DNA of 43,459 nucleotides from Bacteroidetes bacterium OLB12. Lineage in GTDB: Bacteria; Bacteroidota; Bacteroidia; Cytophagales; Cyclobacteriaceae. Numbering within the stretch: position 1 is the stretch's first letter; every line of letters starts with the position of its first letter. Both the position numbers and the translations under genes were made by a program. Below the pieces are notes generated by a model. The model had not been told where the DNA came from. It saw only the letters and a program-made list of their open reading frames with translations, and did no database searches. Below, one piece after another: positions 1 through 43,459 of the stretch. The stretch covers positions 1 through 43,459 of the forward strand of contig LNFR01000029.1 of NCBI GenBank assembly GCA_001567185.1, read 5' to 3'.

Positions 1-54
1 TGTTAATTAACAAGTTCAGTTTTCATCCGTCCTTCCTTTTCTTGTCGGTTATTT

Positions 55-369
55 TTAAAATTTTAAAGTAACAATGTGGTCTGCATCTTCATTTGTTACG
101 GTGTACTCGTAGCTGGCAGGTAAAACATCAAAGGTTTCTGCGTCTTGTACAGTTCCATCCCAAAGCTTGGTAACGGTCAGACTTCCAAAACCTGCAGGGG
201 CCGCTGCGGTAATATCCACAGACACCTCTTCGCCCCACGAGGCTGTCACTTCAGTTTTCGAAATTGAAATGGATGGAGGGGCAGGTTCCTCATCGTCCTT
301 ACAGGATAACACAAATCCGGAAATACCCAGGATTGTGATAATAAGTGGTTTAAAAAAGTATCTTTTCAT
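55..369 (-). CDS. Small secreted lipoprotein with Ig-like features
   Basis: The 104-residue product starts with a basic signal peptide and a lipobox (FVLSC, Cys at about residue 23), followed by an acidic DDEEP linker. This is the usual form of a Bacteroidota surface lipoprotein. The remainder is beta-rich, like an Ig/PKD-type domain, but I do not recognise a named family. It has its own promoter: a TATATTTG -7 box at 396-403 just downstream of the GntR-type operator at 408-423, so it probably belongs to the mannoside regulon. Just after the stop, another frame reads ITDKK and then a third reads GRTDE, typical of such domains, so the 3' end may be frameshifted and the true gene may run off the left edge. 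Confidence 0.65.
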   Translation of the reverse strand: MKRYFFKPLIITILGISGFVLSCKDDEEPAPPSISISKTEVTASWGEEVSVDITAAAPAGFGSLTVTKLWDGTVQDAETFDVLPASYEYTVTNEDADHIVTLKF

Positions 370-395
370 TTGCTTGTTGGTTTATGATGTAGTTC

Positions 396-403
396 CAAAT
401 ATA
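396..403 (-). promoter_or_regulatory. Bacteroidota -7 promoter box (TATATTTG)
   Basis: The minus strand reads TATATTTG, an exact match to the Bacteroidota -7 consensus TAnnTTTG. It lies 27 bases upstream of the lipoprotein start at 369 and 4 bases downstream of the palindromic operator. A bound repressor would sit directly upstream of the -7 box. No clear -33 TTG is visible. Confidence 0.5.
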
Positions 404-407
404 GGTT

Positions 408-423
408 GTTCATATGTATGAAC
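408..423. promoter_or_regulatory. Palindromic operator site 1, probable GntR target
   Basis: The sequence is GTTCATATGTATGAAC, symmetric at all but the two central positions. It matches 15 of 16 bases with the site upstream of the mannonate dehydratase operon (10499-10514, read on the minus strand) and resembles the site in the GntR/GH38 intergenic region (2365-2380). That it binds the adjacent GntR protein is inferred from this co-occurrence and from its promoter positions. Confidence 0.7.
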
Positions 424-461
424 ATAGTTATTTTCGAAATATTTTCAATCGTTTGCAACTA

Positions 462-1572
462 TCACTCAGACAGTATTTTTTCGATGGGCACCCGGATAAA
501 CCGAGGCCTGTAAATAAGGGCATTTTCGTAATGATCCTGCAAATGCATGCTATTGGTATTATAGGAGATCAGGAGGTAATTATCTTCTGTAAACTGTGGA
601 TGAGCCACGGCATTGTAGGTGAAACAACTTTCACAACCCGTTAACGGAGGTGTTTCATAAATCATTTGTTTGTTCTGCCATGGTCCGAAGGGGGTTGCCG
701 CTGTAAACGAATAGATTTTTCGTCCAAACTCACCCTCCTGCATAATCATGATATACGTTCCGTTAAACTCAAAGACACTAAACTGCTCTGAACCGGTAAA
801 TTCAATCAAAGGAGCTGCTTCTTTCGGGTTGTTAACCCAGCTTTCTCCATTAAAAAATTGCCATTCGCCCCGCACGTTTCCAATGGGCGTACGTGCCACA
901 TAGGGCAATTTGTTTTTAAGGCCATAGATATACAGATATTCATCCGTTTCACAAATAGCATGGCCGTAGTGCACACTATCTAAGTTTGGAAAGCGATTTA
1001 CACGCAACGGCTTCAGATCGGGTAATGAAAACTCGGCTAATTCAGTATCAAGAAATTTGAAACCCCACATATCGTCCGGATTTTCCTGCGAAAATTTTGA
1101 AACAAATACGTTCAGATTTCCATCTTCAATAAATGCATCGCCCGGCCAATACCACAAGGCAAGTTCTGATTTACCACTCGTTCCATCTGCCACTTCGGGC
1201 GGTATAATCATAGATTTAAAATCCCGGGGATCTCCCTGCTGGTGAGTTTGTAATTTACCTTCCTCAAAGGTTACAAAACTATTGCGGATATACAGGGGCG
1301 AAGTTTTTATTCTGTGATAATCGGCTGTAACCCCACCAATAAACGAGTCTCCGAAAATCCAAAGTGTTCTTCCGTCTGGCAGTACAATGGAATAAGTGCC
1401 GTCTCCCCCTGTAAAGCCCTCTCCCGATGGAATGAACTTTTCGTTGAAAATTGAATCTTCAAACACAACTCTTGCATGCCCCTCAGACTTCAAATCCGTA
1501 GCGGCTGGTTTGCACGAAGCTAAAAAAAAGTAGCCCAGCAAGGGCAACTATTAAACTAATCTGTCCCCTCAT
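462..1572 (-). CDS. DUF4185/DUF5005-like secreted lipoprotein (frameshifted near its start)
   Basis: The body of about 360 residues has the motifs of a five-bladed beta-propeller glycosidase-like family: GDGTYSIVLPDGRTLWIFGDSF near the N-terminus, then repeated W/Y-rich blades. It resembles DUF4185/DUF5005 proteins, whose DUF4185 branch includes glycoside hydrolases; the substrate here is unknown. As sequenced the open frame begins only at TTG 1547. An ATG at 1572 in another frame reads MRGQISLIVALAGLLF and, if one T is removed from the run of eight at 1522-1529, continues to LASCKPAATD, a perfect lipoprotein signal. That ATG overlaps the corrected GntR stop by four bases (ATGA), so the two genes look translationally coupled. 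It probably acts at the cell surface in glycan use. Confidence 0.75.
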
Positions 1573-2302
1573 TCTCTTTCGCTCTCAACGGTATAAACAA
1601 TACTATCCGATTTATAATATCCAATATTGTATTCAATCGGACGCCTGCCCGGATCGTAAACAAATCGCTTTCGCTTAAGATAGGATCTCCGATTCTTACT
1701 TTCAGATGTTTTACAAGAAGCGCATCGGCTGCAATAGCCGTTATTTCTTCTTTACTCACTTTTGCAACAACCGAAAAGTCTTGCTCAAGTATTTCATAAA
1801 GCGGACGGTTAAAATCTTCGTTTCCGGTTAATCCTATTTTTGGATTAAAGTATGAAAGGAAATAAACGAATTGATTTTTCTTATCGCCCCGAACCCGCTC
1901 CATCTTTAACATCTTAACCTGCTTCTTGCCATCATACCCAAAAAATTTGAGCACTTCGTCCGGTGGCACCACCCATTCAAGCGCTATTTCATAGTTCACT
2001 ACCTCAATTCCTTTGGATTTCATCTCCTGGCTAAAGCTCATCCAGTTTTTAGCTTTGCTATCCACTGGTTTCGATACAACAGTACCCACGCCCTTCTTTC
2101 TGAGCAAAAGCCCTTCGTGCACGAGTTTATTTGTAGCCTGCCGAAGGGTGTTTCTGGAAATACCTAATTGTTGGGATAAATCAACCTCGTTTGGTAACAT
2201 CTTACCTGTCTGATATTCCTTCAAGGTCATCATCTTTCTTAGAAGCTGCTCAACCTGTATATGAAGCGGAATCGGACTTTTATGGTCAATGTGTATTCTC
2301 AT
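1569..2302 (-). CDS. GntR-family transcriptional regulator, HutC/UTRA type (frameshifted)
   Basis: The N-terminal winged helix occupies about residues 10-75, with the recognition region LGISRNTLRQATNKL followed by EGLLLRKKGVGTVV. The rest is a UTRA effector-binding domain. As read, the frame runs to 1556 with an atypical tail. Restoring one base near 1679 gives ILKRKRFVYDPGRRPIEYN and an ending VESERE with stop at 1569, which is the textbook UTRA C-terminus. It is transcribed divergently from the GH38 gene and coupled to the downstream lipoprotein. It likely controls the three palindromic operators in the locus, including its own promoter. A sugar or sugar acid such as mannose or mannonate is the probable effector; this is inference. 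Confidence 0.88.
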
Positions 2303-2360
2303 TTTTATTCGTCAGGGTAGTTTATTGTTTTTCCTTAAGGTTTTTCTATTAGTCTAATAT

Positions 2361-2390
2361 CAAAATTAGTATGTTTGAACATATGGACAA
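2361..2390 (-). promoter_or_regulatory. Promoter of the GntR gene overlapping operator site 2
   Basis: On the minus strand a TTG (2388-2390) is followed after 19 bases by TAATTTTG (2361-2368), fitting the Bacteroidota -33/-7 architecture (TTG, TAnnTTTG). The palindrome 2365-2380 sits between the two boxes and overlaps the -7 box, which suggests autorepression of the GntR gene. Confidence 0.55.
2365..2380. promoter_or_regulatory. Palindromic operator site 2 between gntR and GH38 genes
   Basis: ATTAGTATGTTTGAAC matches 13 of 16 bases with the mannonate dehydratase operator read on the minus strand. The right half site TTTGAAC is intact and the left is degenerate. It lies in the 80-base divergent intergenic region and ends two bases before ATG 2383, so it can control both directions. 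Its position favours ATG 2383 over ATG 2371 as the GH38 start, since the latter would lie inside the site. Confidence 0.6.
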
Positions 2391-5300
2391 CATTTTACGC
2401 GTTCGATTTTATATTTTGTTTTTGGCAGAACTGCTTGCTTTTACCGCGTTCTCCCAAGAACGACTTTCTGATTGGCCTGTAAAGAATGCAAACTTTTTAC
2501 AGGGTTTCGAACTAAAACAGCAGGGCGAAGTGCTTGACTTTTTGCCTCAACTGGGCCCTGGCAATATTGCCTTGCTTACGAGGGCAAACAAAAATTCACA
2601 ACCACTTCAATTCCAAACTGCGATTATTCCTGCTACTAATCACGATGAATATCTTTCATTTGTTTGGGGTGCAGCCATCTCCAGACGATTGCAAGAACCG
2701 GCAGGAAATTTTACGGTTTATATTAATGATGAGAAATACTTCACATTCTATTCACATAAAGACTCATTGGAAGCATCCTGGATTTTGAAGCAAGGAAATG
2801 CAGAACTGGCATTTGTTTCTACGGAGATTACAAAAGAAACACAAGATGCCTTTGGCTACATGTTCCTGAATCTGCCGGCAAAATCTTTTACGAAGGGAAG
2901 CAGGCTTACACTAAAAATAGTTAACGGCAACCAGGAAAGCATGGATTGGTATATGCCGTTTTCTGTACCTGTAAAGAATGAACTAATCATTTTGGCAGAG
3001 CCGGCTTTGGTGAAGGCGAACGGAGTATTGAAGCAGCGGGTAAGAGTAGAGCTTAATCACGCAGCAGGTGCAAGTAAACTTGAACTTACGCTTGGTAATT
3101 CGCCTAAACGAACAACGGTACTAAAACCCGGAAGGCAAATACTCTATCTCCATCACGATCCGGTTGCAGTTTCAACTACTAAAAACCTTATTGTTCGCAT
3201 TGCAGGCAGGCCCGATCTGGTTGAAAAAGTAACATTGAATCCTGTAAAGAAATTTGAGGTGTACTTCCTACCCCACTCCCACGTGGATATTGGATTCACA
3301 CACACGCAAGCTGATGTTGAGAAACTGCAATGGAGAAATTTTGAAAAAGCAATCAGCCTCGCTGAAAAAACCAAGGATTACCCGGATGGCGCGAAGTTTA
3401 AATGGAATGCCGAAATAACCTGGGCCGTAGAAGGATACCTGGCAACTGCAACGCCCGAGAAGAAAAAACGATTCATTGAAGCGGTGAAAAAAAATCAAAT
3501 AGGGTTAGATGCAGCGTATGGAAGCCAATTAACAGGCCTTCAACGAGAAGAAGAAATGATCAACAACCAACGGTATGCCTTAAAACTGAATGAAGAATAT
3601 GGTCTTGGAATTACAACAGCCATGAGCAGCGATGTGCCGGGCTATTCATGGGGAACCGTTGAATCTATGGCGCAATCCGGAATCCGGTACTTCTCCTCAG
3701 GCCCCAATCACATGCCACATTTACCTCATGGTGGTTATCAGGTTGGATATACCCTGGATGTTTGGGGTGATGTTCCGTTTTATTGGGAGTCAGCATCGGG
3801 TAAAGAAAAGATTCTTTTCTGGATGACCTCGCACGGTTATTCCTGGTTTCATGACTGGTCGGTAGATATACTAAGCAAAGCCGGAAGGCGATCCAATCTT
3901 AAAATTTCTTTCTGAGCTTGAATCTCAAAACTACCCTTATGACCTGGTACAGTTACGCTATACGATTGGAAATGATAACGGCCCTCCGGATGAAACGATG
4001 CCCGACTTTATCAAAAACTGGAACGAGACCTATGCGTTCCCAAAATTGCGCATTGCCACAACAAAAGAAATGATGGAGGAATTTGAGAAACGGTATGCTT
4101 CGCAAATACCAACGTATCGGGGCGATTTTACACCATACTGGGAAGATGGCGCTGCATCCTCAGCATTAGAAACCGGTCTTAACAGGAAATCAGCCGATCG
4201 GCTTGTTCAGGCCGAAACACTTTGGTGCATGCTGATGCCAGCCCGCGATTCCATTTCTATTTTCGATAGTGCCTGGAGAAAAATTGTGCTATTCTCGGAA
4301 CACACGTGGGGAGCGGCATCCAGCAAAACGCATCCCGATAGTGAACTTACAAAAAGTATCTGGAAGGTAAAGCAAAGTTTTGCTTTGGATGGCGATACAG
4401 AAACAACCACGCTGCTGAACATGGCCTTGAAAACCATCTCAACAGATGAACCAACTATCAGAGCGTTTCAAATCATAAACACTACATCCTGGAACCGCAC
4501 CGATCTTGTAACACTACCCGCTAACTGGAATTTAGCCGATAGCAGGATTACAGACGAAGTTGGTAAGCCTGTAATAACTCAACGGTTACAAAATGGAGAA
4601 GTAGCTTTTGTAGCCCGCGATATTCCTGCGCTCGGCTCAAAAAATATTATATAAAAAAAGGAAACAGCAGGAAAGCGCTACCCATGCATGCTACTCCATA
4701 TTCTATTTCCAATGGTCGTATTCACGTGGGGCTGAATTCAAATACTGGCAACATACATTCACTCACCTATCTGAATGGCGAGAACCTTATTAACGATAAG
4801 GATACGCTGGGCTTTAATGCGTATTGGTATGGCGGAATCATGAAATTGAATTTGAAAAAACAGGATTCGCCAACCTTCGAAATCACCGAACAGGGCAATG
4901 TGCTATCGAGCATAAAAGTTACATCGCAGGCACCCGGTGCCAAAAGCCTGACAAGAGAAATTCAACTGGTAAATGGATTAGATGTGGTTTACATCACAAA
5001 TGTTGTAGATAAAAAACCCATACTGGAGAATGAAAACGTTCGATTTGCATTCCCATTTAATATTCCCAATGGGCAGGTTCGGATTGATATTCCCTGGGCA
5101 ACTGTAAAACCAGAGAATGATCAACTAAAAGGAGCGAATAAAAACTTCTACTCAGTACAACGATGGGTTGATGTTTCTGATGATAACAGAGGAGTAACGC
5201 TGGCAACGATAGAGGCTCCGATATTGGAAATCGGAGATATGAATGGACAAAACTGGATGGCTGATCTGGCTGTTCGGCCCTGGATTTCAACGTATGAACC

Positions 5301-5748
5301 CTCCAGCACACTATTTAGTTGGGTAATGAATAACGCCTGGTTTGTTAATTACAAAGCTTCCCAGGAAGGAAAAATTCCGTTTCATTATATCCTGAAACCA
5401 CACGGATCTTTTAATGACATAGAATCCAAAAAATTCGGAATTGAACAAACGCAGCCGTTGATTGTTGTGCCCGTTAACATCAATACAGAGCCGATAAAAC
5501 CAATCTTAAAACTTAGCCCCCAGTCAAATCTGATAATTACCTCATTAAAGAAGAGCAGGGACGGCAAAGCAATCATGATTCGCTTCTTTAACCCAACCCA
5601 TGCACCGGGCAATGGAACAATTCTCTGGGAAAACATAAAGCCAAAGCAACTTTACAAAAGCAGTTTCAAAGAAGAAAAGAACGGAATAGAACTACCTACC
5701 CTCACGCTGGCACCATGGGAAGTAAGAACCATTCGCGTTGAACTATGA
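2383..5748 (+). CDS. GH38 alpha-mannosidase, secreted (two frameshifts as sequenced)
   Basis: The corrected protein is about 1120 residues. It begins with a signal peptide (VRFYILFLAELLAFTAFS) and a beta-rich N-terminal region of about 290 residues. The GH38 catalytic domain follows: HSHVDIGFTH near residue 298 is the conserved HxD metal-binding motif, and SSDVPGYSW near residue 417 carries the probable nucleophile Asp. The GH38 C-terminal beta domain starts around base 4500. The frame breaks near 3885, where removing one A from GGAAGGC restores GGDPILKFLSELESQ, and again at 4639-4644, where one missing A in a six-A run hides KKYYIKKGNSRKALP. Unbroken pieces are 2383-3915, a middle piece to 4654, and 4684-5748. 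It likely removes alpha-mannose from glycans in the periplasm. Its stop overlaps the next start (ATGA). Confidence 0.88.
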
Positions 5749-6752
5749 GAAGGGCAATTGCCATTTTAGTTATCAGCCTTCTTTGTTCAAAAGCATCTGC
5801 TGAAAGTCATCCCTACTCCATTACCTGGGTAACGGCCGATATTCAGGATAGTAAAATTCTCTTTTCAGTTAAAGTACAATCCGAAGACCTGCTTTATTTT
5901 CACTCGATACCGTATGATTCACTTTTTACCGTGAGTAAAGAGAAATTACTGGAGGCAGCGGACAAGCATAAAGAGGTGATTCAATCAGGGTTTCAAATTC
6001 TGGATGAAGATAAAATTCCATTGTATGGAACATTAATAGGATATAATTTTTCGAGCCTGGAAACCAAACGTGAATACACACTGATGGAATTGATGAAATA
6101 TCCGCTCTATTTTAATCTGGAGTTTGAGTTGCCGGATAAAACAGAACTCTTAACCTTTATGCAGATGCTCACTTCAGCCGGTATTCCTTCCGTTAGTTTA
6201 CTTCAGGTTGTTGCACAAAAAAATCTAATTATTCAAAATCACGAACTGAGCAACAGTCAGCCGCTTACAATTTCAAGGCATGCCCTGCATATAGGAACAC
6301 AAGCTGAATCCACATTCATGGTGTCTTACATCTCACTTACCGATACAAAAATCAATCATGAAGTGACGATTTCATACGCATTATTAAAATCCTTTATTAC
6401 CGTGAATGAGCAAACCATTGATTCATTACGTGTTTATCGGGCGTTCTTTGCAAACAACAGCACGGTAGAGATCAACGATCACACCATCGAACCCGTACTA
6501 ACAAGCTTAACCATTCAAAATAATACAGAAGATCGGCTAAATGATTTCTCACTGATCAACATACATGCGGAATATGCTATCAAATCCATTCCCGGAGACA
6601 TCGCCATATCCTGGAATAATTTTAACTGGAAGGTACGTTGGTTCAAATCATTCATCGACAGGTTTGGCGTATCCGATGAACATACGTTCTCCCGTTTCCG
6701 GCCCATCTATCAGGTTACCCGAAAGATTGAAATTAAACCCGAGGGAAATTAA
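5745..6752 (+). CDS. Secreted protein of unknown function coupled to the GH38 gene
   Basis: The 335-residue protein has a clear signal peptide (AIAILVISLLCSKASA, cleavage near residue 19) and no later membrane segment or lipobox. The rest is predicted beta-rich, with many VxVSY and ISLT strands. I recognise no family or catalytic motif. The start overlaps the GH38 stop by four bases, so it is translated with the mannosidase and presumably works with it in the periplasm, for instance as a glycan-binding or accessory protein; this is inference only. It converges with the sugar dehydrogenase gene, whose corrected end is one base away. Confidence 0.75.
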   Translation: MRRAIAILVISLLCSKASAESHPYSITWVTADIQDSKILFSVKVQSEDLLYFHSIPYDSLFTVSKEKLLEAADKHKEVIQSGFQILDEDKIPLYGTLIGYNFSSLETKREYTLMELMKYPLYFNLEFELPDKTELLTFMQMLTSAGIPSVSLLQVVAQKNLIIQNHELSNSQPLTISRHALHIGTQAESTFMVSYISLTDTKINHEVTISYALLKSFITVNEQTIDSLRVYRAFFANNSTVEINDHTIEPVLTSLTIQNNTEDRLNDFSLINIHAEYAIKSIPGDIAISWNNFNWKVRWFKSFIDRFGVSDEHTFSRFRPIYQVTRKIEIKPEGN

Positions 6753-6753
6753 T

Positions 6754-7525
6754 TCAGGTCCGCTTGCTTCCGCCAATTGAAATGCCCAGGCCTCCATCAA
6801 TCCGAAATGCTTGCCCCGTTATGAATGAAGCTTTGTCCGATGCGAGATAAACAATAAACTCGCCTACTTCTGTCGGGTCTCCCACTTTTTTTTAACAGAT
6901 GCATCTCTTCACATTCATGAAATACTTCCTCCGGATTTGGTGATTCGCGAATGGCTGCCTGCAGCATGGGGGTATTGATTGTTCCCGGGCAAACCGCCAC
7001 GCATCTTATTTCCGGGGCGTAGTCAACAGCTATGCTGCGCGTAAGACCGAGCAAAGCCGTTTTGGAAGTTGTATAAGCAGCAACCTGGCTTTGACTAATA
7101 AATGCCTGTACACTCGAAACATTAATCACAACTCCCTTTCCTTTCTTTTGCATAGATGGAATGGAATATTTAGAGGCAAGGAATACGCCTTTCAGATTAA
7201 TATTCATGACTGTATCCCACAACTCCTCCGTTGTTTCTGTTACCGTTGCATAGCGGTTTATTCCGGCATTGTTTACAAGAACATCCACCTCCCCATAATT
7301 TCGTATGGCAAGATCAATACACTCCTGAATGCTCGTAGCTTTCGCCATGTCGCATTCAAAAAATTTAATTTTTCCACCCGCTGTCTCTTCAAAACTTTTT
7401 CCGGATGGATCAACATCTAAAATGGAAACGTTTCCACCTTCGCGCACAAAAATTTCAGCAGCCGAACGGCCTATTCCTTTTACACCTCCGGTAACAATTA
7501 TATGTTTATCTGCAAAACTTTTCAT
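6754..7525 (-). CDS. SDR sugar dehydrogenase, AldT-like (probable mannose dehydrogenase; frameshifted)
   Basis: This is a classical short-chain dehydrogenase. It has the cofactor motif TGGVKGIG (residues 12-19), Asp37 after the second strand (suggests NAD), NNAG (85-88), and catalytic Ser138, Tyr151 and Lys155. An extra base in the T run at 6886-6893 breaks the frame. Removing it restores [20 protein letters not shown] and the family ending FRIDGGLG, with stop at 6754. The stretch NVSSVQA...AYTTSK...SIAVDYAP closely resembles, from memory, Thermoplasma acidophilum aldohexose dehydrogenase AldT, which prefers mannose. It is the last gene of the mannonate dehydratase operon and starts at ATG 7525, overlapping the lactonase stop. 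A YjmF-type fructuronate reductase is the main alternative. Confidence 0.82.
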
Positions 7526-8367
7526 GAGTGACAAACCAGTTTCAGTCCTTTAATTCCCAAATTAATCTTTGCAATGTGCCAACGGCCAATGTTGGCAACA
7601 AACAGTTGATCAAACGCAGCGCCACCAAAAGCAATGTTTGTAGGATTGGAAAGCGTATGAGCTTCCCAATCATCAATCAAAACTGATACCGCACGATTTT
7701 GGTCAACCTTGTAGATCTTATTGGGCGCATAACAGGAAACATACAGATTTCCGTTCGCATCAAAGGCCAGGCCATCGGGTACGGATTCAGGTAAGGTTAC
7801 AAATACTTCGCGGGTGCCCGCTGTGCCATCCGAATTTATCCGAATCCGCTCAACGCCAGGCATAAACGAACACACAACATAGAGGTAATTTTCCGCTGCA
7901 TCCATAGCCATTCCGTTTGCAAAGTTGAAGGGCCCATTGCACCAAACTTCACCATTTCCACCCAAATCGAATTTCAATATTTTACCAGTCGTCTGCCGGA
8001 ATGCCCCGCTTTCAGAAACATATACATTTCCCTTGCTATCAAAACACGCATAATTTGGAATGTTGAAAGAATGGCCCGCAACACCATCTGCAAATTTCGT
8101 TAGCGAGTAGTTTGAAGTATCCATTCTCCATAAACACTTCTTTCCTGAGTCGCAAATCAATAACCAGCTTCTGTCCGGGCAAAATGCAATGCCCAATATA
8201 AAGCCACCTGTATTGGCAACTACCTCCATACGGTTATCGCTGGTTATCTTATAGATTTGTCCGGCTTCACCACCTGCCCACAACGTTCCATCAGGATGGT
8301 AGGCAACACACTCGGGATGATCCAAGCCTTCAGCAATAACTTGAGTCTTATTCAGAAAATTCATCAT
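7522..8367 (-). CDS. SMP-30/gluconolactonase family sugar lactonase
   Basis: The 281-residue protein is a six-bladed beta-propeller of the SMP-30/Gnl/luciferin-regenerating type. Visible marks are HPECVAYHPDGTLWAGGEAG near the start (the family Glu metal ligand in HPE), FNFANGMAMDAAENYLYV (ligand Asn) and PDGLAFDANGNLYVS (ligand Asp). There is no signal peptide, so it is probably cytoplasmic. It likely opens an aldonolactone, here mannono- or gluconolactone, to the free acid. It directly follows the DUF4432 stop with no gap and overlaps the SDR start by four bases, fitting a dehydrogenase-lactonase pair. Confidence 0.87.
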   Translation of the reverse strand: MMNFLNKTQVIAEGLDHPECVAYHPDGTLWAGGEAGQIYKITSDNRMEVVANTGGFILGIAFCPDRSWLLICDSGKKCLWRMDTSNYSLTKFADGVAGHSFNIPNYACFDSKGNVYVSESGAFRQTTGKILKFDLGGNGEVWCNGPFNFANGMAMDAAENYLYVVCSFMPGVERIRINSDGTAGTREVFVTLPESVPDGLAFDANGNLYVSCYAPNKIYKVDQNRAVSVLIDDWEAHTLSNPTNIAFGGAAFDQLFVANIGRWHIAKINLGIKGLKLVCHS

Positions 8368-9390
8368 CTATTTGGGGTTAAAGTCATTCTCAAAAGCATG
8401 GGCAGTAAAAACCGTTTTAACTGCAGCGCGGGCATTTAGTATAAACCACTCCTTGTTATCAATTGCCTTTTGGGGTTCATTAGTCCACCTGGAAGTCCAG
8501 GGTTCTAACGCCAGGGTGTAACATTGCCCCCACCACGGAAAGTTTTTTATTGCATTCCGTTCATGCCACATCCATAAACTCTTAAACAATTTACCATCCC
8601 AGGTAAAAGCAAAGCCTACATTTTTTACATTATTCTTTACAGAATAAAAAGCGTTGGTATCAAAGCCCTCCAGGTAACACAAGTCGCTGTATTCAGTAGT
8701 GCCTTTCGCTGAAAAAATTCGTGCATCGTCTGGTGTGTTTGCTTTTGACCTGGCCATTGGCCATGAATAAATTTCGCCCCGTTTAAATCGATGTTGCTCC
8801 GGCATGGCTGGCTCGGGTTCCATGGTTACCGCATTGGTAGCAATTGCAACTCCTTCCTCTAAAAATGGTAAGCCAAAGGCAATGTGCTGACCCCACATCA
8901 GATCGATGGGTGTGGGGCTTAAATTCTCAACATGTTCTTCAATCACTAAATGCATTGCATCTTTTTCAAGCGAAAAAGTTCTTTCAATTTTAACAGGAAC
9001 CCGTAACGGTTGTGCACTGCATTTTATACTAAGTTTAGCAGCAGTGTTCTTAAGAATCGAAACTTCCCACGGAATAAGCGAAACCTCCCCGTGCTGACCA
9101 AGCTCTGCACCTCGGTAATTAAACGCGGGACTATTCGGCAAGCACACTTGCCAGCCTCCATAATAATAATCCTCAAATTGATTTTTAGTACTTCTTACCT
9201 GGCTAAAATTAGTTTGTGGATTTACTATTCCTTTCGGAAGACGAAGTAAAAAATCTATATCCTTCTTTTTATATCGAAATTCAAAAATGTCGCATCCCCG
9301 ATCGGTCAGAACACCAATCTTCAAAAAATTATTTTCCAAATAGATAGCACGCAAGTCGTTTATCCGTATTTCCGACAATTGGCAACTCAT
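8368..9390 (-). CDS. DUF4432 aldose 1-epimerase-like protein
   Basis: The 340-residue product matches the DUF4432 family, which belongs to the galactose mutarotase-like fold. Typical features are LTDRGCDIFEFRYKKKDIDFLL near residue 28, GGWQVCLPN near 80, and an EEHVENLS...DLMWGQHIAFG core around residues 150-175. No signal peptide is visible, so it should be cytoplasmic. In this operon a mutarotase that supplies the anomer used by the dehydrogenase would make sense, but DUF4432 has no well-established activity that I know of. It overlaps the mannonate dehydratase stop by four bases (ATGA). Confidence 0.85.
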   Translation of the reverse strand: MSCQLSEIRINDLRAIYLENNFLKIGVLTDRGCDIFEFRYKKKDIDFLLRLPKGIVNPQTNFSQVRSTKNQFEDYYYGGWQVCLPNSPAFNYRGAELGQHGEVSLIPWEVSILKNTAAKLSIKCSAQPLRVPVKIERTFSLEKDAMHLVIEEHVENLSPTPIDLMWGQHIAFGLPFLEEGVAIATNAVTMEPEPAMPEQHRFKRGEIYSWPMARSKANTPDDARIFSAKGTTEYSDLCYLEGFDTNAFYSVKNNVKNVGFAFTWDGKLFKSLWMWHERNAIKNFPWWGQCYTLALEPWTSRWTNEPQKAIDNKEWFILNARAAVKTVFTAHAFENDFNPK

Positions 9391-10457
9391 TCGCTCGAAT
9401 TAATAGTTTGCATGGCTCCTTTCATAAACCCAAGGGCATAGGCCATTCCGGTGTGCCAACTTGCCTGGGTAGTCATTTCAGGTGTATGATCCGGAATTAG
9501 TACACCCTCATAATTATTTTGCTTCAATATTTTTAAAGCCTTGATCATGTCAATATCTCCTTCATCCACAAATGCTTCGCGGTAATGAGGAACTTTACCT
9601 ATAACATTTCTAAAATGAATATATCCAATTCTATTTTCCTTGCTGTATCTGTCCAGTAAGGAATAAACGTCACTCCCGGGCATTTCCTGGATAGTACCCA
9701 TACAAAATTCAAATCCGTTGGATGCGCTTTTACTTATGTCTAGCAGTTTTATGTACTCATCGGTATTATAAAAAAGCCTGGCTGTTTTGCGCATTTCAGG
9801 CAGGGGTGGATCATCGGGGTGAGCTACTAATCTTACTCCGTTTTCTTCAGCAACAGGTAACATATGTTTCAGAAAATACTCCAATCGCTGCCACATCTCT
9901 TCTCTTGATACCGGAGGTATAAACTCACCCGGTTTTTCATCTTCATAGCGCATATTCCAGACCATCCCTTTTGGGATTGGTTGATGTATATCTACCTTAC
10001 TTGCATCAAAAATTATTGAATTTGCATCCGCTCTTCCACCTGGCCCGCTGGTCCAACCCCACACCCCTGCCAGACTAAAATAATATCCCATAATGGGTAT
10101 TCCTGCTTTCCCCATATTACGCAAGATGGATTTCAGTCCTTCCAATTGCTTTTCCTTTTCAGGACCATCAAGCAGTACATCATACCAATGAGATGGGTCA
10201 AAGTTTTCAATTGCTTCCAGTACCAATCCGTGCGATTCAATTTCCTTCTTAAGGCTAAGAAGTTCATCGTATGTCCAAATTTTTCCTTGATTGCGGGTTT
10301 CGCCCCACCCATTAAGAAAATTCTTTGTTAGGGATGGGTTGTCGCCCTTAACATAGTCAACCAACTGCGCTACAATATGAGTGGCACCTGCCTGCCGGGC
10401 AAATCTGAAATTATCCCGATTCAAAACACTGCGATATAAACCAAGACCAAGTTTCAT
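9387..10457 (-). CDS. uxuA: Mannonate dehydratase
   Basis: This enzyme dehydrates D-mannonate to 2-keto-3-deoxy-D-gluconate (EC 4.2.1.8) in a metal-dependent TIM barrel. The 356-residue sequence keeps the family landmarks: EAIENFDPSHWYD near residue 80, GYYFSLAGVWGW near 125, HPDDPP near 213, YIHFRNV near 280 and DHTPE near 323, which supply the metal and substrate ligands. It is slightly shorter than the E. coli enzyme but in the range of Bacteroidota homologues. It is the first gene of a four-gene operon with ATGA overlaps or no gaps, under the operator at 10499-10514. No uronate isomerase (UxaC) or classical UxuB is nearby, which argues that mannonate comes from mannose oxidation. Confidence 0.92.
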   Translation of the reverse strand: MKLGLGLYRSVLNRDNFRFARQAGATHIVAQLVDYVKGDNPSLTKNFLNGWGETRNQGKIWTYDELLSLKKEIESHGLVLEAIENFDPSHWYDVLLDGPEKEKQLEGLKSILRNMGKAGIPIMGYYFSLAGVWGWTSGPGGRADANSIIFDASKVDIHQPIPKGMVWNMRYEDEKPGEFIPPVSREEMWQRLEYFLKHMLPVAEENGVRLVAHPDDPPLPEMRKTARLFYNTDEYIKLLDISKSASNGFEFCMGTIQEMPGSDVYSLLDRYSKENRIGYIHFRNVIGKVPHYREAFVDEGDIDMIKALKILKQNNYEGVLIPDHTPEMTTQASWHTGMAYALGFMKGAMQTINSSE

Positions 10458-10498
10458 ACTATAAGACCAATAACGTTAAGCATTACACCGGATAATTT

Positions 10499-10514
10499 GT
10501 TCAAACATATGAAC
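10499..10514. promoter_or_regulatory. Palindromic operator site 3 with embedded -7 box, uxuA operon
   Basis: GTTCAAACATATGAAC reads on the minus strand as GTTCATATGTTTGAAC, which contains TATGTTTG, an exact TAnnTTTG -7 box. A TTG lies 21 bases further upstream on that strand, fitting the -33 element. Transcription would start near 10496 and give a leader of about 40 bases before ATG 10457. Repressor binding would cover the -7 box. Confidence 0.7.
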
Positions 10515-10574
10515 GTGCAGTAAACTTATTCAATTTTAACACATTTATTCTGTTTACTTGCTTTAAACTGAAAG

Positions 10575-10600
10575 AAAAACAACTTCGATTAAAAAGTTGT
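10575..10600 (-). terminator. Rho-independent terminator after the cyclophilin-DoxX operon
   Basis: On the minus strand ACAACTT pairs with AAGTTGT around an 8-base loop and is followed by TTTTTC. It lies about 90 bases downstream of the DoxX stop. It may also shield the uxuA promoter from read-through. Confidence 0.55.
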
Positions 10601-10687
10601 AATTAGGGGGTGCCGGTCACATTCTACAATATCGGTTGGAATTGAAGTGTTCTATTTTCCGATATTAAACCTTATAAATAACACTGC

Positions 10688-11116
10688 TTATTTTTGCCTG
10701 GTCCTTTTGTTGGCTTGGGCAAGCCATTGATCTAAACTCCATGCACCGGGCCCGGTAAAGAAAAACAATACTGCAAAAAGTACAAACATAAACGGGTGCT
10801 GATCTTCATACAAAAACCTGCCACTACCAACAAAAAAAGTAATGTAGCACATAGTGCCGGCCGCAATCAGCCCACCCAGGCGGGTAAAAAATCCAACTGT
10901 TATTAGTATCCCCGAAATAAATTCAGACGACTTACCCAAATAAACCAGAAACTCTCCCGCCCCGCCTTTAAAGGTATCCCAGGTTAGATAGCTTTGCATC
11001 GTATCCCGATCAAAAACTTCAAGGCCGTGATAGATCAACAGCAAGCCTACTACAATCCGCACGACTGCCAATGCCTTTTCGGGATAAATTGGATCTGACA
11101 CGAATAGTTTTTTCAC
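10688..11116 (-). CDS. DoxX family membrane protein
   Basis: This 142-residue protein has four hydrophobic segments (about residues 16-34, 56-75, 82-100 and 105-125). It shows the DoxX pattern: RIVVGLLLIYHGLEVF in the first helix and FLVYLGKSSEFISGILITVGFFTRLGGLI in the middle. DoxX proteins sit in the inner membrane and their role is poorly defined, with links to quinol oxidases and redox homeostasis. The start is a GTG overlapping the stop of the upstream cyclophilin gene (GTGA), so the two are co-translated. Confidence 0.85.
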   Translation of the reverse strand: MKKLFVSDPIYPEKALAVVRIVVGLLLIYHGLEVFDRDTMQSYLTWDTFKGGAGEFLVYLGKSSEFISGILITVGFFTRLGGLIAAGTMCYITFFVGSGRFLYEDQHPFMFVLFAVLFFFTGPGAWSLDQWLAQANKRTRQK

Positions 11117-11850
11117 TTCAGCATTTTAGGCTCCGTAAGTACAAACATTTTCATTCGTACATTCTCTATGGGTCTGTCTGCCGCGTTGGTTTTAGTTCCG
11201 GCAATTTTATCTAACACATCAAATCCGGTTAATAATTCGCCAAACACTGTATAACCACCATCCAGGTGTGGGGTGCCACCCTGCGTGGTGTAAAGTTTTT
11301 TCTGTACTTCGTTCAGGGTTAGGTTTCGTTGAACAATCGTACTGTCTAATTGAGTGGCACGCCAGGCAGGACGTTGAACAATATAAAACTGGCAGTTGCT
11401 GCTTGCCTTTTCGGGATTATTATCACGAGCGGCTGCCAACGCTCCGCGTTTGTGATAAATGCCTTTGTCGGTTCTAAACTCAGCAGCAATACGATCCCCT
11501 GGTGCCGATCCCCCACCTAACCTATCGCCATCGGAGGCCTTCTTACTGGAAGGATCGCCCCCTTGAATCATAAAATTATTTATTACCCGATGAAAGAGCA
11601 GGCTATCATAAAAACCAGCTTTGACTTTCGAAATAAAATTATCACGGTGCAATGGAGTTTCGTTAAGCAACCGTACTACCATATTACCTTGATTGGTCAT
11701 AATTAAAACACGATAACTGTCATCCGCCTTATACTGCTTTTTATATTTTTTTATTTCAGAAAGCTCTGAATCTGAAAGTGAGCGGAAATACGTTGGCTTA
11801 CTGCACGAACTAATCAGCAACCCTATAAAGATAAACAGAACCAGGCGCAT
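11113..11850 (-). CDS. Cyclophilin-type peptidyl-prolyl cis-trans isomerase, lipoprotein
   Basis: The N-terminus MRLVLFIFIGLLISSC is a lipoprotein signal with Cys at residue 16, so the enzyme should be anchored in the periplasm. The cyclophilin core begins near residue 46. It contains LHRDNFISKV, FHRVINNFMIQGGDP (the conserved FHRxxxxFMxQGGD catalytic block), SSNCQFYIV and YTVFGELLTG. The family role is to assist folding of exported proteins. About 30 residues between the FYIV and FGEL blocks form an insertion relative to the smallest bacterial cyclophilins. It is coupled to the downstream DoxX gene. Confidence 0.92.
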   Translation of the reverse strand: MRLVLFIFIGLLISSCSKPTYFRSLSDSELSEIKKYKKQYKADDSYRVLIMTNQGNMVVRLLNETPLHRDNFISKVKAGFYDSLLFHRVINNFMIQGGDPSSKKASDGDRLGGGSAPGDRIAAEFRTDKGIYHKRGALAAARDNNPEKASSNCQFYIVQRPAWRATQLDSTIVQRNLTLNEVQKKLYTTQGGTPHLDGGYTVFGELLTGFDVLDKIAGTKTNAADRPIENVRMKMFVLTEPKMLK

Positions 11851-11971
11851 AATTTTTTTAAAAAGACTGGCTTAAAAGTAATCAAAAAATCATGCACGAG
11901 ATAAAAAATGTTGAACCCGTCACAGCTAAGTCTGTTGCGCTGAATATTTTACAACAACTCGGGGAGAGAGA

Positions 11972-12000
11972 TATAAAAAAAGCCGGCTTAAACCGGCTTT
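11972..12000 (-). terminator. Rho-independent terminator after the CBS-domain gene
   Basis: AAAGCCGG and CCGGCTTT form an 8-bp stem with the 6-base loop CTTAAA. On the minus strand it is followed by a T-rich tract (TTTTTTTATAT). It begins 10 bases past the CBS gene stop. Confidence 0.85.
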
Positions 12001-12009
12001 GTTATCTTA

Positions 12010-12483
12010 TCAACCACCCCAGGTGGTAGGACTAATCGATTTGGCAGCTCTTAAAATATCAATGCGACTTATCTGGCCGATCAAAACCCCATTCTCTACT
12101 ACGGGCATTCTTCTGATTGGCGTATTTAAAAACTCAGTAGCGGCTTCTACCACATTATTTTCGGGCGACATGGTTTTTACATGGCGTGTCATGTAATCGG
12201 CTACCTTCGGTTCGCTGTGTGGTTGATTGTGATACGACTGATCTACGATTATTCTCAGGCAATCACGCTCAGAAATAATACCCACCAGTTTCCGGTTTTC
12301 ATCCAATACCGGAGCACCGGAAATCCGTTTCTCAATCATAATGTTAATCACTTCATTTATGGATTGATCGGGCCGTACCGTTACCAGGTTATGTTGCTGC
12401 ACCATGTACTTTACTATGGATTCGTACTTAGGCAAGCCGGCATTAAGCTCATCTTTAGACTTGATTTCGGGTTTGAAATTCAT
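12010..12483 (-). CDS. Two-CBS-domain protein
   Basis: The 157-residue soluble protein consists of a Bateman pair. The first CBS spans about residues 30-85 (HNLVTVRPDQSINEVINIM ... GAPVLDENRKLVGIISERD) and the second about 98-150 (VKTMSPENNVVEAATEF ... RMPVVENGVLIGQISRIDIL). Such stand-alone pairs usually sense adenine nucleotides, but the partner is unknown. No effector domain is attached. It is a single-gene unit closed by its own terminator. Confidence 0.9.
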   Translation of the reverse strand: MNFKPEIKSKDELNAGLPKYESIVKYMVQQHNLVTVRPDQSINEVINIMIEKRISGAPVLDENRKLVGIISERDCLRIIVDQSYHNQPHSEPKVADYMTRHVKTMSPENNVVEAATEFLNTPIRRMPVVENGVLIGQISRIDILRAAKSISPTTWGG

Positions 12484-12645
12484 GGTTGGTAGATTTAAGG
12501 TTAAAGAAATATAAGAATTTCTGTTTTAAATTGAAAACCGCACCCGCCCGAAAATGAGAAAATGCCCGCTTAATACGCCAAAGGCATCGTTTCCGGGCTC
12601 ATTAAAATTTGATTATTTTAGAAGAATCATTCAAATCCATCTGCT

Positions 12646-14949
12646 ATGCTTGGTTCATCCTTGGTCAAAAACAATCCAACGTTGTTGGTATTTGTGCCGT
12701 TGTTTTACACCGTCTGGTCCGATTCAATTCTAACACCCAGCGAAGTTTCAACCCTTGAAGGATTTCTTAACGCGCAAGATTGGATTAATGAACAGGAAAA
12801 AAAGTTTCTGCTCAGCAAAATCGATCCAGGACACCCCCCCACTATTGAAGAATTAAGTTCATGGAAAACGGCCATAACACAAATTATTAATGGATCAAAA
12901 AACCGCGAAACACTAGTTAACCTCGGAATAAAATTAGCGAGCCTGCAAGGCGATGGAACTATTAGCAACACGCTGGAAAAAATCAGGCCGTCATTAGCAA
13001 AAATTGAAACTACGCTCGGGCTTATCAGTCACGAAGCGATTTTCAATTTTCAGGGTGGGCACAATACAATTACCTCCGAACAGGGAACGCAGCATAACTT
13101 TGATGTAAACGAATTAACTAAAATTCTGGATGGCGATCAGGCCGATATTATCCGCAAAGTAAAAACATTATTGTCCGATCCCGAATTTGCCTATGTAGAT
13201 GCGGGCAACCTCGATTTGTATCGCAAGCAGGTATTGCAATGGTGCAAGTTTCTGGCAGCGCAAGGGTATGGCGCCATGGCCTATCCAAAAGCATTTGGAG
13301 GAGGTGACGATATGCGTGCCTACTTTACGATTATGGAAACATTGAGCTATCATGATCTGAGCCTGGTAGTAAAATTTGGAGTACAGTTTGGCCTTTGGGG
13401 AATGAGTGTGTACTTTCTCGGTACAGAAAAACACCATACAAAATATCTGAAAGACATTGGCAGCCTGGAATTACCCGGCTGTTTTGCAATGACAGAAACA
13501 AATCATGGATCAAACGTGAAGGGCATTGAAACAACAGCCACCTACAATCATGCTAACAAAACGTTCAACATTCACACACCAAACGAGTTTGCACAAAAGG
13601 AGTTTATTGGAAATGCCGCCTGCCATGGCCAAATGGCTACCGTATTCGCAAAGCTAATTATTGACGATACGGATTATGGTGTAAGCGCTTTTGTGGTTCC
13701 TTTGCGGGATAAGAAAGGGAAAATTCTTTCAGGTGTAAAGATTAAAGACTGCGGCCGAAAAATGGGATTGAATGGGGTTGACAATGGCGTGATCGCTTTT
13801 GACCATGTTATCATTCCAAAAGAAAATATGCTCGACCGGTTTGCTTCTGTAAACGAGGCGGGAAAATTCGAAAGCCCCATCTCCAGCGATAACCGAAGAT
13901 TTTTTACCATGTTAGGCACGCTGGTGGGTGGGCGCATAGGAATTCCGCGTTCCGGCAATGCCGCATCTAAAACAGGGCTTACCATCGCTATCCGATATGG
14001 AGATCAACGCAGGCAATTCGGGCCCGAAGGTGGAAGTGAAGTTCCAATACTCAACTATCGCACGCATCAACGCAGGTTAATGCCCCTGCTTGCCAATACT
14101 TACGCCCTACACTTTGCGTTGCAATACCTTACCAATCGCTTCATCAATCGCAAAGAAGAAGAGATGCAGGAAATCGAAGCACTGGCAGCCGGGCTCAAAT
14201 CATTTGCAACCTGGAATACTACAGCCACCCTTCAGGAATGCCGGGAAGCATGCGGAGGTAAAGGGTTTCTTTCTGAAAACCGTATAGAAATTTTAAAAAA
14301 CGACACCGATATCTACACCACCTTTGAAGGTGACAACACCGTGTTGATGCAATTGGTAGCCAAGAGCAGGCTTACGGAATTCAGACAGGAATTTGCCAAC
14401 ATGAATGTATTTACCATTCTGAATTATGTAGCCGATAAAGCAAAAACCGGTATCACAGAAATGAATCCGATTACCGTACGAAATACTGACGAGAACCACC
14501 TGTTAGATCCGGAGTTTCACCTTAACGCCTTTAAGTACCGCGAACGCGCCATTCTCACATCGGCTGCCAAGCGATTGAAGCGGCACATCGATAGCGGAAT
14601 GGATAGCTTTGATGCATTTAATGTATGCCAGCATCACCTGGTTAAAACGGGTTTTGCTTTTATTGAACGGGTTATTCTTGAAAAATTTATTGAGCAGGTT
14701 GAACAAACTCAAAACGAAGGATGCAAAGCCGTTCTTAAACGATTGTGCAATCTCTTTGCGCTTTGGCAGATAAATAAAAACAAAGGCTGGTACCTGGAGC
14801 AGGGTTATATGGAAGGCGTAAAAACAAAAGCTATCCGTAAAATGATTAACCAGTTGTGCTGGGAAATCCGGCAGGATGCCGTTCCGCTTACCGATGCTTT
14901 TAATATTCCTGAAAGTTGTCTGGCTGCACCAATTGCCAGGCGTAGTTAA
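12646..14949 (+). CDS. Acyl-CoA dehydrogenase/oxidase family flavoenzyme
   Basis: The 767-residue protein has an extra helical region at residues 1-130 (LTPSEVSTLEGFLNAQ...), which resembles a TerB-like fold, followed by an acyl-CoA oxidase-type core. The core contains YGAMAYPKAFGGG, CFAMTETNHGSNVKGIETTA (the FAD/substrate loop), RYGDQRRQFG and ACGGKGFLSENRI. FEGDN near residue 560 holds the Glu that serves as catalytic base in acyl-CoA oxidases. An ACOX-like C-terminal helical domain completes it. It oxidises a fatty acyl-CoA to the trans-2-enoyl-CoA. No other beta-oxidation gene is adjacent, so chain length and electron acceptor are open. Confidence 0.88.
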   Translation: MLGSSLVKNNPTLLVFVPLFYTVWSDSILTPSEVSTLEGFLNAQDWINEQEKKFLLSKIDPGHPPTIEELSSWKTAITQIINGSKNRETLVNLGIKLASLQGDGTISNTLEKIRPSLAKIETTLGLISHEAIFNFQGGHNTITSEQGTQHNFDVNELTKILDGDQADIIRKVKTLLSDPEFAYVDAGNLDLYRKQVLQWCKFLAAQGYGAMAYPKAFGGGDDMRAYFTIMETLSYHDLSLVVKFGVQFGLWGMSVYFLGTEKHHTKYLKDIGSLELPGCFAMTETNHGSNVKGIETTATYNHANKTFNIHTPNEFAQKEFIGNAACHGQMATVFAKLIIDDTDYGVSAFVVPLRDKKGKILSGVKIKDCGRKMGLNGVDNGVIAFDHVIIPKENMLDRFASVNEAGKFESPISSDNRRFFTMLGTLVGGRIGIPRSGNAASKTGLTIAIRYGDQRRQFGPEGGSEVPILNYRTHQRRLMPLLANTYALHFALQYLTNRFINRKEEEMQEIEALAAGLKSFATWNTTATLQECREACGGKGFLSENRIEILKNDTDIYTTFEGDNTVLMQLVAKSRLTEFRQEFANMNVFTILNYVADKAKTGITEMNPITVRNTDENHLLDPEFHLNAFKYRERAILTSAAKRLKRHIDSGMDSFDAFNVCQHHLVKTGFAFIERVILEKFIEQVEQTQNEGCKAVLKRLCNLFALWQINKNKGWYLEQGYMEGVKTKAIRKMINQLCWEIRQDAVPLTDAFNIPESCLAAPIARRS

Positions 14950-14994
14950 TCCAGGCCTGATTGTTTGTATTTGAACGCAGGAGTCAGGTTCCTT

Positions 14995-15813
14995 TCAATA
15001 ATCAGTTTTAATTGACTTATCGAACGGGATGCGGAATTGATACCCGATATCTTCATCCCTGGCATCATCCAACACATCTAACCCATATCGTATTTTCTTC
15101 GGATCGTCATATACAAAAGTGCCAAACAACCGATCCCAAATGGAAAACATATTACCAAAATTTGAATCGGTCCATGGCCGTTCGTAATGATGATGGAATT
15201 TATGCATGTTGGGTGTAATGAAAATGTAACTCAGGGGTTTATCGAGCCAGGTTGGTAAATAAATGTTCGCATGTGTGAAGTAGGTGAAGAACACTGTGCA
15301 AATTCTATAAAAGAAGTAGAATGAAGCGGGGGCTCCGGTAATTACAACCGCCAGCAAGGCAAACAATTCGCGCATCACAAAATCGCCCGGATGGTGACGT
15401 GTACCACTGGTGGCATCTAAATGCGTATCGCTATGGTGTATCATGTGAAATTTCCACATCCATTTTACCCGGTGCAGCAGATAATGTACAGTATATTGAG
15501 CCAGCAATTCAAAAATGAGCAAGCATATAAGTAACTCTGCCCATATAGGCAGATCAATCAGGTAGGTTAATCCAAACTGATGCTCCGCAATCCAGGTAAA
15601 CACCCCTACCGTGGCTACACCAAATAGTGTGTTTATAATCATGGTGGTGAACAGAAAAGTAAAATTTACCCCCGCATGCTTCCATTTTTTGTAATTGAAT
15701 TGAAACAATGGAAAACTTCCCTCCAATATCCAGCAAACAGTAAGGCAGATCACTATCCACGCAGCACGCTGCCATGTAGGCATGGTTTCAAAAAAATTCA
15801 AAAACGATTCCAT
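14995..15813 (-). CDS. Sterol desaturase/fatty acid hydroxylase superfamily membrane protein
   Basis: This 272-residue integral membrane protein has hydrophobic segments near residues 17-35, 52-74, 90-108 and 155-178. It carries the di-iron histidine boxes of the superfamily: H110-x3-H114, H123-x3-HH127, H140-H141, and H204-x2-HHH209. Members hydroxylate or desaturate lipids with oxygen. The substrate cannot be told from sequence; a membrane lipid, carotenoid or sphingoid base is possible in Bacteroidota. It is the last gene of the leftward block after the amidinohydrolase, 44 bases away. Confidence 0.88.
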   Translation of the reverse strand: MESFLNFFETMPTWQRAAWIVICLTVCWILEGSFPLFQFNYKKWKHAGVNFTFLFTTMIINTLFGVATVGVFTWIAEHQFGLTYLIDLPIWAELLICLLIFELLAQYTVHYLLHRVKWMWKFHMIHHSDTHLDATSGTRHHPGDFVMRELFALLAVVITGAPASFYFFYRICTVFFTYFTHANIYLPTWLDKPLSYIFITPNMHKFHHHYERPWTDSNFGNMFSIWDRLFGTFVYDDPKKIRYGLDVLDDARDEDIGYQFRIPFDKSIKTDY

Positions 15814-15857
15814 AAAACTTTTCGGTTCTTTCTTTTAATTAAATTTTACTGTGTTGA

Positions 15858-16736
15858 CTACTCAACACTCCGTTCCATTGGCCGCGTAAGGCACGTTGGT
15901 CCACCCCCACCTTTCACACTAATCTCAACTCCCGCATATGTTTGAACCTTACAGCCCGCATCCAACAACCGCTGCCTGGTTATCGGATTACCCTGTACCA
16001 TGATAACTTCGCGTGGGGCAATAGCCAGAACATTGCAACCCATCGAATCCCACTCTTCATCGGGCACTTCTACCAGGTTGAAGCCACGTGCTAACAACCC
16101 GTTTCGAAATGCAATAGGCATCAGCGGTGAATACACCACGGCCAGATCTTTATCCACAGGACTAAACACCGACATTAAATGAAACACATCAGCCGGACCT
16201 TTGTAATGGGGCATCTCGGCAACCCATACCTGGATACCTTTTGGTTCCAATATTTGCTTTAATTGGCGAATGCCTTCTGTATTGGTACGATAGGTATGCC
16301 CAACGGCCAGGGTGCGCGCATCTACCCAGGCTACATCACCACCTTCCAATGTTCCGGGCGAAGTGATTGTACCCAGTATTGGGATTTCTAATTGTTTATA
16401 AATTTGTTCACATGCTGCTGGCTCGGGCACGCGTGCCTGTTTACCCATGTTGCACAATATCATCCCAAAATCGGTAGCAATGGAAGCATCGCGGCAATAC
16501 ATCGAATCAAGCGTAACGGAACTGTCTACAGGAAAATATGAGAGCTTTGCACCGCACAACTTCAGAAGCTGCTCAAAAGTCTGATATTCACTTTTTGCTT
16601 TTGAAAGATCCGGTTTCGATAAAAAGTTTAACTGCTGCCATTGTTCTTCAAGCTGACTCTCATTTACAAAAGCAGCCGATGCCGGTTTTACAAACACGCG
16701 TTGCAACTTTCCAAATTCAGAGTGACAGGTAATCAT
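15858..16736 (-). CDS. Dimethylarginine dimethylaminohydrolase/arginine deiminase-fold enzyme
   Basis: The 292-residue protein has the pentein fold. Its catalytic residues are visible: Asp83 (CRDAS, guanidine binding), Glu131 (LEGGDV), His186 (DVFHLMS) and the nucleophile Cys282 (GGPTCLTRP). The family hydrolyses guanidino compounds, either N-methylated arginines to citrulline plus methylamine (DDAH) or related substrates. Its length matches DDAH-like enzymes rather than the longer arginine deiminases. The start overlaps the permease stop (ATGA), so the permease probably imports its substrate. Confidence 0.88.
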   Translation of the reverse strand: MITCHSEFGKLQRVFVKPASAAFVNESQLEEQWQQLNFLSKPDLSKAKSEYQTFEQLLKLCGAKLSYFPVDSSVTLDSMYCRDASIATDFGMILCNMGKQARVPEPAACEQIYKQLEIPILGTITSPGTLEGGDVAWVDARTLAVGHTYRTNTEGIRQLKQILEPKGIQVWVAEMPHYKGPADVFHLMSVFSPVDKDLAVVYSPLMPIAFRNGLLARGFNLVEVPDEEWDSMGCNVLAIAPREVIMVQGNPITRQRLLDAGCKVQTYAGVEISVKGGGGPTCLTRPMERSVE

Positions 16737-18031
16737 TGTAACGGATCTTGCTTTATTTTGATGAATGCATAAAACGGGAGCCCGGCCATCAGTAACACAA
16801 AACCCCAGAACACAATCTCTTCACCCGAACCAATAACAGCCCACATAGAATAAACAAATGCGAGGGCGGCCACCACGTATTTGGTAGTATTTAACATTTT
16901 CTTTTTTGCACCCATCATTACAAAAGCAATAATGGAAAACAAATAGGGAATCAAAACTGTAAGCGTTGAAAGCAGGATAATAAATGTATAAGTATCGGCC
17001 AGGCTTTTTGAGAAGTTCATACTCATAAGTACTGAAACTAACAAGCTCGATATAACTAAACCCATTGCGGGCGTGCCATATTTATTTTCTTTCTCGAAGA
17101 TTTTAGGAAATAGTTTATCGCGCGCAGCTGCAAACGGCATTTGTCCTTGCACCAAAATCCAACCATTTAATGCCCCAAAGGTTGAAACTACAGCACCGCC
17201 TGCTACCAAATACCTTGCCCACTCGCCCCATAGCGAAGCGGCCGCATCGGCAAACGGAGCTTGTGATTGATGTAAACTATCCGGTGGGATTAACCCCATT
17301 ACAACCAGGGTACTACTCACATAAATTATGGTAGTTAGCAAGGTTCCTAAAATGGTTGCTTTGGGAACCGTAACTTCCGGATTAATTACCTTACCGGATG
17401 GAATAGTGGCACACTCTAATCCCAAAAAAGCAAATAAGGTTAAGGTGGTACAACTGGTAATAGCTGAAAGGTTCGACTCGGTACTTACATTAAAAGGTGT
17501 AAAATGATCGAAGTTTAGAAAAAATACACCTCCCAACGTAATGAATACAAGAGGCAGGATTTTTAATATGGTTGTAATTACCTGCACAATGCCGGCCTCT
17601 CGTATGCCACGCGTGTTTACCCAGGTAAGAAACCAGATGGCGCCTAACCCGGTGCCGACCGATAACATCGGATTATGGCCAAGGGCTGGAATAAAAGCCG
17701 TAAGATAACTCACAAACGCTACGGCAATTGCCGCATTGGTACACCAGATAGAAATCCAATAACCCCAGGCCACCAGAAATGCTGCAAAGTCGCCCACACC
17801 TTCATGGGTGTAAGCATAAGGCCCGCCTGTTGCCACCGGTTTTAGTTTGCTTAACCAACTAAAAACCATTGCCAGGCACATGGCACCCGCACCCGAAATT
17901 ACCCAACCGATTAAGCTAATGCCACCATACAACCCTAACGTTGCAGGCAACATAAACAGCCCGGAGGCTATCATGTTACCCACCACCAGCGAAGTGGTAG
18001 TCCATAATCCGATTTGTTTGGCGGAACTCAA
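16733..18031 (-). CDS. APC-superfamily amino acid permease
   Basis: This 432-residue transporter has about 12 transmembrane helices. The first helix carries the APC signature VVGNMIASGLFMLP, and ATGGPYAY lies near residue 69. Overall it resembles the AdiC/CadB/PotE-like cationic amino acid antiporter branch. Coupling to a DDAH-type amidinohydrolase makes arginine, methylarginine or an exchange with citrulline/ornithine the likely cargo; this is inference. No ATG is available in frame: the first usable start is TTG 18031, eleven bases after an in-frame TAA. Confidence 0.87.
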   Translation of the reverse strand: MSSAKQIGLWTTTSLVVGNMIASGLFMLPATLGLYGGISLIGWVISGAGAMCLAMVFSWLSKLKPVATGGPYAYTHEGVGDFAAFLVAWGYWISIWCTNAAIAVAFVSYLTAFIPALGHNPMLSVGTGLGAIWFLTWVNTRGIREAGIVQVITTILKILPLVFITLGGVFFLNFDHFTPFNVSTESNLSAITSCTTLTLFAFLGLECATIPSGKVINPEVTVPKATILGTLLTTIIYVSSTLVVMGLIPPDSLHQSQAPFADAAASLWGEWARYLVAGGAVVSTFGALNGWILVQGQMPFAAARDKLFPKIFEKENKYGTPAMGLVISSLLVSVLMSMNFSKSLADTYTFIILLSTLTVLIPYLFSIIAFVMMGAKKKMLNTTKYVVAALAFVYSMWAVIGSGEEIVFWGFVLLMAGLPFYAFIKIKQDPLQ

Positions 18032-18129
18032 AGCGGATGTTAATTACAAAGAATAATCTAAATTTCCATGAGGGGTGCGTGTGCCTTAAAATGGAAATTA
18101 TATGATTCAAATCTTTCAGGTCCACTCAT

Positions 18130-19317
18130 TCAGAACGAACTTATCGCTACAAATGAAGTTTGTATTAGCTCCTGCCCGGTATCCGTCCAGGCAAACACAA
18201 TCTTATCGCCTGCCTTTGTCATTTGCGGAAAGCCACTGGAGCGTGCTTCTGAGGTAGATGCAATTTGTATTGGTTTACCTTTGCTGCCATCTCTTTCCAC
18301 ACGCATGGATTTCAGTGTGGCGTCTTCCATCCAACTAACGAGGGCCGTGGTGGCATCAAGCAACAACACATCTACCCTGCCTATGGTTGCACCGGTATTA
18401 ATCTGAATTGGTTTATCAAATGTTTTGCCTCCATCAGTCGAAAAGATCAACTTCACCGTTGGTTGGCTATCAGCAGCAGTAAACCATGCAATGGCCAGGG
18501 TATTGTCTATTGCATCGGCCCGAGGCCCGTTAACGGGGCAACCGGCAATTTTCCAGTTATCGCTATAGATGGATGCAGGTTTAGTCCATACCGAATCCTG
18601 TTGCAGCCGAACAATGGAAATATCCCGAAGTTCTTCATCGGATCGATCTCTGTAAATCACCACCGGGCCATCGCTGGTTAATGCCGCTATTGTTTGGCAA
18701 CAATCACAGGTTTTATTATCCAGTTCCCATTCCTTCAGCTTCTCACCCCGGGGATTAATAATTGCCGCGCGCAACGACATAGCTCCATGGTGTCCTTCAT
18801 GACCATCCATGTCCTCTATTCCTTCCATTACTGTATTACGGCCATCTAACCATGCCACCAGAAAATTAGCACCGTAAGGAAGTAAAGAAACAAAACCATG
18901 TTCGGCATGTTTTCCATCATCATGAACAACCATTGGCTTGTTCCATGCTTTTCCATCAGCCGAAGTTGTAAGTTGCACGGTATAAGCCAACCGGGCATCA
19001 CTGCTTCGCTCCAGGAAATGCGCCACAAACTGGTTCTTATTAATCGCCAACATGGGATAATCAGCCCAATTCACAAACCAATTTTTTCCTGATGCAATTT
19101 GTACCGGTGCCGTCCAATTGCCTTTATCCCATTGAGAATACTTCAGGCTGCTTATCGAATCACCTTTTTCAACCCATGAAAGGTACACCCGGCCCGCCTC
19201 ATCTGTAAATAGAAATGGCTCAGCACTTCCTGTTGCTGCGGGTGCCTGCACCAGGGTTGTTGCATCTTTCGAGGTACAGGCTGTAAACAGCACCGCGAGT
19301 AGTATCAATCGCTTCAT
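18130..19317 (-). CDS. Sialidase-fold beta-propeller lipoprotein with Cys/His clusters, metal locus
   Basis: The 395-residue lipoprotein (MKRLILLAVLFTAC, Cys14) has repeated beta-propeller blades with Asp-box-like turns (e.g. STDGGKTFDKP), as in the BNR/sialidase fold. I see no sialidase Arg triad context. It carries possible soft-metal ligands: Met170, His173, His176, His177 and Met180 in the DMDGHEGHHGAM loop, Cys204, Cys206 and Cys207 in TCDCCQT, and Cys260. It is the last gene of the Cus-like operon and overlaps the TlpA stop (ATGA). A periplasmic copper-binding or redox role is my inference from residues and context; the family is usually annotated only as exo-alpha-sialidase-like. Confidence 0.78.
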   Translation of the reverse strand: MKRLILLAVLFTACTSKDATTLVQAPAATGSAEPFLFTDEAGRVYLSWVEKGDSISSLKYSQWDKGNWTAPVQIASGKNWFVNWADYPMLAINKNQFVAHFLERSSDARLAYTVQLTTSADGKAWNKPMVVHDDGKHAEHGFVSLLPYGANFLVAWLDGRNTVMEGIEDMDGHEGHHGAMSLRAAIINPRGEKLKEWELDNKTCDCCQTIAALTSDGPVVIYRDRSDEELRDISIVRLQQDSVWTKPASIYSDNWKIAGCPVNGPRADAIDNTLAIAWFTAADSQPTVKLIFSTDGGKTFDKPIQINTGATIGRVDVLLLDATTALVSWMEDATLKSMRVERDGSKGKPIQIASTSEARSSGFPQMTKAGDKIVFAWTDTGQELIQTSFVAISSF

Positions 19318-19793
19318 AACGTATTCAATACTTTAGCAATTATCTGCTGGCTTTCCGCAGAGGTCCAGTCGCGAAACCCGACCTCTGAAAATTCCAGTTC
19401 GCCTGTCTTGTTAAAAATAAAAGTTGTAGGTAAAGCCTGAATATTCAATTCCTCCATGTTACCAAGATGCAGGTAATTAAACTCGAACTTTTGTTTGTTC
19501 TTAAATCGGGTAATTTGCTCCAGTGTTTCGCTGGATGCAAACAAAAAAACAATGGGCTTATCTTTTAACTGACTCTGGGCTGAAGCTAATGATGGCATTT
19601 CCTGCAGGCAGGGTTTACACCAGGTGGCCCAGAAATTAACAAGCACTGTTTTCCCATCATACTGCGATACATCAACCGGCTTTCCGTTCAGGTCGCTCAG
19701 CCGGATATCGCGCAGCATCAGCTGCTGGCTCTTCTTGGGTGCAGGGCTGCAGCCTGCAAGTGCGAGCAAAAGAAAAAAAGTAAACCGAATCAT
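19314..19793 (-). CDS. TlpA-family thioredoxin-like lipoprotein
   Basis: The 159-residue product has a lipoprotein signal (Cys15) and a thioredoxin fold with the redox motif WCKPC (Cys59 and Cys62) in FWATWCKPCLQEMPSL. A cis-Pro loop follows in IQALPTTFIF. It should act in the periplasm, reducing or shuffling disulfides. Its place between DUF3347 and the Cys-rich propeller lipoprotein suggests it keeps their metal-binding cysteines reduced. ATGA overlaps on both sides show co-translation. Confidence 0.9.
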   Translation of the reverse strand: MIRFTFFLLLALAGCSPAPKKSQQLMLRDIRLSDLNGKPVDVSQYDGKTVLVNFWATWCKPCLQEMPSLASAQSQLKDKPIVFLFASSETLEQITRFKNKQKFEFNYLHLGNMEELNIQALPTTFIFNKTGELEFSEVGFRDWTSAESQQIIAKVLNTL

Positions 19794-20397
19794 TTCAGCA
19801 TTTCTTCAACCGAACCACACTTCAGCATCTTATCACCAAAATAAGGATTGCGAATGGCATCGTTATCACTTAGCCAATAAGCACCTTCATTGTTGAATGC
19901 CATCGGGCAATATTCATAATAGGCTGTTGCGCCACCCAATCCAAAAGCTTTGATACTTTTATAGAGCGCATCTGAAACGGTCTTAAAAGCAGTGCGCTTT
20001 TTCTCCATATCGTCCGTTGCTTGAATACCCTGTAACGCTCCTGCCAATTCAGCCTGGTAAGTCATCCAATCGTTATGGGCTGCGCCTTCCAGCAGCTTCA
20101 TGTCCATCTGTGCAAGTACTTGTTGCGTTTTAGCGGTTGCTTCATTTACTGCTGCCGCATCCGTAGCAACAAAGGCATCTTTTAATGAGATGTATGCAGC
20201 GAAAGTTCCTGATAATTGCTTTTGAAATTCAATCGGTACAGCAAAAGCAGGTGCTGCTGCCTCAGCCGGAGCTTTACTTGTAGAGGCATGTTCCATTGCA
20301 GCATGATCACTTTCTGTTGTTTCCTGCTTTTTTTCAGAGCAAGAAACTGCAAGGGCCAACAGGTAAGTAAGAGAAAGTAATTTAAACGTAGTTTCAT
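19790..20397 (-). CDS. DUF3347 copper-locus lipoprotein (frameshifted in its signal peptide)
   Basis: From TTG 20359 the frame is open and carries a four-helix DUF3347 domain. At the end is the conserved YEYCPMAFNNEGAYWLS ... NPYFGDKMLKC pattern, whose Cys, Met and second Cys are likely copper ligands. The signal peptide is split: ATG 20397 starts MKLR in another frame. One extra T in the TTT run near 20385 would give MKLRFKLLSLTYLLALAVSC, a complete lipoprotein signal, joined to SEKKQETTE. In many Bacteroidota this domain is fused to CusB adaptors; here it is a separate protein right after a CusB gene, so it probably handles metal for the efflux pump. Confidence 0.83.
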
Positions 20398-20436
20398 AGA
20401 TATGTATTTAGAGTTTAAAATTTAGAACAAAAGTAG

Positions 20437-21552
20437 TTAAGGATTTAAAGTTTTTGAATTATGTGCATGAGCCGGGTTAACCCCGTACTTCAAAATATAT
20501 TCGCTGTAAAGCAAGTAGGCACCGGAAACAACAACCCGCTCGCCCGGCTGAAGTCCTTCCAGAATTTCTACCTCCGAAAAATTTTCCATACCCGTTTTTA
20601 CCATTCGTGGTTGAAATGAATTTTTATCCGACTCGATATATACGTGGGTTCCATCTTCGCTGCGGATTACAGCCTGCACGGGCAAAGTTATAGATCCATT
20701 CTTATGCTGATCAATCCATACCTGGGCCGGCATACCCGGCTTCAGTCCACCCGGATTTTTTACATCACCCCACAAAAGCCAGGTTTGTTGCCCTGCTTTA
20801 AACTCGGGGTTAAGAAATTTCACTTCCATATTCAGTATCTCAAATCCATCAACCTTTACCTTAAGCTTATCACCTGCTTTTACCAGATCAGCTTCATTCG
20901 CAAAAAGTTCAGCTTCGATCCGCAGTTTCTCCAGGTTCTCTATCTCATAAAGTTTACTTCCTTCAGAAACCAATTGCCCTTCCTGCGCATCGATAGTTTT
21001 AACGATGCCCGAAGTGGGAGCAACAAAAGTAAGGCGTGGCTCTTTCTTACCTGTAGTTGCCAATTTATCCACCTGTACTTCTGTTAGGCCATATAAAATC
21101 AATTTCTTTCGTGCAGCAGTTCCAATGGCTTTGTAATGGCTTTGATTACGCACTGCGTTAGCCTGGGTGTGGGCCATTAGATATTCTTCCTGTAAGGTAA
21201 GGAGGTATTCACTATAAATTTCGTACAACGGTTGGCCTTGTTTTACCGGCTTACCGGTTTCCTTCACATATAAGCGTTCAATTCTACCTGCCACGCGGCT
21301 ACTGATTACCTCAGAAAAAGAAGTGTTGGTAGCTACCTTTGCATTTATAATACGCGGCTCTTGTATATTTCTAACTTCTGCCTTCTGAATTTGAATGTTT
21401 GCCAGCGCAATTTGTGAATCGGTTAACATCAGGCCCGATATCGATCCTGTTTCGGTTACAGGCGCGTTATGGTTATGATCTGTTTGTGCATCTTTTTGCG
21501 AGCAGGAAACACTCATCAAAATCATAGCTACCAAAATCCACATTCGGCTCAT
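20437..21552 (-). CDS. CusB/HlyD-type efflux RND periplasmic adaptor (second copy)
   Basis: The adaptor bridges inner-membrane pump and outer-membrane channel. The lipoprotein signal MWILVAMILMSVSC supports a start at ATG 21552. An upstream ATG at 21618 in the same frame would add 22 residues ahead of the signal. The His-rich DHNHN patch follows the lipid anchor. Next come the barrel-sandwich halves (SRVAGRIERLYVKETGKPVKQGQPLYEI and FVAPTSGIVKTIDAQEGQLV), an alpha-hairpin between them, and the beta-barrel and membrane-proximal parts (GLKPGMPAQVWID, EILEGLQPGERVVVSG). It has no N-terminal heavy-metal-binding domain, unlike the adaptor just upstream. Confidence 0.87.
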   Translation of the reverse strand: MSRMWILVAMILMSVSCSQKDAQTDHNHNAPVTETGSISGLMLTDSQIALANIQIQKAEVRNIQEPRIINAKVATNTSFSEVISSRVAGRIERLYVKETGKPVKQGQPLYEIYSEYLLTLQEEYLMAHTQANAVRNQSHYKAIGTAARKKLILYGLTEVQVDKLATTGKKEPRLTFVAPTSGIVKTIDAQEGQLVSEGSKLYEIENLEKLRIEAELFANEADLVKAGDKLKVKVDGFEILNMEVKFLNPEFKAGQQTWLLWGDVKNPGGLKPGMPAQVWIDQHKNGSITLPVQAVIRSEDGTHVYIESDKNSFQPRMVKTGMENFSEVEILEGLQPGERVVVSGAYLLYSEYILKYGVNPAHAHNSKTLNP

Positions 21553-21620
21553 AACAATTTTTAAATATCCGGTGGCCAGGTATTCTCTCTTTAGTTGGAT
21601 GTTCAATTTATCTATCATAC

Positions 21621-22878
21621 CTAGTGTGCATTTCTTATAAATCCCTCACTATCTACCAGAAACTGGGCATGGGCTGCAATCTCATCCGATGAGCTAATAC
21701 CCTGAACCGATACCCGATCATCCGCATACTGTTTAATTTCAACAGGCTTTGCCTTAAACGCATTTCGGGTTTTTACAAACACAATCCGTTCAAGCCCCAG
21801 GTCAACAATCGCTTCTCGCGGAATCCAGATTGCTTCGTTCGAATTCGTTTTCCAACTAGCCTTCACCAACTCTCCTATTTTCAGATTAGCATTTGGTACA
21901 TTAACCCGTACCGTTACAAACTCCTGGTTGGTTTCGTAAAACGGTTGTACAAAATCAACCCGGGTGTAAATCGCTTTGCCATTTACCAGAATGGCCACAC
22001 TATCACCTGCTTTAATCATTTTGCTCTGTTCTGGTGTTGTACTCAAATCAATACGCAAGGCCCGGGTATCAATAACCTTAAACAGGGTTTGTCCGGCTGT
22101 TACATAGTTACCCTCGCGAATAAACTCAGCAACAACCGGAGTTTGTGAAACCGCTGGCTCCATTCCCATGGTTGAGGGTACTGGAGCGATTGGTGCCGCT
22201 GTGGCTTCCGTTATAATGTAGCCATCATGATCGCTATATACAGCAAATTGATATTGTGCTTTACGCGATGCGATCAGTTCACTTTAATTGTTCGTTGCTT
22301 ACTCCCAGCAATCTCAATTTTGATTTACTGTCAGCAAGTAACGTTTCGTCCTGTGTTGGTTGATTCAGAAGGTAAATTAATTCCTGCTGGGCAGCAACTA
22401 ATTCCTGGCTATAAATTTCCGCTACCTTCATTCCCTTTTTTACGGGTTGAAAATTGTTCTTGATATAAACCTTTTCTAACCTGCCACCAATTTTAACCGG
22501 AATAGTAAAAGCATACCGCGTATCATAAGTTACCACGCCCGGAATATCAAATAAGATCGCCTTACGTGTGTACTCGCCTTTAACTGTTTCAATCTGCGAT
22601 ACAATTGTTTCGTTGGGCGACTTTATCAAACGTGCAAGATCTTCGGTAATGCGGACTTCCTCACCCGGGCGGGCCTTCCGCACCAAATCCATATTGCATA
22701 CGGGGCAAACTCCTTGCTTGTCAGAAATTACCGTAGGGTGCATGGGGCATGTGTAGGTATCGATGGTTCCCGCCTCCTGTTTTGATGAACAGGCTATTAA
22801 CAGGAAGCAATATACCCCCGGTAGTAAGCAGGAGATAATAAAGCGGCTTACGCTCCTATTTTTCAATTTCTTTCTCAT
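21621..22878 (-). CDS. cusB: CusB-type adaptor with N-terminal heavy-metal-binding domain (frameshifted)
   Basis: A lipoprotein signal ending LLIAC is followed by the short heavy-metal-binding motif YTCPMHP...CPVCNMDL, known from CusB/CopA-type proteins. HlyD/CusB domains come next. The first frame stops at 22279 after NEQLK. Removing one base there gives NEQLNELIASRKAQYQFAVYSDHDGYI, and the second frame continues to the stop at 21621. The pieces are thus halves of one protein of about 419 residues. It should form the CusCBA-like tripartite pump with the TolC and CusA products and pass Cu(I)/Ag(I) to them. Confidence 0.86.
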
Positions 22879-24142
22879 AACTCACTATCATTTCGTAATA
22901 CTTAAGTTTGGTATCCAGGTATTGGAGACGCGTCATATTCAGTGCTTCCCAGCCATCAATTACCATAGGCAGTTCTTCCTTGTTTTCTTCATACGCCAGC
23001 ATTACCGTTTCATAATTCTTTTGAAGTGCCGGCATAATGCGCTGTTCGTAATTGTCTAATTGCTTCTTTAGCGTATTAATCTCTGAAAGCATCCGGGTTG
23101 TCATGCCCTGTACTTCATTCATTATCGCTACACGCTCGGTCTTCATTGAACCAATCTCATAATCCATTGCTTTGGCATTGGCTTTATACATTTTTGACGA
23201 CCACGGTGCGATAGGTATGGTAACCATACCTAACAGCATGAACTGGTTAGGCATTCCCTGTCCTACCGAAATCATGTGACTGAAGTTGATGTTGAAATCC
23301 GGACGGGTTTGTGCTTTTTCCAGGGCCTGGTTCAGTCGCATAGAATGAATGGTTCGATCCAGCTGCATCAAATCACTTCTGTTTACGGATAGCAGGGTGG
23401 TATCCACCAATACGGGATTAAAAGGAGACACAACGGTGTCGATCTCAAGATTAGTGGCCGGTGCACTATTCATCAACTGCAGTAATAAATTGCGTTGCTG
23501 TTCTATACCATTGTCGTTCATCAACTGCATATTTTTAATCTCATACAATCGGCCTTCGGCTTTGTAAATATTTGCCAGCTTCTCCTGATTGTAAGGATAT
23601 CGCACCCGGGCAACCTTTAGCATTAGGTTTAGTATTTCTTCAGACTCAACCAACTGCTTCTTTTTCTGCGCAAGTACAATCCAGGTGTAGTAAGCACCCT
23701 TTGCCTGGGCCCGAAGTTGGTTATAAAGTACACGCTCGTTGGCATGCTCAATATCAGCCCGCGAAGCCATGTATTCGTGGTTGGCTTTCAACTTGGCAGG
23801 ATTGGTAAAAGTTTGCGAAACCGATACCATAACCTGGCGGGTATCTTCCATCATGCCATAGTCTTGTTTTTGATAGGGAAACATCCACAAGCCACCACCT
23901 ACTTCCGGTGCCATTATGCTCCTGGAGCCTGCCACATATGCATGCATCGCATTCGCGCGGTTACGGTAAGTCTGCAACATCGGATTTTCCCTCTCAATTA
24001 CTTTGAGAACACTATCCAGGCTAAGGGATTGTGCCTGCACCCACCCTGTGGATAGAATGCCAAATACTGAAATCAACAACCCGAATAAAGAAACGCCCAT
24101 TCGCGAATGTTTCTGTTCTAATTTTTTATTTTCAGTTTTCAT
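22856..24142 (-). CDS. TolC-family outer-membrane efflux protein (CusC-like)
   Basis: The product of about 428 residues has a signal peptide ending GWVQAQ and two long alpha-hairpin repeats typical of TolC: LDSVLKVIERENPMLQTY at the start and VMLAYEENKEELPMVIDGWEALNMTRLQYLDTKLKYYE at the end. It forms the outer-membrane channel of the metal efflux complex. I chose ATG 24142, which overlaps the CusA stop by 11 bases; an upstream in-frame ATG at 24175 would put extra residues before the signal. It overlaps the start of the first adaptor. Confidence 0.9.
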   Translation of the reverse strand: MKTENKKLEQKHSRMGVSLFGLLISVFGILSTGWVQAQSLSLDSVLKVIERENPMLQTYRNRANAMHAYVAGSRSIMAPEVGGGLWMFPYQKQDYGMMEDTRQVMVSVSQTFTNPAKLKANHEYMASRADIEHANERVLYNQLRAQAKGAYYTWIVLAQKKKQLVESEEILNLMLKVARVRYPYNQEKLANIYKAEGRLYEIKNMQLMNDNGIEQQRNLLLQLMNSAPATNLEIDTVVSPFNPVLVDTTLLSVNRSDLMQLDRTIHSMRLNQALEKAQTRPDFNINFSHMISVGQGMPNQFMLLGMVTIPIAPWSSKMYKANAKAMDYEIGSMKTERVAIMNEVQGMTTRMLSEINTLKKQLDNYEQRIMPALQKNYETVMLAYEENKEELPMVIDGWEALNMTRLQYLDTKLKYYEMIVSYEKEIEK

Positions 24143-27100
24143 ATCCTTCCAGTTTTCCAAACTTCCGTAACTCATATTCTTTGGTCATTAAAAAGATAAG
24201 GGGTGTAACTAATAAAATATGTGTGGCTGATGTGAGTACACCCCCGATCATAGGTAAAACAATGGGCTGCATAACATCACTACCCACACCAGTTGCCCAC
24301 AGCACCGGCACCAATCCAAAAAGTGATACACACACCGTCATAATTTTAGGTCGCAACCGTTTAGCTGCACCGTGTACCACATATTCTTTCAACTCCTGAA
24401 GCGAAATGGTTTCCCGGCTGTTTCCACGCAACTGAATCAATTGCTTCATGGCATCATTGAGGTAGATGACCATAACCACACCTGTTTCAACGGCAATTCC
24501 AAACAAGGCAATAAAGCCAACGGCTACGGCTACGGATAAGTTTACGCCATAGAAGTAAACCATGTAGGCGCCACCAATCAATGCAAATGGTACAGTAATC
24601 AAACTTAAGAATGCCTCACGAACGGATTTGAATGCCAGGTATAGTGAAATGAAAATGATCAGCACGACAATCGGTAGAATGATCAATAGTGTTTGTTTAC
24701 CCCGAATCAGGTTTTCGTACTGACCACTCCATTCCAGGAAATAGCCATTCGGCAATGGGCCCAATTCCTGGTTTACTTTTGCAATTGATTCTTCAACTGT
24801 AGAGCCCAGGTCGCGATCGCGAACATTAAACAATACGGCTCCGCGCAGCAATGCATTATCCGATACAATCATGGGGGGGGCCGTCCTGATAGCTCAACGT
24901 GGCAACAGCACGCAAAGGAATCATGCCCATCGTTGGCGACTTGATCTGAACCCGTTCCATTTGCGAAATCGTGCTGCGAAAATTTTGCGCCAACCGCACA
25001 CCTATTGAAAAACGCTGCCGGCCTTCAATTGTTTGTCCGATTGTTGTACCACCTAATCCCGACTCTACAACCATATTCACATCCTCAACCGTAAGCCCAT
25101 ACCGGCCCAGGGCCTCGCGGTTGATATCGATAACCAAATATTTGCCACCGGTAATCGGATCGACATACAAATCTTTTACACCCGGCACTGCCTGCAAAAT
25201 AGATTTTTACTCGTTCTGAAATGGAATAAATACTATCAAGGTTTTGACCAAATACTTTAATACCCACATCCGTTCGAATGCCGGTAGCCAGCATATTAAT
25301 CCGATTGATGATCGGTTGTGTCCAGCCGTTTACCACACCGGGTATCTGAAGTTTAGCGTCCAGTTCATTAATAATATCCTTCTTTGAAATTCCTTCGCGC
25401 CATTCCGACTTTGGTTTAAGGGTAATGATTGTTTCAATCATTGAAATTGGTGCGTTATCAGTAGCTGTGTTGGCACGGCCTGCCTTGCCCAAAACTTTAT
25501 CAACCTCTGGCACCGACTTGATAATTTTATCCTGTACCTGAAGAATTCTTTTTACCTCTTCATTGGAAACATCCGGAAGGGTTACGGGCATAAACAATAT
25601 AGATTGCTCATCGAGCGGAGGCATAAACTCCGTTCCTAAACTAAACAGCATCGGGATACTAACGGCCAATGCTATGATGTTAACCCCGAGTGTAGTCTTT
25701 CGCCAGTTTAAACAGGCCCTGAGTACAGGTTCATAAATTTTTTCAAGTATTCGGTTAACCGGGTTACTGGCTTCCGGCTTAAACTTTCCTTTCATGAAAA
25801 AAGAAATAAGTACGGGCGCCAGTGTAATAATAAGAATAGCATCTACCAGCATAATAAATGTTTTGGTAAAGGCCAGCGGATGAAAAAGTTTTCCTTCCTG
25901 ACCGGTAAGCATGAACACCGGCAAGAAAGAAGTAATGATGATTATCGTAGAATAAAAAACGCCCCGCGAAACCTGTTGCGATGATTTTTCAATAACCTGA
26001 AGCCTTACCTCCGGCCCGGCACCGGAAGAAAGTGATGCAAGAGATAAACTTCGGTAGGCATTTTCAGCCATAATAATTCCATTGTCCACAATAACACCTA
26101 TTGCCAGCACAATCCCCGTAAGGGACATAATGTTGGAGGTAATTCCGAACAGGTTTAACAAGATGAAACTGATGGCAAGGGTAATGGGAATCTGAATGAT
26201 AATGCTGAGCGAACTACGCCAGTGAAATAAGAACAGAATCACCACCAGCGACACCACAATCATTTCCTCGATCAGCGTTGTTTTGATGGATGAGATAGAC
26301 TCGTGAATTAATTCGCTGCGATCATAAACAATATTAAATGACATCCCCTGCGGAAATCCTTTGGCAACGTCTGTCATTTTTTCTTTCACGCGGGCAATTA
26401 CCTCATCCGCATTCTCACCATACCGCATCACCACAATTCCACCAACTACCTCGCCCGCCCCGTCAAAATCAAAAATGCCAAGTCTTGGTTCACCTGTCAT
26501 TTGTACTGTTCCAATATCACGAACCCGTACAGGAGTTGCATTTACAGTTTTAACGGTTATGTTTTCAATTTCCTCAATAGAACTGAGGTAGCCGGTTGTT
26601 TTTATGATATACCCAATATCGTTTATCTCAAACTTTCGGCCTCCGGTTTCGTTGTTGTTGGCACGAATGCTTTGCACTACCTCGGGTATCGAAAGATTAT
26701 AATACTGCAGTTTGTTGGGGTTTACAGCAACCTGGTATTGTTTCTGAAATCCGCCAAAGCTGGCAATCTCGCTTACACCGGGTACGTTCTGCAAAGCAAA
26801 TTTTACATACCAATCCTGAATGGCGCGTTGCTCGCCCAAATCCATACCGGGTGCGTGCAGGGTGTACCAAAGAATATGACCTACACCTGTGCCATCAGGG
26901 CCCAGGGTTGGAGTAACTCCGGCCGGTAATAATCGGGTAACATAATTTAAACGCTCCAACACCCGCTCGCGGGCCCAGTAAACATCTGTATCATCATGAA
27001 AAATTACATACACAAAACTCATCCCAAACATAGAACTACCCCGAACGTATTTTACCTGCGGCAGTCCTTGCAGATTGGTAACCAACGGATACGTAATCTG

Positions 27101-27289
27101 GTCTTCCATTATTTGTGGACTGCGGCCCATCCATTCGGTAAAAACGATTACCTGGTTTTCAGATAAATCGGGTATGGCATCTATCTTATTCGTTTGTACG
27201 GAGTGAAAACCCCAGAAAGTTGCTCCGGCTGCAACCAGCAATACGAGAAAACGGTTTCGAAGGGAAAAGGAAATTATTTTTTCAATCAT
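24132..27289 (-). CDS. cusA: CusA/CzcA heavy-metal efflux RND pump (two frameshifts)
   Basis: The corrected protein is about 1050 residues with the RND layout: helix 1, large periplasmic loop, helices 2-6, second loop, helices 7-12. The N-terminal region (IDAIPDLSENQVIVFTEW...TPTLGPDGTGVG) is characteristic of CusA/CzcA pumps. The frame breaks in the T run at 25204-25208, where removing one base restores ERVKSILQAVPGVKDLYVDP, and in the G8 run at 24873-24880, where seven G restore QDGPPMIVSDNALLRGA. Open pieces are 27289 to about 25206, 25197 to about 24876, and 24872 to 24132. It pumps monovalent (Cu/Ag) or divalent metal ions by proton exchange. The neighbouring DUF3347 and HMBD proteins favour copper. 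Confidence 0.9.
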
Positions 27290-27397
27290 AGATTAAACGT
27301 AAGTAGTGAGACACAAGGCGTAAAAACGACTGTGAATTCCAGAGACTCAAAAACATGTGATCTATCGATCTTATGTTTAAAGTCGTACTACTTAGAT

Positions 27398-27805
27398 CTA
27401 AATAAGAAAGGATTGAATCAACACAGGAATATCGTGCTGAAGCAAGGGTGGTTTATACTGTGTATGGTGTGCAACCGGTGAAGAAGCCGCAGGAATAATA
27501 ACCGCAAGCAGGGGTAGTTCTGCCACCCAGGCCTGTTGTACAGGTTGGAATCCGGTTGACTCATGAACTTTAAAATCTTTGCCTTCAAAAACAAACTGCT
27601 CGTCATCGCAGCAAGCCACCCGCTTGGCAAAAGTCTTGTGGCAGGGCGGAGTGTTTACTTCCATGGGGCATGGTGCCGCTTTTTCGATTAACGACACACT
27701 TTGTAAACTACCACCGCACAAATGCATATTTACTGTAAAACTACTGGATGCAACCAGCACCAATACAGCAAGAGAAAGTGAAACAATCGTGCGAAGGGCT
27801 TTCAT
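27398..27805 (-). CDS. HYC_CC_PP family small secreted protein
   Basis: The 135-residue protein has an N-terminal hydrophobic signal (TIVSLSLAVLVLVASSSF), the motif NMHLCGG, a pair of Cys in CPM and PPCHK, then VACCDDE, and a C-terminal YKPP. This ordered set (H-x-C, CC, PP) marks the HYC_CC_PP family found beside copper/heavy-metal genes in Bacteroidota, here with Leu at the Tyr position. Function is not established; the Cys/His set suggests periplasmic metal binding. It heads the Cus-like operon, 108 bases before CusA, and is preceded by a TACA-N2-TGTA operator. Confidence 0.83.
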   Translation of the reverse strand: MKALRTIVSLSLAVLVLVASSSFTVNMHLCGGSLQSVSLIEKAAPCPMEVNTPPCHKTFAKRVACCDDEQFVFEGKDFKVHESTGFQPVQQAWVAELPLLAVIIPAASSPVAHHTQYKPPLLQHDIPVLIQSFLI

Positions 27806-27810
27806 GAGTT

Positions 27811-27820
27811 TACAAATGTA
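27811..27820. promoter_or_regulatory. CopY/BlaI-type operator TACAAATGTA
   Basis: The site is an exact TACA-N2-TGTA palindrome, extended to TTACAAATGTAGTAA, six bases upstream of the HYC_CC_PP start. This is the consensus for CopY/BlaI/MecI-type repressors, some of which are copper-responsive. No such repressor is encoded in the window, so it would act in trans. On the minus strand the same bases read TACATTTG and may double as a -7 box. Confidence 0.5.
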
Positions 27821-27932
27821 GTAATTTTTTGGTATCTGGTGGTCTGACGGGAATTAACCCAAAATCCATCGCAAAAGAACAAATCACAGAATTATCCCTG
27901 GTTACACAATTCCGGAAATATGTTACAACATT

Positions 27933-28508
27933 TCAGGATACCGAATCCAGGGGCTTTCGGGCCGCCTGGTTGGGGCGCAGCTTTTTGAGCTCCGTGGGGG
28001 TCATGCCTGTTACCTTTTTAAACTGAGCCGATAGGTGTGCTACACTGCTGTAGTCCAACTGGTGCGCTATCTGGCTTAATGTTAGTTCATCATAAAAGAG
28101 CAACTCCTTTACCTTTTCAATTTTCTGATGAATTATATATTGCTCCAGTGTGATACCCTCCACCGAAGAGAATAAACTACTCAGGTAGCTGTAGTCATAA
28201 TGCAGTTGGTCGGCCAGCCAGGAAGACCAATTCAATCTCCGGCTTTGCCGGTCTTTATAATGAATCTCCTCAATTACCTGCTTTTTAATAGCCTCAATTA
28301 GCCTGGCCTTTCGGTCGTCAATCCGTTCAAACCCAAGTTTTTCGAGGGCCAGATCTAACCTGGATAACTGCTCATCGGATGGCTCGGTGGTAAGCACTAC
28401 TTCGCCCAGTGTAATTCGTTCTGGTTTAAGCCCGAGTTTTTCCAACTCCTGCCCTACCACCAGAATGCACCGGTTACAAACCATGTTTTTAATATGCAGT
28501 TCCTTCAT
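27933..28508 (-). CDS. AraC-family regulator with N-terminal HMA-like metal-binding domain
   Basis: Residues 1 to about 80 form a ferredoxin-like HMA module (MKELHIKNMVCNRCI, Cys11 and Cys14 in a CxxC pair) instead of the usual AraC effector domain. The rest is a typical AraC DNA-binding domain, with YSYLSSLFSSVEGITLEQYI (first HTH) and LSQIAHQLDYSSVAHLSAQFKKVTGMTP (second HTH). I start at ATG 28508; an in-frame ATG at 28583 adds 25 non-conserved residues. Next to a Cus-like operon on the same strand, it is a strong candidate for a metal-sensing activator. It is divergent from glnS. Confidence 0.85.
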   Translation of the reverse strand: MKELHIKNMVCNRCILVVGQELEKLGLKPERITLGEVVLTTEPSDEQLSRLDLALEKLGFERIDDRKARLIEAIKKQVIEEIHYKDRQSRRLNWSSWLADQLHYDYSYLSSLFSSVEGITLEQYIIHQKIEKVKELLFYDELTLSQIAHQLDYSSVAHLSAQFKKVTGMTPTELKKLRPNQAARKPLDSVS

Positions 28509-28600
28509 CAGGTAAATAACCCAAAGGCGATTGTAAAAGTTTATCTGAAACTGAAAGATAAATCCTATTTCTACCCTTCGCAAAATACAGGCAGAGGTTT

Positions 28601-28608
28601 ACCTTTAC
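28601..28608 (+). promoter_or_regulatory. Possible -7 box of glnS
   Basis: TACCTTTA differs from TAnnTTTG in the last base only and lies 15 bases upstream of the glnS ATG. TACATTTT, six bases downstream, is an alternative. No confident -33 element is seen. Confidence 0.3.
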
Positions 28609-28623
28609 ATTTTTAAGCGAACC

Positions 28624-30285
28624 ATGGCCGAAGAAAAGAGTCTGAATTTTATTGAAGAAATAATCGAGAACGATTTAAAATCAGGAAAACATACGCACAT
28701 TGCAACCCGGTTTCCACCCGAACCCAACGGCTACCTGCACCTGGGCCATGCCAAAAGCATTTGCCTGAACTTTGGATTGGCTCTGAAATATGGTGGCAAA
28801 ACCAACTTACGGTTTGACGATACCAACCCCGTAACAGAAGAAACCGAATACGTGGAGGGCATTAAAGGTGATGTGAAGTGGTTGGGCTTCCAATGGGCAG
28901 AAGAATTATATGCCTCCGATTACTTTCCGCAATTATTTGAATTTGCCGTTACGTTAATAAAAAAAGGATTGGCATATGTAGATGACAGCACCAGCGAAGA
29001 AATTGCTGCACAAAAAGGTACTCCAACCCAACCCGGAATCAACAGCCCCTTCCGCAATCGCTCTGTTGAAGAAAACCTGGCCCTGTTTAACGACATGAAA
29101 GCCGGCAAATACCCGGATGGTTCAAAAGTTTTGCGTGCTAAAATTGATATGGCACATACTAATATGCTGATGCGCGACCCGGTATTGTACCGAATCAAAC
29201 ACGCACACCATCACCGTACGGGCGATACCTGGTGCATTTACCCGATGTATGATTTTGCCCATGGACAAAGTGACTCCATTGAAAAAATTACACATAGTAT
29301 TTGTACTCTTGAATTTGTACCACACCGCGAGTTGTATAATTGGTGCATCGATAACCTGGAAATCTACCCATCCCGGCAATATGAATTTGCCCGCCTTAAC
29401 ATGACATACACCATGATGAGCAAACGCAAGTTGCTGCAATTGGTAAATGAAAAGCATGTTTCCGGATGGGACGACCCGCGTATGCCAACGCTGTGCGGTG
29501 TGCGCAGGCGTGGTTATACACCCGAAGCCATTCGGGAGTTCTGCGATCGGATTGGTGTGGCCAAACGCGATAACCTGATTGATATCAGCTTGCTGGAATT
29601 TTGTGTACGCGAGCATCTGAACAAAATAGCTGCGCGCAGAATGGTGGTGTTTGATCCCTTAAAGGTAGTTATTACAAATTACCCGGAAGGCAAAACCGAA
29701 ACACTGACAAGTGAAAATTATCCGGAAGATCCCAACGGCAGCCTGCGGGAGATGCCCTTTGGACGCGAAATTTATATTGAGCGCGAAGACTTTATGGAGG
29801 TACCCATCAAAAAGTATTTTCGTTTGGCCCCCGGCCAGATGGTACGCCTGAAGAGTGCTTACATTATTAAATGTGATGAGATTATTAAAGATACCCATGG
29901 AAAAATCTCTGAACTGCGTTGCTCTTACATTCCGGAAAGCCGTAGTGGTAACGATACTTCGGGCATCCATGTAAAAGGAGTTATTCATTGGGTTAGTGCT
30001 GCTGCATTTATTCCTATTGAAGTACGATTATACGACAGGCTTTTTAACGTAGAAGATATGGGAGCCGTAGATGATGACTTCCGAAATCATCTCAATCCTG
30101 AGTCATTGAAAGTGTTACCAACTGTTTATGCCGAACCCGAATTGGCCCATGCAAAACCGGGAGAACATTTTCAGTTTTTACGAATGGGTTATTTCTGTTT
30201 GGATACAGACGCTACAACCGGTAAGTTGATCTTTAACCGCACCTCTACTTTGCGTGATATGTGGGCAAAGGAAGTGAAGAAGTAG
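28624..30285 (+). CDS. glnS: Glutaminyl-tRNA synthetase
   Basis: This class I enzyme charges tRNA-Gln with glutamine in the cytoplasm. The 553-residue length matches the bacterial GlnRS. It has the HIGH-type motif [14 protein letters not shown] (HLGH at residues 39-42), the FDDTNP block, the KMSKS-type MMSKRKL near residue 264, and a C-terminal beta-barrel anticodon-binding region from about residue 340. Its presence implies direct Gln-tRNA charging. It is a single gene, divergent from the AraC regulator. Confidence 0.97.
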
Positions 30286-30296
30286 TGAGCTACACG

Positions 30297-30328
30297 TTAC
30301 CGGAAATTAGAAACCGGTAGTTATTTTC
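30297..30328 (+). terminator. Possible terminator after glnS
   Basis: TACCGG and CCGGTA form a 6-bp stem with a 10-base A-rich loop, followed by GTTATTTT. It lies 12 bases past the glnS stop and overlaps the end of the convergent DUF4260 gene. The tract is weak. Confidence 0.45.
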
Positions 30329-30671
30329 CAATCCAACCCAGGTGCGTATTCTTAAAATTGTCAGGGTGCTTCAACCCGTAACCAAAAATCCGGTCGAACG
30401 AACTGTGGCCAAATAATACCAGCCCGGCCAAGGTTAACTCATGAATGGTAAGAAAGTACCCGGCTAAATAAATAGCTATCGCAATTCCTTTGTGATGAAA
30501 CAAGTTATAGGTAACCGCGCCTACCCGCGTATTTACCAGGTATCCAAGCATTCCAATATCCGGCAACAGAAACAACGCCCAGAATACCCAGCCTGCAAAG
30601 GGTAAGAAGGAATTCAGGTAAATGGCGAGCCCAAACATAAAGGCTTCTTCCAATTTCAACAGGTTTTTCAT
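30321..30671 (-). CDS. DUF4260 family membrane protein
   Basis: This small 116-residue membrane protein has about four hydrophobic segments. It shows the DUF4260 pattern: LLKLEEAFMFGLAIYL at the start, LFLLPDIGMLGYL in the middle and LFGHSSFDRIFGYGLKHPDNFKNTHLGWIG at the end. The function of this family is unknown. It converges with glnS. The short gene-free gap upstream holds only a possible tiny ORF. Confidence 0.9.
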   Translation of the reverse strand: MKNLLKLEEAFMFGLAIYLNSFLPFAGWVFWALFLLPDIGMLGYLVNTRVGAVTYNLFHHKGIAIAIYLAGYFLTIHELTLAGLVLFGHSSFDRIFGYGLKHPDNFKNTHLGWIGK

Positions 30672-30705
30672 ACTACTTTTTGCTTAAGTCGAAAAGGCCC
30701 GGGAT

Positions 30706-30828
30706 TTATTGTTGCCCGTAAACAAAATCCTCAGGAAAAGTCCAATCCCCATTGACCTGTTGAATGTAGTGAAAAAATGAGGTTGGCACACTACCGGCCA
30801 AAATCATCTTGCAGTCTAACAATATCAT
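30706..30828 (-). CDS. Possible 40-residue ORF overlapping the cupin gene's 3' end
   Basis: A minus-strand frame begins at ATG 30828 (or ATG 30807) inside the cupin gene's last codons and ends at 30706 with the plausible soluble tail WTFPEDFVYGQQ. It sits exactly in the gap between the cupin and DUF4260 genes. I recognise no family. It may be a small coupled gene or a chance frame. Confidence 0.22.
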   Translation of the reverse strand: MILLDCKMILAGSVPTSFFHYIQQVNGDWTFPEDFVYGQQ

Positions 30829-31303
30829 TTTCATCCGAAGGATTGGCCGCATCTGTATGTTGCCAGATTTCGGCTACAATTCCCCAGCCGTCTAATCCCA
30901 CTAACCGATGCCGCTGGCCTTTTGGTAGCCGAACAATTTCGCCTATAGTTAATTTTTGCACAGGTCCTTCCATATCTGTCTCGCTTTTAACAACTCCGGC
31001 TGTTCCGGCTATCAACTTCCAAATCTCAGCCCGCCTGAAATGATACTGCCAGCTTAACCGCTTGTTAGAATCTACAATTAAAATCTTCGGGCTTAGTTTC
31101 CCTGCAATTTTTAAAGTACTAAAATCTACCTCCGGAAAATACTTTGCCGCAAATGCGGGCGCATTGCTTTCTTCTAAAACGAAAAAACCTCCCCAGGGTC
31201 TGTTAAAATCTTTATCGGCTACCGCAAAGCCTTCTTCCTTTAAATAATTAGCTATCCTTTCAAATACCTGCGTACGTGAAGTGCCTGGTTCAATGTGCAT
31301 CAT
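30791..31303 (-). CDS. Cupin-fold phosphoheptose isomerase-like protein
   Basis: The 170-residue soluble protein resembles the type II mannose-6-phosphate isomerase-like cupins annotated as phosphoheptose isomerase. It has RPWGGFFVLEE near residue 39, then SWQYHFRRAEIWKLIAGTAGVV (cupin motif 1, His and Glu ligands), GEIVRLPKGQRHRLVGLDGWGIVAEIWQ (motif 2 with His) and the ending DIVRLQDDFGR. It probably isomerises or binds a phosphorylated or nucleotide sugar. Its ATG follows the DUF4136 stop without a gap, so the two genes are coupled. Confidence 0.83.
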   Translation of the reverse strand: MMHIEPGTSRTQVFERIANYLKEEGFAVADKDFNRPWGGFFVLEESNAPAFAAKYFPEVDFSTLKIAGKLSPKILIVDSNKRLSWQYHFRRAEIWKLIAGTAGVVKSETDMEGPVQKLTIGEIVRLPKGQRHRLVGLDGWGIVAEIWQHTDAANPSDENDIVRLQDDFGR

Positions 31304-31843
31304 TTAGTTCAAATTCTTTTTTGGTGGATAATTTTTGAGTGCCTGCCTAATACCCTTGTGAATATTTTTTTCCGAAAATTCCGGTTTCAATTCCATGTAA
31401 GCCGATACATGTGATTGCCAAACCATCTGGCTGGCCTTCGCATCGGCCATACCAATAATTAAGGAACCTTTCAGGTAGTTGATTACCTCTTTATCCAGAT
31501 CAAGCGGTTTAATAAAAATTGGTGAGTCTTCCGCCCGATGATACACAATCGCCTGCTCATCCTTTACCGTAATTGTAAACCCTATCAGTAAATCAGGGTT
31601 ATCATTGTCAAGGGTTAATCCTTTTTTTGCAAGTTCTGCCATAATAGCTTGCTTAATCTTATCCTGAAGCAAACTATCCTTTAGATAGTCAGGCCCGGTA
31701 AACTTAAACTCGCAACCAGCCATCCAGCAATAAGTTTTATAATTACCGAAATCAACTTTCTGATCAAACGTTTCCTTCACAGTAACTGAACAACTGCTGA
31801 GCAGTAAACTGCATAATAAAGCGAGTACAACAAGTGGTTTCAT
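31304..31843 (-). CDS. DUF4136 lipoprotein
   Basis: The N-terminus MKPLVVLALLCSLLLSSC is a lipoprotein signal with Cys18. The DUF4136 features follow: FDQKVDFGNYKTYCW near residue 26, DKIKQAIMAELAKKGL and LLIGFTITVKD in the middle, and a final QMVWQSHVSAYM ... IRQALKNYP. The family is widespread in Bacteroidota with unknown function, probably on the outer membrane. A second Cys pair (YCWMAGCEF) is present near residues 39-44. It is coupled with the downstream cupin gene. Confidence 0.88.
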   Translation of the reverse strand: MKPLVVLALLCSLLLSSCSVTVKETFDQKVDFGNYKTYCWMAGCEFKFTGPDYLKDSLLQDKIKQAIMAELAKKGLTLDNDNPDLLIGFTITVKDEQAIVYHRAEDSPIFIKPLDLDKEVINYLKGSLIIGMADAKASQMVWQSHVSAYMELKPEFSEKNIHKGIRQALKNYPPKKNLN

Positions 31844-31885
31844 TATCTCTTAAAAGTAGTGCAATGGTTATCAACAAGAATATTC

Positions 31886-33472
31886 CTACTCCCAATTAAC
31901 TTTGGGCGAACGGTAAAAATCGATCCCGAGTTTTTGAAGATGAGGGGCATGTTTCCCTAACCGTACTTTATACTCATCCCAGGTGCGCGCCTCGGTGGGT
32001 GTCCACCCGATTTCAGCAACCCCAATCAATCGCGGAAATGCCATGTACTCAATATCTGCCATATTCACAATGGTTTCAGTCCACACCGGAGCCTCGATAC
32101 CCATAATATTATCGCGGGTAATGCCTTGCACACGGGTGGCTGGATCCCAATTGTAACAATCATCTACTTCGATGTAGGCTGCCCAATGTAAACCAATGCG
32201 TGTGGTGGAGTCGTATTGCATATCCAGGTAAACCTTTTTTGAAGGCGACATAATTATCTTGGCACCTTTGGCAGCCGCAGCCTTGGCATGCTCTTCCGAT
32301 GCCCAATGCTGCGCAATGGAATTACCATCGATATTTGCCTGTGATATTTCTTCCCAGCCAATCATTTGTTTGTTGTTGGCTTTAACGATCTCACTAAAGT
32401 GGTTGATAAATTTTATATAATCTTCCTTTTTAGTTACGTGTGCCTCATCACCACCAATGTGAAAGTAAGGTCCGGGTGTTATTTCAGCCAACTCGCGGAT
32501 CACATCATTCACAAACTGCAAAGTGGAAGGCCTTGCCAAACTGAGTGTACTCCATCCCACATCCATACCGGTGTACAGATCGGTAGGTTTGTTATTGCCA
32601 TCCATTATTCCACGTGTTTCAACCGGGCCGGCATATGCCCCATCTTTTGGAAACCTGGTATCTGGATTATTAATTGAACCATACGCAGCCAGTGCCGAAT
32701 TAATGTGGCTGGGCATATCAATCTCAGGAACAATGACCACATTTCGCTGGGCTGCATGCGCAACAATAGATTTATAGTCTTCTTGTGTGTAATAACCGCC
32801 TTTGCCACCACCAACCTGGGTTGTTCCTCCATGTACTGCCAGATTGGGCCACGATTTGATTTCAATACGCCAGCCCTGGTCATCGGTTAAGTGCAGATGT
32901 AACACGTTCATCTTGTAGTGACTGATCAAATCAATATACCGCTTTACATCGGCTACGCTAAAGAAATGACGCGATACATCTAACATGGAGCCGCGCCAGC
33001 TGTAATTTGGAAAATCGCGAATGGTACCTGTGGGTATTTGTAACGTATTATCTACCCGAGGGCGGGTTAATAATTGAAGTAATGTTTGGGTACCATAAAA
33101 CAGGCCCGCACGATCAATTGCTCTAACGATTATACTCGCTGGTTCTATGGTAAGTTCGTAACCTTCACGGCCAAGCTCAGCAACGGCTGAATCGATCTTC
33201 AGATAAATTGCAGACTTATAAGTACCCTCTTGCTCAAATTTTAATGAAACTCCGGCTGCAGCCGAAATAGAATCACCCAGCATTTTGTATTCATCATCCA
33301 GCACCAGAACGGTTGATGCGCTTAATTCAAATGCTTTGCCGGTTGCCGTAACTGAAACAGGCTTCGGAATGAGGCTTTCGGCAGCCAGGTTGGTGGGTCG
33401 TGCATTTTTACATGAAACAAGGAAAACAACCAATGAAAAGATCAGGATTGGTCGAAATAGTGTATTCATCAT
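31886..33472 (-). CDS. GH20 beta-N-acetylhexosaminidase, lipoprotein
   Basis: The 528-residue enzyme removes terminal GlcNAc/GalNAc from glycans. It has a lipobox (VVFLVSC), a GH20b domain (about residues 32-150) and the catalytic TIM barrel. Key blocks are SWRGSMLDVSRHFF, HLHLTDDQGWRIEI, VPEIDMPSH and HIGGDEAHVT, with the catalytic Asp342-Glu343 pair used in substrate-assisted hydrolysis. WASEEHAK and WTET later shape the sugar pocket. It is expected at the cell surface or periplasm and may recycle peptidoglycan or host/plant N-glycans. A -7 box lies at 33494-33501. Confidence 0.95.
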   Translation of the reverse strand: MMNTLFRPILIFSLVVFLVSCKNARPTNLAAESLIPKPVSVTATGKAFELSASTVLVLDDEYKMLGDSISAAAGVSLKFEQEGTYKSAIYLKIDSAVAELGREGYELTIEPASIIVRAIDRAGLFYGTQTLLQLLTRPRVDNTLQIPTGTIRDFPNYSWRGSMLDVSRHFFSVADVKRYIDLISHYKMNVLHLHLTDDQGWRIEIKSWPNLAVHGGTTQVGGGKGGYYTQEDYKSIVAHAAQRNVVIVPEIDMPSHINSALAAYGSINNPDTRFPKDGAYAGPVETRGIMDGNNKPTDLYTGMDVGWSTLSLARPSTLQFVNDVIRELAEITPGPYFHIGGDEAHVTKKEDYIKFINHFSEIVKANNKQMIGWEEISQANIDGNSIAQHWASEEHAKAAAAKGAKIIMSPSKKVYLDMQYDSTTRIGLHWAAYIEVDDCYNWDPATRVQGITRDNIMGIEAPVWTETIVNMADIEYMAFPRLIGVAEIGWTPTEARTWDEYKVRLGKHAPHLQKLGIDFYRSPKVNWE

Positions 33473-33493
33473 ATCTGGAAATTAGGTGGTGTG

Positions 33494-33501
33494 CAAATCT
33501 A
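33494..33501 (-). promoter_or_regulatory. -7 box of the GH20 gene (TAGATTTG)
   Basis: An exact TAnnTTTG match on the minus strand lies 21 bases upstream of ATG 33472. No clear -33 TTG was found at the usual distance. Confidence 0.45.
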
Positions 33502-33573
33502 CCTAAAAATGATTCACTTCTTAGTTAAGTTACTAATATCGTTGAGCAGGAAAATAAAAAGATAGCTGAAGGG

Positions 33574-35286
33574 TTAGGAAAGTTCCGGAATTTCAAGCCG
33601 GACCAGCGTGCCTTTTCCAATTTCGGATTCAATTCTGATTTGACCGTGAAGCTTTTCCAGGGTTTCCTTAACGATATATAAGCCAAGCCCGGAGCCTGCA
33701 TTTTCATCTGTTGCGCGGTAAAACATATCAAACACCCGACCCAGATGCTCGCTGCCAATTCCACGACCATTATCCTCTACTTCAATCAGGGCCTTTCGTT
33801 TGTTTATGGCCACATTTACCCGTACCACCGGCTCGCGCCCATTTCGGTAGCGAATGGCATTCGAAATGATATTATTAAGTACAACTTTTAATCGCCAGCG
33901 ATCGCTGTGAAATGCCTCAGTCTGTTTAATGCTCACAATTTTCTCAAGCGAGGTTGATGAAGTAGTGGCATATTGCAATTGATTGAAGGTTTCTTCAATC
34001 AATGGTTCAAAAAACACTTCTTCCTTCTTTACCTCCAGGCGGGCATTCCGCGATTGATCCAGGATTTCGCGTATGAAGTCATCCTGCTGCATGGCACTAT
34101 GATTAATCCGGTTGAGGTATTCATTCTTCATAGCCGGATCATCATCCTTACGTGCCAGGTTGATAAGCCCCAAAACCGATGCAATGGGCGCCCGCAAATC
34201 ATGCGAAACGCTATACACGAAGTTATCCAGTTCTGCATTGCGCTTACTCAACTCACTATTGGTGCGCATAAGCTTTTGCTCGGTACGCTTGCGTGTGGTA
34301 ATTTCTTCATTCAAAGCCAGCGTGCGCTCCTGCACCATCGATTCCAAATTAGCATTAAACTTCCTGAGTTGTTCCTGTACCCCTGCGCGCTCGGATACTG
34401 TTGCCGATAACACAATGGTTGACATACTGATCACCCCTATGAACACTTGTAAAAAAAGCATCGACTCCAATGGTTGCGACTGCACAAAGGGCCCCACTTG
34501 CTGCATGGTAAAATAGATTGCCGTAAGGGAAGCACAAAACGCCACCGACATGGCGGCAACAAGGTTAAATCGAAAAGCAAGCCACAACAAGAATGGAATT
34601 AATAAATACGGTAGGGAATTGATTAACGTGTTATTGAAATATCCATAACGAACCAACATGGAGATACCCAACAGGCTTACCATGCAAATGCCGCCTTCAA
34701 AAAGTTTGGGTGTACTCCAGGTAACATTACGCAGCCTGGCGGTAGCCAAAATGAGCGGGGTGAACAGCAGAATGCCTACCAGGTTTCCGATCCACGCATG
34801 TATAAAAAAATCTGTAATCGTTGTACTGTGGATTATACCCGAAGCCCACAAACTTAAACTTGCTGTGCCCGAGCCGATCACGCACATGAAAATAGAAATA
34901 AACAAGAAACGAAATGTATCGTGGGTACGCTTAAAGGGACAGGTGTCCTTTATCAAACGGGTTAGCAAAACTCTGCCCACCAGCGCTTCGCCAGTTTGGC
35001 CTAAGGCAATACAAACAGAAATACCAATTAAGGCTTGCTGACTGAGGCCTTGCATATTCCAAAAGGCCAACAGGTTAGAGGCTAATGCGCCCATCATAAT
35101 TCCTGGCCATACCCTGCGCCCCATTAATACCAAAAGTGCAAAGGCCATTCCGGAGGGAGGCCAAACCGATAGTGCGGTGGTTCCGGGAAATGCAAGTGCA
35201 AAACCTAACCAGGCCGAAGCAAAGTAAAGTATTGCAACAACCCCAATTTGCAGGTCTGTCTGATACTTAAGTATGAGTTTAGGCAT
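33574..35286 (-). CDS. MASE1-domain sensor histidine kinase
   Basis: The protein of about 570 residues has an N-terminal MASE1 membrane sensor with eight or more helices (about residues 10-285), including LSVWPPSGMAFALLVL. A coiled coil (about 290-345) leads to the HisKA domain with phospho-acceptor His near residue 362 (SVSHDLRAPIASVLGL). The ATPase domain has VVLNNIISNAIRY (N box), VEDNGRGIG (G1) and GSGLGLYIVKETLEKLHG (G2). The ligand is unknown and no response regulator is adjacent, so its partner is elsewhere. Start at ATG 35286; an in-frame TTG lies at 35295. Confidence 0.93.
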   Translation of the reverse strand: MPKLILKYQTDLQIGVVAILYFASAWLGFALAFPGTTALSVWPPSGMAFALLVLMGRRVWPGIMMGALASNLLAFWNMQGLSQQALIGISVCIALGQTGEALVGRVLLTRLIKDTCPFKRTHDTFRFLFISIFMCVIGSGTASLSLWASGIIHSTTITDFFIHAWIGNLVGILLFTPLILATARLRNVTWSTPKLFEGGICMVSLLGISMLVRYGYFNNTLINSLPYLLIPFLLWLAFRFNLVAAMSVAFCASLTAIYFTMQQVGPFVQSQPLESMLFLQVFIGVISMSTIVLSATVSERAGVQEQLRKFNANLESMVQERTLALNEEITTRKRTEQKLMRTNSELSKRNAELDNFVYSVSHDLRAPIASVLGLINLARKDDDPAMKNEYLNRINHSAMQQDDFIREILDQSRNARLEVKKEEVFFEPLIEETFNQLQYATTSSTSLEKIVSIKQTEAFHSDRWRLKVVLNNIISNAIRYRNGREPVVRVNVAINKRKALIEVEDNGRGIGSEHLGRVFDMFYRATDENAGSGLGLYIVKETLEKLHGQIRIESEIGKGTLVRLEIPELS

Positions 35287-35332
35287 TAGAAACAATCAAC
35301 TCATTATCAACACAATATAAGTATTGAAATTC

Positions 35333-35340
35333 CAAAAATA
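35333..35340 (-). promoter_or_regulatory. -7 box of the histidine kinase gene (TATTTTTG)
   Basis: An exact TAnnTTTG on the minus strand lies 46 bases upstream of ATG 35286, with a TTG 22 bases further upstream as a possible -33 element. Confidence 0.42.
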
Positions 35341-35450
35341 GAGCACATGGATGATATTCTGCCAAAAATGAAAGTTAAACGGCCGAAAGGAACGCCAAAT
35401 GACTCTTCGGATATAGGTTTAGAAGACCTGTTGATAGTTACGTTTCTTTA

Positions 35451-36328
35451 TTATTTAGTCTTTAGAATAAAGACAACCCGCCCTTTAGAACGGGCCGGTG
35501 CTTGTCCGTCAGATGTTTTCATGAGTGAATTCTTCATGATCTCGGCTTTCAACAGTTGTTCTGCCCGGGCACTAAGACCACGCTGCAAAGTGGTGATACC
35601 AACAATTTCACCGTTTTCATCACACTCAATCTCAAACACAATCTGGCCATCCTGGTTATCGGGCAGCTCTGGTATTTTCGGTTCATCAGCCCACGCCCAG
35701 CCTGTCATGGATAGGCCAAAACCATTGCCTCCACCACCACCGCCTTGCTGACCATACATTGCATTTTTATCAAGCTTTCCTTCAGGCTTTCCTTTATCGC
35801 CTACCTTGCCGGGATCATCGCCATGCTGGTGCCACCCTCGCCTTTCTTTTCAGAAGGTTTGGTTTCAGTAGGTTTGTATTCTGTTTTTACGGTTTCTTTT
35901 GGCTCCACCTTTTTAACTTCTTCTTTTGGCGTAACCTTGGGTTTCGTTTCGGTTTTGGTTTCTTTAACCGGTTCTTTGGCAGGCTCTTTCTTTTCTTCCT
36001 TCACTACTACCGGGCTTTCCACCTTCGATACAATCGGTTCTTCCGCTTTTTCGGGTTCAGGCTCTTTGGCGGTTTCTTCCGGTATTTCCTGAGCTTGTTC
36101 CTGTGGATCGGGAGTATCTTTTTCTACACCCGGAGATTTTTCCGGTTGCACTTCACCTCCACCTTGTTGGTCTAATCCGAAATTAAGTTCGATGCCATAT
36201 TCCGGCAATGGTGGATTAGGCGCGCGCCAGGCTATCAACAAGACAAAGGCAATCAATAATACGCCATGAAACCCAATGGAAATCGCCAGGGCAATCCGTT
36301 TGTTTTTCTGTTCTTGCTGGGTATTCAT
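35451..36328 (-). CDS. TonB-like energy transducer (frameshifted)
   Basis: The corrected protein of about 292 residues has one N-terminal membrane helix (ALAISIGFHGVLLIAFVLLIAW). A long Pro/Glu/Lys-rich periplasm-spanning stretch (about residues 55-165) follows, then a Gly-rich linker and a TonB-like C-terminal domain (GQIVFEIECDENGEIVGI ... GRVVFILK). The frame breaks near 35821: restoring one G turns TSMAMIPAR-stop into TSMGDDPGKVGDKGKPEGKL, which runs into YGQQGGGGGG. The first open piece is 36328-35801 and the second 35759-35451. With ExbD and ExbB directly upstream it forms an energy-transducing complex for outer-membrane transport. Confidence 0.87.
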
Positions 36329-36343
36329 ATCTTTTAAGTTTTG

Positions 36344-36736
36344 CTAATTACCCGGCTTGGTGGCTATCGAAACTTTTGCTTCCAGTTTGGTGGCCACACC
36401 AGCTACAAATACCATTTCGCGTGTAGGCACACTCTCATCAATATGCAACACTACTACCCCTTTGGGGCCACCGAGTTTACTTTTCAGTTCACCTTCCAGG
36501 GTTGATTTGGTAACCTTCTTATCATTAACGAAAATCCGAAGGTCTTTGGTTACCGTAACTGACACTTTCTGTACCTCAATAGTACTTTGAATACTGGTAG
36601 GCAGGTTTACCGGTAACCCGGAGGGGGTTACAAAAGATGAGGTAAGCATGAAGAATATCAACAACAAAAAGATCAGGTCAGTCATGGATGCCATGCTGAA
36701 TGCCGGATCAACTTTATTTCGCGATTGTAAATTCAT
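36344..36736 (-). CDS. exbD: ExbD/TolR biopolymer transport protein
   Basis: This 130-residue protein has one membrane helix (MTDLIFLLLIFFMLTSSF) that carries the essential Asp (MTDL, about residue 19) for proton passage. A small periplasmic domain with VVLHIDESVPTREMVFVAG follows. It pairs with the ExbB gene two bases upstream and the TonB-like gene 15 bases downstream. The three genes form a compact operon. Confidence 0.93.
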   Translation of the reverse strand: MNLQSRNKVDPAFSMASMTDLIFLLLIFFMLTSSFVTPSGLPVNLPTSIQSTIEVQKVSVTVTKDLRIFVNDKKVTKSTLEGELKSKLGGPKGVVVLHIDESVPTREMVFVAGVATKLEAKVSIATKPGN

Positions 36737-36738
36737 AC

Positions 36739-37413
36739 TTAACGAGGTTCCTGCAACAAGTCTATAAACTCAATGGACGAATATTCCATCTTGTGAATCA
36801 CCTTAGAAACACGCGTAACCAGGTAGTTATAGCCCAGGTAGGCTATAATACCTACTACCAACCCTGCTACCGTAGTTACCATGGCTGTATAAATACCATC
36901 GGCCAGCAACTTGGGGCTTACTGAACCTTCTTCCTGCGCAATGGCAATAAATGCACTCACCATACCAATTACGGTACCAAGGAAACCAATCATCGGGGCA
37001 GCACCGGCTATGGTAGCTAATACCGATAGGTTTTTCTCTAACCGAAAGACTTCAATCTTCCCAACATTTTCAATGGATGCTTCGATTGTTTTAAGCGGAC
37101 TGCCAATACGTGTTACTCCCTTTTCAATCATGCGGGCCACGGGTGTATCGTGTTGGGCGCAAAGCATCTTGGCACCATTAATATCGCCCTTCAAAACCAG
37201 TTCTTTAATACGGCCCATAAAGGCATCTGAACTTACGTTGGCCTTGTTTACAGTAAGAACCCGCTCTACAAAAATATAAATGGCAATTACTGAGCAAATG
37301 GCCAGCGGAATCATCAATGGCCCTCCGGCCATAATCAGGCTCCACATAGATATTGACTGTTCAGCCGTAGTGGCTGCTTCAGGTCCACCGGTTACAATTT
37401 GAGCTATCATCAT
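36739..37413 (-). CDS. exbB: ExbB/TolQ/MotA-family proton channel protein
   Basis: The 224-residue inner-membrane protein has three hydrophobic segments (about residues 28-48, 132-155 and 170-190). It contains the family block LSVLATIAGAAPMIGFLGTVIGMVSAF and GIYTAMVTTVAGLVVGI, where the conserved Thr/Pro residues line the proton path. It is the first gene of the exbB-exbD-tonB unit and powers TonB-dependent or Tol-like work at the outer membrane. Confidence 0.94.
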   Translation of the reverse strand: MMIAQIVTGGPEAATTAEQSISMWSLIMAGGPLMIPLAICSVIAIYIFVERVLTVNKANVSSDAFMGRIKELVLKGDINGAKMLCAQHDTPVARMIEKGVTRIGSPLKTIEASIENVGKIEVFRLEKNLSVLATIAGAAPMIGFLGTVIGMVSAFIAIAQEEGSVSPKLLADGIYTAMVTTVAGLVVGIIAYLGYNYLVTRVSKVIHKMEYSSIEFIDLLQEPR

Positions 37414-37442
37414 ACGTTTAAAAAATATTAACTCTCTTACGA

Positions 37443-37469
37443 TTAAAAAAGTATCAGGCTAAACCTGAT
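37443..37469 (-). terminator. Rho-independent terminator after the SPOR gene
   Basis: ATCAGG and CCTGAT form the stem around a 5-base loop. On the minus strand the hairpin is followed, after a few bases, by CTTTTTTAA. It starts two bases past the SPOR stop and separates this gene from exbB. Confidence 0.6.
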
Positions 37470-37470
37470 T

Positions 37471-38175
37471 TTAATACTTGATCACCCAGGCACCTTCGCC
37501 AAACTCTGGCTTAGATGAATCGGCACTGGCTTGGGCCGATGCGAATGAGTCAAAGTCGCCAATAGTTAACCTGTAAAATTTCCATTTGCCAAATGGTGGA
37601 ATAATTTTAGAACTGGTGCCTTTTGCACTAAGCTTCTTCGCATAATCTGCTATCAGATCGCCATCTACCGCACTGGCTACCACTACATAATACCGGCCTG
37701 TGCGGCTGCTAAGCGTTTCGAATGTACCTACTGCAGGCTTGGCAGCGGCTGCCGCGGCCGCTTCTGCTTCCAACCGCTTACGTTCTTCTTCTTTTTCTCG
37801 CGCAATCCGGTCTGCCTCTTCTTTCCGTTTCAGTTCATCGGCCTTCTTCTTCTCGGCTAACTCGCGTTTTTCTTTTTCAGCCTTGGGTTTATATACGTAT
37901 TGATAAATCAGAAAAGCACCCACAATTAAGACCAGCCCGATAACCACACCAATGATGATGGGTGCATTCGATTTGGTTTCTTCCTGGGGTGTATAGGTGT
38001 AAGACGCACGCACGGTTTCCTCCTTCTGCTCTTCTGCGTACTCCGTTTCCGGCTGTCCCGTAGTTTCGGTTTCCAGGGGTTTGTATTCGATATCGGGCAA
38101 CCCGAAGTTATCTTCCGGGTTGTTTTCGTTATTCTGGTCGTTAGCCGATTCGTTTTTGTCTTTACGCTTTGCCAT
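37471..38175 (-). CDS. SPOR-domain membrane protein
   Basis: The 234-residue protein has an acidic cytoplasmic N-terminus (1-70), one membrane helix (PIIIGVVIGLVLIVGAFLIYQYV, about 71-93), and a Lys/Glu/Ala-rich coiled coil (95-140). The C-terminal SPOR domain (about 155-234) includes GRYYVVVASAVDGDLIADYAKKL and KFYRLTIGDFDSFASA. SPOR domains bind denuded peptidoglycan, usually at division sites. The layout matches FtsN-like proteins, but identity with FtsN is not shown. Confidence 0.88.
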   Translation of the reverse strand: MAKRKDKNESANDQNNENNPEDNFGLPDIEYKPLETETTGQPETEYAEEQKEETVRASYTYTPQEETKSNAPIIIGVVIGLVLIVGAFLIYQYVYKPKAEKEKRELAEKKKADELKRKEEADRIAREKEEERKRLEAEAAAAAAAKPAVGTFETLSSRTGRYYVVVASAVDGDLIADYAKKLSAKGTSSKIIPPFGKWKFYRLTIGDFDSFASAQASADSSKPEFGEGAWVIKY

Positions 38176-38203
38176 TTGATTTTGGTTTATCAGGGTGTTA
38201 TCA

Positions 38204-38211
38204 CAAAATTA
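38204..38211 (-). promoter_or_regulatory. -7 box of the SPOR gene (TAATTTTG)
   Basis: An exact TAnnTTTG match on the minus strand lies 28 bases upstream of ATG 38175. No good -33 TTG is seen. Confidence 0.38.
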
Positions 38212-38238
38212 ACGCAATTTCATTAAAATAAGCTATTA

Positions 38239-39906
38239 TCAAAATACCCAGGTTAAGCCACCCATTACGTTAAGCCCGCGTACCGGGTAGTTCAGGTAAA
38301 TAGGATAATCGTTCGAAAGCAGGTTGTTTCCTTTCACAAATAGGGAGAACTGCTTCGAAAACAAATAACTCAATTTGGCGTTCAGGTCGAACGCGGCCGG
38401 CAGCGTGGTGATAACCGCTGTGTCCACATCAAACGCCTTGGCACCCCCCTGGGCCATCATGTCCACGTTCAACAACAATTTAGCGTAAATGTTGAAGGCA
38501 GTAGTAACGCCTACCCTGTATTTGGGACGATGCCATGCCTCCTGCGAATTACCCGTACTGTAACCAAAGTAATCGCCACGCAACGAAACACGGGCCTTCT
38601 CTGCATGAACAAAACTTAACTCACCAAAGAAATTGGTTCGCTTGGTGTTTCCTTCATCGAACTCCAGGTTAAACTTCGAGCGGTCGGTATTATCATTCCG
38701 GTAGAAGTACCAGTTTTTCAGGTTCGCAATGGATAACCCGCCCCCATATGAAACCTTGCTTCCCAGTTTTCCACGCACTCCGCCCAGAAATTCAGCTGTG
38801 CGGTTGGTGTGGTAGGTACCAATATTTGCATTGATCCAGGCATTTTCGCGGGCAATGGTATGCAGCGATACCTTGTCCATGTCTCCGGTAAATACTGCAT
38901 ATACTTCAACTGATGGACTAAGTGGATAGCTTGCCCTGAAATCAGGAAACAGGTGTACATCTTTGGCCTTCCCAAGTGTATCATTCTCATAGGCAATGGT
39001 TGCCCCTGCACTAAACAACAGATCATCCATTAAGTAAAACTGGTATGCGCCTTTAATTCGTAACAAATGGCGGGGTTTGGCCTCAATGGCCGCATCTTTT
39101 CGGGTAATCAGGTTATAGTCGGTACTAAACAAGGCCTTACTTGTTTTTGATACTTCATAATCGCCAGAAAATCCAACGCTTATTTCGCTTTCGCTTGCCT
39201 GGTAATTATCATCGAGGTAACTAAACCCTCCTTTTAGTTTGTAATTAAACTCGCTGGTGCTTGTATTTTCAATTTCACCTCCTAATCCAATAATGTTATA
39301 CGCTTGTTTAATTGTGCTGCGATCGATATCTGTGCCGGGTGTATATCCATAAAAGTGCGTTCCGATGCGCTCATAATCCAGAAAACCTCCTGCACTCACT
39401 TGCCTGCTAAAAGTTTTCCCAAACAAACGCAACTGCGAGTTGGAACCGGCTGAGTTATTTCCATCGACCGGGCCGCGACCAAAGCCGAGGTGCGAAACTT
39501 TGAAGCCATAAAACTTGTCCTTATCGCGTTTGGTTGTAGCATATGCATCAATAAATATGGATGCGTAATTACCCAATGCTGCGCTTACATAGTTTCCGTA
39601 AATTTTTGAGATGGGCTCGGCCTGTAACCTCAACGGACGAATGGAGGGATTATAATCAGGCGTGTTGAAATTCAGATTTTTAAAATCGTATCTAATCTCT
39701 GGTTTGATGGGTTCGGCCGGGCGCGGAGGAATTTTCTCAAAATTACGACTGGCCTGTGGTAATGTAATCTGCTTCTCTTTGGTGATCTGAATCTCAACCT
39801 TTTCAATCTCCCCTTCGCCCCAGGTTTCAGGTGGTTGTGCCATCGTTGGTGTAGCCACTAGCACTATCAACAAAAATAGTAATAAATATATGCTCGTATT
39901 TCGCAT
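38239..39906 (-). CDS. Outer-membrane beta-barrel protein (TonB-receptor-like barrel without plug)
   Basis: The 555-residue protein has a signal peptide (SIYLLLFLLIVLVATPTMAQ) and a periplasmic N-terminal part rich in Pro (KIPPRPAEPIKPEIRYDF). About 16 alternating beta strands with aromatic girdles follow, ending in YPVRGLNVMGGLTWVF with the terminal Phe typical of outer-membrane barrels. It resembles barrels of TonB-dependent receptors but is too short for a plug domain. ATG 39906 is the natural start; a TTG at 39912 overlaps the TPR stop. It is coupled to the TPR gene, so the two probably form an envelope complex. Confidence 0.82.
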   Translation of the reverse strand: MRNTSIYLLLFLLIVLVATPTMAQPPETWGEGEIEKVEIQITKEKQITLPQASRNFEKIPPRPAEPIKPEIRYDFKNLNFNTPDYNPSIRPLRLQAEPISKIYGNYVSAALGNYASIFIDAYATTKRDKDKFYGFKVSHLGFGRGPVDGNNSAGSNSQLRLFGKTFSRQVSAGGFLDYERIGTHFYGYTPGTDIDRSTIKQAYNIIGLGGEIENTSTSEFNYKLKGGFSYLDDNYQASESEISVGFSGDYEVSKTSKALFSTDYNLITRKDAAIEAKPRHLLRIKGAYQFYLMDDLLFSAGATIAYENDTLGKAKDVHLFPDFRASYPLSPSVEVYAVFTGDMDKVSLHTIARENAWINANIGTYHTNRTAEFLGGVRGKLGSKVSYGGGLSIANLKNWYFYRNDNTDRSKFNLEFDEGNTKRTNFFGELSFVHAEKARVSLRGDYFGYSTGNSQEAWHRPKYRVGVTTAFNIYAKLLLNVDMMAQGGAKAFDVDTAVITTLPAAFDLNAKLSYLFSKQFSLFVKGNNLLSNDYPIYLNYPVRGLNVMGGLTWVF

Positions 39907-39908
39907 AA

Positions 39909-42900
39909 TCAATTGTCTAATGAATCAGGTTTCGCTTCGGTTTTCTTTTTCAACTCATCGGCTTCTATCTTCTTTAATTTTTCGCGGGCCATTCCTTTAA
40001 TATGCTCCAACGGAAAAGCTTCGAGCGAACGCAGTGTACCCTTTGCCTGAAACGCATCGCCCATCGCTAAATAGTTATCGGCAAGCAATAAGAATGATCT
40101 TCCCACCCACTCCGGGTATGCAGCAAAATCTGTGTTCAGGCTCACCAGGGTTTCATAACATGGTTTATGTTGTTTGGTGAGGTACTGAATTTCGCCCAAC
40201 AGGTATTTTGCTTCGGCTCCATACTCATCTTGTGCCGAGTTAAGGGTATTCAAAAACTCATCCTGAGCCAATTCATAATCGCCACGGGCCATGGCAGCCT
40301 TGCCTAAAAAGAGCGAAGCCTTGTTTTGCGCCCCGGCATTAATGTTTCCTTTTTCTAAAATGATCCGGGCGTATTTTTCTGCCGAATCATATTGCGCCAA
40401 CAGGTAGTGCGATTCCATCAGGCCTGACCATGCCGTGTATTGTTCCTTTTTGTTTGCCGCTACTTTTACCAGTTGTTGAAAGTTTGTAACTGCCTTTACA
40501 TAGTTTGCTTGCTTAAACTCCAGTTCGGCCAGGCGACCAACCACTTTTCCGGCAAACAAAAAATTCTTGTCTTGCGCCACGTCCTGGTAAATGCTCAGCG
40601 CTTTGTTCCATTCCTTAAGCCGGTAGTGCGATTCGGCCTGGTAATACTTAGCTTCCGAAACATTGGCGCTTTGCGGATACGAAATCAGGTAGTTACCCAG
40701 CGAAGTTATTGCCTGCTGGTACTTCTGGCTGAAGTATAAATTTTTTGCAGCTTCATATTCCACCGACTCAATACCCTTTGCATCAGGGTGAGCTGTTTTA
40801 TAGCTCGCCAGGTACTTGTCAAATTCGCCTGATCTTCCGCTTAAGTTGAGGGCTTCCTGCAAGGGAATTAAAACATCGCTGCTGGCCGGATGGCTGGCAA
40901 AATTTTCCAGCACTGCAATATAATCATTGGCCGTTTTGCCATATTCTTTCAGGTTGAAGTTAGATGCTGCCCTGCGTGTATAGGCATAGGGAATATATTG
41001 AGAGGTTGGCTTTGTTTGAATTAAAGCCGTATAACCTGTCACCGCGTTTGCATAGTTTCCTTGTTCAAAATCAATCTGGGCACGTTCATACATGGCTTCA
41101 TCCAAAAAACTGGATTGGCCGAAATTGCGAATAACTGTTTCCAGTTCCGTAGCAGCTTCATCGTACTTGCTCAAGGTGGCCAGCACAACTCCGGCCTGCA
41201 AGTGCGCGTAATCCTCATCTGCTGATTTTAGTTGAGCGGCTTTTCTGTAATTGATCAACGCATCCGGATAAGATTTGGAAACATAATAACAATCGGCCAG
41301 CCGAAGGGTGCCATCGGCCAGGTTAGGTTGATTGCGCGGGGCTTTGTTTACAAACTCTTTAAAATTAAACAATGCCCGATCATACTGCTTTGTATTGAAG
41401 TAAGCATACCCTAACCCGTATCGGGTTTTTACAAGTAATTCTGTATTGTTGTAGCCCGGCATGGCAATGATGCGCTGATATTGTTCTGCTGCCTGGTCAT
41501 ATCTTTTTCCAATGGAGTACGCCTCCCCGCTCCAGAAACTTGCTTCGGCTACATAGTCAGGTTCAACCGGAAACCGTAACGACTTTTCAAATAATTGAAC
41601 CGCATTGAAATAATCATCCTTATTAAAATATTCCATCCCCTTTAATAAGGTAGCTTTTTGAAAAGCACGATCCACAGCGGAGCTACGCGTTTTCATGGCC
41701 TCAATGTATTCAATGGCTTTATTGTAATTAGAAGCATTTACATAGGCCTGCCCAAGCAACTCTTTAATTTCTTCGGCATGGGTACTGTTGGGGTATGCAA
41801 CTAACAGTTTCTCAAACTCAGTAATTGCCTTGTCGGGTTGGCCCATATCGTACGAAACTTTGGCAAACTGATAGGTACTCTCCTCTACCAATTTAGGATC
41901 GGGCTTAAATTTTCGCGCAATATCAAACGCGGTTTGTGCCATGGGTTTTTGATTCTGCTTTAAGTAAAGAGAACCGAGGTAGTAGGCAGAGTAGAATCCA
42001 ATCGAGTCGGAGTCTGCAAATGACAATTTCAGATATTTAGTGGCGGGCTCATTTTCGTTTAATGTATAGGCCGAGTATCCTGCACGAAACAACACCCCTT
42101 TATCGGCTTTTGCTTCGCGGCCGTTCAGGTATTGCTGGTAGCCTGCATAGGCGTTGTTATAGTCTGTCTTTTTAAAATAAGCTTCAGCAGAAAGTAGTGC
42201 GATCTCTTCTTTGTTGGTAAGTCCATCGCGAGACGACACTTCTTTCGCGTAAGCAATTAATTCATCATAACTTTTCTGCTGGTAATAAACGTTCGCAATC
42301 AGGTATGGAACAATTTTGCTATACGCTTCGTTTTGTCCGGCTCTTTTCAGGTCAATCAATGCATTGGAATAATCGCCCTGACTGAACTCAATAAAACCGG
42401 CATAGTAACTGGATGCCGGGCCATATTCGCCACCCAGCGATTTATTATAGTTGAATTGATCCAACGCTTCTTTTAAATTCCGTTGGTTGAATAAACTATA
42501 TCCCCATCTGAAATGGGCTGTTCGTTGCTGGTCTTGCGCCAATGCCGCAAACTCAGTCTTGCTGTAATAGGACGCTGCTTTCTTGTAATTCTTTTCAGTA
42601 TAATAAAAGTTAGCTAAATCATAGTTGGCTGTTCCTGCACGTGGGTGCGTTGGATAACGCGCAATAAAAGATCCAATTTGCTTTTCCGCATCGGAATGAT
42701 ACAGGTTCAGCGAACAAAAGGCTTTATAGTATTCTGCATCCGCTCGCCTGGCATCTGTACCTGCAGCCACCGCAAGGTACTCACCAAAAACTTCACGGGC
42801 GGCTCCATATTGGTTATGATTAACCAGATCAACTCCTGAATTAAAGAGTCGCTCAGCATGTTGCTGCGATAAGTTATTTTGTGAATAGGCCAACGATGCC

Positions 42901-42938
42901 AGAAGGCATACCCCGGCTAAAACTAAGAGTTTTCTCAT
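39909..42938 (-). CDS. Large periplasmic TPR-repeat protein
   Basis: From ATG 42938 the protein has about 1009 residues: a signal peptide (MRKLLVLAGVCLLASLAYSQ) and then tetratricopeptide repeats over nearly the whole length. Repeat cores such as YDLANFYYTEKNYKKAASYY, FWSGEAYSIGKRYDQAAEQY and KYYQAESHYRLKEWNKALSIY recur about every 34-37 residues, some 20 or more times. An in-frame ATG at 43034 would place a second hydrophobic stretch ahead of the signal and is less likely. TPR superhelices are protein-binding scaffolds. Coupling with the barrel gene suggests a role in outer-membrane assembly or in scaffolding the barrel; exact function unknown. Confidence 0.88.
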   Translation of the reverse strand: MRKLLVLAGVCLLASLAYSQNNLSQQHAERLFNSGVDLVNHNQYGAAREVFGEYLAVAAGTDARRADAEYYKAFCSLNLYHSDAEKQIGSFIARYPTHPRAGTANYDLANFYYTEKNYKKAASYYSKTEFAALAQDQQRTAHFRWGYSLFNQRNLKEALDQFNYNKSLGGEYGPASSYYAGFIEFSQGDYSNALIDLKRAGQNEAYSKIVPYLIANVYYQQKSYDELIAYAKEVSSRDGLTNKEEIALLSAEAYFKKTDYNNAYAGYQQYLNGREAKADKGVLFRAGYSAYTLNENEPATKYLKLSFADSDSIGFYSAYYLGSLYLKQNQKPMAQTAFDIARKFKPDPKLVEESTYQFAKVSYDMGQPDKAITEFEKLLVAYPNSTHAEEIKELLGQAYVNASNYNKAIEYIEAMKTRSSAVDRAFQKATLLKGMEYFNKDDYFNAVQLFEKSLRFPVEPDYVAEASFWSGEAYSIGKRYDQAAEQYQRIIAMPGYNNTELLVKTRYGLGYAYFNTKQYDRALFNFKEFVNKAPRNQPNLADGTLRLADCYYVSKSYPDALINYRKAAQLKSADEDYAHLQAGVVLATLSKYDEAATELETVIRNFGQSSFLDEAMYERAQIDFEQGNYANAVTGYTALIQTKPTSQYIPYAYTRRAASNFNLKEYGKTANDYIAVLENFASHPASSDVLIPLQEALNLSGRSGEFDKYLASYKTAHPDAKGIESVEYEAAKNLYFSQKYQQAITSLGNYLISYPQSANVSEAKYYQAESHYRLKEWNKALSIYQDVAQDKNFLFAGKVVGRLAELEFKQANYVKAVTNFQQLVKVAANKKEQYTAWSGLMESHYLLAQYDSAEKYARIILEKGNINAGAQNKASLFLGKAAMARGDYELAQDEFLNTLNSAQDEYGAEAKYLLGEIQYLTKQHKPCYETLVSLNTDFAAYPEWVGRSFLLLADNYLAMGDAFQAKGTLRSLEAFPLEHIKGMAREKLKKIEADELKKKTEAKPDSLDN

Positions 42939-43137
42939 GAGAGATTTCTTCGTAAAACAGCCCACAATAAAAAATATTGCAGACTTCAGTTTAAAAAATA
43001 AGCCCCATGCAAAAAAATTAAAACATGAATGCATGGACTCAAAGCTACTAATTCTAAATGGAAATCCACATTCTGTTCCTTAAAATGATGAAGAAATCAG
43101 ATGCAAACACCGTAGTTCCGCCTTGGTCATAAAAGCA

Positions 43138-43459
43138 TTACAACATCATGCGCAGCACCAACTCCCGTAAAATCTGGCCATCGGTGGCATCTCCGGCATC
43201 AACACCTTTCAGTTTTAAATCGGCTTGTTTGAGCAACGAGAGGGTTGTTATGATTTGAGTGTGAGTGTAGTTTCTTAAAGTATCACTATAATTACTAACA
43301 AAATATCTGTTGATGTTTAGAAAGGTAGCTATACCCGAGGCGCTCCTATCAGGCGAGGTGGAAGCAATTAAAACTTTACTAAAAAAAGAATACAGAAAAG
43401 CAACCATGGGTATTACCGGGTTCCTTTTCGTATTAGCTTCAAAGAAGTTTACAATTTTT
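43138..43459 (-). CDS. holA: DNA polymerase III subunit delta, C-terminal part (cut by window edge)
   Basis: The frame is open to the right edge of the window and encodes about 106 residues: VNFFEANTKRNPVIPMVAFLYSFF, a helical middle and the ending QADLKLKGVDAGDATDGQILRELVLRMML. This matches the C-terminal collar domain of HolA, the delta subunit of the clamp loader, which opens the sliding clamp. The ATG at 43407 is internal. Upstream sequence lies outside the window. Confidence 0.8.
   Translation of the reverse strand, partial: KIVNFFEANTKRNPVIPMVAFLYSFFSKVLIASTSPDRSASGIATFLNINRYFVSNYSDTLRNYTHTQIITTLSLLKQADLKLKGVDAGDATDGQILRELVLRMML

What the first reader, a model, noticed from the sequence alone, without database searches (positions are those of the whole stretch)
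2361..10514. Candidate non-phosphorylative mannose oxidation operon linked to a GH38 alpha-mannosidase
Seen: mannonate dehydratase, DUF4432 mutarotase-fold protein, SMP-30 lactonase and SDR dehydrogenase form one operon with ATGA overlaps or no gaps, and a GH38 alpha-mannosidase stands next to it under what looks like the same operator. Known: GH38 releases mannose; UxuA makes 2-keto-3-deoxygluconate from mannonate; Thermoplasma acidophilum oxidises mannose via the SDR AldT and a mannonate dehydratase. Inference: this bacterium converts released mannose (GH38 > anomer exchange by DUF4432 > SDR > lactonase > UxuA) without phosphorylation. A dedicated, transcriptionally unified mannoside-to-KDG operon with a mutarotase step is, as far as I know, not described in Bacteroidota. 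No UxaC or classical UxuB is in sight, which argues against the hexuronate route.
Basis: partly seen in the sequence, partly recalled or inferred. Interest (0 to 1): 0.78.

Follow-up and report, generated by a model that had tools for sequence, protein, structure and literature searches.

The report
Mannose-oxidizing operon inside alpha-mannan locus
A rare gene cassette in some Bacteroidota, tied to enzymes that cut mannose off sugar chains, probably oxidizes that mannose instead of phosphorylating it first, a route that our searches found proposed only for archaea.

Summary
A four-gene operon (UxuA-family dehydratase, DUF4432, SMP-30/NHL propeller, AldT-like SDR; 6797-10457, minus strand) shares a palindromic operator with a neighbouring GH38 alpha-mannosidase and a SusC/SusD locus. 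The dehydratase, a lactonase-type propeller and an SDR recur together in ten Bacteroidota genomes, nine with DUF4432. All ten loci hold a GH38 or GH92 alpha-mannosidase (combined P about 2.5e-7 in six genomes). The lactonase position is filled by two Pfam families in three types, which supports a real lactonase step. The genome keeps a separate UxuA/UxaC/GH67 hexuronate locus without the operator. Best reading: oxidation of released D-mannose to 2-keto-3-deoxygluconate (KDG). Two corrections. First, this genome also has a KDG-kinase-like/KDPG-aldolase pair, and its locus carries a ROK kinase and a mannose-6-phosphate-isomerase-like protein, so it is not purely non-phosphorylative, and the oxidative branch could serve a second sugar. 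Second, four relatives add a second SDR, three of them with a 2,4-diketo-3-deoxy-hydrolase-like gene, which could make the route fully non-phosphorylative. No substrate is proven. GH38 and the SDR have broken frames here; intact relatives exist.

The parts
9387..10457 (-). UxuA-family aldonate (probably D-mannonate) dehydratase, first gene of the operon
   Evidence: Pfam UxuA 173.3 bits; below both NCBIfam UxuA cut-offs; best PDB hits mannonate dehydratases 3ban, 1tz9, 4eac; H213, C252, H281, D323 kept in 9 of 9 operon homologues aligned, G031 not in the alignment
8368..9390 (-). DUF4432 protein, predicted aldose 1-epimerase (mutarotase)
   Evidence: Pfam DUF4432; AlphaFold model pTM 0.70, mean pLDDT 63.9, Foldseek best hits GalM-type mutarotases, E 7e-15; H100, H169, E296 invariant in 10 sequences, D236 in 9 with E in one
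7522..8367 (-). SMP-30/NHL beta-propeller, predicted sugar lactonase
   Evidence: Pfam SGL 93.1 bits; position taken by canonical SMP-30 or PF10282 lactonases in other genomes
6797..7534 (-). AldT-like SDR aldose dehydrogenase; frame lost near 6880-6900, the rest of the domain stands in another frame
   Evidence: best NCBIfam PRK06398 aldose dehydrogenase, 237.6 bits, cut-off 341; intact relative's best PDB hits 3vtz and 2dtd; C-terminus departs from relatives; DNA read
10498..10515 (-). operator upstream of the dehydratase operon
   Evidence: 1 mismatch to TGTTCATATGTNTGAACA; same place in G025, G031, G058
2372..2389 (-). operator over the GH38 start region
   Evidence: 3 mismatches; G025 has the same arrangement, also 3 mismatches
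407..424 (+). perfect operator upstream of the lipoprotein/SusC/SusD unit
   Evidence: 0 mismatches; same place in G025 and G031 (0 mismatches) and G058 (1 mismatch)
1556..2302 (-). GntR/UTRA regulator, probable binder of the operator
   Evidence: Pfam GntR and UTRA; homologue in 7 of 10 loci
462..1547 (-). DUF5005/DUF4185 propeller, GH183-like candidate glycosidase
   Evidence: Asp pair 18 residues apart as in GH183
55..369 (-). start of the PUL lipoprotein, shorter than relatives (283-311 aa)
2371..3915 (+). GH38 alpha-mannosidase, N-terminal piece
   Evidence: Pfam Glyco_hydro_38N
3998..4654 (+). GH38 alpha-mannosidase, middle piece in another frame
   Evidence: Alpha-mann_mid 20.2 bits, below its cut-off 31.1
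4684..5748 (+). GH38 alpha-mannosidase, C-terminal piece
   Evidence: Glyco_hydro_38C and 38C2
5745..6752 (+). secreted protein of unknown family, partner of GH38
   Evidence: no Pfam or NCBIfam match at E 0.01; 49% identical homologue beside GH38 in G025

Best explanation
This is the intracellular oxidative branch of an alpha-mannan polysaccharide-utilization locus controlled by one GntR regulator. GH38 (and, on contig C5, GH92) release mannose. DUF4432 equilibrates its anomers. The AldT-like SDR oxidizes D-mannose to mannonolactone with NAD(P)+, the propeller lactonase opens it to D-mannonate, and the UxuA-family enzyme dehydrates it to 2-keto-3-deoxygluconate (KDG). In this organism KDG probably leaves through the KDG-kinase-like/KDPG-aldolase pair on C52. 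In relatives it may leave through a 4-dehydrogenase plus 2,4-diketo-hydrolase pair encoded beside the operon (to pyruvate and D-glycerate). Shown: gene content, order, operator, conservation, alpha-mannosidase linkage. Inferred: every reaction, the regulator-operator match, the sugar.
For: Operon and operator real. Operator before the UxuA operon and before the lipoprotein/SusCD unit in four genomes and nearly confined to this locus in G000; weaker sites (3 mismatches) before UxuA and GntR in the distant G410 and before GH92 and the M6PI-like gene in Cerina. Intact SDR relative closest to 3vtz and 2dtd; PRK06398 aldose dehydrogenase is the best NCBIfam family. Dehydratase homologous to mannonate dehydratases with metal ligands kept. 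Mutarotase fold. Lactonase position filled by two Pfam families in three types. A GH38 or GH92 alpha-mannosidase in all 10 loci, the only GH38 genes found in G000, G192, G216, G260 and G410 lying there, combined P about 2.5e-7 in six genomes. In G192 and G260 the operon stands with alpha-mannosidases but no M6PI-like gene in the flanks held. Separate hexuronate locus. KDG exit present.
Against: The locus of the window's own organism also carries a ROK kinase, an M6P-isomerase-like protein and an MFS sugar porter, which could take all the mannose. The window dehydratase is only 28-30% identical to the two pieces of the genome's other UxuA and misses the NCBIfam cut-offs. The SDR misses the PRK06398 cut-off (281.3 against 341 for an intact relative); 2dtd leads an uncharacterized protein (2d1y) by under 1 bit. 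GH183-like proteins hint at a furanose in the glycan. G192 lacks DUF4432 and its SDR is only 28-36% identical to the others. SDR2 passes only the broad NCBIfam 'glucose 1-dehydrogenase' subfamily cut-off (242.1 against 215), leads other SDRs in the PDB by 1-2 bits only, and the mannose-locus SDR2 and FAH do not stand apart from fucose-locus ones by identity. No operator site at up to 3 mismatches in the G192 flanks or the G216 loci held.
Confidence: 0.6

Rival explanations
1. Mannose is handled by the locus's MFS porter, ROK kinase and M6P-isomerase-like protein, and the oxidative operon serves a second sugar of the same glycan (D-arabinose or another furanose freed by the GH183-like proteins, a 6-deoxy or O-methyl mannose, or a related aldose).
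For: M6PI-like protein in 8 of 10 loci and MFS in 8 of 10; ROK and M6PI-like fused in one frame in G161; DUF5005/DUF4185-type proteins with the GH183-like Asp pair in 6 of 10 genomes, a DUF4185 protein by Pfam in G410 as well; FAH closest to a 6-deoxy-sugar enzyme with a clear margin; divergent dehydratase.
Against: G192 and G260 keep operon and alpha-mannosidases without M6PI-like or GH183-motif genes in the flanks held; no ROK was found there by tblastn, which also misses ROK-like frames in G216 and G410. UxuA relatives in the PDB are named mannonate dehydratases, and D-arabinonate has the other C3 configuration (recalled).
Confidence: 0.27
2. The operon is part of hexuronate (glucuronate to fructuronate to mannonate) catabolism, the SDR acting as a UxuB-like reductase.
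For: UxuA family membership.
Against: A UxuA (in two frames), UxaC and GH67 set sits on C85 without the operator; no UxaC seen by eye among the frames of the 10 loci (no search was run there); lactonase and mutarotase-fold genes have no role in that route; the SDR resembles aldose dehydrogenases.
Confidence: 0.04
3. The operon in this particular genome is decaying (GH38 and SDR broken) and does nothing here.
For: Frames lost in GH38 and SDR.
Against: Breaks also hit UxuA on C85, FAH on C64, SusD and GH92 on C5, which points to indel errors in the assembly; the SDR break lies by a homopolymer run; operators and the other three operon frames are intact.
Confidence: 0.07

Closest known systems
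Thermoplasma acidophilum oxidative mannose route (AldT, ManD, KDG aldolase)
   Same: An SDR aldose dehydrogenase and a mannonate dehydratase turn D-mannose into KDG without phosphorylation (passages of PMC6901390; Kopp 2019 not held, known from its citation)
   Different: Here there is a lactonase and a mutarotase-fold gene, one operon with a GntR operator, an alpha-mannan locus with GH38/GH92, and other candidate KDG exits; a KDG aldolase was not searched for, and whether T. acidophilum ManD is of the UxuA family was not checked
Predicted mannose oxidation in Natronoglomus mannanivorans (haloarchaea)
   Same: Mannonate dehydratase genes beside mannanases, a distant AldT homologue, KDG kinase and KDPG aldolase (passages of PMC10963439)
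   Different: beta-mannan, archaeal; the AldT-like gene is numbered apart from the cluster, which holds a GH109-family protein instead; no DUF4432 or lactonase in the passages read
Non-phosphorylating L-fucose / L-rhamnose pathway (route II)
   Same: Dehydrogenase, lactonase, dehydratase, then in relatives a second SDR and an FAH-family gene. PDB best hits of the G058 copies: 8xwk (SDR family oxidoreductase), with 8y4j and 8y46, L-KDFDH per PMC11199699, within 0.2 bits, and 8gsr L-2,4-diketo-3-deoxyrhamnonate hydrolase. L-KDFDH accepts D-KDG, 105-fold below its best substrate
   Different: UxuA-type dehydratase, AldT-type SDR, propeller lactonase, alpha-mannosidase locus; a separate L-fucose-type cluster stands on C64. 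SDR2's lead over other SDRs is 1-2 bits; FAH is below the NCBIfam cut-off (348.9 against 500)
Hexuronate UxuA/UxaC pathway
   Same: Dehydratase family and KDG product
   Different: Aldose input, separate locus, no shared operator

Membership tests
UxuA mannonate dehydratase | Pfam PF03786 above gathering score | tested here: met
   173.3 against 23.7 bits
UxuA mannonate dehydratase | NCBIfam TIGR00695 / NF003027 curated cut-offs | tested here: not met
   106 against 199.55 and 137.6 against 191; the C-terminal piece of the C85 UxuA passes both
UxuA mannonate dehydratase | His/Cys/His/Asp metal ligands (positions recalled from the S. suis enzyme) | tested here: met
   H213, C252, H281, D323 kept in 9 of 9 operon homologues aligned
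UxuA mannonate dehydratase | activity on D-mannonate | not testable with these tools
   needs purified enzyme
AldT-like aldose dehydrogenase | closest solved relatives are Thermoplasma aldose dehydrogenases (organism and name AldT recalled) | tested here: met
   3vtz 204.5 bits and 2dtd 182.2 are the best two for the intact relative L010; third is 2d1y, 181.4
AldT-like aldose dehydrogenase | NCBIfam PRK06398 cut-off 341 | tested here: not met
   237.6 for the broken window protein, 281.3 for L010 and 257.1 for L012; still the best family for each
AldT-like aldose dehydrogenase | mannose preference | not testable with these tools
   residue aligned with E of AGIE in 2dtd is N or Q in the operon SDRs other than G192; meaning unknown
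GalM-type mutarotase | galactose mutarotase fold | tested here: met
   Foldseek best hits 3mwx, 4bze, 3ty1, TM 0.60-0.67 by query length; model mean pLDDT 63.9 with 112 of 340 residues below 50
GalM-type mutarotase | His/His/Asp/Glu catalytic set (H96, H170, D243, E304 in L. lactis, mutants named) | tested here: inconclusive
   H100, H169, D236, E296 conserved in the same order (E for D236 in G410), but equivalence rests on order and spacing, and H100 lies in a low-confidence stretch of the model
SMP-30 lactonase | Pfam SGL above gathering score | tested here: met
   93.1 against 26.3
GH38 alpha-mannosidase | N-terminal and C-terminal Pfam domains above gathering score | tested here: met
   37.5/25, 40.8/25, 45/22; middle domain 20.2 below 31.1
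Thermoplasma-type non-phosphorylative mannose route | KDG aldolase cleaving unphosphorylated KDG | not tested
   no KDG aldolase search was run; a KDPG-aldolase-family gene and a KDG-kinase-like pfkB gene are adjacent on C52
Route II (4-dehydrogenase plus 2,4-diketo-hydrolase) | both genes beside the operon in the window's own genome | tested here: not met
   no FAH in window or C5 stretch; the own FAH sits with an SDR in the fucose-type cluster on C64; the pair is beside the operon in G058, G161, G410

The most novel reading that the evidence does not exclude
A complete bacterial non-phosphorylative D-mannose pathway: DUF4432 as a mannose mutarotase, AldT-like dehydrogenase, lactonase, UxuA-type dehydratase, then KDG 4-dehydrogenase and 2,4-diketo-3-deoxygluconate hydrolase giving pyruvate and D-glycerate (one six-gene run in G410), spread patchily through Bacteroidota as a module of alpha-mannan loci and running beside a phosphorylative mannose branch in the same regulon.
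Probability: 0.33. Interest if true: 0.75.

Novelty: new variant of a known kind. Interest (0 to 1): 0.6.

Why it matters
If right, it brings oxidative mannose catabolism, which our searches found proposed only for archaea, into Bacteroidota and welds it to alpha-mannan capture by SusC/SusD. It gives DUF4432 (named in 2 papers of the library) a testable job, and shows a lactonase step filled by different propeller families. It also poses a sharp question: why keep a ROK/M6P-isomerase branch and an oxidative branch for one sugar in one locus? Four purified enzymes from one intact relative would settle it.

Tried and rejected
Rejected: hexuronate route (separate UxuA/UxaC/GH67 locus on C85, no operator site at up to 3 mismatches in the 19,972 bases read). 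Rejected: chance gene neighbourhood (the same steps in ten genomes). Not used as decisive: the residue aligned with AldT E of AGIE (N/Q here, meaning unknown) and a separate 'mannose' group of SDR2/FAH (identities to fucose-locus copies are about as high). Led nowhere: AlphaFold model of the dehydratase (mean pLDDT 58.9), not used; a search of solved structures with DUF4432 (0 hits); class and order surveys added no new genome. Not done: searches for UxuB, KDG aldolase or glycerate kinase; a tree of the UxuA family; one genome search, three family scans and one PDB search were left unused.

Full report
OBSERVATION. The window is the whole of contig C29 of its genome, G000. The four genes run on the minus strand: UxuA family 9387-10457, DUF4432 8368-9390, SMP-30/NHL 7522-8367, SDR 6797-7534, with a 4-base overlap, a direct abutment and a third junction without a gap. 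Pfam confirms each family above its gathering score. GH38 lies at 2371-5748 in three frame pieces, followed by a secreted protein without Pfam match. The SDR also loses its frame, near 6880-6900, beside a homopolymer run. Frame breaks occur elsewhere in this assembly too: UxuA on C85, FAH on C64, SusD and GH92 on C5. Indel error is therefore more likely than decay.

REGULATION. A palindromic operator, TGTTCATATGTNTGAACA, lies upstream of UxuA (10498-10515, 1 mismatch), over the GH38 start region (2372-2389, 3 mismatches) and upstream of a lipoprotein gene (407-424, perfect). Five strand-matches compare with 0.17 expected. One of the five, at 34428, looks like chance, and the palindrome at 407 counts twice. 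In whole genomes at up to 2 mismatches the operator stands before the UxuA operon and before the lipoprotein/SusC/SusD unit in G000, G025, G031 and G058, with none in G059. The same search gave one or no further site per genome (C9 in G000, C88 in G025, 818200 in G058), and the control pattern 0 or 1. G025 also has an operator over its GH38 start. At 3 mismatches there are sites before UxuA and before GntR in G410 and before GH92 and the M6PI-like gene in Cerina; there are none in the operon stretches L060 (G161), L061 (G216) and L063 (G192) or in the hexuronate, fucose and KDG-exit stretches of G000. A GntR/UTRA gene sits in the locus. That this protein binds this operator is inference.

THE LOCUS IS LARGER. 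In G000 the locus continues on contig C5: SusC end (by eye), SusD (84% identical to G058 over its main piece), an M6PI-like protein, an MFS sugar porter, a ROK kinase, a 771-aa-type lipoprotein, GH92, DUF5005 and DUF4185 proteins. Adjacency of C29 and C5 is inferred from gene order in relatives; the contigs were not joined. The M6PI-like protein matches mannose-6-phosphate isomerase 1qwr over residues 225-556 of the G031 homologue, E 7e-15.

DISTRIBUTION. A DUF4432 query hit 3 of 58 relatives, including G000. A dehydratase profile hit 6 of 395 genomes of the phylum, 4 of 395 of the class and 1 of 390 of the order, each including G000, the samples overlapping. One scan of genome contigs gave 3 loci: a Cyclobacteriaceae MAG (L010, G058), a Chloroflexota MAG (L011, DUF4432 and an SDR but no UxuA seen by eye) and Cerina litoralis, Flavobacteriaceae (L012, G059). 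L011 is left out of the counts below. Ten Bacteroidota loci remain. Dehydratase 10 of 10 (partial at a contig end in G031); SDR 10 of 10 (that of G192 only 28-36% identical); DUF4432 9 of 10 (not G192); a lactonase-type propeller 10 of 10. The propellers are NHL/SMP-30-like (PF08450, low score) in G000, G025, G031, G058, G410; canonical SMP-30 (PF08450, high score) in G059, G161, G216; PF10282 in G192, G260. The three types do not find each other by tblastn at 1e-8 (Pfam was run on 6 of the 10, the rest placed by homology). Replacement of one lactonase type by another in the same place is good evidence that a lactone is opened.

ALPHA-MANNOSIDASE LINK. GH92 and GH38 were mapped in all ten genomes. 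Every locus has one or both. GH38 is in the same contig in G000, G192 (7 kb), G216 (10 kb), G260 (3 kb) and G410 (21 and 34 kb), in each case the only GH38 genes found. In G025 the GH38 domain search found nothing, but GH38 pieces lie at two contig ends. No GH38 was found in G031, G058, G059, G161, and no GH92 in G410. GH92 is in the locus in G025, G031, G058, G059, G161, G192, G216 and G260, and on C5 in G000. For six genomes (G161, G192, G216, G260, G410, G058) random placement gives P between 0.006 and 0.023 for the nearest mannosidase, combined 2.5e-7; GH38 alone in four genomes 4.7e-7. The window's genus and G059 were left out of this. It ignores any general clustering of carbohydrate genes and uses rounded sizes for some genomes.

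MECHANISM. SDR: the best PDB hits of an intact relative are 3vtz (204.5 bits) and 2dtd (182.2), then 2d1y (181.4). I know the first two as Thermoplasma enzymes and 2dtd as AldT (recalled); AldT as a mannose-oxidizing enzyme is in the passages. Dehydratase: best PDB hits are mannonate dehydratases, ligands conserved, but it falls short of both NCBIfam cut-offs, while a piece of the genome's other UxuA passes them. DUF4432: the AlphaFold model (mean pLDDT 63.9, pTM 0.70, four sequences) matches GalM-type mutarotases, with a His, His, Asp/Glu, Glu set in the GalM order. KDG exit in G000: a pfkB kinase whose best NCBIfam matches are a KDPG-aldolase/sugar-kinase fusion and KDG kinases (all below cut-off) and a KDPG-aldolase-family gene, adjacent on C52. 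In G058, G161 and G410 an SDR2/FAH pair lies beside the operon, and in G025 SDR2 alone. For the G058 copies, SDR2's best PDB hits are 8xwk, 8y4j and the 8y11/8y46 sequence (161.8-161.6 bits), the latter two entries L-2-keto-3-deoxyfuconate 4-dehydrogenase in PMC11199699, but other SDRs follow at 160.3 bits and below; FAH's best is L-2,4-diketo-3-deoxyrhamnonate hydrolase, 275.3 against 228 for the next. In G058 and G025 the SDR2 is divergent from UxuA with an operator between; in G161 the pair converges on the operon; in G410 it follows on the same strand. L-KDFDH acts on D-KDG, 105-fold less efficiently than on its best substrate.

WHAT SPEAKS AGAINST. The M6PI-like gene in 8 of 10 loci and ROK genes beside it mean mannose may be phosphorylated, and the GH183-like DUF5005/DUF4185 proteins (Asp pair 18 apart in 6 of 10 genomes) hint at a second, furanose sugar. 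G192 and G260, where operon and mannosidases stand without those genes in the 19.9 and 34.8 kb held, favour mannose. No tool here can show the substrate.

LITERATURE. Searches of the held open-access library (listings seen) found no Bacteroidota mannose-oxidation operon. Passages were read in PMC6901390, PMC8975820, PMC10963439, PMC11199699, PMC12021255, PMC10115798, PMC10509167, PMC5507952 and PMC13274419. Kopp 2019 (T. acidophilum ManD) is not held and is known only through citations. Subscription journals are mostly missing, so absence here is weak evidence.

VERDICT. Observation confirmed; interpretation partly supported. It is a new variant of a known kind: an oxidative aldose pathway, probably for mannose, embedded in an alpha-mannan locus.

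Noticed in passing
L051:535-2850; own genome L070:6430-8713 (two frames): A 771-aa lipoprotein without Pfam match lies between ROK and GH92; copies in G000 (a 403-residue piece), G025 and G058 are 72-82% identical to the G031 one, 30% in G410: candidate new glycosidase family.
   Followed up: partly
window 5745-6752: A secreted 335-aa protein without Pfam match follows GH38; a 49% identical homologue is beside GH38 in G025. By eye a similar protein follows GH38 in G216 (L075:3685-4656), but tblastn at 1e-8 does not link them.
   Followed up: partly
window 462-1547; L070:11711-12814: DUF5005/DUF4185 proteins carry two Asp 18 residues apart, as in GH183 endo-D-arabinanases; the glycan may contain a furanose. 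The L070 copy's only PDB hit is 4hbs, a putative hydrolase.
   Followed up: partly
G000:C64, L044:6629-11113: Separate fucose-type oxidative cluster by likeness to G031 (SDR, FAH, fuconolactonase-like amidohydrolase, SDR, FucP-like permease; families tested on the G031 copy L046).
   Followed up: partly
L060:15779-18463: ROK kinase and M6PI-like protein are fused in one 894-aa frame in G161.
   Followed up: no
L063:14312-15007: An RraA-like aldolase-family gene lies near the operon in G192 and might be another KDG exit.
   Followed up: no
L011:9935-11858: A Chloroflexota MAG has DUF4432 and an SDR together, no UxuA seen among its frames, so DUF4432 may work in other sugar-oxidation contexts.
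   Followed up: no
window 20437-28583: A heavy-metal efflux set (RND pump pieces, membrane-fusion proteins with a metal-binding motif, an AraC-type regulator) with broken frames in the pump; named by eye from frames only.
   Followed up: no
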